Shown: positions 1 to 64,000 of the stretch, piece after piece
Numbering within the stretch: the stretch's first letter is position 1
Layout: every line of letters begins with the position of its first letter
NCBI GenBank assembly: GCA_016748015.1
Contig: JAAOMT010000479.1
Coordinates: forward strand, 660,888 to 724,887
Reading direction: 5' to 3'
Length of the DNA: 64,000 bases
Origin: Geosiphon pyriformis
Lineage: Eukaryota; Glomeromycota; Glomeromycetes; Archaeosporales; Geosiphonaceae
The notes under the pieces: generated by a model
Told to the model about the DNA's origin: nothing
Databases searched by the model: none
The model's input: only the letters and a program-made list of their open reading frames with translations
Translations under genes and position numbers: made by a program

Positions 1-560
1 AATTTATTAATATAATAAACAGTAATAATTACTATTTTTTTAATAAAATTAAAAGAACAAAAAAAAATAATTAAAGTTTTTTATTAAATTATAATAAATA
101 CAATTTATATTAGAATACTTAAAATTATAAAACTTTTTTTCATAAAAATTAACAATTATTTATAAAATATTTTTATAAAATAAGTATAAAAACTAATTAA
201 ATAAAAATTAAAAATTAAAAATTTATTTAAATGTCAAATTAAAACAGTTTTTATTAAATTAAAATTTTTTGTTAAAAATTTATTTACAAATTTAAAAACA
301 CATTCAATTTTTTAATCAACAAAATTTATTGAATTAAATAATTATTTTATAAAATAATAAGTATTTTTAAAACTATTTTATTATTAACCAAATTATTGAT
401 GTAATTATTAATTTGATTATTAATTTTTTTTGAAAATAAATAAATAAAACTTCTTAAAGCTTTAAAAAAACATTTATACTTAAATTATATACAGATTAAT
501 ACAACAATATTAATATTTTATTTTTTTTTTACTATTTTTTTTACTTTTTTTTCTTAATTT
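1..560. other. AT-rich non-coding spacer
   Basis: Almost pure A/T with long homopolymer runs. I see no reading frame, repeat array or promoter I would defend. It lies just upstream of the first LINE and may include its degraded 5' leader. Confidence 0.6.
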
Positions 561-725
561 ATATAATTGTTAGTTTTTAAAGAGTATAAAAATTTCTTTT
601 TCTCTTTTATTTTAAATTCCCAAAAAAGAGCTTAAAATACTTGAAAAAAGTTTTTTCTGTTTTTTACTTTTGAATTTATTACTATTTCTCAAGAAACAAA
701 TCTTTTTGTTGAACTGACTGCCACT

Positions 726-2026
726 ATGAGTAGTTTTGTTGCTAAAAAGAGGCCAGTCAGAGTTGTAGTCTTAAGTTTAATTAATAGAAATTTGACTTAA
801 AGTGAATCTAAGTTTTAAAAAGTCAAAAAAGACTGCTAAACAGTTTGCTAGAATAAATACAGATGACAATATTAGTAATAAAAATAAAATCCAGTTGGAC
901 TTAAAAACAAATATTCCTAAGACCAAATAGATCAATACTGGTAACATAATTGGCTTCCCAATCAGTTCTTTTGATCTATAATATGAATAATGATAAAGAA
1001 GTTTTTCTCTTTTCCTGTCTTTCTATTTCTCTAGATAAAAAATAGATTGATTTCAAAATTGTTAAGACTTAAGTTAAAGTTGTAGTTAAAAAATTATTTG
1101 TTTTGAATATTAATTTTTTGGAAGTAAAAAGTAATTTGGTAATAGCAAAAACACAAATAATCAAGAAAATTTTTTCAGTTGTTGATAGTTTTGGAAAGAT
1201 CACTACTCCCTTAAAATTTGAAAAGATTATTCAATCTATCTTTATTTCTGAAGAAAGTATAAAAAAGGCCATATTATTAACCAAAAAAAAAGGAATTGTC
1301 ATAAACAATAATATAAAAAAACAAGGAATGCATTAAAATTAGGCTGTAATTATTAAAAAAATTCTTATGAATATGCCAAAGAAAATAATTATTGCTGCAG
1401 TTGTTATATTTGGTCAGATTAAGTTGATTAAAATTTAACTAATTGGTATGTGGCAAAAGGTTGTAGTAGAATTCACTGAATTGGGTTAGGTTAAACAGCT
1501 TGTTTCTAAATAGTCATTCCTAATTGAAAAAAATTCAGTGCATGTAATTATGGTTGTGAAAGATTACAATACTTGAACATCTAAGGATTAATTCAAAATG
1601 CTTTTGTTTATATTGTCTGTAAAAATAACAGCTTATGATCTTGGTACTTTTTTGGAAGAGGCTGATAGAAAAACCTGTATTATCAATAACTCATTGAAAT
1701 CTGGTAACTGAGTTTACTATGTAGTGGTTGGTTTTGAATCTGATAAGAAATTGAAATCTGTATTTTGCACTAAGCTAATTTTTGGTGATGTTAATTCTTT
1801 TTGGACAAGAATGGATTTGGTTTGATGTAAAAAGTGTAAGAAGTTTGGTTATTCTGCTTTGAAATATAATACATTAACTGCATCTACTTCTAAGCTTGTA
1901 AAATTTTTTAAAAAAACTATTTTAGTTAAAAATTGTCTCTAATTGATGAGATTATATGTAAAGAAAAGTATTTTAATCTTTTATTTAGCTGTTTTTAGTG
2001 GCAAATTATGGGATTATAAAACATAT
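726..2026 (+). pseudogene. LINE L1 ORF1b (RRM/zinc-knuckle protein), broken
   Basis: Nucleic-acid-binding first ORF of a Rhizophagus-type LINE. I chose ATG 726 (MSSFVAKKRPVR…) because the start matches the family. The clearest open part is 1103-1336 (…AKTQIIKKIFSVVDSFGKIT…). A segment near 1420-1500 reads LIGMWQKVVVEFTELG, typical of an RRM-like domain. Near 1822-1862 lies a ruined CCHC knuckle, CKKCKKFGYSALKY, where His and the last Cys are now Tyr (CAT to TAT, TGT to TAT). Many TAA/TAG/TGA codons replace Gln, Arg and Trp. The frame reaches the start of G1 at 2027. It is not functional. Confidence 0.75.
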
Positions 2027-2989
2027 TATTACTTATATAAAGAAAGAAAACTAAAAAAACAGATAAAAAAATAGATCAATAAGAGAATAGTACTTAATAC
2101 ATAAGCACAATATCAGAAAACTATGATATTTTGTTTAGTAATGTGCATATTGTTAGCAAATTAGAGCATACTATTTAACAATATGAACAATAGTAGTAAA
2201 TTAGAGCATACTGCTTAGCAATATTAGTAAATTAGTGCACATTGCTTAAAAAAATATGAAATTTCATAAAACAATAAATATATATATATAGTGTGAGTGT
2301 TAGAAAACAGAAAAAGACAGAATTCATCTTAGAATCCAGTTTAAAATCAGTTAATTATTCACTATCTCTCCTTTTAAAAGGTAGTTTTTTATAACTTGAA
2401 GTGAAATCCAATCACATATCAATAAAATATCAATTATTACCTAAATTTATGTTATTGTCATTAATTAAAGAATATTAAATTGCTTATATTTTATTAACAC
2501 TTCATGTTGATAAAATTCAATACTTAATCATATTGAACCAATAGCTCTTAATTATGGCTATTAACAGAATAATAATTTCTTAATTTTTTTTAAATTTTTT
2601 TTTATTTTTTTTATTTTTTTATTTTTTTTGTTTGTTTTGTTGATTTACTAATGAATTAAAGAGATTAAATATTGAGTATTTTAATGTTAAGAATAATCTA
2701 GTAAAAAATCCAGAAATAAGAATATAGAACTTGAAAATTAAAAATAGCTTACCAAAAAGACATAACTGTCAAAATAAACCAGCCATCACACTAAAGAAAA
2801 AAATTAATGGAATAATTATTCTAAGAGACTACTAAAACAACCATTAAATCTCTGTTTATTATACAAAAGACTTAACTTAAAACCTTTAGATTATGAAAAT
2901 TTTTAAATATTACCAACACCATCCAGCTATTAAGCACTAAGTTATGAGTTTGTTATTTGTACTAATATTCTAAATAATTACTTGTAACA
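2027..2989 (+). repeat. G1 5' LTR
   Basis: Starts TATTAC (mutated TGTTAC) and ends GTAACA. It contains degraded U3 repeats around GCACATTGCTTAGC, a TATATATATAG box near 2280, a hairpin at 2491-2513 with loop CTTCA, and T-rich runs at 2581-2630. The segment from 2519 to the end aligns with 12847-13318, which identifies the 3' partner. Confidence 0.85.
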
Positions 2990-4367
2990 TTTAGTGTTCT
3001 CTGTAAAATATAATTCAGCAGAAAACTAGCACTAAGAACAATTACCTGAAAAAATAGCAGACCAAAAAAGTATAAAAGAAAATTATTTAGGATTTGTAAA
3101 ATTCTTATTTTAACATTATCAAAGTTATTTTGGATTAACAAATAACAACTGGCCAGCTGAATCAGTTTTTAATTTTTACATTAACAAAAAAATCAAATTC
3201 TACTTAGGAGCCCAAGGAAATTTAGAAGCCATTCTCAACAACTTTAATAGTAAATTATTTCAAAGCACAATACTTCTATCAAATCATTTGTTTGTATTAA
3301 CAATTACAAAAATAAATAGAAAAATTAGAAAATACATTTAACAGAGATTTTTTATTATCTTTGCAGACAAAGAAAAATTATAAACACCAGCAGAAACATC
3401 AAAAAAAATACAACTATCTACTTGAAAAAAACCAAAAGTTGTTTTATCTATTTATCTATTATGCTATTATACACCAAGAAGTACTATCAACATAACATTA
3501 GTAAGTGCATTTACATCAATTGCAAAACCACCATTAACCAGAATTCTATTTCAAAGTAAACAAAAAAAAGCTAAACTATTGAAAACCTATGGTAAGTATT
3601 TTGAGAGATTTAATTTATGACCAAACACACCATCAAAACTTCAATTACCACCATCACAACCAGATTTTGAAGCTACCAGTTCTTGGAAAATAACCAACTC
3701 TGAAGAAAAAAAAGACAACAATCAGAAAAATAATAACCAAAACCCAATTATAAAAAACCCAATAATTTAAACTCCAATTGTTTAGGCTCAGCAAAACCTG
3801 AATAATCTAAATCTTACCTCTATTGTTCTCTAATACTTACCTTCAGTAATTATAATCAATTCACTACTAGTTACACTACTGTTACAACAATTATTTTAAC
3901 TATAACTATAATAACAATTGATTGTAGCATTAATAACATATGTACTAATTACCAAATTAGAAAAATTTAATGATAAAAAAGACAATATTCAAGTTTGATT
4001 AAATGATATTACTAAAACTATCACTACCAATAATTGGGACAATGCTAAAGCTCTTTAAGCCATCTCATATTTTTTTTAAGATACTGCCAATTTATGGTAT
4101 TAAAGCTTAATCCAGAAATCTCAAATCTTCAACAAATTTAAAACTGAATTTTTAAAATACTTTAACAATAATAACAATATTAATTGCTTGACAATAACAT
4201 TTACCACTATCAAACAAAGCAATGCTAAAGCAGTCACTACTTACCTAGGACATTTTTATAAAAATTTATGTCAAATTTAAGCCATTAACACTAATTACTT
4301 TATAGTATCACAAATTCTGAATCAGTTTATTCATGGTCTATATAGTAATCTTCTACAATATATATGC
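2990..4367 (+). pseudogene. G1 PBS and gag remnant
   Basis: Two bases after the LTR lies TAGTGTTCTC (2992-3001), a decayed form of the PBS TGGTGCTCTC. Gag follows. Its N-terminal part is at about 3054-3480, and the retrotrans_gag core at about 3945-4367 (ITKLEKFNDKKDN, NNWDNAKAL, FLKYFNNNNNINCL, VTTYLGHFYKNLCQI, ILNQFIHGLYSNLLQYIC). Multiple stops occur at Gln and Trp positions, e.g. TGA in QV*LND. The frame is cut by insertion of G2 after 4367. Confidence 0.75.
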
Positions 4368-5308
4368 TGTTACTTATAGAAATTAAAAGTATTATAATTA
4401 GAAGAATAGCCAATCAAAAGTAAGCATAGTAACAGAGGAATTCCAGAATTCCTTTAAAGGAATTGCAGGATTCTAAAATTCCAGAATTTCAGAATTTTTC
4501 ACAAAGAATTGCAAGATTTTAGAATTCCAGAATTCTAGGATTTCTCTAAAAAAATTACAAAATTTCAGAAATCTTGTATAACATCAACTATATATATATA
4601 GCAGTAATATTAGAAGTAAAAAAAGACAGAATCCAGTTTTAATTAGCATTCTTTTTCTTATTTAAATAACTCTTACTTCACAGATAGTTACTATCAATTA
4701 AAGTAAATTCATCAAATTAATTTAATAAAACATACTTACTATTATTTAAATCCATGTTATTATCATTTGATTGAGAATCTTAATTACTTTTCTATTATCA
4801 ACATAAAGTATTGATAATATTCAATACTTAATTACACTAAAACAATAACTTTTGATTATGGCTATTGATGGAATACTAATTTTTTCTTTTCTTTTATTTT
4901 TATTTATTTATTTATCTTTTCTTTGTTATTTTGTTGCTTTGATTTATTAACTAATTAAAAGATTAACATATAAGATATTGACATTAAAAATAACACTAAT
5001 AAAAAACCCAAAAATAAAAGTAGACACTTGAAATTAAAAAAAGCTTACTAAAAAATACTAAACATTAAGCTAAAAAAAAATTAATAGAAGAATCTTCTGG
5101 AAGACTATGAACATTAAAGCATACCAACTCAAGAGTTAAAAAAAAAGATAAAAACATCACAAAAAAATATTACTATTAAATCTTTGTTTATTATACAAAG
5201 AACTTAACTAAAACCTTTAGATATAAATAACAACAATTATACAAGCTATTGAGTACCAAGTTATGAATTTGTTATTTATTTCAACCACCCAAATAATCAC
5301 CTGTAACA
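4368..5308 (+). repeat. G2 5' LTR with TTCCAGAA repeats
   Basis: Starts TGTTACTTATAG and ends CTGTAACA, 941 bp. The U3 differs from other A-family LTRs: 4437-4570 is a cluster of GAATTC/TTCCAGAA motifs (exact TTCCAGAA at 4441, 4479 and 4525). A TATATATATAG box is near 4592. Hairpin at 4795-4817 with loop TAAAG. The 3' half aligns with the other A-family LTRs. PBS TGGTGCTTCC follows at 5311-5320. Confidence 0.85.
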
Positions 5309-5309
5309 T

Positions 5310-5805
5310 TTGGTGCTTCCTATAAAATATAATCTAACAGAAAACCAACACCAACAACAACTATCCAAAACAGTAACAGAATCAGAAGTAATAGGAACAA
5401 ATTACTTGAAATTTGCAAAATCCTTATTTCAACAATATCACCAACAGTTAGAATTAACCAGCAATCATTGGCCAGCCAAATCAGCCTTCAATTGTTATGT
5501 CAATAACAAGATCACATACTTTCTAAAAGAACCAACAGATACTAAATCAGTAAAAAAAAATTTCTACACCAAATTAATTCAATACAACAACTTATTATTA
5601 AATTACAACTTTGTTCTTACTATTACTAAAATCAACCAAAGAATTGAAAGTTACACCTAACAAAAATTTTCCATTATCTATGCAGACAAAGACAAAAGAA
5701 ACTACAAACTCTAATAGAAATACCAAGAAGAATACAACCACCTACATAGAAGAAACTAAGAATTATTTTATTCATACACTTATCATATTATTATATACTT
5801 GGTAG
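5310..5805 (+). pseudogene. G2 gag, N-terminal part
   Basis: Open from inside the PBS to 5660 (YNLTENQHQQQLSKTVTESE…FAKSLFQQYHQQLELTSNHW…FNCYVNNKITYFL). It matches the gag N-terminus of G3 (16310 on). The true start codon is unclear: no ATG leads this frame, and it is open back into the PBS. After about 5660 the reading shifts frame (RIQPPT segment) and is cut at 5805 by the solo B LTR, then resumes at 6787. Confidence 0.7.
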
Positions 5806-6782
5806 TGTTACCAGACGAAATTAGAGATATTATTTAGCATGAAACTATTCTATAATTCCTATCATTAATTAGCATATATTATCGTTTCAAATTATCACTT
5901 ATTACATTAGCAAAAAATGTCCGAAATTATCATTTAATTAATAACCCAAATTGTACACAACACAAATGTAACCTAATTGCAATGATCAATCATGCAATAC
6001 CCCGAACTATGTAACATTCAGAAGTTCACCGAAATTTGTAGAAATTTGCCAAAATAATTGATAGTTCACCAAAATATCTAATAGTTTGCTGAAATAACTT
6101 GTAGTTCGCCGAAATGTATCTTTAGTTCAGCAAAATTGTAGAAAATAGCAAAGTTCAAGTTCATAGAATAGTGTTACAACAAGTTGTATAAAAAAAGAGC
6201 TTTTCTCTTCGAAAAAATGTATCTTATTTTAGATTTATCTCTTAAAACCATTCCTATACACACAAAAAGAAATAAATATCAAATAATTCGAAAAACCAAA
6301 TTCTTTAATTATTGTACTTGGAAAATCTCCAAAACCCAACTAACATTTCGAAATTGATTAGCTACCAATTTCAGTAAACTGTTAGTGACTCCAGGCCTGG
6401 ATAGAAAATGTTTCCCTTGATAAGATCCTATTTCTTTTACACTTCTTTTATTTTTCTTTCTTTTCTTATTACAATCAGGGTAGCCTACAGACAAGATTCC
6501 TGTAGAAGAGTTGACTTTCACAGCAAAATAACTACACATTTTTAGTGAGCTTCCAGATGAGCAATTTCTGGGAAAGAGTTGATGTTTACTACAACGTAAC
6601 TACATAAAGCAACTGGCACGGAATTGGCCATTCCACTCATAAGCCCAGCAAGTTCAAATTATAGGAGATAATTTGAAGATAAATTCAGTTACTGGAGGTT
6701 AAACCACATCCAGAAAACGTGAATTCACAGCAAATAAGTATCAACAACATTACAGAAAAGAGACCAAAAACCTCCGGTAACA
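5806..6782 (+). repeat. Solo B-type LTR with GTAG duplication
   Basis: TGTTACCAGACG…GGTAACA, 977 bp, the same length as the 5' LTR of element B. It is flanked by GTAG on both sides (5802-5805 and 6783-6786), and the G2 gag resumes directly after it. It has no internal region, so it is a solo LTR left by LTR-LTR recombination. U3 carries six TTCGCCGAA-like motifs at 6025, 6045, 6065, 6085, 6105 and 6126. TATAAAAAA at 6187-6195 is a likely TATA box. Confidence 0.9.
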
Positions 6783-6786
6783 GTAG

Positions 6787-8390
6787 TATTATCAATATAT
6801 TATCAGGAATTGTATCATCATTAGCAAAAATACTATTAGCAAGAATAACATTCCAAAGCCAACAAAAAAAACCGATTTATTAAGAACTTATAACAATTTC
6901 TTTGAAGAATTTAAATCATAATCACTAATACCATCAAAATTTTAATTACTATTATCTCAACCCAATTTTGCTGCTAATTCTTGGAAAAAAACTGACTCAG
7001 AAAAGGAGAAAAATAAGGATCAAGAATTTAATTACCAAAACCTAATTCTAAAAAACCCAGAAATCTAAACTCTAATTATTCCAATTCAGCAAAATCAGAA
7101 CAATTCAAACACTACTTCTATTGTTCCTCAAAACTTATTTTCAGTAATTGTAATTAATCTATTACCAGTTGTACTAATCACAAAACTGCAACAACAGCTG
7201 CAACCATCACTCCAACAACAACTTCAACAACTGATCATAGTAACAATAACATATGTACTAATTACCAAATTAAAAAAATTTAATAGCAAAGAAGACAATG
7301 CCCAAGTATGACTAAATGATATTGTAAAGACAATTACTGCTAATAATTGGGATAATGCCAAAGTTCTACAAGTCATTTCATATTTTTTACAAGATACTGC
7401 TAATTCATGATATCAAAGCTTGATTAACAAACTCATTATCTTTGATGCATTTAAAAATAAATTTTTAAAATATTTTAGTAATAATAACAGTATTAATTAT
7501 TTAGCAAATACTTTTACTACTATCAAACAAGAAGATATTGAAGCTGTTATCACTTATTTGGGATGTTTTTATTGAAATTTGTGACAAATACAAGCCATTG
7601 ATGTGAATTATTTTACTGTGCCACAAATCTTAAACCAATTTATTTGTGGTCTATACAGTAGTTTTCTATAACATATATGTTCACTAGATTTACAAACACT
7701 CTAAGATGTAGTCATCCACACCAGAGATTTCAAATTGGCTGAGCTGAAAGTTAATTATACTCAAGTCATCAATTTAATAATAAATAGATTATCTGACTTG
7801 AACTTCAAGTTGAAACAATTTAGTGATTCTATTAACCAAAAATTAGAGGAATACTTAGCTAACAATCAAGCAATATATCAATCTTCATAATGTTACAACA
7901 ATCCAGAAACCTTTAATCAGTTCCAAAATCAGTCATGTCTCTTTTCATCATCAATGCATTAATTATGAGTGCAAAAAACATGTATATGCCACAATTGTAA
8001 TAAACAAAGTTATTTAAGAACTGATTGTTATACCAGAATTAATAATTAATAATTGGAAAATTAATATCAAAACCCCAATCTCTAATTTCATATTCCAAAT
8101 TATCAACTAAATCAAGGATCATATTAACTTTATTATACACCAATAATGCAACAAGCAATATACTTACCACCAATTTATCAGTTTTTAACACCAGTAATAT
8201 ATCAACTACAGTTACAGGTCATCTATTAATCTCAATTATTTCAAACATTACCACAAAATTCAGTTCAAATAACACCCAGAAACCAGACACCAAGAATTAC
8301 CCATACCCAACAAAATTAGAAATCAGTAATAGTTATGCACTAACTAATTTCCAGTTCATCAAGTCAACTATCAAAATCATGCCAGTGGAA
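6787..8390 (+). pseudogene. G2 gag core and CCHC knuckle, broken
   Basis: Structural capsid/nucleocapsid protein. The retrotrans_gag core is at about 7255-7720 (ITKLKKFNSKEDNAQV, NNWDNAKVLQVISYFLQDT, FLKYFSNNNSINYLANTF, ILNQFICGLYSS). The C-terminal knuckle near 7979-8022 reads CHNCNKQSYLRTDC, where the zinc-binding His is now Tyr. A Gln/Pro/Tyr-rich tail follows to about 8330. Several TGA/TAA stops fall at Trp and Gln positions. Confidence 0.75.
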
Positions 8391-8970
8391 TTTGGAAACT
8401 GGGTACAACCAAAACCCAAATTTTCAGAACTATTTAAGTTTTTTGGTATTTTCAAAAATCACCACACTTAATTCATTGGAATCCAATCAAACCCAACTAC
8501 TTATTAATAATATTCTACTGGCAACTATTACAGAAAATAAATTGCTTACTGCAATATTCCTTTTTGAAATAGAAGCACTATTATTCAGTAAAGCTGCTTT
8601 TAACACAAAACCAATTACCATAATATACACTAATGCTAAAGTTAATAGCCATCCTATCAAGCTAATTCTTAATAGTAAGTCAGCAGATAACATCATTACA
8701 TGACAACTCATGGATCAATTAGTGACTGAGTTGATTATATTGCCAGCATTAGAATTATTACAGCAGATAAAACAACAAAGATTTTAATTGGCAAAATCAA
8801 TAACTTTCTATTTGAAGTCAATAGTATCACAACATCTATCAAAGTTTTTATTATAGAAGCCACCTAGTATTAAGCACTAGTTGATAATGACTAGCTGTTT
8901 AAAACAAATACAATACTTGATTAGACTATACAAGAACTACAGCTCAGCCAGAATGGTTAACATATTCAAG
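8391..8970 (+). pseudogene. G2 retropepsin-like protease, dead
   Basis: Open at 8392-8703, then broken. The fold signature is recognisable (ITIIYTNAKVNSHPIKLILNSKSADNIIT). The catalytic Asp-Ser-Gly is replaced by Asn-Ser-Lys, all by G to A changes. A C-terminal copy of the family's ELQLSQNG ending is visible near 8936-8959. Confidence 0.75.
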
Positions 8971-10070
8971 TATCTGCCACATACAGACACTTTAAACCAA
9001 ACAACAATTCAGCACTACTAATTAAATTTAGGAAAGAAAAAAACAAATTTACCTAGGAAGCTTACCAAGTTTCCTGGGCCGAAAAAAAACACAATAAATT
9101 ACCATTCATACTTAGCTGGAAAAAAAAGAGAAAAAGAAAGGAAAGAGAAAAAGAAATGGTCCAAACAACTATCTTTACATATACCCTATATATTACTACC
9201 AATCAAAGACAATTAACTTATTGTTAACCCAAATTAATTAGTGTTGATTGTGACAAAAAATTGTTAACAATAAAGAATAGCCAATAGCAACCAAATATTA
9301 TTGTTACTCATGTATTCTAAAAAAGTTTGAACAACTTAAGCAATAGAAAAAATGAAATAACAAGCCTTGTTTCACATGTGGAATGATTTTTCTTGATGAA
9401 AAAATATAGAACAACATTTTTGAATAAAAAGAAATATGTAACAAAATATGTTAATACATGATTTTAATTAACAATTGGATATAAAAAGGGACTTCAATCA
9501 ATAATGCCTGAAAACAAGCATTGAAACATTTGGAAAACTATTCACATAATGAACACAAGATCTGAAGAATAATGAGTGCTAAAGTTAAAAATATTATATT
9601 TAGTAAACTACTAAAAATCAAAAACAACTCACTATTTCTTTTTGAATCTAAATATGTCCTAAACTTCAACATCTTTAATAATGTTAAAAATGATTTAGAA
9701 CAATTCCATAAATATTATCAGAATCTAACACTGACAAGAAAAAAACAAGAACAATAGTTAAAAGAGCTAAACATCCAACTATGTGACTATTGTTTAATAC
9801 CATGTGATTTCAAGTATTATAATAAGTATGATTTTATCTACAATCTATCATCATACATAATCTATTTGATTCTTAAAAAAAAAAAGCCAATCAACAAATG
9901 TGCAGCAGAATTGGAATTGAAATTCAAGTCTGATTCAAATTTCAATAATAACAACAACAACAGTTTTAACTCTATTTATTATGGCAACAACAATAGCAAT
10001 TCAAACTCTAATTACAATCTTGAACAATATATTGTACTTTCAGATCTATTAATAGAGCAGAAACTGAAAT
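8971..10070 (+). pseudogene. G2 Cys-rich segment and linker, broken
   Basis: Corresponds to the Cys-rich segment between protease and dUTPase in G3, G4 and B. Recognisable pieces are a PCFTCG-like stretch near 9363-9385, LCDYCLIPCDFKYYNKYDFIYN near 9779-9841 (two CxxC-type pairs, one Cys lost) and an Asn/Ser-rich low-complexity stretch at 9940-10015. Frameshifts and stops are frequent. Function unknown. Confidence 0.6.
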
Positions 10071-10565
10071 AATTCAGTAATAATAATAAAGATATTATGT
10101 TAAAATACATACATAATACCAATACAGAGTTTAATCTTAGATATCCAGAAAAAACTGTCATTAAATTGGAACTATATTCACATACTAATATAGACCTAAA
10201 AATAACACTAGAAGTTTTGATAACAACAATAGTTTAGTTAGCATCTAAATCTAGTTTAGTAAAAAAAGATTAATATCAGAAGAAAAATAATTAATACAGA
10301 ATATGTAAAAAATATTATTGCAATATTACAAAATAAATCAGAAAAATCATATATAATTCAACCAAACAAAAAAATAGCACAGATAATATTCCTACCTCTA
10401 ATAAAAATAGCCCAATTAGTTTTAGTAGAAAAAAGGAAAGAGTTAGAAATTAAAGTAAAAGAAATTAATAGATTTGGATTCATAGGTAAAATAGATATAC
10501 CAGTCAATATAACAAAGAAAAAAACTATTAATAAAGAAAAAATTATTTTTACCAATTAATCAGTT
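10071..10565 (+). pseudogene. G2 dUTPase-like domain, decayed
   Basis: By alignment with B and G3 it starts NTNTEFNLRYPEK (canonical AGxDLRY lost) and ends near NRFGFIGKIDIPVNI, the counterpart of the GFGSTGR motif. Motif 3 (GxIDxxY) is unreadable because of frameshifts near 10275-10320. Inactive. Confidence 0.65.
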
Positions 10566-11452
10566 TTTATTTTACCATATAACTAGTATATATTAGTAAT
10601 AGAAAAAAAAGTAAGAGACCAATCTCAGATTTTTGAAGCAGAACCAACTAATTGTAAATCAAAGAAGATTGAAATTATTAATCTTTACATACCAGCCAAG
10701 AACTGTAAACATATCAAAATTTCTATCTACAACACAATTAAAAACACCATCAAAATACTAAGCAGTATTATCATCAGATACTTAAGCATTAAAGTTAAAA
10801 ACCAACCACTAAACACTATTCCAGATTTTTCACAGCTTTGTAAATACATGAATATTATATTACAAACAATATACAGATAAGAAGAATATTATTTGCTCTA
10901 ATCAGAACAATTGGATTAAATAAACTTAAGAAACTTAGACCCACTTCAATATATGTAGTTTAAAATATTACTCAACAATTTTACTGATATTTTTGCCAGT
11001 AAAAATAAGTTTGGTAGAACTGATATTATTTAGCATCAGATTAAAACTAAAGATATTATGTCAATTAAACAATGAACATACTGAGTACTACCAGCAAGCC
11101 ATGAAATCATCCAACAGAGAATCAACAAAATGTTGGACAATGGATTAATTCAATTATTAATGAGTTTATGGTCATTATTAGTGGTACTAATTCAGAAAAA
11201 AAATAGAAAAATCCACTTTTGTGTAAATTACAAAAAGCTCAACAGTATGACTTGGAAAAACAGCTATTTGACTCCACAAATTCAAAAACTATTCAATGTA
11301 TTTAAAAAAAAGAAATAATTTTCAACATTAGATCTAAACAGTAGTTACTAACAAGTAGCCATAAATTCAGTTGACAAAGAGAAACAACATTCACAACCAA
11401 AAAAAAAACTTTGAATTTAATGTTATACCATTCAGCTTAATGAATACTTCAG
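10566..11452 (+). pseudogene. G2 pre-RT linker and RT, 5' part
   Basis: The linker holds FEAEPTNCKSKKIEIINLYIPAK-type beta-strand text, then NNFTDIFASKNKFGRTDII and the RT start (MLDNGLIQLLMSLWS, KNRKIHFCVNYKKLN, FSTLDLNSSY). Motif A Asp is kept (STLDLNS). Frames change near 11320 and 11385. The RT is cut by a minus-strand solo LTR at 11453, just before the GLMNASATFQQLM-equivalent segment. Confidence 0.75.
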
Positions 11453-12210
11453 TATTACAGATGATTATTTGGGATCTCAAAGCAAATAACAAACTCATAA
11501 CTTGGTGTTCAATTGATATAATGATATTGGTTTCTAAAGATTATTTATATCTAAAGATTTGATTGCCTGAAGGTTTTGGTTAAGTTCTTTGTATAATAGA
11601 CAGAGATTTACTAGTGTCTTAGTAGCCTTCCAGAATTGCAATTCTGTCAAATTTCTTTCTTAGCATGATGGCCAGTAATCTAGCAGAGATGCCCTTCTGG
11701 TAAGTTATTCTTGAATTATCAATTTTTATACCCTTTCTTTTGGAGTCTTTTACCAGACTATTTTTGATGTCAATAACTTAGTGCTTTACTCTTTAATCAA
11801 TTAGTCAACAATAAGAAATAACAAAATAACATAAAAAGAAAATAAAAGAAAATAAAAAAATAAGCCAAGGCAATAAATGTTAGTATCCTGTCAATAGCTG
11901 TAATCAAAAGCTATTGTTCTAGTATAGTTAAGTATTAATTACTATCAACATAAAGTATTGATAGTGGAAAATAGATTAAGATAGTGAATAATTATTTATT
12001 GATATTTGTAAATGAAAAGATTGCTTAGATCAAATCTAAACTAAGAGGTCTATCTTTTTTTCTTCTAATACTACCACTATATATACATAATTGAGATTCC
12101 TCAATTCCTTAATTCTTCACACTAAAAATCCTAGAATTTCATATTTACTACAGCTACTTCTGATTGGCTAATTTATATGCTAATATACTTCTTATATTCT
12201 ATGAGTAATA
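11453..12210 (-). repeat. Solo A-type LTR, minus strand, in G2 RT
   Basis: Reading the plus strand it starts TATTAC and ends GAGTAATA, the complement of a mutated TGTTAC…GTAACA pair, 758 bp. It is flanked by TCAG (11449-11452) and CCAG (12211-12214), a 4-bp duplication with one C/T change, and RT sequence resumes immediately. Contains the A-family hairpin (11941-11965) and a complementary TATATATA box near 12079. Confidence 0.85.
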
Positions 12211-12846
12211 CCAGCCATCTTCTAATGACTAATGGAAATTGTCTATACCAGATTACTATAAAAGTTAATAGTAGTCTATTTGGATAATACCAATATGTTT
12301 TTCAAAACATTTGATAACTATTTTCACTATTTGCAACAAGTATTTGAAAGATTAAGAGAACTAAACTAAAGTTGAATGCTACAAAGTGTTTTTTTGACAA
12401 AACAGAACTGAAATTCTTGGAACATGTGAACAAAAATGACATTAAAACAGATTCAAATAAGATTAAAATTGTTAAGAACTTTTTAATACCAACAAATCTT
12501 ATAAAATTAAGAGTATTCTTAGAATTCACTAGATACTATTGCTGCTTTATTCAAAACTTCTTCAAACTGGCTCAACTATTTCACCAGCTCCAAGCAAAAA
12601 ATGTAAAATATAAATAGACTGAGATTTAACAAAAAGCTTTTGACATCTTGAAAAAAAAGCTTATTTAAGCACTAGTACTAATTTACTTAGATTATAGTAA
12701 ACTATTTATTATTACTACTGATGTATTTGGTTAAGTCTTAAGAGCAATATTGTTACAAAGAAAACCAGATAAAAGAGAATATTCAATAGCATATGCCAGC
12801 CAAAACTTAAGCCCAGCTGAAAAAAATTATGAAACTTTAGCACTAG
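12211..12846 (+). pseudogene. G2 RT 3' part and RNase H start
   Basis: Continues the RT after the solo LTR: LMEIVYTRLL-like text, then VVYLDNTNM near 12262-12290. The YLDD box is YLDN, so catalysis is lost. The open stretch 12372-12617 reads the RT thumb (KCFFDKTELKFLEHV, LIKLRVFLEFTRYY). RNase H starts near 12620 (ITTDVFG, SQNLSPAEKNYETL) and is cut at about 12846 by the junction to the G1 3' LTR. Confidence 0.75.
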
Positions 12847-13318
12847 AATATTTAATTACATTAGACCAATAGCTCTTAATTACAACTATTAACAAGATAA
12901 TAATTTCTTAATTTTCTTTTAAATTTTTTTTTATTTTTTTTATTTTTTTATTTTTTTTGTTTGTTTTATTAATTTATTAACAGATTAAAGAGATTAAGCA
13001 TTGAGTATTTTAATATTAAGAATAGCTTAATAAAAAACCCAAAAATAAGAGTATAGAACTCAAAAATTAAGAATAGCTTATTAAAAAAACACAACTGCCA
13101 AAATAAACCAGCCACTACACTGAAGAAAAAAATTGATAGAATAATTATTCCAGAAGACTATTGAAACAACCATTGAATCTTTGTCTATTATACAAAAAAC
13201 TCAACCCAAAACCTTCAGATTATTAAAACCTTTAGATATTACTAACACTACCCAGCTATTGAGTACCAAGTTATAGGTTTGTTATTTGTACTAACACTCC
13301 AAATAATTATTTTTAATA
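12847..13318 (+). repeat. G1 3' LTR remnant
   Basis: 472 bp that align co-linearly with 2519-2989 of the G1 5' LTR and end TTTAATA (mutated GTAACA). The first ~492 bp of the LTR are missing. The left junction shares AATA(C/T)TTAA-like microhomology between G2 RNase H and the LTR, pointing to a deletion breakpoint. Confidence 0.8.
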
Positions 13319-14984
13319 ATATTAGCATAGAAGAATTGGTTCAGATCATAAAGAAACTGCCAGATAACAAAGCTGCTGGTTTGTCTGACATTGTGAATAA
13401 GCTGTAAAAGCATTGTGGTTTTGAAGTTATGAATTGTCTTCTAGTTTTGCTGAATGTTTATTTGGTTGCTAGAACAGTTTCCATCTTGTAAAAAAGAGCA
13501 TGAGTCTCCATGATTCTCAAACCATATGATTGGAATGGAGTTTTAACTAATACAAAGCTAATTGTACTAATTAAGACTGCCAGAAAAATTTTATTTAAAA
13601 TTCTTTTAGACCAGATCTTTCTGGTGTGCAGCAAGTTTAATATTCTTTAAGAGATAATTTTTTAGTGTTAAAGAGCATATTAACTCAATTTTCTGTTTTT
13701 GCAATTGGCTCAGTGGTCAAAGATGTTTTAAAAAAAAATAAAAAGCTGTAATTGGTCTTATAAAATATGTAAAAGACTTATAAATCAATGTGTTAATACC
13801 ATTTAAGGAACAGTTTAAGACAAATTAAAATGTGTAACCAGTTTATTGATTTTTTTGGCAGTATATATTAGAACAGAGTTAGCAAAATTATGACTGATTT
13901 TGGCCTCTTAAATAGTTATTACATACATGATAGACTGAATTAAGACAAAGTTTTTTTTCTTTTCCTTTGGTGTATATTTTATGATCTTTTTTTATGCAAA
14001 GTGAAAAGACATGAACATTTGTGTAGTTACTAAATTAATATAAGGTTTGTGACCACAACTGGCAGAATTAAAAACACAAATAAGAAAACATTATTTTTTG
14101 TGGTTGGTGTTTTCATTAATAACATTATCTGAATGGGGAATAGTTAGGCTTCAACTTAGTATATTTTGAATATTGTGAGTAAATTCTTCAAGATCAATAA
14201 TATTTTGATTAATAATAATAAAAATGTGGCTATTCTTATTAACAAAAAAGTTAGGGTTGCTTTTTTGAATATATGTGGATGTCTTATTTTTATTGCCAAA
14301 AATGGTAAATTACACTGTTATTTAAGAATTTTTCTCTCCACTAATGGTCTCTCAAAACTTAGTTTGGCCAAAACTAATTCTGATGTCAGATTTTTTATGA
14401 ATGTTGTTTTAAGAAAAGCTATTTCAGATAAGCAGTTTTGTTACTTGGTTTCTGCTGTTTTATAGCTTATAATCTGTTATTATACTCAATTTAGTTATGT
14501 TTTAGTTAATATTTATTACAAGTAGAATGTTTTGATTAGAAAAAGATTGAAACATAAGACTAGGCTGCTTAGAGATTTTCCCAATAAATCTCTGTACCAT
14601 CTGCTGTTGTACAATTTTAAATCTTTTGAACAATTGTAGGCTGAAGACAAAATGGCTTCTTTTGTGTCTTTTGTGAATTCAGAAGATATTTTTGGCTGGT
14701 TTTTTGATCATCATTTTCTGGATTTGCAGATTTTAGGCTGGGCTTTGGCTAATTCTCTGCAGTATTCTGTTAAGTTAAGAGTTAGTCCTGTAAACAATTT
14801 TCTTGCTGATATAGTTAAAATATTTCTGAACAATTTGCCTCAAGTTTTTTACAGTTTTAATAGGTTCTTGGTATCTGATATCTTGGGTGGAAAGTTGTAT
14901 TATAAAGTGATGAATTCATTAAAGTGTTTTGGCATTGTATTTAAAAACAGACTTGTGAACAAGTATGATGTGTTAATCTCTTAA
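13319..14984 (+). pseudogene. LINE L1 reverse transcriptase, broken
   Basis: RT of a Rhizophagus-type LINE, from IEELVQIIKKLPDNKAAGLS through VSMILKPYDWNGVLTNTK, MCNQFIDFFGSIY, MTDFGLLNSYYIHD and ILNIVSKFFKINNILINN (14166 on). Motif C is FINN at 14112-14123 instead of FIDD: both catalytic Asp codons became Asn. The open stretches 14166-14465 and 14652-14984 carry the thumb and connection region. The endonuclease expected upstream is absent, because the left neighbour is the G1 LTR. Confidence 0.8.
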
Positions 14985-15008
14985 ATAATATTTTAATGCT
15001 GAAAAAAA

Positions 15009-15465
15009 TTGGACCCTAGGGGTTCTGCTTCTGTTTGGTTTGTTATAATGTCAAATTTTATGAAGGAATCAGCTTGTGTTGCTAAAAGTAAAGAGAATGT
15101 CTCTGATTTAGTGTCTTTAAGTGTTTTAGATTTAGTAAATTTTGGGTTGATTAAGAGTTTTTTGCATAAAGTTTGGACATATGTGTTTGATATGTACATT
15201 AATAGCTTACTGAAAAATTTGGGCTTGGTAGAAGTAATAAGTAAAGTGGCTGCCTATTTTTCTAATATGGATATAAGTGTTGATATTAGTATTTCTGGTA
15301 TAATCTCTTCTATAATGATTAAACTGCAAACTGTTGCTTTGGCTTTGGAATGTGTGTTGTTTTTTAATATTGTTGTTTTGCATCTTAACAGTCAGATAAC
15401 TATCAATGTTTGTGCTTATAAACTTAGCTTAACTAAACTGGACTTTTGCAATTATTGTTAAATAG
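15009..15465 (+). pseudogene. LINE L1 RNase H, first part
   Basis: Begins at the family's KKLDPRGSASVWF junction. Contains the RNase H core text VFDMYINSLL, AAYFSNMDISV, IKLQTVALALE and LHLNSQITINVC. The first active-site Asp is Asn-like (MYINS for YTDxS), and the LQT (ELQ) Glu has become Lys. The frame runs to 15461 and is split by G3 after AATAG. The end of the domain is at 25528. Confidence 0.8.
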
Positions 15466-15536
15466 TGTTACTCATAAAAAGGAAAACAGATATAGGAAAA
15501 TAATAGACCAATAAGAGAGTAGTAGTTAGCACATGA

Positions 15537-15656
15537 GCACATTGCTCAGCAATGTAGAGCAATATCAGAAATCATGGCACATGGTTCAGCAATGTGAAGC
15601 AATATTAGAAATCATGGCATATTGCTCAGCAATATAAGCATTGGTTGGGAAATTAT
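15537..15656 (+). repeat. Three 40-bp U3 repeats with ATTGCTCAGCAAT
   Basis: Units start at 15537, 15577 and 15617. Each holds a near-perfect palindrome ATTGCT-N-AGCAAT (exact at 15541-15553 and 15621-15633), and the first two continue with AGCAATAT(C/T)AGAAATCATG. The same repeats are present in the 3' LTR (24771 and 24851 exact), in the solo LTR at 29845 and, on the minus strand, in G4. Position upstream of the TATA box suggests a promoter element; that role is inferred. Confidence 0.75.
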
Positions 15657-15713
15657 AGCACATCATTCAAAAATGTGAGCAATCTCATAGAACCCAAATT
15701 ATGTATATATAGT

Positions 15714-15722
15714 GATAGCATT
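15714..15722 (+). promoter_or_regulatory. Putative TATA box of A-family LTR
   Basis: TATATATAG, conserved at the same LTR offset in the 3' LTR, G1, the 29845 solo LTR and G4. It lies downstream of the U3 repeats, as expected for the U3/R promoter. The transcription start is not visible from sequence. Confidence 0.55.
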
Positions 15723-16299
15723 AAAAGAAGAAAAGAGAGACCTCTCAGTTTAGATTTTATCTAAGCAACCTTCCAATTCACAAATATCAATAAATAATTA
15801 TTTACTATTTCAATTGACTCTCTACTATCAACATGAAGTGTTGATAGTAATTGATACTTAACCATGTTGGAACAATAGCTCTTGATCATGGCTATTGACA
15901 AGATACTAACTTGCAATTGCTTTTGTTTATTTCTTTATCTTCTTTTATTTTCTTTTATTTCTTTTTGTTATTTCTTTGGGGATTTACTAAATTGATTAAA
16001 AATTAAGCACTGAAATACAGATGTCATAGGGACTGGTAAAAACCCTGTGAAACAAGAGTAGAACACTCATAGATTTGAAGATAGCTTACCAAAAGAATTA
16101 CCAGCCACCACGCTGAGAAAAAAATTTGATGAAACTGCAGTTTTGGGAAGCTACAGATAAAACCATTAATTAAATCTCTGTCTATTATACAAAAGACTTC
16201 ATAAAAAAACCTTTAGATATCAACCCCAGAATACCAACCAAGCACCAAGTTACAGATTTGTTATTTGATTTGAGACCCCAAATAATCATTTGTAATATT

Positions 16300-16309
16300 T
16301 GGTGCTCTC
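16300..16309 (+). other. Primer-binding site
   Basis: TGGTGCTCTC two bases after the LTR. It would pair with a tRNA ending GAGAGCACCA. The identical ten bases occur in element B (46514-46523), with mutated forms in G1 and G2. I cannot name the tRNA from memory. Confidence 0.75.
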
Positions 16310-18560
16310 TGTGAGATATAATCTTACAGAAAACCAGCACCAACAACAATTATCCAAAAGTGGCAGAATCCAAAAACATAGAAGCAAACCATTTAGGATT
16401 TGCCAAATCCTTGTTCTAACAGTACAGCCAACAATTAGGACTAAACAATAACCACTTTCTAGCAGAATCTGCCTTTAATTTCTACATCAATAATAAAATC
16501 ACAGACTTCTTAGGAGGAACAGTTAACATTGAATCTGCAAGAGAAAATTTCTATACAGAATTATTTCAACATACCAGCTTACCAAGAAACTACAGTTTCA
16601 CACCAATCATTAGGGAAATCAATCAAACCATTGAAAGATATACACAACAACAATTCCTAACACTTATGCAGACGAAGGCAAAGGAAGACTGCAAACACCA
16701 GCAGTGACGCCAAAACAAATACAACCACCTACTTGGAAGAAAACCAGAGTTGAATCACCAACAAACCCATCATATCACTATACACTTGGTAGCATCATCA
16801 ATATCTTATCAACAGATGTATCCACATTACACATGACATTAACATTTGGATGACTACCATTTTAAAGTAAACAAAAGAAAGCAGAATTACTAGAAACCTA
16901 TGGCAATTATTTTGAAGGATTTAAATTGCAATTGCCAATACCATCAGAATTCTGATTACTGCCACCTTAACCAAATTTTGGAAATACGAGTCTCTAAGAG
17001 ATAATGAAATCAGAAGAAAAAAAAGAAAAAAAAGAAGAAGAAGAAGAAAAAAAAAAAGAAGAAAAAGAAGAAAAAGAATCTGAAGATCAAAAATTTACTT
17101 ACCAGAACCCAATTACTAGAAACCCGGAAATTGAAACTCTGAAATTTCAAATGCAGCACAATTAGGACAATCAAAACTCCAAAACAATTAATCAGCAAAA
17201 CTTATCTCCAGTAATTATTATTAATCAACTACCAATTAAACTAATTATTGAACTGATTCAACAGCAGCCACTTTAACTGCCCCAACAATTACAACAGTCA
17301 CTTCCACTGCCATAACAACAACTTTAACAACCACCACAACAACAAATTGTAGCACCAATGGCATATGCTCCTATTGCCAAACTCAAAAAATTTACCAGCA
17401 AAGAAGACAATGCCCAAGTGTGGCTAAACGATGTGGAAAAAGCCATCACAGCCAACGAATAGAATGATGCCAGAGCCATGCAGGCCATTCCCTATTTTCT
17501 CTAGGATACCACCAATTTATGGTATCAAAGCTTGGCTAACAAACCCCAGAATTTCAATGCATTTAAGCTTGCATTCCTACAATACTTTAGCAATAATAAT
17601 AGTATTAATCAGCTAGTAAATACTTTTACTACTATCAAACAAGGAGAAAATAAAGCAGTCACTACTTACCTAGGATGCTTCTATAGGAATCTGCACCAAA
17701 TTCAAGCAATCCAGAATGACTATTTTACAGCATCACAAATCTTAAACCAATTTATTAGAAATCTGCACAGTAGCATCCTCCAATGCATACATCCAATACA
17801 TCCAGCAGACTTTCAAGCTACAGTTACCAATGTCAGAAATTTTGAAGCAGCTGAATTCGAAGCTAACTATGTCTAAGCCATAAATCTAGTGATGAATGAA
17901 TCATCTGAATTGGATTCCAAATTGAAACAATTCAGTAATTCTATTAACTAGAAGCTTGAAAGATACTTAGCTGACAATCATGCAATTTATTAGCCACCCC
18001 AACAACGCAATAATTTAGAAATCACAAATTATACACAAAATCAGTCATGTCCTTTATTATCATCCAATCAGCTGTGGCAGCAAGAAACATGTATCTGCCA
18101 CTACTGTGGTAAACAAAAACATTTGAGAATCAATTGTTGGTTAAGAATAGAAAACCAATGATTGAGAGATCAATATCAAAACTCTGATCGCAGGTTTTCA
18201 ACTCCAAGATATCAATTAAATGCAGAAATATATTAACCAAATTACATACCTATAACACAGCCACAAATTTATCAACTGCCAATTTATCAGTCAACAGCAT
18301 CTGTCATTTATTACCCACAGCCCCAACTCATTTATCAGCTATAGCTTCAGGTAATTTATCAGCCCCAACAAATTCAAACACCACTACAGAACTTACTTCA
18401 AAATGGAATTCAAAGGCTGAGACTGATACAACAAAGCTGGAGATTGTTGATGGTGGTTTATCAACTAATCTTCAGTTCCATGGCACAACCATCAAGATCT
18501 TGACAATAGAATTTAGGCACTGAGAACCTCCAAAATAAGAATGCTTAACACTATTTAAGT
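16310..18560 (+). pseudogene. G3 gag, broken
   Basis: Capsid and nucleocapsid precursor. N-terminal domain 16310-16690 (NHLGFAKSLF, AESAFNFYINNKITDFL, NFYTELFQHTSLP). A frameshift near 16690 leads to a linker with a Glu/Lys-only stretch (17011-17080, GAA/AAA repeats). The retrotrans_gag core lies at about 17363-17876 (KLKKFTSKEDNAQVWLNDVEKAI, NLWYQSLANKPQNFNAFKLA…). The CCHC knuckle at 18096-18137 is intact (CHYCGKQKHLRINC). A Gln/Tyr/Pro-rich tail follows. In-frame TAG/TAA codons stand where relatives have Gln or Trp, e.g. ANE*NDA. Confidence 0.85.
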
Positions 18561-19140
18561 CTCCTAATTATCCCAGAAGATGCCTCACCCAACAACCAGA
18601 AACCCAACCAACACAAACCACTTACCAACAATATACTTCCAGCCACCATAACCAATAACAAATTGCTAGACACTATTTTTCTATTTGAATTTGAGGAAAC
18701 CACACCAGTTCTATTATTCAATGGAGCTGTTCTTGACACCAAACTGATTACCACCATGTACATTAATGCAAAGGTTGATGGTTATGCCATTAAACTGATA
18801 CTAGACAGCAGATCAGCTGGCAGCATTATCACAAGACAATTCATGGACCAATTAGGTCACCGAATTAATTGCACTGCCAGCACCAGGATCATAACTGCTG
18901 ATGGAGCAACCAAAACTCCTATTAGTGAGATTGACAACTTCCTCATTGAAGTTAACAGCATAATTGTACTAATCAAGGTACTAGTCATGGAAGCCACCCA
19001 ATACCAAGCACTTATTGGTAACAATTGGCTGTCTAAAGTCAATGTGACACTTGATTGGAGCATGCAAGAGCTTCAACTTAGCCAGAACGGATGACATACA
19101 CGCATATTTGCCATGTGTAGACACTTCAAGCCCACTACCA
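18561..19140 (+). pseudogene. G3 retropepsin-like protease
   Basis: Aspartic protease that would cleave the polyprotein. Open at 18663-19094 (143 aa). Active-site region ILDSRSAGSIIT has catalytic Asp at 18804-18806, but the expected DSG/DTG Gly is Arg (GGA to AGA at 18810). Other family text: YINAKVDGYAIKL, ITADGATKTPI, TQYQALIGNNWL. Loss of the Gly probably inactivates it. The frame continues from gag and ends in a TGA at a Trp/Gln-like position. Confidence 0.85.
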
Positions 19141-20356
19141 CACCACTAGTCCCACTTATCAAATTCGAAGAAGAAGAGAAAAAACCTACCTGAAAAGCCT
19201 ACCAAGTTTTTTGGGCCGACACAGAACACAACGAGCTGCCGCCAATACCTTTGTGGAATGACAACAGCAAATGAAAGCAGAAAGAAGAACTTACTTGAAG
19301 TGCTGACCAAGACTGAAAAACCAACCACAATTCAGAAAAACCGACAGCTTGGGAATGAAATGAGAGGGAAAAAGAAAAAAGAAAAACGAAGGAAGTAAAG
19401 CACTACCAATTGCCATTTACACTTCTTACACATATACACCAACACAACAATCAAGTTATCATTGACCAAAGCTGATATGCATTGATTGCAGCAAGAAATT
19501 GTCATCAATGGGTGTATGCTGTTGTGATGATGAGGAATACCAAATGACATCCAATTTTTACTGCCATGCGTGTATCATAAAATGCTTTGGATAACTAAAA
19601 CAACAAGAAAAATGGGACAATGAACCTTGTTTAGCTTGTGGGGAAACCTTACTTGACAAAAGAATGTGGAATGACATTCCTGAACAAAAAAAAATGTGTG
19701 ACGCTTCGTGCCAATACACAATCTTCATCAGCAACTGGATTAAGAAAGGGACACCAATAGAAGCCGCCTGGAGAAGAACTGTACAGCAATTAGACAGTTG
19801 TTCACACAATAATGATAAGTTATGGAGAATGGCAATAACCAAAATAGAAGAAGCATCACCTGAGGAAATCAGAAAAATCAAAAACAACCCACCAGAACTC
19901 ATAGAACCTAACTGGGACCCAGAACCAGTCATAAATTTTCTAGATTCAGAACAATTCCATGAACACTACCAGGAACTAGTGTTCACAAGAGAAGAGCAAG
20001 AGCAACACTTGGAGCAGTTAAATACTCAATTATGTCAACATTGCTTATTTCTCTGTGACTTTCAATATTGTAATGAGTGTAACCTTATTTACAATCCACC
20101 ACTACGCATGATTTACATGATCCCAGAAGAAGATGAACCAATGAGCAGCTACATATCAGAATTGGAATCAAATTTTAATCCCAATTCAAACTCCAACAAT
20201 GACAACAACGAAAATAATGGCTTTAGCTCCATTCAAAATGGCAATGAAAATATCAATGATTTAGACTTCAATTCAAATCCTAAAATATACATTGCACTTC
20301 CTGATCTCTCTAAGGAACAGGAACTCAAATGGTATAGTAACAATAATGAAAGTATT
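19141..20356 (+). pseudogene. G3 Cys-rich segment between protease and dUTPase
   Basis: Open from 19664 (frame continuing into dUTPase). Upstream part to 19640 has stops but carries CIDCSKK-like and FYCHACIIK motifs. The main segment has CLACGETLL, CDASCQYTIFI, a helical stretch IKKGTPIEAAWRRTVQQLD, then CQHCLFLCDFQYCNECNLIYN (three CxxC-type pairs) and an Asn/Ser/Glu low-complexity linker at 20185-20280. The repeated Cys pairs suggest zinc binding. The same module is in B and G4. I know no named family for it. Confidence 0.7.
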
Positions 20357-20751
20357 ATGCCAGAACATGTACATAATACTAATACAGAGTTTGATCTGAG
20401 ATATTCAGGGAAAAATGCCATCAAATTGGAACCATATTCATGCACATATATTGATCTTAAGATAGCACTGAAAATTCTAGCAACAACAATGGTCCAGTTA
20501 GCATTTAGAAGTAGTCTAGCAAAAAAAGGAATCAACATCAGAAGAAGAATAATTGACGCAGAATACATAGAAATATTATTACTATGCTACAAAATGATTC
20601 AGAAAAAGTATATATTATAAAGCCAAATGAAAAAATAGCACAGGCAATATTCTTACCTCTGGTGAAAATAGCTTAGTTAGTGTCAGTAAAAAACAGAAAG
20701 GAATTAGGAATAACAGCAAGAGGAATACAAGAATTCAGATCCACAGGTAGA
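20357..20751 (+). pseudogene. G3 dUTPase-like domain
   Basis: Trimeric dUTPase-type fold embedded in the pol polyprotein. Motif 1 NTEFDLRY (canonical AGxDLRY, Gly lost), motif 2 RSSLAKKG, motif 3 IRRRIIDAEYIE (GxIDxxYxG, Gly residues lost), motif 4 EKIAQAI, motif 5 EFRSTGR (GFGSTGR). A one-base shift near 20571 breaks the frame between motifs 3 and 4. In an intact copy it would hydrolyse dUTP during reverse transcription. Compare element B, where the motifs are better kept. Confidence 0.8.
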
Positions 20752-22118
20752 ATAAATGTACCAGTTAATATGGCAGAGGAAGAGATTATTGACAAAGGAG
20801 AAATTATCTCAATCTGTCAATCAATCTCTATTCCATCATATAACCAGTATATGTTAGCCATAAAAAAAGAAGTAAAGAATCAAGCTCAGTTGTTTGAAGC
20901 AGAAGCCACCATTTGCAAATTAGGAGAAATTGGATTTACTAATCTTTACATATCAGCCAAAAGCCCCAAAAACATCAAAATTTCCATCTACAACACAACG
21001 GGAAATGTTATTGAAATACCAAAAAGAACCATTATTGAATATTTAACCACTGAAGTTGAGGATCAACCACTAGACCATATTCCAAATTTTTCACAGCTTT
21101 GCAGATATGTGGACATCACATCACAAACCATCTATGGGCAAAGTAAATGTTATCTGCTCCAACCAGAACAATTGGAACAGATAAACATGGGGAATCTAGA
21201 CTCACTTCAACAGATGCAACTAAAGATATTACTCAGCAATTTCAATGACATTTTTGCTAGCAAAAATAAATTTGGTCACACCAACATCATCTAATATCAG
21301 ATTAAGACTGGAGATGCAATGCCAATTAAACAAAAAGCATACAGAGTACCACCAACCAGTCATGAGATCATTTGTCAAGAAATCAATCAAATGCTTAACA
21401 ACAGGCTAATTCAGCCATTAATGAGTCTATGGTCATCACCAGTAGTACTAGTCCAAAAAAAAATGGGAAAATCCACTTTTGTGTAGATTACTGGAAACTG
21501 AATGAAGTAACCAAAAGAGACAGCTACCCAATTTCAAAGATCCAAGAACTATTTAATGCTTTTGAAGAAAATAAATGGTTCTCAATACTAGATTTAGATA
21601 GTGGTTACTGGCAAATAGCCATGGATCCAGCTGACAAAAAGAAAACAGCATTTACCATAAAAGAAAGAAATTTTGAATTTGAAGTCATGCCATTTGGCTT
21701 GATAAATGCTCTAGCAACATTTCAACAGCTCATGGAAATTGTCTATACTGGACTACTGTAGAAATCAGTAGTTGTTTACTTAGATAACATAAATGTGTTC
21801 TCAAAAACATTTGATGATCATCTTTACCATCTTTAACAAGTATTTAAAAGACTCAGACAGGCAGGATTGAAATTAAATACCAACAAATGCTTCTTTGGAA
21901 AAACAGAACTAAAATTCTTAGGACATGTTGTGAGCAAAGATGGCATCAAAACAAATACAGACAAGATTGAAGTTGTTAAGAACTTTCCAGTACCAAACAA
22001 TCTTACAGAATTAAGAGCATTCTTGGGATTTGCAAAGTACTATCACCGCTTTATCAAAGACTTTTCTAAATTGACTCAGCCACTCCACCATTTACAAACC
22101 AAGAATGTAAAGTATGAA
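20752..22118 (+). pseudogene. G3 pre-RT linker and reverse transcriptase
   Basis: Linker 20752-21240 has beta-strand text (NLYISAKSPKNIKISIYN, EIPKRTIIEYL). RT runs from NNF-type NDIFASKNKFGHT (21240) through a frameshift in an A9 run near 21460, HFCVDYWKLNEV, SILDLDSGYWQIAMDPADKKKTAF (motif A Asp kept), VMPFGLINALATFQQLM and VVVYLDNINVFSKTF. Motif C is YLDN at 21777-21788, so the second catalytic Asp is Asn. Thumb: ELKFLGHVVSKDGIKT, LTELRAFLGFAKYYHRFI. Inactive as it stands. Confidence 0.9.
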
Positions 22119-22600
22119 TAGACAGAAGCTCAACAAGAAACATTTGACACACTAAGAAAAAAGCTTATTCAAGCTCCAGTGTTGATGTATCCAGATCACA
22201 CCAAATCATTCATTATCACTACTGATACATCAGGTCAAGTGTTGGGAGCAGTACTATCACAGAAAAGACCAGATGGAAGAAAACATCCAGTAGCTTATAC
22301 CAGTAGAAGTTTAAGTCCAGCTGAAAAGAATTATAGAATACCAGTATTAGAACACTTAGCAATCTATTGGGCAGTCATGAAATAGAAAGAATACTTGAGC
22401 CAAAAGTTTGAAATATATATGGATCACAAAGGATTGAATTCAATTCAGAAGCAAAAATTTGGAGATGACTACCATGTCAGATAGAAAATAAAACTGTCAC
22501 CATTCAATTATACAGTATATTATAAAAAAGAAAAAGACAATGGAAATGCTAATGGTTTGTCACAAATAAGACAAATCTAAAAACACTTCAACCCAAAAAT
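22119..22600 (+). pseudogene. G3 RNase H
   Basis: Follows RT after a TAG that replaces Trp (KYE*TEAQQ; G4 has KYKWTETQQ). Open 22179-22385 with IITTDTSGQVLGAVLSQK (Asp), SRSLSPAEKNY, VLEHLAIYWAV (Glu) and, after another stop, FEIYMDHKGL (Asp). The D-E-D residues are present. Ends near NGLSQIRQI at about 22578. Confidence 0.85.
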
Positions 22601-22610
22601 ATAACAAAAG

Positions 22611-24040
22611 ATGAATATACAAAAATACCAACAACTTCAACATTATATAAATACCCAATTGTTTAAGGAGAAATTATCTCAAAAGGAACAAAACAACATA
22701 AAACAACAATCAAAATATTTTATCAATCATCAAAATATACTTTACCAGAAAAACAGAAGAACTCCAGACCAGCCAACAAGAATAATTACAGAACCAGAAA
22801 AAGAGACAATATTGTTCAATATGCATTTAGATTCAACAGCAGGACATTTTCATAAAAAAACAACCATAGAAAGAACTAAAAAAAGATACTATTGGCCATC
22901 AATGTATCCAGACATCATCCAATATGTTCAAAATTGTGATGCTTGTCAGAGAAGAGGAGGAACAAAACCCAGTAAACTATTAAGACCAATCAAAATAGGA
23001 CAACCATTTGATCACATTGGAATTGACTTAGTATAACCATTAATAATCACCAACAGAGGCAACAGATATATTGCAGTAGCCATAGACTATCTCATTAAAT
23101 GGCCAGAAGCAAAAGCCATTCAAAAAGCAGATGCAGAATCCGTTGCCAAATTTGTTCATTAAGATCTGATCTGTCAACATGGATGTCCAAAAGAATTATT
23201 ATCAGATCAAAGAACTCACTTTGAAAATAGAACATTAGCAGAATTAAGCCAAAGATTTGGAATAAAAAGACCATTATCATCACCATACCATTTACAAACA
23301 AATGGGTTAGTGGAAAGATTTAACAAAACATTGTGTAAAACAATAGCCAAAATTAGCCAAGAAAACCAGGATAAATGGGATTTGTTTATACCATCTGTAT
23401 TATTTGCTTATTGGACAATAAAACAAGATATTACACAAGCAACATCATTTGAATTGGTATATGATAGAACAGCAACATTACCAGTTGAGATAGAGGTCAA
23501 TACATATCTAATTGAACCAATAACAGAAGATAATTTCCAAGAAACATTGTTGAAAAGAACATATAACTTAATAGAAACACTAGAAAACAGATGACAAAAA
23601 GCAGCTAATAATATCCAATAGTTACAAGAAAGCAAAAAAAACAACACAATAACCAACTATCAGATAAATCAGTTGAATTTAAGATTGGAGACAAAGTACT
23701 ATTACATTATATCAAAGCAGAAAAACAATGAAATAGAAAATTTGACTCCAAATAGGACAGACCATTTCACATAGAAAAAATTCTAGGAAATAGAGCTTAT
23801 AAATTAAGATAAGACAACAAAATTTTAGCCAAAGCAGCACATAGTAATCGACTGAAACCATATCATTAGATAGTATCATCATCCACCAATAACATTCCAC
23901 AACTGAGAGTACAAAGAATATTAGTTCAATCAGATAAGATTTCACAAGATCTGGAACCAATCATAGTTATTGAACCAATTATGTCAAATTGAACAACCAA
24001 AAGTATATAAAGACACAGTATATGTGACAAAAGCAACTAA
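22611..24040 (+). pseudogene. G3 integrase
   Basis: Zinc-binding HHCC domain 22800-22975 (HLDSTAGHFH…CDACQRRGG). Catalytic core with all three acidic codons retained: Asp 23025-23027 (GIDLV), Asp 23205-23207 (LSDQ), Glu 23313-23315 (LVERFN). Stops interrupt the core (TAA after GIDLV, TAA in VH*DL). TGA at 23592-23594 ends the long frame after LIETLENR, before the C-terminal GPF/Y-like domain (RPFHIEKILGNRAYKLR, Gly of GPF lost). The same TGA is present in G4 and G5. Confidence 0.9.
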
Positions 24041-24045
24041 GAAAA

Positions 24046-24681
24046 ATGGAAATACCAGATCATATTCACATTATAGCTCAACAATTGTTTTAGGCCTTAA
24101 GTCAACAACAGTTAGACATAGAAATTGTTATTAACAACCAAATAATTTGCTATTAAAACACCCAAAGAAAGACAAAGAAGACACTATATCAGCAGCCACC
24201 AAAGAATAATAAAAACTAGACAGATAACTTAATAGAAAAAGTAAAGAACACTTTTGGGAAAATACCTATTATGGCACCAACAAAAGAGCTTACAAAAAAA
24301 AATTGGAAGCAATGAACAGAACAACTTCCAATATCATATTGCTACTACCAGTTAGGTCAAAAGTTGAATATTCAGGAGTTGTATATCGACAAATCTAAGA
24401 AAATATTCAACCAAAACATAATACAGCAAATTGAAGAATTTATTGGAAAAAAAACAAATTTAATACTACATGTTAAAACAATGTACCAATTACACAACAT
24501 ATTTTGGAACTATCCAGAAATACTGTTACACTCAGACATGGAGACCATAACCATTAATTAATGGGGAAGAATGAACAATACACAAGTAGAAGACATAAAA
24601 AACAGAGTTGAACAAACAATACTTGAAAAAGAAGTATTAGAATTAATTCAAAATGAAGATTTTGACAGAGCTTAATATTAA
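24046..24681 (+). pseudogene. ORF3 of G3: unassigned protein in env position
   Basis: A 636-nt frame from ATG 24046 (MEIPDHIHIIAQQLF) to TAA 24679-24681, between integrase and the polypurine tract. About 211 aa, predicted mostly helical, with no signal peptide and no hydrophobic membrane segment. Key text: YCYYQLGQKLNIQELYIDKS and QQIEEFIGKKTN. Six in-frame stops (including TAG at Q16, TAA after IICY, TAG in NN-N*TDN, TAA in RA*Y) disrupt it. G4 and G5 have the same frame at exactly 636 nt, and B has a homologue. I do not recognise the family. Function unknown. Confidence 0.7.
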
Positions 24682-24695
24682 AAAAGAAAGAATAA
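24682..24695 (+). other. Polypurine tract of G3
   Basis: AAAAGAAAGAATAA immediately before the 3' LTR. The 14-nt tract at the same place reads AAAGGAGGGGATAA in G5 and AAAAGAGAAAATAA in G4, so G to A decay is visible. It is the expected plus-strand primer. Confidence 0.7.
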
Positions 24696-25527
24696 TATTA
24701 CTTATAAAAAGAAAAACAAATATAAAAAAATAGTAAACCAATAAGAGAGTAGTAGTTAGCACATGAGCACATTGCTCAGCAATATAGAGCAATGTCAAAA
24801 ATTATGGCACATGGCTCAGCAATAGGGAGCAATATCAGAAATTATGGCACATTGCTCAGCAATATGAGCATTGCTTGGGAAATTATAACACATCACTCGA
24901 GAATGTGAGCAATCTCATAGAATCCAAATTATGTATATATAGTGGTAGCATTAAAAGAAAAAAAGAGAGACCTCTCAGTTTAGATTTTATCTAAGCAATC
25001 TTTCAATTCACAAATATCAATAAATAATTATTCACTATTTCAATCCACTTTTCACTATCAACACTTTATGTTGATAGTAATTGATACTTAACCATGTTAG
25101 AACAATAGCTTTTGATTATGGCTATTGATGAGATACTAACTTGCAATTGCTTTTGTTTATTTCTTTATTTTCTTTTATTTTCTTTTATTTCTTTTTGTTA
25201 TTTTTTTGGGAATTTACTAAATTGATTAAGGATTAAGCACTGAGATACAGACATCATAGGAACTGGTAAAAGACCTGTGAAACAAAGGTAGAACACTCAT
25301 AGATTTGAGGATAACTTACCAGGAAAATTACCAGCCACTATGCTGAGAAAAAAATTTGACAAAACTGCAGTTTTGGAAAGCTATGGATAAAACCATCAAT
25401 TAAATCTCTGTCCATTATACAAAGAACTCTACAACAAAACCTTCAGATATCAACTCCAGAATACCAACCAAGCACCAAGTTACAGATTTGTTATTTGATT
25501 TGAGACTCCAAATAATCATCTATAACA
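24696..25527 (+). repeat. G3 3' LTR
   Basis: TATTACTTATAAAAA…CTATAACA, 832 bp, co-linear with 15466-16297. Hairpin at 25054-25078 has loop CTTTA, where the 5' LTR has TGAAG at the same offset. Followed by ATAG. Confidence 0.95.
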
Positions 25528-25726
25528 ATAGAGAGATGTCATATTGCTAATTTGATAAAAGACAAGAATTTTAAGATAGTTTGGTCAAAAAGAGACATTC
25601 AAGTATTGTTGATAATAAGTATGCTAATAAACTGGCTGGAGCCACTGCTTGTTTTTCTTTGGTTCTTTTTATTGGGTTATTGAAAAAGCATTTGGTTACA
25701 AATAGCTTGTTTGTTTCTGGTAATAC
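25528..25726 (+). pseudogene. LINE L1 RNase H, last part
   Basis: Starts at the ATAG duplication and continues RNase H: IERCHIANLIKDKNFKIVW, then in a shifted frame (from 25581) KRHSSIVDNKYANKLAGATA, the HSxVxxNxxA(D/N)xLA end of the domain, and a few residues beyond. Cut at about 25727 by the G5 fragment. Confidence 0.8.
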
Positions 25727-25800
25727 TTACTATTCTTTTATTGGTCTACTATTTTCCTATATCTGTTTTTCTTTTTATGAATAACATTATCCCCTCCTTT

Positions 25801-26436
25801 TTAATATTGAGCTTTATCGAAATCTTTGTTTTAAATTAATTCTAATACTTCTTTTTCAAGTATTGTTTGTATGACTCTGTTTTTTATGTCTTTTATTTGT
25901 GTATTGTTTATTCTTCTCCATTGGTTAATGGTTATAGTCTCCATGTCTGAGTGTAATAGTATTTCTGGATAGTTCCAAAATATGTTGTGTAATCAGTACA
26001 TTGTTTTAACATGTAGTGTTAAATTTGTTTTCTTTCCGATAAATTCTTCAATTTGCTGTATTAAGTCTTGATTGAATATTTTCTTGGATTTGTCGATATA
26101 CAATTCCTGAATATTCAACTTTTGATCTAACTGGTAGTAACAATATGATATTGAAAGTTGTTCTGTCCATTGCTTCCAATTTTTTTTTGTAAGCTCTTTT
26201 GTTGATGTCATAATAGGTATTTTTCCAAAAGTGTTCTTCATTTTTTCTATTAAGTTATCTGTCTAGTTTTTATCATTCTTTGGTGGTTGTTGATATGGTG
26301 TCTTCTTTGTCTTTCTTTGGGTGTTTTAATAGCAAATTATTTGGTTGTTAATAATAATTTCTATGTCTAACTGTTATTGACTTAAGGCCTAGAACAATTG
26401 TTGAGCTATAATGTGAATATGATCTGGTATTTTCAT
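25801..26436 (-). pseudogene. ORF3 of G5
   Basis: Exactly 636 nt from ATG (complement of 26434-26436) to TAA (complement of 25801-25803). Best preserved middle part, 25993-26241: NTFGKIPIMTSTKELTKKNW, SISYCYYQLDQKLNIQELY, LIQQIEEFIGKKTN. Shares the stops after IICY, at N*TDN and at LF*ALSQQ with G3. No indels relative to G3. Unassigned protein. Confidence 0.7.
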
Positions 26437-26439
26437 TTT

Positions 26440-27393
26440 TTTTAGTTGCTTTTGTCACATGTACTGTGTTTTTATATACTTTTGGTTGTTTAATTTGATG
26501 TGTTTGGTTCAATAACTATAATTGGTTTCAGATTTCGTGAAATCTTATCTGATTGAACTAGTATTTTTTGTACTCCCAGTTGTGGAATGTTATTGGTGGA
26601 TGATGATACTATCTGGTAATATGGTTTCAGTCAATCACCATGTGCTGCTTTGGCTAAAATTTTGTTGTCTCATCTTAATTTATAAGTTCTATTTCCTAAA
26701 ATTTTTTCTATGTGAAATGGTCTGTTCCATTTGGGGTCAAATTTTCCACTTTATTGTTTTTTTGCTTTGGTACAATATAATAGTACTTTGTCTCCAATTT
26801 TGAATTCAACTGGTTTATCTGATAGTTGGTTATTGTGTTGTTTTTTTTGCTTTTTTTGTGACTATTGGATGTTATTAGCTGCTTTTTGTCATTTGTTTTC
26901 TAGTGTTTCCATTAAGTCATATGTTCTTCTTAACAATGTTTCTTGGAAATTATATTCTGTTATTGGTTTAGTTGGATATATATTAATCTCTATCTCAACT
27001 GGTAATATTGCTGTTTTACCATATACCAATTCAAATAATGTTGCTTGTGTGGTATCTTGCTTTATTGTCCAATAAGCAAATAATACAGATGGTATAAACA
27101 AATCCCATTTGTTCTGGTTTTCTTGGCTAATTTTGGCTATTGCTTTACACAGTGTTCTGTTGAACTTTTCCACTAACCCATTTGTTTGTGGATGGTTTGG
27201 TGATAATAGTGGTCTTTTTATTCCAAATCTTTGACTTAATTCTGCTAATGTTCTATTTACAAAGTGAGTTCTTTGATCTGATAATAATTCTTTTGGACAT
27301 CTGTGTCGACAAATCAGATCTTGATAAATGAATTTAGCAACAGATTCTGCATCTGCTCTTTGAATGGCTTTTGCTTCTGGCCATTTAATGAGA
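26440..27393 (-). pseudogene. Integrase of G5, partial
   Basis: C-terminal GPF/Y-like part 26440-26840, then TGA at the complement of 26889-26891 and the core frame 26889-27173 (MEKFNRTLCKAIAKISQ…WDLFIPSVLFAYWTIKQDTTQAT). Catalytic Glu region partly kept (LVEKFN). The Asp2 region near 27270-27300 reads ELLSDQRTHF, so that Asp is kept. Truncated at 27393 before the first Asp. Confidence 0.8.
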
Positions 27394-28957
27394 TAGTAAA
27401 ATCTTTTAGGAAGTATAGTATTGTGTTTGTAAATCAGTTTCTAGATTATCATGGCATGTGTTTCACATAGAACACTTTTTGCAGATAGAAGAAGCTGGAC
27501 CCTAGAGATTCAATTCCTATCTGGTTTGTTTTTTTGGTTAAGTTTGTTGGTAAAAGTGGTTTGTTATGTAATAGATTGTTGATTTTTCAGTTTATCTCTG
27601 CAGATCTTTTTTGTAACTTTGGCTATATTTACGAGTGTTTGCTGGTTTTTGGGCTGGATTCTGTGAGTGTCTACATGAATGACTCTATCAAAGATTTGAG
27701 ATTAGTTGGTGCTTGTAGAAGTGCTGTTGCTTATTTTCTGAATGTAAATGTTAGTGTAGGAATTAGAATAAGTGGATTGCTTTCTTTGACTTTGGTGAAA
27801 CTGCAGACTATTACTCTTGCTTTGAAATATATGTCTATTTCTAGATTAGTTGTCTTGTTTATAAACAGTCAAGTTTTGTTGAACATGTGCTGCTTCTACA
27901 GTAGCATGTCTGGTTTTGATTTTTATGATAAATGCTGAATTGAAAAGAAACATATTTGTAAGTTATTTCAAGAAAAAATCTGTTAGTTATATGGAATAAA
28001 GTCAAGAATTATTCTGGCAATATTGAAAATGAGCATGCTAATTTTTATGCCAATGTCACAATTAATTTTAAGTCCTCTCTGCCTCTTATAATTCCATATT
28101 GTTTTTTTAATGTTGAAGATAGGCCTGTTTTTGAAAATGCTTGTTACTTTGCTAAAATTTATTTAATGCAATTAATTTTGTCAAATAGAAAGCCAGATGT
28201 ATTGGCAGTGCTGTAAATACAAATTTCTGTGGTGATTTTGATATGGCTAGAACTTTTAGTGTTTGGCACTCAGATAGCAAGATACAGTCTGGTTACAGCA
28301 GCTCAGTATTAGTAATACTTTAGTCATATTTTATGAAGGCACTGCACTATTGTTTGCCAGTGGCTGAAAAAAAAAAAGTATAATCCGAGATATCCAAGTA
28401 TTGCTTATATTAAATGTGAGTTGGTAGAAAACTCTGATCACATATTCATTTGTGCTTATGACAGCAGTATTAGAAAAGGGATATTATCAAACACAGCTCT
28501 GGAATAGAATGTGTTATTAGATAATTTTGCTAAAAAAAGTGTAGTTTTTTGGTCTTTAGGTAAGACTGTTTTATTTATTGATTTGTATATGGCATTGGCT
28601 AAGAGATTTGTTTTGAGAAAATAGGTGTCTAACATGATATACTGTTTGGATACTGATTCTGAAAATGGTACAATAATTGTTAAGTTAGTCTATTGTCTTG
28701 TTAAGAATTACAGATTTTTTATTTGACTGTCTACAGCCAAGTTAAAATCCTACTATAAAAAGCATAATTTTTTGCCATGTGACAGATTTCTTGCTCCCTT
28801 AATGTCTGAATTGTTATTCTTGTGGTCTCTTCAGATAATTTATGGTTTTGGTATTAAGTTAGATATTTATATCTGCTTTGGCTTGTATTTTTGTTTGTCC
28901 AAATTGGACTTTGGTTTTTTAAATAATATTCCTATAGTAAGTGGTTTAAGTGTGTAG
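27394..28957 (+). pseudogene. LINE L2: RNase H and C-terminus
   Basis: 5'-truncated LINE, different copy from L1. Starts in the pre-RNase H region (FVNQFLDYHG), then KKLDPRDSIPIWF, the RNase H core (YMNDSIKDL, AVAYFLNVNV, VKLQTITLAL, LFINSQVLL), and a C-terminal region with a decayed Cys/His motif (YIKCELVENSDHIFIC) and the end of the ORF at about 28772-28957. Active-site Asp and Glu positions are Asn or Lys. Confidence 0.75.
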
Positions 28958-29083
28958 TGCTGTCTTAATTAGTTTAAGTGGCTGGTTATGTATAAAAAAA
29001 GCATGAACCACACTTAATTTAGGATCTGTTTTGATTTTATATACTTAGATAGTGATTGGGCTGTATTTATAAAACTTTAATAA
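28958..29083 (+). repeat. LINE 3' tail of L2
   Basis: Contains CTGGTTATGTATAAAAAAAG, GCATGAACCACACTTAATTT and TAGATAGTGATTGGGCTG before AACTTTAATAAA. The same tail follows L5 and L6 and, on the minus strand, L3 and L4. It is presumably the 3' UTR recognised by the LINE RT. Confidence 0.75.
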
Positions 29084-29084
29084 A

Positions 29085-29112
<28 letters not shown>
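29084..29112. repeat. (AT)n microsatellite after LINE tail
   Basis: About 13 AT units directly after the L2 3' tail, where a poly(A) or short-repeat tail is expected for a LINE insertion. Confidence 0.9.
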
Positions 29113-29115
<3 letters not shown>

Positions 29116-29414
29116 ATTTATTATAACTAATTAAATAAGATAATTTTAATTAAGATATATTTATTTAAAAAAAAAACTTTTTTATACAATTTATTATTAT
29201 ATTGTTTTAAATTTTTTTTTTGCTAATATTTTAACAAATTAAATATTTTGTTAAATTACAAATTATTTTAATAAACTATTAAATATTTTAGTAAATTTCT
29301 AAATATTGTAATAAATTTTTAAATACTATATAATTTAGAATAATTTATAATTTGATTATTATATTTAATAATACTTGTATATTATACAAATTAGCTTATT
29401 AAATAGAATTATAT
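29113..29414. other. AT-rich spacer
   Basis: About 300 bp of A/T-rich sequence with TTAAATATT-like words. No coding or regulatory signal seen. Confidence 0.6.
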
Positions 29415-29436
29415 TGCTTTTTGTCTCCTTAATTTT

Positions 29437-29844
29437 ATAATCACGACCAGAACAAAGAGTAAAAAAGCTGCACCTAATATTTTTTCTGAGATATCTAATA
29501 AAATTTCAACCAGAAAAGCTCTTTCTGTGGTAGAAACAACTAGGCAAAACGTTTTAGAAGCCTTCCTTTTACTTAATAATTGTAAAAAGCTGTCTTTGGT
29601 AGTTACTAAAACAATTTCCTTATCTTTGGCTGGTTTTTTTTCAGTTAAAGTTCTTTTAAAGAGACACACTTGGGTTAATTTCAGTGTTGCCTTTATCTCT
29701 ACTAAAAGCCCAAGAGTGTTTAATAATAGACCAGTTAACAAGCTGGTATTTTTTCTATAGCTTTAATATCTGGTGCTGCTAGCATTTTTTTTTCAAAAAA
29801 AATGGTCAAAAAAACCAAAAGTTCAGAAAAATGAGGGCAGTTAC
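29437..29844 (+). pseudogene. L5 ORF1a, first part
   Basis: Matches the start of L6 ORF1a. The start codon is ATA here (ATG in L6 at 39774), a G to A change. Text: NKISTRKALSVVETTRQNVL, LAGFFSVKVLLKRHTWVN, SPRVFNNRPVNKLVF. Stop near 29758. The frame continues to the solo LTR insertion after GGGCAGTTAC. Confidence 0.75.
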
Positions 29845-30732
29845 TGTTACTTATAAAAAAAAACAGATATAGAAAATAGTAGACCAATAAAAAAGTAGTA
29901 GTTAGCATGTGAACACATTGCTCAGCAATGTAGAGCAATGTCAGAAATTACAACACATTGCTTAGCAATATAGAATAATATTAGAAAATTAGAGCACATT
30001 GCTTAGCAATATGAGTATTGCTCAAAAAATCATAGCACATTATTTGAGAATGTGAGCAATCTTGTAGAACATAAATTTATGTATATATAGCAGTAGTATT
30101 AGAAGCTAGAAAATTAGTCAATTAAGCTTAAAGTCAAGAAAACTAAGAGTCAGTAGGACTTTCAGAGTTAATTAGACTCACAAGTCATAATTATTAAATA
30201 CTCTTCCTTCAAAAGATAGAATACTATAACTTGAAGTGAAATCACTTCCATATTAATGAAATTAGCCATTATCTTTAAATCTATGTTATTATTCACTACT
30301 TAACCTGCTGGCACAATAGCTCTTAATTACAGCTATTAACAAGACACTTATTTCTTATTTTATTTTCTTTATTTCTTTATTTTCTTTTATTTTCTTTTGT
30401 TATTCACTAAATTGATTAAAAAGATTAAGCACCAAGTTACTGATGTCAGGATATAGCACTGGTAAAAGACCCAGAAATAAGGATAGACACTCTATAGAAG
30501 GATAGCTTACCAGAAGATTGCCGGCCACCATGCTAAGAAAAAAATTAACAGAATTATGATTCCGGGAGACTACAAATAAAACAACCTATGAATCTCTGTC
30601 TATTATACAAAGAGCTCAACCAAAATCTTCAGACAAACAACACCTTCAGATATTCCCAAACATTTATATTAATTGAGCACCAAGTTATGGATTTGTTATT
30701 TGCTTTGAAATCCCAAATAATCATCTATAATA
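29845..30732 (+). repeat. Solo A-type LTR in L5
   Basis: TGTTACTTATAAAAA…CTATAATA, 888 bp, flanked by TTAC (29841-29844 and 30733-30736). L6 shows the empty site as GGCAGTCACTTGTTTC near 40172-40187. Carries the ATTGCTCAGCAAT repeat (29919) and the TATATATAG box near 30081, but the loop-hairpin is lost. Confidence 0.9.
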
Positions 30733-30736
30733 TTAC

Positions 30737-32453
30737 TTGTTTCTGCTATTGTTATACTGAACTCTTTTATAGTTTCCAATAAGATCTTAAATGAGATTTT
30801 TATAGTATTATCCAGCATGTTATCCAAGATAGACCAAGATTAACCACTGGTTGTGTTGCCAAATATGGAGTCTTCTAGTAGATTCTTAACAGTTTTAGAA
30901 GCAAAGCAATTATCTCCTATGGTATTACCTGTTTCTGAGAACTGAACTGACCAAATAGAAACTAAATTATTTCTCTTCTGGTTTCTGGTGCTGCTGCTGA
31001 TAGTGTTTGAGAAACTATTACTAGTCATCAAAAATTTGCTGGGTGGATGGCCATCACTCTAGTGCCTAGTGCTATTTTTAAGATCAAATTGGCTTATGTT
31101 AAGGCTGTTTTTTAGTCTATACATGGTTTTTTGAATGCAAAATTTGTTTTTAAAGACAATGTGAGACTCTTTTGTGTGAAGTTTGCTTTTCTAAGTTCTT
31201 TGGATGCTGTATTTTTGGTTGAGCTTATAAACTCTGTTTGTTTTGCCTCTCTTAAAATTGCCAAGTCTTTGGTGGTTCCTGAATCTAGTTTTTTTCCTGC
31301 TGCTATTGCACTGTATGATGTGCTTTTGGGTGTGTCTGCTGTTAATATTAAGTCAGCTCTTGGTGTTTTTGGTAAAATTTCTCATGTCATGCTGAAACCT
31401 GTTAGTATTTGGCAATATGTAATTGTTTACTTTAAAAAATTGAATGCTTCTGCTTCTGCTCTCACCCACTAGTCAATTTTGGTGGACAAAAATAGTGTTT
31501 GTATTCTTCTCCTTATTAATTAAAATAAGACAATTTTGTTTTGTAATTGGTTTAAGGCCAAGTTAATCAATCTCTCTTCTGACTATACTGCCTTTGAGAT
31601 TAGTAATATAATCTTCCAGGTTGGTGGCCAGACTTGTTTTATTCCTTGTTTGCCTGATTTTGGTCGTTATTTCTGGTTTGCTCTGATTATGTTTGGTTTC
31701 TAAGCTGATTTGAACTCTGCAGTTGTCAAAACTGATATCTTAAGAAAATGCCATATTTGATGAGAAACTCCTGGTTGTCAATACTGCTTTAGGTATCAAG
31801 AAGTGGGCCATTTGGCTGTTAACTGCAAAGTTTCTCTGTCTCCCCCTCTTAAGGCTCTCAAGATATTTAAAACATATTTTGTGAATAGTGTTTCTTATGC
31901 AAAAGCTTCTGCTTTCTTGAATTTTTCTGAGTTTTTTCTTCTGGTAGCTTCTATTTCTCTTTTTATGATTGTTAGTAATTCCTTGGTGTCTTCTCAGTTG
32001 GCTTCTTTGGAGTCTGATTTGGTCAAGCTTTCTGCTTTGGTTAAATCTATTGTTAAACCAGTTGGTTTCTTGGTCAAATTGTTCAAACAATTTATTAATG
32101 AGAATTTGGTCTCAAGCAGTAAACTTGGTCTTAAGGTCAATGAAGTTATGATACATTTGGGTTCTTTTAGTAAAATTATTGATAAGTTGGAAAGAAAAAT
32201 GGTTTTTTTAAAAAAAAAGTGCTGCATAAAGGATATTAATATGTCTGGTAATTCAGAGCACCCAGTTGGCTTAGATGATGAAGTGTTTTCTAACTTGATG
32301 TCTCTTTGAGAACATGAATCTATTAATGTTAAAGCTAATGTCTTGAAAACAGCCAAATGGCTGGTTGGATTGGTTCCTTGCAGTGCAATTTTGTTTCTTG
32401 TCATTCAAAAAATGTTGTCTTTGGATAAGTTTTTTTTTAGTGCATCAACATAG
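30737..32453 (+). pseudogene. L5 ORF1a, second part
   Basis: Continues after the LTR. Open stretches 31131-31472 (LVELINSVCFASLKIAKSLV, KPVSIWQYVIVYFKKLNASA) and 31803-32309 (C-terminal region ESDLVKLSALVKSIVKPVGF, GSFSKIIDKLERKMVFLKKK, a likely coiled coil). The zinc knuckle near 31776-31826 reads CFRYQEVGHLAVNC with the second Cys changed to Tyr. TAG in AVF*S is shared with L6. Ends at TAG 32451-32453. Confidence 0.75.
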
Positions 32454-32590
32454 TATAGTTTGAACTGGCTTGAGTAGCTGGTTACATGTAGAAAATGTGT
32501 GAGTTACATCTAATTTAAGACTCTATGTAGTTATATTGTATTAGATAGTAATTAGGTTTTGTTTATTAAACTTTAATAAAAAAAAATTAG
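32454..32590 (+). repeat. LINE-type 3' tail of L5
   Basis: GCTGGTTACATGTAGAAAAT, then TTAGATAGTAATTAGGTTTTG and CTTTAATA with an A-run. Same tail as L2 and L6, placed right after ORF1a. Confidence 0.75.
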
Positions 32591-33049
32591 CTTATTAATT
32601 TAATAGTAATATTTAATAATTTAACTAAATAATAAGTAATAAATTAAAATAATATTTTAAATAATAATAAACACCATAAAAATAATTTTATATTAATTAA
32701 TAATAATACCAATAAAGTGGCAATTTTAACATAAAATATTAAATTAATAAAATAAAAAACAAATAACTTAAAAATTATTAACAACTTAAAAACTAGTTTT
32801 AATAATAATAAATAAAAAACTTAATAATTAAAAATTATTTGTTTTAAATTTTAATACTTAAAACAATACTAATATTTAAAATTTTTTATTAAATATAATA
32901 TTTTCTTAATAAATTAATATTAATAATAACTGTATTTAAATTTGTTTAAACCAAAAAATAATAATTACATATTTTAAATATTAATTGGATTTAATAATAT
33001 AAAAATAAAACAAGTTTGATTATTTTTTTTATTAATTATTTTACAAGTG
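32591..33049. other. AT-rich spacer
   Basis: AT-rich sequence with many AATAATTTAA-type words. No feature supported. Confidence 0.6.
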
Positions 33050-33172
33050 TAATTTAATCACTACTTAAAATCATAAAACTATACAAAATCTTATATTAAG
33101 TATGGTTTATGGTTTTTTTATACATGACCAGTTATTTGGGCCAATTAAAGAAATATTATTCACTTAAACTAC

Positions 33173-34640
33173 TTACAACAGAGAAGTTATGCAAAAACCA
33201 AAACATACACTGAATAAATAAGAATACAAACCAAAACAAATGTGAACACTTAATTTAAAACCAAAATTATAAATTATTTTAAAAGACTGTATAGATGCCA
33301 AATCAAATATAGCTGAAATTATAAACTTATTGTATGACAGAAAATTATTTTTCTTATAATGCACTCTTAATTTAGTAGTCAACAATTACATAATAAATCT
33401 GTAATTTTTAACAAAACTCCAAACCAAATTAATAACCAACAATATATTATCAGATCTGTTACTTATTCTTTCATTAGAAAACCTTTGGCCAATAACATAT
33501 ATAAATGATTAAAAAATTTAGTCTTATACAAGAACCAGATTACTATATTGTTAATAATACAAACACTTAACAAATTAATCTATATTTCAATAGTTTTTAA
33601 AATCAGATTTAACCTAATACAATTATTATGAACACAAAAAAATGTATGATTAGAATTTTCAATTAACTTATATTAAATACACAACACATTAGAATAATTC
33701 AAATTATATTATCTCTTTTTTTTGGTTATAAGCAATTAGTGATATAGAGTTTTTATAAAGAAAAATTAAAACATTGCAAAGACTAAGTTAATAAAATTTA
33801 AATAAACTTAACCATTAAAATACCATAAATTAAAGATTTTATACATATTAATCAGATCATACAAAGACTTATTTACAGCATTATTGGCATATTTGAAATT
33901 CTAACCAACAAAACTAATTGTTTTAAAAAAATATCTAATAAAATAATAAACATTTTCAGAAACAGATCTGCTTTAATAACAAAAAAGTGATATAACATTC
34001 TAACAGATAGTATGAAATTAGATATGGTAACAGCATTAACAAAAAAATTAACATGTTCATTACCAACAATTTCAGAATAATCTTTGATTTTGTTTTAATT
34101 AACTAACAGATTTTTAAATATGATAATATAATAAATATGGTTTTTTTCTATCCAGTATTTATCACAAAAATTGAAACTGATATTTTTTTTAATTAAAACA
34201 CTTATATCTAATTATGTTTGACTATTTATAAATAACACAACTAAGCTAAACACTAAAATATATTTTAAAGCAAGAATAATGGCTTACAACTTTATTAAAG
34301 TTAAAAAAAACAAGCTGTTTATCTTAATCTTTACATTTATGTTAATGTTTAGAAAGTAGACAACAGCACTATCATAAGCATTTACAGACCCCAAACTCTT
34401 GACTGAACTATCCATATAAACAACTATACTATTAGATTCATTTTTTAAAAAACACTTACAAACAGAACCAAATTTATTCAAATATTAAACAGAAATAGAA
34501 TAAAAAGCCAGAGCACTATTATCATTCAAACTACTATTTTTAATAAACTTGATCAATAAACTAAACAACTAAAAACTAGATTTTTAAGATCCAGTTTTTT
34601 TTACTTGCAAAATATACTCTATATAAAACACATGTCATAA
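33173..34640 (-). pseudogene. L3 RNase H and C-terminus
   Basis: RNase H text in the frame 34284-34481 (VVYMDSSVKSLGSVNAYDSAV, YFLNININVKIK). The C-terminal frame 33173-33385 matches 28772-28957 of L2 (ASIQSFKIIYNFGFKL, ICFGLYSYLFSV). Between them only decayed fragments are readable. The 3' tail follows at 33050-33175. Confidence 0.65.
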
Positions 34641-36600
34641 TGATTCAAAAGCTGGTTTGCAAAAACAATACCAAATTTTTTCAACAAACTTACCATATTT
34701 AAATATTATTCTAAGCCCAAAACATTTACAACAACAATGTTACTACCAGTTTAGAAAACATTAAGCAAATTATTGCTCAAAAATGATTTATATAACACAA
34801 AAGTGTTGGTTATACCAACTAAAAAGCAGTTTATGAGATTAATTAACAACATAATCAAAAAACAAAAAGGTTGTCAGGGCATCTAATTAATGGTTTGTAA
34901 ATTCATAGTTCTGTGTTCAAATAATCTGTTAAGAATGCCTTTTAAGTTAACAAAAACTACCAAATTTGCCAAAAAATTTTTGGCTTGTAATTGTTTAAAT
35001 GATTTTAGACCATATAACTTAAAATAGATAATAACTTTATTGAAAAAATTCTTAGGTAAATTGGTCTTAAGTTTTAGTTTTCTTCTTAATATTTTGTCTT
35101 ATTTTTCACATATTTTTGCTAAAATATAACTAAATTGTAATTTGTAGCTAATTATTGGTTGCAGAATAGCAAACACTAGATACAGAAACTGTTTGTTAAA
35201 TATAGCTTTCTTTAAACCAGATTTGTGAAAAACTTAATATCCAAGTAAGCTTTAGTAAGACTTGGTTTAAAAAGACTATTTATAGACAAAAAATGCCCAA
35301 GTATTTATGTAATTTATCTTTTTTAACTATTGAAATGTTTGACCTATTTATTACCAAATAAAAAACTTCCACTTTTCAATTTATAGGTATAGTAACTATC
35401 TTATCTGTATTAATTTGAAAAAATTTACTAGCTATGTCCAAAATATGTTAAATAGTAGTTATGTTATTCTCAATCCAAATTGTGTTATTCATAAAAGCTC
35501 TTGCTGTCAAAAAAGCTATTATACCATTTCTGAAATTTCATTTTTTGGTTTGTGTAAAAAATTTTGAATCCAATCTATAGCCATACAAACTTTTATGTTT
35601 TTTAACTTTACAAAACAAAGAGTTGTAGAAAATTTTTTACAGTAAAAACAAAAATATCTCACTTTGATCTAATTTATCATAAACAGTATATCTCTTCATA
35701 AGCCCAAAATTTGTTATTACTTAGTTAATTTGATTATTATGTATATTCTCAAAAAATTTAATAAAATGAAAACACATCTTGATTTTAGTCAAACTGTTTT
35801 TCAAATAATATTATCCAACAGAATTATATGCTTTATATATGTCTTAAAAAACTAATCACAGCTTTTTGTTTTTTTTAATATATCTTTAATAATAGAACTA
35901 ACAGCAAAAATTAAAGTTTGAATAGATGTGTCTTTTAAAACTAAAAAATTATTATCATGTAAAATGTCAAAATTGCTACAGACTAAAGAAATCTTATCTA
36001 AAAAAATCTTAGATAAAATTTTTCAGACTATTTTAATTAAGATTATTGGCTTGGTATTTGTAAAAAATTTTTTTTAATCATATAGTTTTGGTATTATAAA
36101 AATTCAGACTCTTTTTTACTATATAAAAACTACACCTAACATTAAACATACATTAAAAATATTCAATAAACTATTCAAAACTTGTATATTATTATGTTTT
36201 TAGAGTTTATTAGAAATACCAAAAAAACCAGTGGCTTTTCTATTAAGTAAATTTTTGACAACTTGCAGAAATTTATCAAACTTAATATTACTCATAACTT
36301 TTGAAAAAGAATTATTATTGACATAATCTAAAAGAGCATATTGATTAGATCATCTATCAAACAGAACACTAAACACCATATATTTTTTTATTTATTCTTT
36401 TATAATTATGTTAATTATAAATTTGACTTCATGTGAATTTAGAATCAAATTATTATTAACTATTAAATAGTCAAATACTACTTTTTTAAATGGCCAATTC
36501 AAAACATTTCTGATTATTTTTTTTTATTAGAACAGAAATTTTTTATATGTTTATTAATAACTTTTCTAATAAGATTATTCCAGACAATCTTGAATTCATA
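34641..36600 (-). pseudogene. L3 reverse transcriptase
   Basis: Reading the complement: the start near 36330-36300 matches the KLPDNKA-type RT entry, a segment near 35840-35720 matches QDM.KAY…MCF.FIKFFE, motif C near 35490 reads AFMNNTIWIEN (FIDD expected), and a thumb segment near 35390-35280 reads KYLGIFCL-like text. Both motif C Asp residues are Asn. Many stops. Confidence 0.65.
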
Positions 36601-37860
36601 ATACTTGAATTTATAGTATTTTTTTTGACTCTTAATAGATAATATAGAATTTTCTTTAAACTTATGCCATTATTAATTATGATATGCAATCTGAAGGTCG
36701 TTTTTTTGTCAATATTAGTCTAAATATTAATAAAACAATCAGTTTTTAAAATTTGATTTGACTCCAAATTTTTTATGATTTTGGCCATCAACAATTCCAA
36801 ATTAAAAAACTTAGATAATTGCCTATTTTTTAAATATTCAAATTTATTGAACTAAAGTCTAAAAAATATTTTATTAGCAAAGCTTACTACCATTTTTTTT
36901 AAAATTTTCTATATAGCATTTAAATTGTCACAATATTTTGCATTATTGAATTTAGCCATTTTTTTTAAGAATTTATTTAATAAGCACTCTTTAAACTGTA
37001 ATTACTTATTGATTTCAGTATTTTTAATTTGAATTTCAATCTATTTTTATTAGTCTGTTTATGATTATTATTAAAATGAACATTCAAAAGACTATTTAAG
37101 CTGACTATAATTTAAACTGCCTTGTAATTAGTATCAAAAAACTCAAACACAATGTTAATCTTATAACTAACAATTGCAAATACCAGGTTTTAGTTTATAA
37201 AAATGAAATTAATGATCTTCTCAATGTCTTTAAAATTATTTTAAGTAGAAGTTTTGGCTAATAAATATTTATTAAATGAGTTAATTAAGCCTAAATCTAC
37301 ATAAAACCTAAAATTTACACTTTTTTTTAAACTGTTTTTATTGAAATTTTTATCTAATACTATAAAAGTACTAAAGTTAATAGTCTTAGCAATAAAAAAG
37401 TTAATATCCAATACCAAACCTAGTTTTAACAAAAGCATTTGCATACAAACTCAAAATTATAACTAATAATTTACCCTTAAATAAAAGCCATACTGAAATA
37501 ATTTGACCAGAGATTTTTTTTACTTTTGAGACATGACAAATCAAAGAATTGTTTATGATAATTGCCACTTTACCACTAAGAAAGTCTTTGTTTAAACCAG
37601 ATGTGAAAATTTTTATTCCATCAAACTTATTTATTATTTATAGTCTAATACTAGATTTTAACTTTGTTTTCATAATAATAGAGATTATATTACTCAATTT
37701 TGTATGCCAACAAACTATATCCTCTTGTTTAGTAAAAATGTTGATATTGCAAATATTACATATAACAATTTTCCAGATCAAATCAGTTATTGAAATGAAA
37801 CAACCACAGAAAAATCTGAGCCAGCACATAACTAATTTAATCTTTCTAATACTAAATTAA
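36601..37860 (-). pseudogene. L3 endonuclease (EEP type)
   Basis: Apurinic-endonuclease-like domain that would nick target DNA. Frame 37638-37829 carries its start (KIVICNICNINIFTKQEDIV; family TCNVRGLN). Frame 37241-37444 carries INFFIAKTINFSTFIVLDKNFN, the counterpart of GGDFN in L4 (Gly and Asp lost), and FRFYVDLGLINSFN. The DH-containing end is near 37140-37110. Confidence 0.65.
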
Positions 37861-39656
37861 CTAAAACTTCAAGAACCACTATTTTCGATTTTAAGCTATC
37901 TATTTTGGTGATTAAAATCTTTGATTTATTCAAGCCTAAATCTAAAATCTTTTTGTTTACAACTAAAGTGAAAGAAACAGATAACATAGGTGAGTTATTT
38001 AATATTATATTCAAATTTAAATTCAAATTCAATAGTACAGACACAGTAGAAAAGAGAGATTAAGAAATATATGTTAAAAGTACTGAATCTATAAAGCTTA
38101 ATCTTTGTATAATACTAAACATTTGATTTGCTAAAAGCTTTAAGAAGTACTTTAAAAATGCCAAATAGATACTAATAAATGAATTGTTTTAAATAACCAG
38201 AAAACTTTTTTTAATATGTGATGTACCAAAAAAAAATCAAAACCAGAATCAAAATAAGTATTATTAGAAAAAACAGTAAGTAAAACTACTTAAGCCTAAT
38301 ATTTGCTACCAAATACAGCAAAATAAGAAATAAAAACACTTTTCTTAGTATACAGTCTGACCAACTAAAGACAATTTTTATTTGAAACAACTTTTTTATA
38401 AATTTTTTAGAAGACAAAACAAATATACTTGATATCTTATACTTTAAAACCAAATATTTAAAACATCTGCACTTTTTACAACAAACCAAATCTAATCTAG
38501 TCCAAAAAAGCTTTATATTACCAAAAATTGATTCTATCTGAAAAATAGCCTTAAGTCTCTCATTTATTTTAAACCCAACTATAGCATATTGAATCTTATT
38601 GTCAATATTAAATAATTAGTTGATAACACAAGTTTTTTTACCAGCTCTCTCCAATAAAATACTTAAATTATAAGCAATAGTTTCTATTAACAAAATAAAC
38701 AAAAGCATCTTAAACCAATCTTTTGACATTCAGATATTATAATTTTTTATGGCTTTGACTATGCATACTGAATTTTTTTTAATCAAAATGACCACTTAAC
38801 TGCCAATTAATTTGCCTGTGCTAATTTGACAAACTTTACTATAGTCTTCTATTATAGTCTAATTAATTATAAATAGATTGACACTATTTAACCAAACTTA
38901 AAGAGAGTTGCAATGATTATTTTTTTTGGCATATCTATAAAAATTTCTTTAATAATTATGGGCTAATCTGAACAAACTTTTTATCTTTTGAGATTGGTAT
39001 TTACAATAATCTCTTTTATACTAGCCAATAATACAGCTTTTTTCATGCTTTTTTCTAATGTAAATGTCAATCTGATAATCTTTTCATATTTTAAGAAAGT
39101 AATAGTCCTTCCAAAACCATTAATTGTTAAAAATAGTTTTCTAATTATTTAAGTTTTTGCTATTGCTAACTTGTTTTTTATAGCTAAAAAATTAATATTC
39201 AAAGCAAAAAATTTTTTGATGAGTATTTCTACTTGAGTTTTGGTAATTTTAGAATCAATTTATTTCTTATTTAATGAGATATTAAGAGAAGATAAAAAAA
39301 GTCTAATTTTTTATCTATATTAAAATTAAAAAAACCAAAAAAAAAGCCAAGAATTAAAGCAAGAACCACTTTTTTAGTCTTGGAAGTAATGACAGCTAAA
39401 CCAAAAAAAAAACTACTATTAACATCAATTACAGAATTACTATATTCACCATTACTAAAATTACCATCCATATTCAAAAACATATTATTACCAAAATTAG
39501 ATTTGACCAAAGAGATGTTTTTTTATTAGCAGAGTGTTTAATGTTATTAAAAATAACTTTTTTTTTTGAGAAAAAAACCATTAGCAGAATCATAAAAAGT
39601 TTCTTTAAGCACTTTTTTTTAAATATATTGTCACCTGAAACAGCTTCTAAGTCCAC
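37861..39656 (-). pseudogene. L3 ORF1b
   Basis: Starts at ATG (complement of 39654-39656), MDLEAVSGDNIFKKKCLKK. The second frame 39271-39510 reads FFFGLAVITSKTKKVV. A decayed zinc knuckle in 38286-38489 reads CCKKCRCFKYLVLKY (His and Cys both Tyr). The C-terminal frame 37832-38044 ends LNLVLERLN-like. Same protein type as L1 726-2026 and different from ORF1a of L5/L6. Confidence 0.7.
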
Positions 39657-39773
39657 AAAAAAAGGGTTGTTAAGTTAAAAAATATTGACAGAAACAACAA
39701 AAAAAAACAAAAAATCTTTTTTATTAAAATTATATTAAAAAAACTATGACTGACTTTTTGTTTTCTTAATTTT

Positions 39774-41898
39774 ATGACTACAACTAGAGCAAAGAGTAAA
39801 AAAGTTGCACCTGATATCTGTTCTGAGATATCTAATAAAATTTCAACCAAAAAAGCTCTCTCTGTTGTAGAAGCAACTAGACAAAACGTTTTAGAAGTCT
39901 TTCCTTTACCCAGTAATTGTAATAAGCTACTTTTGGTAGCCACTGAAACAACTTCTTTATCTTTGGCTGGTTTCTCACCAGTCAAAGTTTTCTCAAAGAG
40001 ACACACTTGGATTAGTCTCAGTGTTGTCTCCACTCCTACTAAGAGCCTAAAGGTGTTTAATAATAGACCAGTTAACAAGCTAATCTTCCCTTTTATGGTT
40101 TCTATATCTGATGCTGCTAGCACTTCCTCTTCAAAAAAAATGGTCAAAAGACCAAAAGTTCAGAAAAGTAGGGGCAGTCACTTGTTTCTACTATTGTTAC
40201 ACCAAACTCCTTTGTGATTCCCAATGAGATCTTAGATGAGATCTCTGTAGCATCATCCAGCATGTCATTCAAGATGGGCCAAGATCAACCACTAGCTGTA
40301 TTGCCAAATGTGGTGTCTTCTGGCAGATCATCACCAGTTCTAAAAGCAAAGCAATCTCCTTCTGGTGGGTCATCTGTTCTTGGAAACTGGGCTGATCAAA
40401 TGGAAACTGAATCATCTCTTCCTCTAGTTTCTGGTGCTACTTCTGGTAGTGCTTGGGAAACTATTACTAATCATCAAAGATTTGCTGGGTGAATGGCCTC
40501 TACTCTGGTGCTTGGTACTACTTTTAAGATCAAATTGGCTCATGTTAAGGCTGTTTTTTAGTCAGTACATGGTTTTTTGGGTGCAAAGTCAGTATCAAAA
40601 GACAATGTGAAACTGTTTTGTGTGGAATTTGCTTCTTAAGTGTCTTTGGAAGCTGCATTTTTAGTTGAGCTTACAAGCTCTGTACATTTGGCTACCTTTA
40701 AAATTGCCAAGTCTTTGGTGATTTCTGAGTCTGGTTCCCCTTTTACTGCTGTTATGCTGCATGATGTGCTCTTGGATGTGTTTGCTGCTAACATTAAGAC
40801 AGCTCTTAGTGTGTTTGGTAGTGTTACTCATGTTGTGCTAAAGTCTGCTGGTGTTTGGCAGTACATGATGATTTATTTTGAAAAGTTGGACTCTGCTGTG
40901 TCTGCTTTGAATCATTGGTCAGTTTTGGTGAGCAAGGATAGTATTAGAATCCTCCCTCTGGTGAATCAAAATGAGACTATTTTGTCTCATGATAAGTTTA
41001 AAACCAAGTTGGTTAATCTTTTTTCTGGATGCACAGCTTTCAAAATTAGTGATATAATTTCCCAAGTAGTGGTCAGACATGTTTTATTCTTTGTTTTCTT
41101 GAGTCTGGTTATCAGTCCTGGTTTGCTCTGATTACATTTGGTTCACAAGCTTATTTGGATTCTGCTATTGTCAAAACTAGTACATTGAGAAAATGCCATA
41201 TTTGGTGGAAAACTCCTGGTTGTTGGTGTTGTTTCAAGTGTCAAGAAATGAGCCATTTGGCTGCAGACTGTAAGATTTCTCCACCTTTCCTTCCCAAGCT
41301 TCCCAAGGTGTTTACACTATGCTTTGTTGGTCCTAAGTCTTATACCAAGGCTTCTGTTTCTTTGAGCTCTTCTGGATTTCCACCTCTGTTACTTTTTGTT
41401 TCTTCTTCTGTTGTTGTTGGTGATTCTCTGGTGCTATCCTGATTGTCTTCTTTGGAATCTGATTTAACTAAGCTTTCTGTTTTGGTTGAGTTTATTGTTA
41501 AGCCTATTGGCTTTTTGGTTGCAATTTTTGAGCAGTTTATTAATGATAATTTGGTTTTAAGTAATGCTTTCAGTCTTAAGATCAATGAGGTTTTAGTACA
41601 TATGAGTTCTTTTAGTAAGACTGTTAGTAAGTTGGAGAGGGAAGTGGTTTTTTTGAAAAAAGAATGCTGTATAGAGGACATTAATATGTTTGGTGATTTA
41701 GAGCTTTCACTTGTTGTGAGTGATAAGGTGTTTTCTAATCTAATGTCTCTTTGGGAGCATAAGTCTGTTGTTGTTAAAACTGATTCCTTTAAAACTGCCA
41801 AATGGCTGGTTGGTTTGGTTTCTTGCAGTGCAACTTTGTTTTCTGTCATTCAAAAGATGTTGTCTTTGGACAAGTTTTCTTCTGTAGCATCAGCATAG
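39774..41898 (+). pseudogene. L6 ORF1a: gag-like zinc-knuckle protein
   Basis: About 708 codons with frameshifts near 40170 and 41065. ATG 39774 begins TTTRAKSKKVAPDICSEI. The middle has NKLIFPF, GNWADQMETESS, TFKIKLAHVKAVF, SAGVWQYMMIYFEKLDSAV. CCHC knuckle near 41220-41270: CFKCQEMSHLAADC, intact. The C-terminal 41443-41898 is probably coiled coil (SFSKTVSKLEREVVFLKKEC…). TGA in FAG*MA replaces Trp (L5 has TGG); TAG in AVF*S is shared with L5. It is a retroelement RNA-binding protein by type; the role in these ORF1-only units is inferred. Confidence 0.75.
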
Positions 41899-42037
41899 TG
41901 TGTTCTTGATTGGTCCAAGTGACTAGTCATGTGTAAAAAGTGCATAATTAACATCTAGTTTAGATTATTTCTTTGATATATAGTACTAGATTGTTTTTGG
42001 GCTGCACTCATTAAGCAAATAAAATAAAAAAAAAAAC
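41899..42037 (+). repeat. LINE-type 3' tail of L6
   Basis: GACTAGTCATGTGTAAAAAG, TGCATAATTAACATCTAGTT and TACTAGATTGTTTTTGGGCT before the A-rich end. Directly follows the ORF1a stop. Confidence 0.75.
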
Positions 42038-42430
42038 TATGTAAAAACCAAAACATAAACTTAATATAAGCTATAAAAACTATTTATTTAAAAAATTTTA
42101 AATATTACTAATATTATTATTAAAAAACAAAAAAAAGTAATTTGGTTTTTATTTAATTAATTTAATTTTTAAAATTAAATAATTTAATAAGTTGATTAAT
42201 TAAAATTATATATAAAACCATAATTTGTTTGCTTTTAAAATTGATAAAAATCAATTAAAATTTAATATATTAAATAGTATTATTCAAAAAAAACCTAAAA
42301 AAATAAATAATATTTAATTTAAATATATATTTAAATAAAATAACAAAAAAATATGTGATTTTAAAAAGATATAAATAAAATTTAATAATATAAAATAATA
42401 TAAAAAATGTAAAATATTTTTATTATTATT
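42038..42430. other. AT-rich spacer
   Basis: AT-rich sequence between two convergent LINE tails. No feature supported. Confidence 0.6.
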
Positions 42431-42562
42431 ATATGATTTAACAAGTAAAGTCCAATTGCTATCTAGTACATAAAACCAAACTAAGTAAAACTAACTAAAT
42501 GTAATTCATGCACTATTTACATATGGCTAGTTACTCAGGCCAGACAAAGCTACACTATACAC
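42431..42562 (-). repeat. LINE 3' tail of L4
   Basis: In minus reading: CTAGCCATATGTAAATAGTG, CATGAATTACATTTAGTT and TACTAGATAGCAATTGGACT before an AT-rich end. Same tail as L2, L3, L5 and L6. Confidence 0.75.
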
Positions 42563-43500
42563 CTATGTAAACACACACATTATCACCCAAACCAGAAAAA
42601 AATAACACAATTTACGTTTACCAAATTTAACAGCAAAAAAGTTCATAATACTAAGCATATAAACCATTTCATCTAATAGTACTGATCTTAAGTAGTAAGA
42701 CAAACCTAACACAACACTACCATTCTTAATCAAACCAGCCCTTTCTATATTCACTCTATGCTTAGATTTAATGAATCACATCTTAATGTAATGCAACTTT
42801 ATCACAAATTTAATAAATTCAACAAGAGCCAACACAGCTTTTTCTCTACCTTCAAAGACTATAATAGCTTTATTGTACCAACTTCCTAATACAAAACTCT
42901 TGCAAATAGCCATGTAAAGACTCACATCCAAGAAACACATTAAAAAAGACTATAAAATAGCAGAAATAGATGAACACAAAGGACCAGACAATAATATTCA
43001 TTTTTTAGCAGCTTCAACCAAAATGTTCTCATGGAGACAAGAGTCACTAGAACAAGTAAAAACATAGTCAGACAACTTCACCTTACCACAAAGCAGACAT
43101 AGCATTTCAGGATAACTTTTGTCATAAAGTTTTTTCTTAACTGCAATTGGCAGCTGTCTATATACAGATTTCATCAAATATGTGTACAAATTGGCCAACT
43201 TTCTACTTGTGAACTCAGTAAGCATGTGCAAATCAGGATGCCAAACTCTTAAAATGGTATTCTAATCTATCTTCTTAATCATAGCACCTAGAACTATATC
43301 AAAACTGGGACCAGTCTCTTAATGAGCATAGCAAATAGACCAGTACTAATTACAAACAAAATAACAAGTATTACCAAACACTACAGTATTCTCAGCAACT
43401 AAAAACCTTTTCCAAATTCCAATCAGCAAAAAAAGAGATGAGAAAGTGGATTCACTAGCTAATATATCAGCCCTAACATTACCAGATATCTTAAAATGTC
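42563..43500 (-). pseudogene. L4 C-terminal region of ORF2
   Basis: Two open parts: 42998-43231 (RQLPIAVKKKLYDKSYPEML, CLLCGKVKLSDYVFTCSSDS, a CxxC plus decayed His/Cys motif) and 42563-42754 (MNIERAGLIKNGSVVLGLS, KFGKRKLCYFF, end of the ORF). The Cys/His motif is typical for the C-terminus of these LINE proteins. Stops in between. Confidence 0.75.
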
Positions 43501-43561
43501 CTTTAATTTTTACTTATTTAGCAGAAATATCCTTATTCCTAAGAAGCTTGACTATGTGCAA

Positions 43562-44023
43562 TCACTTAATCCAATACTGATTATAGAAGTCAAGCACAAA
43601 GAGAAAAGTTTCAGATATGTAAATATCAATAGCAGACTGGCTGTTTGAGTACACAATCACAAAACATGAAGATAGAACACATTCCAAAGCCAAAGCAACA
43701 GCTTGCAGCTCAGTCAGAGTAGAAGACAGAAGCCCAGCCATCTTAATCCCAGCATTCACATCTACAGCTGGAAAGTAAACAGCCATACCACCAGCCATCT
43801 TAATAGAACCAGCACTTTTTAGGGACTCATCTGTAAAGACTTCAATACAATTGAACCAAACCTTTAGCAAACCATCACAAATATTAGAGAATCTATTAGA
43901 TTCCAAAACATCCAACACAGACACTCTAGAAATAGCAGCAGTCTCATTCTCCAAAGAAGTAGACCTGATTATAAACTTAGAGGTTAAAGTAAACCAACAA
44001 GGCACAGAGCTTCTTGGGTCCAA
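43562..44023 (-). pseudogene. L4 RNase H
   Basis: Open 154-codon stretch from LDPRSSVPCWF. Core: EVFTDESLKSAGS (first Asp kept), GMAVYFPAVDVNAG, LTELQAVALALE (Glu kept), VIVYSNSQSAIDIY (third acidic residue is Asn). Degrades the RNA strand during target-primed reverse transcription in working LINEs. Confidence 0.8.
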
Positions 44024-45534
44024 TCTCTTCTACTGCTAAAATATTTTCCAATTCATTACATTCTTTTTTTTGTCCAGAAGCCTGTTACCAAATGCAATGC
44101 CAAATTGTTTTAACAAAAGAACAAAAGTGAAATACAAAGACTAATCCAAGATACTAGACATTAGAAATCTACTAAACCCACAAAAAGCACTAGGCAAATT
44201 GTTTGCCAAAAATAGTTTATTGTTCAAAAGAATTTTCACCACTTTAGCCAAAAAATTGTTCATTGAACTAACATGCAACTTAACAAAAAATTGCAAAAAA
44301 TTCATAAGAGACCACTCTACAACTTGCAAATCCAAAAATTTATGATTAAACAACCACCCAAAAATACCATAAGTGTTGGAAAAAGAGATCAGCAAAGCTA
44401 GTTTTTTCTCAGACTAAACTTGCTTAAAGAGTTTTAACCCATACAAAAATGGATGGTGCAAAATCTCACAGAGAAAATTATACAGCAAACCAGCCTTGGC
44501 TCTAAGATTTTTTCTGATCATTACATTTCATTTGTGGCATACACCTAAAGAAACAAACCTAAATTGTCCAATAGTTAATTATAGGCTGCAAGACAGCTAA
44601 AACCAAGTAAAAAAATTGTTTATTTATAATAGTCTTTTTCAGTACCACATTAGAAAAAAACCTGACATTAAGATGAACCTAAGCCAAACTAGACTTGGAA
44701 AAATCCTCAGTGGACAAAAAAATGCCCAAGTATCTGTGTGCTTTATCTCTTTTGGCAATTGAAATCAGTAAATCATTAATTAACAGTAAAGCAGACTTAA
44801 CATCCTGATTGATAAGTATAGCCACTGTCTTATCATTGTTTATTAAAATATTATTGACCACAAAAAATTCACTAGAAATATTCAGAATATATTGTGTAGA
44901 AATCTGGCAATTCCCAACCCAAATTGTATCATCAATAAAGGCACCAGCAGCCAAAAAAAAAAGTCATTCTACCAGTTGTTTTAACTCTGTCAGATCTCAT
45001 CACAAATTTAGTGTCAATTCTGTATCCATATAAGTGCTTATGTCTTTTAATCTTACACAAGAGTGAATCATAAAAAATTCTCCAAAAGAGCAGAAAAATG
45101 ACCTCACTCTAATCCAAACCATTATGTACATTATAATCATTCAAAAATCCAAAATCTGTTATCATCTTGTTAATTTTGTTCCCATAAATGTCACCAAAAA
45201 ACTTGATAAACCAATTACACATTTTAATACAATGCAAGCTAGTCTTCAAATGATGCCAGTCTATTGAATTGTAAGCCTTATGCATATCTTGTAATACCAG
45301 CCAGAATTCTCTGTTTTTTTTTAAAGCATTCTCCACAACTGACCCAATGGCAAAAATAGGAAACTGAATTAAGGTCTTTTTTAACACTAAAAAGTTATTA
45401 CCACTAAAAACATCAAATTTACTATAAGTTAAAGATATTCAATCAGAAAAGATTTTTTGGACTGTTTTGATCAAAGCAATAGGCCTAGTGTTTATTAAAA
45501 CACCATTCTATTCATAAGGTTTAAGAATAATTGA
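44024..45534 (-). pseudogene. L4 reverse transcriptase, main part
   Basis: Frames 45109-45387 (FPIFAIGSVVENALKKNREF, LVLQDMHKAYNSIDW, MCNWFIKFFGDIYGNK, MITDFGFLNDYNVHNGLD), 44679-44954 (AAGAFIDDTIWVGNCQ, LNISSEFFVVNNILINN, KAHRYLGIFLSTEDFSKSS) and 44141-44395. Motif A Asp (LQDM) and motif C FIDD are intact, the only intact RT box in the window. Stops and a shift between the frames break it. Starts at the junction with element B. Confidence 0.85.
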
Positions 45535-46511
45535 TGTTATCAGACGAAATTAGAGATATTATTTAACATGAAATTATCTTATAATTTTTATTATTAAATA
45601 GCACATATTATTATTCAAATGATCACTTATTACATTAGCAAAAATGTCCAAAATTATCATTTAATTAATAACCCAAATTGTACACAACACAGATGTAACC
45701 TAATTGCGATGATCAATCATGCAATACCCCGAACTATATAACATTCAGAAGTTTGCCAAAATTTGTAGAAATTTGCCGAAATAATTGATAGTTTACCGAA
45801 ATATCTAATAGTTTGCCGAAATAACTTGTAGTTTGCCGAAATGTATCTTTAGTTCAGCGAAATTGTAGAAAATAGCAAAGTTCAAGTTCATAGAATAGTG
45901 TTACAACAAGTTGTATAAAAAAAGAGCTTTTCTCTTTGAGAAAATGTATCTTATTTTAGATTTATCTCTTAAAACCGTTCCTATACACACAAAAAGAAAT
46001 AAATATCAAATAAATTCGAAAAACCAAATTCTTTAATTATTGTACTTGAAAAATCCCCAAAAACCCAACTAACATTTCGAAATTGATTAGCTACCAATTT
46101 TAGTAAACTGTTAGTGATTCCAGGCCTGGATAGAAAACGTTTCTCTTGACAAAATTCTATTTCTTTTACATTTCTTTTATTTTTTTTTTCTTTTATTATT
46201 ACAATCATTAGGGTAGCCTACAGACGAGATTCCTGTAGAAGAGTTGACTTTCACAGCAAAGTAACTATACATTTTAGTGAGCTTTCAGATGAGCAATTCC
46301 TGGAAAAGAGTTGACATTTACTACAACATAACTACATAAAGTAACTGGCAAGGAATTGGCCATTCCACTTATAAGCCCAGCAGTTCAAATTATAGGAAAT
46401 AATTTGAAGATAAATTCAGTTACTGGAGGTTCAACCACATCCAGAAAATGTGAATTCAGCAAATAAGTATCAACAACATTACAGAAAAGAGACCAAAAAC
46501 TTCTGGTAACA
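45535..46511 (+). repeat. Element B 5' LTR
   Basis: TGTTATCAGACG…CTGGTAACA, 977 bp. U3 has six motifs of the TTTGCCGAA/TTCGCCGAA type (45752-45861). A TATAAAAAAAGAG box follows near 45916. Poly(A) signal candidate AATAAATATC near 46002. Co-linear with 53533-54491 and with the solo LTR at 5806. Confidence 0.95.
45752..45861 (+). repeat. Six palindromic motifs at 20-bp spacing
   Basis: Nine-base motifs at 45752, 45772, 45792, 45812, 45832 and 45853: TTTGCCAAA, TTTGCCGAA, TTTACCGAA, TTTGCCGAA, TTTGCCGAA, TTCAGCGAA. Consensus TT(C/T)GCCGAA is a palindrome around one central base. Five intervals: four of 20 bp and one of 21. The 3' LTR has five copies (53750-53839), and the solo LTR has six. Confidence 0.85.
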
Positions 46512-46513
46512 TT

Positions 46514-46523
46514 TGGTGCTCTC
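46514..46523 (+). other. Primer-binding site of element B
   Basis: TGGTGCTCTC two bases after the LTR, identical to G3. The same tRNA primer is implied for both families. Confidence 0.75.
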
Positions 46524-46553
46524 CCACGAAAATAACACAGCAACAAATTCAAA

Positions 46554-48470
46554 GTGGCAACTGCCTCAGACATCACAACCTTAGAGTACTATCAATTGAT
46601 TTACACACACTGCAAATAACAATTTGAAATATGCGACGGAATCATAGCTTTCAAGAAAACACTTTTTCAATATATTGAAAATCAAATCAATGACTACCTC
46701 TTTGGGAACTATAACATTACAACAGTTAAAAGAGATTTTCTTGATAATATACTACACTATTCCAACACTGATTCAGAAAACATTAGTGCTGAAGCTTGTG
46801 CTACTTATTTTGAGGAACTCGATTATAATATTATTTGATTCTGTGAAGAAAAATATCCTGCAAACGCACAATTTGCCTTTGAACTCAAATCTGAACCTGA
46901 AACCAGTAGCAACAAAAGACAAAAAGATAACTGACCTGTTCACACAACACCCAATACTCCCAAAATATCATTCAAACATTTACAAACACCTGAACAAAGA
47001 ACCAGCTCAAAACTTTCACTTACTATCACACCTTTTCCAGCTTCACTTGCACAAGCCCAAACACTTAATTCACTCTTGAATCGATTTGCAAGACCAGAAG
47101 ATTTTACATCACTCAGAAGTCCCACCAGACAACAAGAACCCCTTCTAACTAGTTCCAATCTCCTTGATTTTCTAGCTGAAAATCAAAATGAACACTCTGA
47201 GACAGCAGCAAATGAAGAAAACAACTCTGAAATAACCAAAAAAGAATCAATAGACAGTGAAAACAAAGAAGACAAAATGACAACATACATTGCAAAAATC
47301 CCTGAATTCAATGGAGAAGATATTGAGACCAGTCCCCAAGAATGGCTCGACCAAGTTACTAAAGCTGGAGATGCAAATGGATGGAATGCTGCCAGAATGT
47401 TAAGAACAATTTCCTATTTTCTCAAAAAAACAGCAGGAGAATGGTTTGAAAACCTTGCCGCCCCATTCAATGATTGGAACGTTTTCAAAACAGCCTTTCT
47501 TAAACAGTTCACCGACAATAATACCTCCATCACTCTTCGCAATCGTTTTCGAAATATCAAACAAGAACTCTCCGAATCCATTATGGCTTATATTGGAAAA
47601 TTCAACAAACTTCTCAGACAGATTTGCCAACTCAAGACAAATAATTATTATTCCGATGATCAAATTTTGGATCAATTTATTGCTGGTCTAAAAGATAAAC
47701 TAATTAAAAAGATTCGCCCACATGCACCAGAAGATTTAAACTCTGCCATACAGTATGTGAAAAGATACGAAATGGCCATGGAAGAGGCCAATCGTACAAA
47801 ACTTGTAAATTTGGCAATTGAAGAAACCAGCTCAGCAGCTGAGAAAAAAATTGACCAACTCACAAAGAAGGTTGAAAACTATTTTACCAACCAACAACAA
47901 CAACAATCCCAAAGATATCAACCACCCCAAAGACGAAATCAAAATAACTTTGTACCACTTTCCAGTAACCAGCCCCAGAATTGCCATTACTGTGGAATCT
48001 CTGGCCACTGAAAAAGAGATTGCAGAAAGTTACAGCAAGACCAACAAAACAGGGGTAATCAATATTACTCTCCACCACAGCAATCTTATTATCAACCATC
48101 ACCACCAGCTTACTATCCACCAAAACCCCAATACCAAAATAACTATTATCAGCCCACTCCACAACCAATCCAACAGCAATACCAACAACCACCCACACAA
48201 CATTATCAAGTACCTGCTCGAAGACTGATTACACAAAATCAATCCACACCACAAAACTGATACCAAGTAAACAACAGTAGAATCAGTTCGAACAACCAAT
48301 TGGTTCCCCGAAATACCACTCAACCAAGACCCAACTACTACTACACTCAACCCAGTTATTTAACAATGCTGGAAGAACAGGATTTTCACCATACTGTACT
48401 CTTGGAAGGTAGAACTGCAGCACAACAACAATGAAACTCTTCTCATAACCACACCACTATTCCACCAGTC
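46554..48470 (+). pseudogene. Element B gag
   Basis: One frame from about 46554 (no ATG; GTG GCA ACT) through 47076-48011 to the protease. N-terminal domain (QYIENQINDYLFGNYNIT, ACATYFEELDYNII), acidic linker, retrotrans_gag core about 47277-47810 (AKIPEFNGEDIETSPQEWL, FLKQFTDNNTSITL, ILDQFIAGLKDKL). CCHC knuckle 47982-48023 CHYCGISGH*KRDC: a TGA (48009) replaces Trp inside an otherwise intact knuckle. A Gln/Pro/Tyr-rich tail follows with further TGA stops at 48259, 48434 and 48474. Confidence 0.9.
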
Positions 48471-49000
48471 TGAATTGCTGAAAATGCCAATCTCTCTGAT
48501 ATTTTTTCTTTTGAATTTGAAGCAAATGAATCACCATTCTTACTTAGCAATGCAGCGGCTAATGAGCAAAAAGCCATTACTGCAATGTACACAGAAGCTG
48601 AAGTAGAAGGAAAGCCAATTCGCTTGATCCTAGACAGTAGATCCACCAGAAGCATTATTACCTACCAGTTAATGCAACAATTGAAAAGAAATGTAGACCG
48701 ACCAGCTCAAACAGTAATCGTCACTGCCGATAGCATGAAAAAGACCCCAGTAGGAGAAATTGACAATTTTCCATTCACTCTTGATGGAATCACCATTCCA
48801 GTCAAAGTTCTTGTAATGGACACACCCCAGTACCAAGCTCTCATCAGAAATGATTGGCTTCAAAAAGCCAATGCTAATCTGAATTGGGAAACACAAGAGT
48901 TAACAATCTTCTACCAAGAACAACATGCCTGGATATCTGCCATTTGTGGTACATTCAACAAACACTCTGAAAAAGCCCCGGCTTTTGAATTTGAACCAGA
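48471..49000 (+). pseudogene. Element B protease
   Basis: Retropepsin-like, inside the 48585-49439 frame. TAMYTEAEVEGKPIRLILDS, then RSTRSIITYQ: Asp at 48633-48635 is kept, but Gly of DSG is Arg (AGA at 48639). ITPVGEID-like text and TPQYQALIRNDWLQKANANL complete the fold. Same position and same Gly loss as in G3. Confidence 0.85.
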
Positions 49001-49929
49001 AGAAGAAAAACCAATAATCGAAACATTTATGGCTCTTAGATCAACGTCCAACTGGGCCGATGAAACAGAACAAAAACATTTTACCCTACACACTAAACCC
49101 GAAACCTCTGGATGGAATATACCTTACTCAAAACCCGAACCAAGAAAACAACGCCCCTATATTCCCCTTAAATGTAAGGACTGCCACAAGAAATTATCGT
49201 CAATGGAAGCCTGCATTTCACCTGAAGAAGAATATGAGAATTATACTTGTTATTACTGCAAGGCTTGCCACAGAGAGCGATGGGGCCATCTAATAAAAAG
49301 AAGCGGAAAATGGGACAACACCCCTTGTTTGACTTGTGGAAATATGCTACTGGAAGAATGCAATTGGATTGATGTAGCAATGAGAGGAGGCATCTGCGAT
49401 CAGACCTGCCAATATGCTTTATCAATTCAGAAAAAGTAAAAAGAGGAACACCCTTTAATGCAGCATACAACAGTGCTCTCAACAAACTTTATCACTACCC
49501 TCATGATGCCGAGATGATTTTCGACTTAGCAATGGCATTAATTAATGGAGCTACCAAAGAAGATGTTTGTCAAATGAAGGAAGCAGAATACATTGAATAC
49601 ACTATGGAATTAGCTAGATTCGATTACGAAGATGAAGTAGAAGTCTACCACCAAATTGCAAGTCACACCTACCCAACTCATGAAGCTCAAATTCAATGAT
49701 TAGAGCAAATAAACATTAAGCTATGTGAAGAATGCATTATGTCTTGCGATAAACAATGGTGTCCTGAATGCTATGCTCTTAGTATCCCCTTGCCCAGCAA
49801 AAATGATGAGAATGAAATTGAATTTAGAGAACCTGAAGAAACAGAAGAAATTAAAACAACACCCATCTACCTTATCAAAAATCAGCCTGCCTTACAACTT
49901 AAGTACTTCAACAACAATGGACAAGGAAT
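49001..49929 (+). pseudogene. Element B Cys-rich segment
   Basis: First half in the protease frame to 49439: CKDCHKKLSS, CYYCKACHRERWGHL, CLTCGNMLL, CDQTCQYAL. A one-base shift near 49417 moves to the frame RGTPFNAAYNSALNKLYHYP…VCQMKEAEYIEYTMELARF. A TGA at 49697 (Arg-like) is followed by CEECIMSCDKQWCPECYAL. At least five Cys pairs suggest zinc ribbons. Module shared with G3 and G4. Unassigned. Confidence 0.75.
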
Positions 49930-50326
49930 AAAACCCGAAAAAGCACACGAAATTGATGCTGGATATGACCTAAGATATCCAGGCAAGGATACTCTTGTTC
50001 TCAAACCCAAATCTCTCACAAAAATCAATCTCAAAATTGCACTTGAAATTCTGCCAGGAACAATGGTTCAAATCACCTTTCAGTTCTTTCTGACAAGCAA
50101 AGGAATTAATGTTAGAGGAAGAATAATCGATGTTGGATATACTGGAGACATAACAGTGATGCTTCAAAATGAAACTGACAAATCATTCAAGATTGAACAT
50201 GCTGAAAAAATTGCCCAAGCTATCTATCTACCCCTAATCAACATTTCGGGTTTGCAACTAGTCAATCAAAGAGAGCAATTAGGAAAAAGCAATAGAGGAA
50301 CCCAAGGTTTTGGTTCAACTGGACGA
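49930..50326 (+). CDS. Element B dUTPase domain
   Basis: Part of the pol polyprotein and open throughout. Motif 1 EIDAGYDLRYPG, motif 2 degenerate (FQFFLTSKG for PRSS), motif 3 NVRGRIIDVGYTGDI, motif 4 HAEKIAQAIYLPL, motif 5 GTQGFGSTGRF. This is the best preserved dUTPase here. The motif 3 Asp and Tyr that bind the uracil nucleotide are present; the motif 2 Ser/Arg are lost. It lies between the Cys-rich segment and the pre-RT linker. Would lower dUTP during reverse transcription. Confidence 0.85.
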
Positions 50327-50603
50327 TTCACAGTTCCAGTTAATATAGCTCTTAACACACAGAATGAATCCCACCAGATTCTCAGACTTCCACAACTGAT
50401 TACTATCTCACTCTTTGGAGAACATCTGGAAATCTACACCTGCCCAAAGCCAACAACCACACAACAAATTTTTGAGTCCAATGAACAAGTCTGCTTGGAA
50501 CATAATATTTTGATCTCAAACATTTATATTCCAGAAGGAACAAAGAAAGTCCAAGTTACTTTTTACAACCCCAATAATTACCCCATAATTTTATTAAATA
50601 ACT
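50327..50603 (+). pseudogene. Element B pre-RT linker, cut by gap
   Basis: Continues the dUTPase frame: TVPVNIALNTQ, LITISLFGEHLEIYTCPKP, SNIYIPEGTKKVQVTFYN, PIILLNN. Corresponds to 20752-21022 of G3, a beta-rich linker before RT. Interrupted by the N run. Confidence 0.75.
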
Positions 50604-51254
50604 NNNNNNNNNNNNNNNNNNNNNNNNNNNNNNNNNNNNNNNNNNNNNNNNNNNNNNNNNNNNNNNNNNNNNNNNNNNNNNNNNNNNNNNNNNNNNNNNN
50701 NNNNNNNNNNNNNNNNNNNNNNNNNNNNNNNNNNNNNNNNNNNNNNNNNNNNNNNNNNNNNNNNNNNNNNNNNNNNNNNNNNNNNNNNNNNNNNNNNNNN
50801 NNNNNNNNNNNNNNNNNNNNNNNNNNNNNNNNNNNNNNNNNNNNNNNNNNNNNNNNNNNNNNNNNNNNNNNNNNNNNNNNNNNNNNNNNNNNNNNNNNNN
50901 NNNNNNNNNNNNNNNNNNNNNNNNNNNNNNNNNNNNNNNNNNNNNNNNNNNNNNNNNNNNNNNNNNNNNNNNNNNNNNNNNNNNNNNNNNNNNNNNNNNN
51001 NNNNNNNNNNNNNNNNNNNNNNNNNNNNNNNNNNNNNNNNNNNNNNNNNNNNNNNNNNNNNNNNNNNNNNNNNNNNNNNNNNNNNNNNNNNNNNNNNNNN
51101 NNNNNNNNNNNNNNNNNNNNNNNNNNNNNNNNNNNNNNNNNNNNNNNNNNNNNNNNNNNNNNNNNNNNNNNNNNNNNNNNNNNNNNNNNNNNNNNNNNNN
51201 NNNNNNNNNNNNNNNNNNNNNNNNNNNNNNNNNNNNNNNNNNNNNNNNNNNNNN
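50604..51254. other. Assembly gap of 651 N
   Basis: Lies over the RT and RNase H of element B. The corresponding part of G3 is about 1.5 kb (21022-22536), so the gap length is probably too small, unless B carries a deletion. Confidence 0.95.
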
Positions 51255-52730
51255 ACACCAATGTTGATTGTCTCTCAAGAATGAGGCAAAATTAGAAAAC
51301 AAAACCAACACCCATTTGAATTAACAGCATCAAAACAACAAACAATGAACTCCGAAAACTACAACAATCTTAAACAATATTTAAAGACATTAACAATCCC
51401 AACAGATTGGTCTCCAGACAAAAAACATCAGTTACAACAACAAGCCAAACAATATTTTCTACACAACAACATTATCTATTATCGAAATTTCAAAAACCCA
51501 ACCAAACCACTCAGATTAATACAAGAACTGGAAAAAGAGACCATTTTATACAATATGCACTCAGATCTTTCATCAGCATACTTTGGAAAAGATAGCACCA
51601 CCCAAAGAACACTAAAATACTACTTTTGGCCTCGAATGAGAAAAGACATTCACGAATATGTCGAATCTTGTGATAGTTGTCAAAGAAGAGGAGGAACTCG
51701 CTCTACAGAACCTTTAAATCCAATCAAAGTTGGACAGTCTTTTGACAGAGTTGATATCAATTTAGTCGGACCACTATCTATCACCACTCAAGGAAAGCAT
51801 TATATTACAGTAGCTGTAGACTATCTTACTAAATGGCCGGAAGCCAGAGCCATTCAATGAGCAGATGCAAAATCAGTAGCAAATTTCATCTACGAAGACA
51901 TCATTTGTAGACACGAATGTCCAATTGAACTTTTATCCAATCAGGGAACACACTTTGTGAACAACCTGATACAAAAAATTTGTGAATGATTCAATGTCAA
52001 AAGACCTCTGTCTTTGCCCTACCATCCACAAACAAACGGACTTGTGGAATGTTTTAACAAAACATTGTGTGAGTCATTAGCCAAAGTTTCAACTGATTTT
52101 GAGCAAGAATGGGATCTCTTTATTCCATCAGTGTTACTAGCATATAGAACATTAAAACAAGATACCATGAAACACACACCATTTGATTTAACTTATGGAA
52201 GGATGGCAACGTTACCAATTAGTTTCACAGTAGAAACATATCCAGCACAACCAATTGATGAAAACAATTTCCAAGAAACGCTTCAGCAAAGAGCCTATAC
52301 TCTGCTTAGCACATTGGAAGAAAAACAATGAATAGCAGCCACCCATATTGAACACTCCCAAGCTCAACAAAAAGAACGGCATGATAACAAATTGTCTTCA
52401 GTCACCAATAAATTTAAAATTGGAAACAAAGTTTTTTTACACAGAACAAAAGCTGAAAAACAATGGAGTGGAAAATTTGAAAATAAATGGGATGGACCAT
52501 TCTTTATCCATGAAGTTCTAGGCAATGGATCATACAAACTAAGACTTGATGACAAAATCCTAGCAAAAGTTGCACATGGAGATCGTTTGAAACACTATCA
52601 TTCCAGAAACAATCCTGAACCATTAATTCTACAAATTGGTACACATTCCTCTTTGGTCAGTCCTGAAGATATTCCCCGAAACTTAGAACCAATAGTTGTC
52701 ATTAAACAACCTTCCAACCTGAACACTTAA
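51255..52730 (+). pseudogene. Element B integrase
   Basis: RNase H end DCLSRMRQ, a one-base shift near 51288, then the integrase frame. Zinc domain HSDLSSAYFG…CDSCQRRGG has the second His as Tyr. Catalytic core INLVGPL (Asn at 51759, Asp expected), DYLTKWPEARAI, SNQGTHF (Asn at 51939, Asp expected), LVECFNKTL (Glu 52047 kept). TGA at 51858, 51987 and 52329 (Arg/Trp positions). The C-terminal domain 52392-52730 keeps a good GPF/Y motif, KWDGPFFIHEVLGNGSYKL. Confidence 0.9.
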
Positions 52731-52844
52731 TTTAATTTACTAGTTATTCTCTTATAATTTAGAAACAATCTCACAAAAACAAAACAAAAATAACATAAAA
52801 ACCCATACACCAAAAATAATTTTTAGTTTTTTCAATTGCTTATA

Positions 52845-53521
52845 ATGACTATTCCTCAAAACATTTAACAATTATCTCAAAAACTAATGTTAGCTTTAAA
52901 AACAATACCTGATTTATCCATTACTGTTATTGGAAACCACATTAATTATACCCAAACAGAAGTAGTTACGAATTTAGCCCCAAATTCACAAAAATATCAC
53001 CCATATAAAAAGAACACAAGAAGTTATACTGGAATTCACCTGCCAGAACTTTTAAAGCTTGCTTTAAGAGAAAACCTAATGCTCACTCCAATTAGTATTC
53101 CACTAAATGCTACAATTCAACAAAAACTTCAACTGTGTCTCAATGAAGAAAACACTGAATATCCTCCAATCTATAGATATTTTCACATTGGAAAAACACT
53201 TTATGAACGGAAACTGGAACTTACAACAGCAAACCTCACAAAAAAAGCTATTCAGAAACAACTCCACAATAAATTCAAGACAACAGCTGGATCAACAAAC
53301 AGTCACTACAGGCTTAGAGCTGCTCTTAGACTTTATGACCTATTCCACACCTGTGAAAACGTACTACAAAACCCAATTTTTCAACCTTTGAAGATTTAAT
53401 ACATTGGAAAGCTCACAGAACTGAAATTTCAACAATTTTCAGACCAAATTTCTTCAATAATTTTGGATTATTATCTGGAAATAACAGACAGTGCTTGGAC
53501 TTCGACGAAGCTCAGTCTTGA
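52845..53521 (+). pseudogene. ORF3 of element B: unassigned protein in env position
   Basis: From ATG 52845 (MTIPQNI, one TAA, QLSQKLMLALKTIPDL) through the long open part 52887-53399. A single-base shift near 53385 then continues as FEDLIHWKAHRTEISTIFRP to TGA 53519-53521; about 225 aa in total. It aligns along its length with ORF3 of G3: shared start M.IP..I, ITVIGNHINY / IEIVINNQIICY, YFHIGKTL / YYQLGQKL, and a late Trp. No membrane segment. Family unknown. Confidence 0.75.
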
Positions 53522-53532
53522 GGAGGAGATTA

Positions 53533-54491
53533 TGTTACCAGACGAAATTAGAGATATTATTTAGCATGAAATTATCTTATAATTCTTATCATTAATTAGC
53601 ACATATTATTGTTCAAATGATCACTTATTACATTAGCAAAAATGTCCAAAATTATCATTTAATTAATAACCCAAATTGTACACAACACAGATGTAACCTA
53701 ATTGCGATGATCAATCATGCAATACTTCGAACTATGTAACATTCAGAAGTTTGCCAAAATTTGTAGAAATTTGCTGAAATAATTGATAGTTCACCAAAAT
53801 AACTTGTAGTTCGCCGAAATGTATCTTTAGTTTAGCGAAATTGTAGAAAATAGCAAAGTTCAAGTTCATAGAATAGTGTTACAACAAGTTGTATAAAAGA
53901 AGAGCTTCTCTCTTCAAGAAAATGTATCTTACTTTAGATTTATCTCTTAAAACCGTTCCTATACACACAAAAAGAAATAAATATCAAATAAATTCGAAAA
54001 ACCAAATTCTTTAATTATTGTACTTGAAAAATCTCCAAAAACCCAACTAACATTTCGAAATTGATTAGCTACCAATTTCAGTAAACTGTTAGTGACTCCA
54101 GGCCTGGATAGAAAACGTTTTTCTTGACAAAATTCTATTTCTTTTACATTTCTTTTATTTTCTTTTTCTTTTATTATTACAATTATTAGAGTAGCCTACA
54201 GACGAGATTCCTGTAGAAGAGTTGACTTTCACAGCAAAGTAATTATACATTTTAGTGAGCTTTCAGATGAGCAATTCCTGGAAAAGAGTTAACATTTATT
54301 ACAACATAACTACATAAAGTAACTGGCAAGAAATTGGCCATTCTACTTATAAGCCCAGCAGTTCAAATTATAGAAAATAATTTGAAGATAAATTCAGTTA
54401 CTGGAGGTTCAACCACATCCAGAAAACGTGAATTCACAGCAAATAAGTATCAACAACATTACTGAAAAGAGACCAAAAACCTCCGGTAACA
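53533..54491 (+). repeat. Element B 3' LTR
   Basis: TGTTACCAGACG…CCGGTAACA, 959 bp. Preceded by purine-rich GAGGAGGAGATTA (53520-53532), the probable polypurine tract. It has five instead of six 20-bp units, which explains the shorter length. Confidence 0.95.
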
Positions 54492-55428
54492 TCAACACTC
54501 ATGCTCTTTTTCAAAAGGTTAAAATTGCATCTAATACCAAACAAGCATTTAGCAGCTTCAAAAAAAAAGCCAATACTTTCCTACTATAATGCTTCTAAAG
54601 TTCATTAAGAATTCCAGACAAACCAGCAGCTTTATTATTAAGCAAATTACTAATAGTTAAAGACAATTCTCCTATGTTAATTTCTTTCATTACACCAGAG
54701 AAAGCATCATTATTCACATAATTCAGAGACATATATTGACAAGACTACAGATCAGGCATCTTTGAAAGTACTGACTGCTTTCTTGTTCACCTTTCTATGA
54801 TCTCATTAACCTTAGGCTCCATCACTATTATATTGTTTACCATCAGGTAATCCAAAACAACCTTGTGAAATGAGCATTTCAAAATGTTTTTTATCATTTA
54901 TTCTTTGTCAAAACAGAAATTTTTTATATACTGGTTAATAGTCTTTCTAATATTAATATCTTCAGCCAATTTTAATTTATAATACTTAAATTTCTGATAT
55001 TTTTTTCTCACTACTGACAAATGTCTAACCAAATCTCTTGAACCAATACTATCTAAAACCATGCTAATAATTTTAAATGTCTCAACAATATCAATAGATG
55101 TCCAAATCTTAACAAGGCAGTCAAAATTCAGAAAATCTCCAGAATTTCAACATTTTACAATCTTGGCAATAAGCAGCTCCAACTTATAAAATTTTGATGA
55201 TTGTTTGTTTTTTAAACAATTATATTTACTATACCAGCTCTTAGAAAACACTTCAATAATAGCTTGTATCATGACTTCTTTCAACAAATTTCACATTATA
55301 TCTAAGTTACTATTGTCTTTTGCAACTTCAAACATGTTCAATCTGGTCAACAACACAGTGGAAAAACATTCCCTAAAATGCAACTATTAAACTTCATCAG
55401 CATTCTCCAACTTGAACTTCTATTGGTT
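54492..55428 (-). pseudogene. L4 region between endonuclease and RT
   Basis: Minus-strand text HKQANRIK-like after the endonuclease, then decayed alpha-helical linker, FVNNDAFSGVMKEINIG-like text near 54700 and the RT entry LLNACLVLDAIL.F.KRA near 54500-54580. Broken by several stops. It joins 45534 once element B is removed. Confidence 0.7.
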
Positions 55429-55872
55429 TTAGTTGGCCTGCTTATGAGCACTAATAAAATGAGCATTCAGAAATTCATCCAAACCAATTAAAACTGAAAC
55501 TAACTTATGATCTGTATTAAAAAACCTAGACACATTATCAACTTTATGTGATACAACTGCAGATATTAGATTCTTATTTACAAAGATAAAATCTATAACT
55601 CTTTCAATGCCTTTAAAATTGTTCCAAGTAGGAGCTTTGGCCAATACATGTCTATTGAAAGTATTAACCAGACCCAAATCTAAGCAAAACTTAAAACTAG
55701 CACTTTTTTTGGATTCATTTTCATTAAAGTCACCACCTAAAACCACAAAAAAGTTAGAATTGACTGCCTTAAATATCATAGAGTTGATATTAGCAGCTTG
55801 GCCAAAACAAGTACCAATAGGTACACAAACATAAAGATCCAAAACTAAAACCAAAAACTTATTCTTAAACAG
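55429..55872 (-). pseudogene. L4 endonuclease, C-terminal half
   Basis: Open 141 codons plus upstream LFKNKFLVLVLD. EEP (exonuclease-endonuclease-phosphatase) signatures: VVLGGDFNENES, LAKAPTW, RVIDFIFVNKNL, NTDHKLVSV. The Asn/Asp of GDFN, the Asp of IDFIFV and the Asp-His of TDHK are intact. N-terminal half missing because G4 is inserted at 55873. Nicks target DNA in active LINEs. Confidence 0.85.
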
Positions 55873-56717
55873 TGTTACAAATAATTATTTGGGGTCTCAA
55901 ATCAAATAACAAATCCATAACTTGGTACTTGGTTGGTATTCCAGTATTAATATCTAAAGATGTGGTTTATCTGAAGGTTTTATTGTGAAGTTTTTTGTAT
56001 AATGGACAGAAATTTAATTGATGGTTTTATCTGTAGCTTCCTAAAACCACAGTTTTGTCAAATTTTTTTCTCAGCATGGTGGCTGGTAATCCTCCTGGTA
56101 AGCTATCCTCAAATCTATGAGTGTTTTATCCTTGTTTCACGGGTCTTTTACCAGTCTCTATGACATCTGTAACTCAGCGCTTAATTCTTAATCAATTTAG
56201 TAAAACCAAAGAAATAACAAAAGAAATAAAAGAAAATAAAAGAAAATAAAGAATAAACAAAAGCAATTGCAAGTTAGTATTCCATCAATAGCCATGATCA
56301 AGAGCTATTGTTCTAGTATGGTTAAGTATCAATTACTATCAACATGAAGTGTTGATAATGAAGAATGAATTGAGATAGTGAATAATTATTTATTGATATT
56401 TTATAAATTAGAAGGTCGCTTAGATGAAATCTAAACTGAAAGATCTGTTTTTTCTATTTCTAATGTTATTATTATATATACATAATTTGGGTTCTATGAG
56501 ATCACTCACATTCTTGAGTGATGTGCTATAATTTTTCAAGCAATGCTCACATTGCTAAACAATATGCTATATTTTCTGATATTGCTCCACATTGCTGAAC
56601 AATGTGCCATGATTTCTGATATTGCTCCATATTGCTGAGCAATGTGCTCACATGTTAACTACTACTCTCTTATTGGTCTACTATTTTTCTATATCTGTTT
56701 TCTTTGTATGAGTAACA
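55873..56717 (-). repeat. G4 3' LTR
   Basis: Complement reads TGTTACTCATACAAA…TTTGTAACA, 845 bp. Contains the ATTGCTGAGCAAT repeats (56625-56650 and decayed copies), the TATATATA box near 56470 and the hairpin at 56335-56359. PPT at 56718-56731 on the internal side. Confidence 0.95.
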
Positions 56718-56731
56718 TTATTTTCTCTTTT

Positions 56732-57367
56732 TTAATATTGAGTTCCATCAAAATCTTTATTTTGAATTAATTCCAATACTTTTTTTTCAAGTATTGTTTA
56801 TTTGACTCTGTTTCTCATGTTTTCTACTTGTGTATTGTTTATTTTTCTTTATTGGTTAATGGTTATGGTTTCTATGTCAAAGTGTAACAGTATTTCTGAA
56901 TAGTTTTGAAATATGTTGTGTAATCGGTACATTGTTTTAACATGTAGTGTTGAATTTGTTTTCTTTTCAATAAATTCTTCAATTTGTTGTATTATGTTTT
57001 GGTTGAATATTCTCTTGGATTTGTCAATATACAACTTTTGAATATTCAACTTTTGACCTAACTAATAGTAGCAATATGATATTAAAAGTTGTTCTGTTCA
57101 TTGCTTCCAATTTTTTTTTGTAAGCTCTTTTGTTGGTGCCATAATAGGTATTTTCCCAAAAGTGTTCTTTACTTTTTCTATTAAGTTATCTGTCTAGTTT
57201 TTATTATTCTTTGGTGGCTGCTGATATAGTGTCTTCTTTGTCTTTCTTTGGGTGTTTTAATAGCAAATTATTTGGTTGTTAATAACAATTTCTATGTCTA
57301 ACTGTTGTTGACTTAAGGCCTGGAACAATTGTTGAACTATAGTGTCAATATAATCTGGTATTTCCAT
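56732..57367 (-). pseudogene. ORF3 of G4
   Basis: 636 nt from ATG (complement of 57365-57367) to TAA (complement of 56732-56734). Text: MEIPDYIDTIVQQLFQALSQ, LNIQKLYIDKSKRIFNQNI, QQIEEFIEKKTN, YRLHNIFQNYSEILL, TITINQ. Keeps CAG at Q16 (stop in G3 and G5) and CAA near the end (stop in G3). Shares TAA after IICY and TAG in N*TDN with G3 and G5. Unassigned. Confidence 0.7.
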
Positions 57368-57374
57368 TTTTTTT

Positions 57375-58840
57375 TCTTGGTTGCTTTTGTTGCATGTACT
57401 GTGTCTTTATATACTTTTTGGTTGTTCAATTTGACGTGTTTGGTTCAATAACTATGATTGGTTCCAGATCTTGTAAAATTTTATCTGGTTAAGCTAGTAT
57501 TCTTTGTATTCCCAATTGTGAAATGTTATTGGTAGATGATAATACTATCTGGTAATATGGTTTCAGTCAATCACCATGTGCTGCTTTGGCTAAAATTTTG
57601 TTGTTCCATCTTAATTTATAAGCTTTATTTCCTAGAATTTCTTTTATGTGAAATGGTCTATCCCATTTGGGGTCAAATTTTCCACTCCATTGTTTTTCCA
57701 CTTTGGTACAATGTAATAATACTTTGTCTCCAATCTTGAATTCAATTGGTTTATCTAGTAATTAATTATCGTGTTATTTTTTTTGCTTTTTTTGTGCTTT
57801 TTGAATGTTATCAGCTGCTTTTTGTCATCTGTTTTCTAGTGTTTTCATTAAGTCATATATTTTTCTCAACAATGTTTCTTGGAAATTATCTTCTGTTATT
57901 GGTTCAGTTAGATATGTATTGATCTCTATCTCAATTAGTAATGTTGCTGTTCTACTATATACCAATTCAAATAGTGTTGGTTGTGTGGTATCTTGTTTCA
58001 TTGTTTGATAAGCAAATAATACTGATGGTATAAACAAATCTCATTCATTCTGGTTTTCTTGGCTAATTTTTGCTATTGCTTTACACAGTGTTCTGTTGAA
58101 TCTTTCAACTAACTCATTTGTTTGTGGATGGTATGATGATGATAGTGGTTTTTTTATTCCAAATCTTTGGCTTAATTCTGCTAATGTTTTATTCACAAAG
58201 TGAGTTCCTTGATTCAATAATAATTCTTTTGGACATTCATGTTGACAGATCAAATCTTAATGAATGAATTTGGCAACAGATTTTGTATCTGCTCTTTGAA
58301 TGGCTTTTGCTTCTGGCCATTTAGTGAGATAGTCCATGGCTACTGCAATATATCTGTTGCCTCTGCTGGTGATTGTTAACAGTCTGACTAAGTTAATTCC
58401 AATGTGATCGAATAGTTGTTTCACTTTGATTGGTCTCAATGGTTTACTGGGTCTTGTTCCTCCTCTTCTCTGACAAGCATCACAATTTTGAATATACTGG
58501 ATGATGTCTGGATATATTGATGGCCAATAGTATTTTTTCCTAGTTCTTTTCATGGTTGCTTCTTTATAAAAATGTCTTGCTGTTGGATCTGAATGCATAT
58601 TGAACAATATTGTCTCTTTTTCTGATTCCTTGATTACTCTGGTTGGTTGATCTGGATTCTTTTTGTTTTTTTGGTAAAGTATATTTTGGTGATTGATAAA
58701 ATATTTTGATTGTTGTTTGATGTTGTTTTGTTTCTTTTGAGATAATTTCTTCTTGAATAATTGGATATTTATATAATGTTGGAGTTGTTGATATTTTTGT
58801 ATATTTATCTTTTGTTATATTTTTGGGTTGAAATGTTTTT
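57375..58840 (-). pseudogene. G4 integrase
   Basis: Zinc domain in 58257-58607 (HSDPTARHFYKEA…CDACQRRGG). Core: GINLVRLL (Asn at 58392-58394, Asp expected), DYLTKWPEAKAIQRAD, LLNQGTHF (Asn at 58212-58214, Asp expected), LVERFNRTL (Glu kept). TGA at the complement of 57825-57827 as in G3 and G5. C-terminal GPF-like WDRPFHIKEILGNKAYKLR. Two of three catalytic acids are lost. Confidence 0.85.
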
Positions 58841-60160
58841 AAATTTGTTTCATTTGCAACAATCTGTCAGCATTTCTATTGTCTTTTCCTTTTTTATAAT
58901 GTACTGTATAATTGAATGGTGAAAGTTCTATTTTCCATCTGGTATGGTGGTTATCTCCAAATTCTTGCTTCTGAATTGAAGTCAATCTCTTGTAATCAGT
59001 GTACACCTCAAATTTCTGACTTAAGTATTCTTTCTACTTGATGACAGTCCAATAGATAGCTAAGTGTTTCAGTGCTGGAGTTCTATAGTTTTTTTCTGCT
59101 GGATTTAAGCTTCTATTGGCATAAGCTACTGGATGTTCTTTTCCATTCAGTCTTTTTTGCAATAGTACTGCTCCCAATGCTTGACCAGATGCATCTGTGG
59201 TGATTATAAATGGCTTGCTATAATCTGGATAGATCAGTACTGAGGCTTGAATAAGCTTTCTTCTTAATATATCAAAAGCTTTTTGTTGAGTTTCAGTCCA
59301 TTTGTATTTGGTGTTCTTTGTTTGGAGTTGGTGTAGTAGTTGAGCTATTTTGGAAAAGTCTTTAATAAAGTAGTAGTAGTATCCAGCAAATCCCAAGAAG
59401 GCTCTCAATTCTGTGAGATTATTTGGTACTGGAAAGTTCTTGACAATTTTGATCTTGTCTGAATCCATTTTAATTCTATTTTTGCTCACAACATGTTCCA
59501 AAAACTTGAGTTCAGTTTTTCCAAAGAAACATTTGGTTGCATTTAGTTTTAATCTGGCTCTTCTTAATCTTTTGAACACTTGTTGGAGATGATGCAGATG
59601 ATCATCAAATGTTTTTGAGAACACATTTGTGTTATTTAAGTAGACAACTACTGATTTCCACAGTAATCCAGTATAGACAATTTTCATGAGCTGTTGGAAT
59701 GTTGCTGAAGCATTCATCAAGCCAAATAGCATGACTTCAAACTCAAAATTTTTTTCTCTTGTGGTAAATACTGTTTTTTTTTTGTCGGCTGAGTTCATGG
59801 CTACTTGCCAATAACTATTATCTAAGTCTAGTGTTGAGAACCATTTATTTCTTCCAAAAGCATTGAATAGTTCTTGGATTTTTGGAGTTGGATAGCTATC
59901 CCCTTTAGTTACTCCATTCAGTTTCCAGTAATTCACACAAAAGTGGATTTTCCTATTTTTCTTCTGGATTAATACCACTGGTGACAAACATAGACTCATT
60001 GATGGCTGAATTAGCCCATTTTTAAGCATCTAATTGATTTCTTGCCAAATGATTTCATGGCTAGCTGGTGGTACTCTGTATGCTCTTTGTTTAATTAACA
60101 TTACATCTTCAGTCTTGATCTGATGCTGGATGATGTTGGTGTGGCCAAATTTATTTTTGC
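58841..60160 (-). pseudogene. G4 RT and RNase H
   Basis: 331-codon open frame 59034-60029 plus flanks. RT: KNRKIHFCVNYWKLNGV, FSTLDLDNSYWQVAMNSADK (motif A Asp kept), LFGLMNASATFQQLM, VVVYLNNTNVFSKTF (motif C YLNN at 59631-59642, both Asp lost). RNase H: KWTETQQKAFD, IITTDASGQALGAVLLQK, SLNPAEKNY, ALKHLAIYW (Glu now Lys). An open frame with no intact active site. Confidence 0.9.
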
Positions 60161-60655
60161 TAGCAAAAATGTTATTGAAATTGTTAAGTAACATCCTTAG
60201 TTGCATTTGTTGGAGTGGGTCTAGATTCTCCATGTTTATCTGTTCCAATTGTTTTGGTTGGAGCAGATAACATTCACTTTGCCCATAGATGGTTTGTGAT
60301 GTGATGTCCACATATCTGCAAAGCTGTGAAAAATCTGGAATATGGTCTGGTGGTTGATCTTCAACTTTAGTGATTAAATATCCAATGATGGTTCCTTTTG
60401 GTATTTCAATAACATTTCCCATTGTGTTGTAGATGAAAATTTTGATGTTTTTGGGGCTTTTGGCTAATATGTAGAGATTAGTGAGTTCAATCTCTCCTAA
60501 TTTACAAATGGTGGCTTCTGCTTCAAACAACTGAGCTCGATTCTTTACTTTTCTTTTTATGGCTAACATATACTGGTCATATGGTGGGATGGAAATTGAT
60601 TGACAGATTGAGATAATTTCTCCTTTGTCAATACTCTTTTCCTCTGCCATATTAA
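60161..60655 (-). pseudogene. G4 pre-RT linker
   Basis: Part of the open frame 60030-60650: MAEEKSIDKGEIISICQSIS, LFEAEATICKLGEIELTNLY, IYNTMGNVIEIPKGTIIGYL, IYGQSECYLLQPKQLEQINM. The IPKGTIIGYL turn precedes RT in many gypsy elements. Good conservation with G3. Confidence 0.8.
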
Positions 60656-61075
60656 CTGGTATATCTATTCTTTCTGTTAATCCGAATTCTTATATCTTTC
60701 TAGCTGTTATTCCTAGTTTTTCTTTGTTTCTTACTGACACTAATTGAGCTATTTTTACCAGAAGTAGGAATATTGCCTGTGCTATTTTTTCATTTGGATC
60801 TATGATATATGCTTTTTTTAAGTCATTTTGTAGCATAGCAATAATATTTTTTACATATCCTGCATCAATTATTTCTCCTCTAATGTTGATCCTTTTTTTT
60901 ACTAAACTACTCCTGGATGCTAGTTAAACCATTGTTGTTGCTGGAATTTCCAATGCTATTTTCAGATTGATACAAGTGCGTAAATGTGGTTTCAATATGA
61001 TAGAATTTTTCCCCAGATATCTCAGATCAAATTCTGCATCAGTATCATGTGTGTGTTTTGGCATGATACTTTCAC
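60656..61075 (-). pseudogene. G4 dUTPase-like domain
   Basis: Motif 1 DTDAEFDLRYLG (AG to AE), motif 2 SRSSLVKK, motif 3 NIRGEIIDAGYVKN, motif 4 NEKIAQAIFLLL, motif 5 EFGLTER. Stops replace Gln (MV*LAS) and Gly/Gln (KI*EFG). Motifs 2 and 3 are better kept than in B, motif 5 worse. Confidence 0.8.
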
Positions 61076-61990
61076 TATTATCATTAAACTATTTAAGTTC
61101 CTGTTCCTTGGTAAGATCAGGAAGTGCAATATATGTTTCGGAGTTTGAATTGGAGTTTGAATCTGAGTTAAAATTATTGCTATTTTGAGCAAAACTGGAA
61201 CCATTATTTTCATCATCATCATTGTTGGAGTTTGAATCAGGATTGAAAATTGATTCTAATTCTGATGTGCAGTTGCTGATTGGTTTTTCCTTTTTGGGGA
61301 TCATGTAGATTATGTGGATCAGTGAATTCACATTTATTACAATATTAAAAGTCACATGGGATTATACAATGGTCACATAGTCTTGTGTTTATTTCTTCCA
61401 ACTATTGCTTTTGTTCCTTTCTAGTGGGTGCTAATTCCTGGTAGTGTTCATAGAATTGTTTTGGATCTAGGAGGTTTATAACTGGTTTTGGGTCTTAGTC
61501 AAGTTTTATGGGTTTAGGTGGGTTATTTTTAATTGTTTTTATTTTTTCTGATGATGCCCCTTTAATTTTGGCAAGTGCTATTCACCAGATTTCATCATTG
61601 TTGTGTGGACATCCATCTAATCGTTTGACTACACATCTCCAAGTGGTGTCTATAGGTGTTCCTTTTCTTACCCAGTTGCTTATAAGAATCATGTATTGAC
61701 ACAATTTGTCGCATGTTTTTCCCCTCCCAGAAATGTTATTCCACATTCCTTCGTCAAGGAGAGTTTCCCCACAAGCCAAGCACAGCTCATTATCCCATTT
61801 TCCCACTTGTTTTGGTCTTCCAAAATGTTTTATAATGCATAAGCAACAGTAAAACTTGGTTGCCATCTGGTATTCCTTATCATCATCACAGCAAGCACTC
61901 ATTAATAACAATTTCTTGTTACAATCAATGCATACCAGTTTTGGGCAGTAATAAACAGATTGCTGTGGTATGATGTAGGAATTATAAGTG
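61076..61990 (-). pseudogene. G4 Cys-rich segment
   Basis: Frame 61582-61911: FYCCLCIIKHFGRPKQVGKW, CLACGETLLDEGMW, CDKLCQYMILISNWVRKGTP, CVVKRLDGCPHNND. Frame 61089-61355: Asn/Ser/Asp-rich low-complexity linker before dUTPase. Between them CDHCIIPCDF-YCNKCEF with a stop. Same arrangement as G3 19480-20340. Function unknown. Confidence 0.7.
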
Positions 61991-62870
61991 GTGGTACTGG
62001 TGGATATTGATTTTTTTTCCTTCTCCTTTTTTTTTTTTTGTCTTTTCTTCTCATTCTTAATTTATTAGCTCTTCCTGGTTGTCATTGGTTCCCCAGGCTT
62101 GGTCAAAATTTCAGGTAGATTCTTTTTTTTTTTTTTCTTTTTCATTGTTGCCCTACAAAAATACCAGTGGTAACTCATTGTGGTCTTCATCAGCCCACGA
62201 AACTTGGTATGCTTCCCAGATAGGTTTCTTCTTTTCTTCCTTGAACTTGATAAAAAATGCTAACATGTTGGGTGTTTTGAAATAGCCACATATGGCTGGT
62301 ACCCATATGTGTCAACCATTCTGGCTGAGTTGAAGCTCTTATATGTTCTAATCAAGCATTGCATTAGTTTTGGACAGCCAGTTATTGCCAACAAGTGCTT
62401 GATATTGAATGGTTTCCATGACTAATACTTTGATTGACACAATAATACCATTGATTTCTATAGGGAAGTCATCAATCTTGCCAATCAGAGTTTTGGTCAT
62501 TCTATTAGCTGTGATAATTCATATGCTGGCAGCTCGATCAACTTAGTGACCTAATTGGTCTATAAGTTGTCTTGTGATAATACTGCCAGCTGATTCACTG
62601 TCTAAGGTTAGTTTGATTGAATAACCATCAACTTTGGCATCAGTGTACATAACAGTAATAGGTTTTTCTTTGAGAGCAGCTCCACTAAATAATGGCGTGG
62701 CTGACAGTTCTTTGAGTTTAAATGGAAAAATAGTGTCCAGTGATTTGTTCTCAGTAATGGTAGCTGGTAGAATGTTGCTGGTAAGTGTTGCTTGTTGATT
62801 GGTTTCCGGATTATTGGGTTGGGTGTTTTCTAAGATAACTAGGAAACTTAAATAATTTTGAGAACTTAGG
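61991..62870 (-). pseudogene. G4 protease and Lys-rich linker
   Basis: Protease 62290-62730: VMYTDAKVDGYSIKLTLDSE, SAGSIITRQLIDQLGH (frame 62543-63001). Catalytic Asp at 62600-62602 is kept; Gly of DSG is Glu (GGA to GAA at 62594-62596). Downstream, 61990-62290, a Lys/Glu-rich linker (T-runs on the plus strand) with EAYQVSWADEDHNELP and several stops. Confidence 0.8.
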
Positions 62871-64000
62871 TTTTGAGTATACCTAGTTCCTAATCTCCAC
62901 TGTTGTGATCCAAATGGCTGGTTGGATGAACTGGGGATCAGTTGGTGAACAACCATTGCCAATCTCCAGTTTTGGGTGACTTTGGGGTTTTCTGATGTCA
63001 TTTGAGCTGGGTTGGATGATAGTATTTGAACTGTGAGTGTTTGATAAATTATTTATGGCTGCAGTAGTTGATATATTATTGGTGACCGCAGTTGATAAAC
63101 TGGAGGTTGATATATGAATAGTTAATATATTGGCTGTTGTGTCATTGACAGATAAGTTAGTTGATATGGTGCTGAGTTGGGTTGGTAACTCGGAATTGGA
63201 AACCAGCAATCAGGGTTTTGATATTGATTTCCCAATCATTGGTTTTCTATTTTTAGCCTACAGTCAATTCTTAAATGTTCTTGTTTACTACAGTAGTGGC
63301 AAACATGCATCTCTTGCTGTTACTGTTAATTGTTCAAAGAAGATAGATGTGACTGATTCTGGAAATGATTTGCATTTCCTTGGATATTACATCATTGTGA
63401 AAGTTGATAAATTATGTGATTGTTAGCTAAATATCTCTCTAATTTCTGATTAATTGAGTCACTAAATTGTTTTAATTTGGAATTCAATTTAGATGATCTG
63501 TTTATTATTAAATTCATGGCTTAAGCATGGTTGGCTTCAAGTTCAGCTGCTTCAAAATCTCTGGCATTAGTAACTGCAGCTTGAAGGTCTGCTGGATGCA
63601 TTGGGCATACACATTGGAGGATGTTACTGCGCAGACCTCTAATAAATTGGTTTAGAATTTGTGGCACTGTAAAATAGTCAGCCTGGATTGCTTGAATTTG
63701 GCATAGATTCTTATAGAAGTGTTCTAGATAAGTAGTGACTGCTTCATTTTCCCCTTGTTTGATAGTGGTGAAAGTGTTTGCTAGCCGATTAATACTATTA
63801 TTATTGCTGAAATATTGTAGAAATGCAAGCTTGAATGTATTAAAATCCTGAGATTTGTTAGCCAAGCTTTGATACCATAAATTGGTGGTATCCTGAAGAA
63901 AGTAGAGAATGGCCTACATGGCTCTGGCATCATTCCAACTGTTGGCTGCAATGGCTTTTTCTACATTGTTTAGCCACACTTGGCGTCATTCTCTTTGCCA
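62871..64000 (-). pseudogene. G4 gag, partial
   Basis: Retrotrans_gag core 63521-63865 and beyond (NKSQDFNTFKLAFLQYFSNN, SINRLANTFTTIKQGENEAV, ILNQFIRGLRSNILQCVCPM). CCHC knuckle near 63270-63315, CHYCSKQEHLRIDC, intact. Gln/Tyr-rich tail 62950-63240. TAA at HA*AMN replaces Gln. The N-terminal half lies outside the window. Confidence 0.85.

Follow-up and report, generated by a model that had tools for sequence, protein, structure and literature searches.

ORF3, a third gene of dUTPase-bearing Gypsy retrotransposons in Geosiphon pyriformis, probably encodes a soluble accessory protein

Geosiphon pyriformis, a member of the Glomeromycotina, is a fungus that houses cyanobacteria in its cells. 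The stretch of its genome analyzed here, a 64-kb window, harbors four copies of a reading frame, ORF3, each located between the integrase region and the 3′ long terminal repeat (LTR) of a retrotransposon. Three copies belong to one family, A, and were located by tblastn with the protein P0121: one on the forward strand of element G3 (24046–24681, 79%, 211 codons plus stop) and two on the reverse strand, in elements G4 (25801–26436, 74%) and G5 (56732–57367, 76%). The fourth, of family B, lies on the forward strand at 52845–53564 (tblastn with P0001, 92%) and contains 239 codons plus stop. The original prediction had described a frame between integrase and polypurine tract in all four elements. 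A homologous frame does lie between integrase and 3′ LTR in each, but none is open: the G3, G4, and G5 copies contain six internal stops each and the B copy two. The B frame had also been taken to end at 53521, which requires correction: its last codon ends at 53561 and its stop at 53564, with the last 32 nt, which include the stop, inside the 3′ LTR.

The elements that carry ORF3 have the organization of Gypsy (Ty3-type) retrotransposons, with two LTRs, gag, protease, and a reverse transcriptase placed before integrase. Element B, which is on the forward strand throughout, is bounded by a 5′ LTR (45534–46512, 94.1% to the 3′ LTR) and a 3′ LTR (53532–54492, defined by LTR comparison and junction sequence) that start with TGTTA and end with GGTAACA; no clear target-site duplication was seen in the flanks of these LTRs. 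Within it lie gag (47076–48011; Retrotrans_gag, E = 2e-13), the protease (48585–49439; Asp_protease_2, E = 7.5e-8), the dUTPase part of pol (49739–50603; dUTPase, E = 2.8e-15), and the zinc-binding region of the integrase (51345–51860; Integrase_H2C2, E = 4e-17). A run of 651 N falls in its pol (50604–51254), so that element B reads N where, in G3 and G5, the reverse transcriptase lies upstream of the integrase zinc finger. The LTRs of G3, also on the forward strand, lie at 15461–16295 (5′, 89.8% to the 3′ LTR) and 24691–25525 (3′), the latter starting ∼10–13 bases behind ORF3, an offset shared with other A copies. A dUTPase domain follows the protease in pol at three places in the window, 49739–50590 (+), 20321–20994 (+), and 61100–60426 (−), and precedes the reverse transcriptase in G3 and G5. 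A genome scan for dUTPase gave 3,181 candidates and at least 150 places, all 150 scored being above the cut-off. ORF3 would be the third gene of this dUTPase-bearing Gypsy group in G. pyriformis.

The expected end-to-end alignment of the A and B versions was borne out by BLASTP (23% identity over 211 aa, E = 1e-7). ORF3 comprises four families, A, B, C, and the new family E, and the A/E and B/C proteins are homologous over their full length. E is 37–43% identical to A and 18–22% identical to B and C. A profile of A and E was run against the window cut into 432 six-frame chunks: copy B was recovered at E = 2e-7, and no match with E up to 1 fell outside ORF3. In a set of 21 sequences, this profile matched all 12 B/C proteins (E = 1.6e-10 to 3.4e-6). 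The reverse search with a B/C profile was weaker, six of the eight A/E sequences giving E below 0.001 and two A pieces 0.19 and 0.29. None of 500 shuffles reached the real A–B, E–B, or E–C score in any of the three comparisons. Four columns, Y, N, F, and L, are invariant. ORF3 shows the lowest A–B identity of the genes compared (∼24%, against 37% for gag, 46–50% for protease, 37–51% for dUTPase, and 49% for the N-terminal part of integrase; reverse transcriptase was not comparable). ORF3 was probably present before A, B, C, and E diverged.

A further Gypsy family, F (L178, L180, L181), carries a different ORF, of 218 aa, at the ORF3 position downstream of integrase; it has at least 150 copies, many of them open. 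A shared pattern between F and ORF3 was suggested by eye and was unsupported by three methods. Comparison by hhalign gave E = 0.48, with 10 shuffles at 0.09–0.79; by HMMER, 43 of 489 scored shuffles were equally good; and by local alignment, between 69 and 479 of 500 shuffles were equally good. The F ORF was thus rejected as a distant ORF3. Since family F lacks a detectable ORF3 homolog, ORF3 is not universal in these Gypsy elements and, as far as these sequence comparisons can show, a Geosiphon Gypsy lineage can do without one. The original view of ORF3 as a conserved accessory protein and no envelope therefore stands for A, B, C, and E, while family F speaks against it as a general statement.

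The position of the third ORF is nearly fixed. Among the best 150 integrase zinc-finger places, at least 62 have one at a near-constant distance (48 with A, B, C, or E ORF3 and 14 with the F ORF), the coordinates having been paired by eye and the distances checked afterwards. Five slices read behind integrase matches contained one E (the source of that family), one A, and three F; two of the integrase places seen in slices, one A and one F, add to the 62. From the integrase zinc finger to the start of the ORF3 match we measured 1,524–1,533 bases in A, 1,341–1,398 in B, 1,351–1,358 in C, and 1,251–1,595 in E (14 of 15 within 1,251–1,260), and 1,168–1,173 to the F ORF. These distances run to the start of the match. 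With an A query that starts at residue 91 and a B query that starts at residue 15, the A and B genes begin ∼270 and ∼42 bases earlier; the A distance then becomes ∼1,254–1,263, like that of E. At the 3′ end, the A and E frames stop 13 bases before the TGTTA that starts the LTR, just upstream of the purine tract, and the B, C, and F frames cross this tract and end 20–32 bases inside the LTR. In element B the purine-rich tract (53520–53532, +) lies within the ORF3 coding sequence, as Glu codons; its identification rests on sequence, and a polypurine-tract role is assigned by analogy. The A and B LTRs had been called unrelated, which is not wholly so: at the junctions inspected in A, B, C, E, and F, the LTR starts with TGTTA immediately after the purine tract, except that the G3 copy in the window is altered at this point. 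In primate lentiviruses, the accessory gene nef lies at the 3′ end and overlaps both the polypurine tract and U3. ORF3 of B and C has the same layout, a likeness of arrangement for which we claim no sequence relation.

How ORF3 might be expressed was considered from its upstream sequence. In family C (L075–L094), an AG lies 11 nt before the ORF3 start, behind a stretch with 70–80% pyrimidines, in all 10 copies inspected. In B an AG falls within 20 nt of the start in just 4 of 14 copies; in A it does so in 10 of 11, but behind 35% pyrimidines. As the acceptor-like site is absent from A and most B copies, a splice acceptor shared by the families was rejected. Read-through of the integrase stop was likewise rejected as a shared mechanism, because ORF3 is in the integrase frame in the A copies inspected and in another frame in a B copy (L095).

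ORF3 is abundant. Each of A, B, C, and E has at least 150 scored copies in the 124.7-Mb G. pyriformis assembly, and first-look candidates number 2,665 (A), 1,645 (B), 2,535 (C), 3,895 (E), and 1,464 (F), counts of related queries that may overlap and are not to be summed. Judged by these candidates, ORF3 is a very highly repeated coding sequence of the Geosiphon genome, and its genes are now annotated in databases as host “hypothetical proteins.” Database proteins that fuse ORF3 to other domains (P0128, P0146, and others) exist and were taken as artifacts of gene models or nesting. Families B, C, and E each yielded open copies on reading, and for A the database contains one full-length protein (P0121, 211 aa). 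For alignment at the DNA level we sampled A as the 30 best matches plus 16 chosen for long open stretches, B as the 8 best matches plus 20 places chosen as stop-free, and C as the 20 best matches; 16 of 94 sampled loci were excluded for gaps or short matches. All 35 full-length A copies are broken, with one to eight stops each. The aligned copies are stop-free in 15 of 20 cases in C and in 16 of 23 in B, the latter fraction being skewed toward intact copies by the stop-free places chosen in sampling. Four E copies, chosen as stop-free, are all open over 209 codons.

The stops in aligned copies sit at columns where CAA, CAG, TGG, or CGA is the most frequent codon, apart from one case of GGA. 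The C-to-T rate in family A is 0.66 before G compared with 0.13–0.15 before other bases and, in the ORF3 copies of A, B, and C, CpG sites show C-to-T and G-to-A changes ∼2.6 to 8.5 times as often as other contexts do. To judge from these contexts, the decay looks like that caused by CpG methylation rather than CpA-type repeat-induced point mutation (RIP). Given the codons at the stop columns and the CpG-centered decay, we read the window copies as dead descendants of a working frame. ORF3 is a genuine, protein-coding gene, although the copy at 24046–24681 is dead.

The selection acting on ORF3 was assessed chiefly between B and C. Comparison of 23 B with 20 C copies (Nei-Gojobori) gave a dN/dS of 0.211, with dN at 0.20 and dS at 0.96; the pairs are not independent and amount essentially to one evolutionary comparison, with dS near 1. 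Shifting the reading of this alignment by one or two bases gave 0.64 and 1.34. A ratio near 1, the outcome that would have counted against the original prediction, was not obtained. The alignable integrase copies of B (18) and C (6) gave 0.229; B and C keep ORF3 as tightly as integrase. Differences in a single B–C pair fall 55/36/89 at codon positions 1/2/3 (p = 6e-6), and those between E and A average 87/52/109. Within families the ratios are 0.28 in A, 0.42 in B, and 0.47 in C, the higher B and C values being those expected if recent decay is neutral. Collectively, these substitution patterns indicate that ORF3 has been kept under purifying selection while the elements were active. They also bear on the possibility that ORF3 is no protein at all and that its frame arises as a by-product of constraints on the sequence near the polypurine tract and U3. 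In B, C, and F the 3′ end does overlap with both purine tract and LTR, but that overlap leaves ∼210–240 codons under purifying selection, a signal that the shifted frames lose, and stops confined, with the one GGA exception, to the four codon types above; unless this codon evidence has another explanation, it refutes the by-product account.

Location alone would allow ORF3 to be a degenerate or divergent envelope gene that gives the elements an extracellular stage: like envelope genes and the plant aORF-3S, it lies in sense between pol/integrase and the 3′ LTR; family C has its acceptor-like site; and small env-like ORF3s of 210–230 aa are described for rotifer elements (PMC5408684). However, the properties of the protein speak against this. 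Hydropathy over 19 residues reaches a maximum of just 1.04 across A, B, C, and E (one protein each), and the N-terminal nine-residue maxima are 0.72–1.68, so that by hydropathy neither a transmembrane segment nor a signal peptide is suggested in these four, as the original prediction had supposed. A furin-like basic pattern is present in A only. The envelope account is therefore largely refuted, and we regard it as highly improbable. The isoelectric points are 8.9–9.3 in A, B, and E and 7.1 in C; as C is not basic, charge does not back a nucleic-acid role throughout the families.

Structure prediction gave a first model too poor for searching (pLDDT 50.8) and a better one with a mean pLDDT of 63.5 and pTM of 0.55; a fold search with the latter, itself a weak model, gave no significant structural match. 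On our best reading of the prediction, ORF3 would be a soluble, mostly α-helical protein of ∼210–240 residues, in which an N-terminal helix and β hairpin are followed by a helical domain. The helical domain contains a Y-x-Y/F-x-I/L-G motif, and no conserved set of catalytic residues was seen. No relative was accepted in Pfam, NCBIfam, or the PDB. The best PHROGs match had E = 0.026. Pfam matches below cut-off included TTC3_9th (E = 0.007) and DUF4950 (E = 0.008) for A, with the best E-family match at 0.06, and the NCBIfam model AnmK, whose cut-off is 435 bits, matched A at E = 0.005. FtsQ (PRK10775) matched 8 of 13 members, at best with E = 0.00046 against a cut-off of 366 bits, and PDB FtsQ gave E = 0.055; one A and one E protein had no match. 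FtsQ is mostly β in the matched region, where ORF3 is predicted to be helical, and the match was taken as chance.

Two possible relationships bear on function. First, ORF3 might descend from gag or the integrase C terminus of the same elements and serve as a nucleocapsid- or integrase-like helper, as its position next to integrase and the basic A, B, and E proteins (pI 8.9–9.3) would allow. Yet ORF3 profiles match no gag or integrase region in the six-frame window, where other rows had E of 0.5 or worse, the exception outside ORF3 being one extra domain at ∼25306–25473 in the G3 LTR, given without an E of its own. In addition, intact ORF3 proteins show no gag, chromodomain, or SH3_Tf2-1 match among the families shown (25 of 45 in one scan), and the check for a known gag or integrase C-terminal domain gave no accepted Pfam or PDB match. 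This origin is unlikely. Second, the helical part of B and C bears a weak, roughly colinear resemblance to DUF1016_N of the YhcG family (PF17761), which raises the idea of a DNA-binding protein related to that domain. Among the weak Pfam matches, DUF1016_N is the most frequent (11 of 78 members, best E = 0.0039); ORF3 aligns in roughly colinear fashion with 78 YhcG-type sequences (E = 0.016 in one comparison); and in a whole-genome scan with DUF1016_N the sole candidate place was a B-type ORF3, at 18.7 bits. These matches nevertheless fall below every cut-off, always under the curated 32.8 bits; the hhalign probability is 2.8%; the alignment with A has an hhalign E of 0.19; the A protein and three E proteins have no match at E up to 10; and Geosiphon ORF3 lacks the nuclease domain that makes up the other half. 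No paper linking DUF1016 with retrotransposons was found. A true relationship to this domain is thus very unlikely, and the resemblance is retained as no more than a weak lead.

Among the matches listed, ORF3 was found in Geosiphon only. A search with B at E up to 0.01 gave 207 matches, of which the 120 listed are all from Geosiphon; A gave seven of seven, three covering just 16–22% of the query; and B against database proteins of ∼237–754 aa, at E up to 10, gave 71 of 71. The three protein searches together list 163 distinct matches, all from Geosiphon, which means that none was found elsewhere by a word-based method that would miss very distant relatives; weak, short matches from other organisms may lie among the other 87 of the 207. 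Genes of this kind, additional ORFs located downstream of pol and ahead of the 3′ LTR, are known from plants (PMC7264820) and rotifers (PMC5408684). Related families of rotifer LTR retrotransposons carry different ORF3 types, which include GDSL esterase, DEDDy exonuclease, membrane, coiled-coil, and paramyxovirus-like env proteins (PMC5408684). In contrast to these bdelloid ORF3s, that of Geosiphon matches none of these types, GDSL esterase and DEDDy exonuclease included, among the Pfam families shown at E up to 10 (25 of 45 families in one scan). The plant aORF-3S (PMC7264820) is likewise a sense ORF that follows pol and precedes the 3′ LTR, with many copies and unknown function; some are env-like with membrane segments, whereas Geosiphon ORF3 has none and is fungal. 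For fungal Gypsy elements, PMC2864245 describes one family whose dUTPase is placed after the protease and before the reverse transcriptase, and names an “additional ORF” in a figure legend, which resembles Geosiphon ORF3 by description. No description of ORF3 was found in the titles and abstracts listed for Geosiphon, mycorrhizal, or fungal retrotransposons, in a search that covered few subscription journals. The ORF3 protein family thus appears to be undescribed.

These findings lead us to a reading of ORF3 as a genuine third gene, kept by selection, for a soluble accessory protein that acts by binding, to which we assign a probability of roughly 0.6. ORF3 would exert its effect through such binding and not through catalysis or membrane fusion, and its partner would be either the nucleoprotein complex of the element itself or a host factor acting to restrain the element. 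A host silencing or restriction factor is one possible partner, put forward tentatively; the element's own RNA, cDNA, or integrase complex is another, in which our confidence is similarly limited. The low conservation between A and B but tight conservation between B and C suggests either that the partner shifts over long periods, as a factor by which the host restrains the element might, or that ORF3 is a scaffold under loose constraint. Of a host-facing and a structural partner, the former agrees somewhat better with the fast A–B divergence. A more doubtful extension is that ORF3 is a lineage-specific counter-defense or targeting factor with a nef-like layout; the F ORF would then have taken its place or would be the same gene, too diverged to be recognized. 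As a third gene under selection that resembles neither an enzyme nor an envelope, ORF3 offers a testable case of what fungal LTR elements need beyond gag and pol.

Other repeats were also noted in the window. An older Gypsy copy at 7261–12854 runs from the reverse transcriptase directly into an LTR-like repeat (to ∼13212), without integrase or ORF3, apparently by deletion. On the reverse strand, weak matches below cut-off to a LINE-type endonuclease and RNase H at 55432–55854 and 43565–44023 suggest the presence of non-LTR elements.
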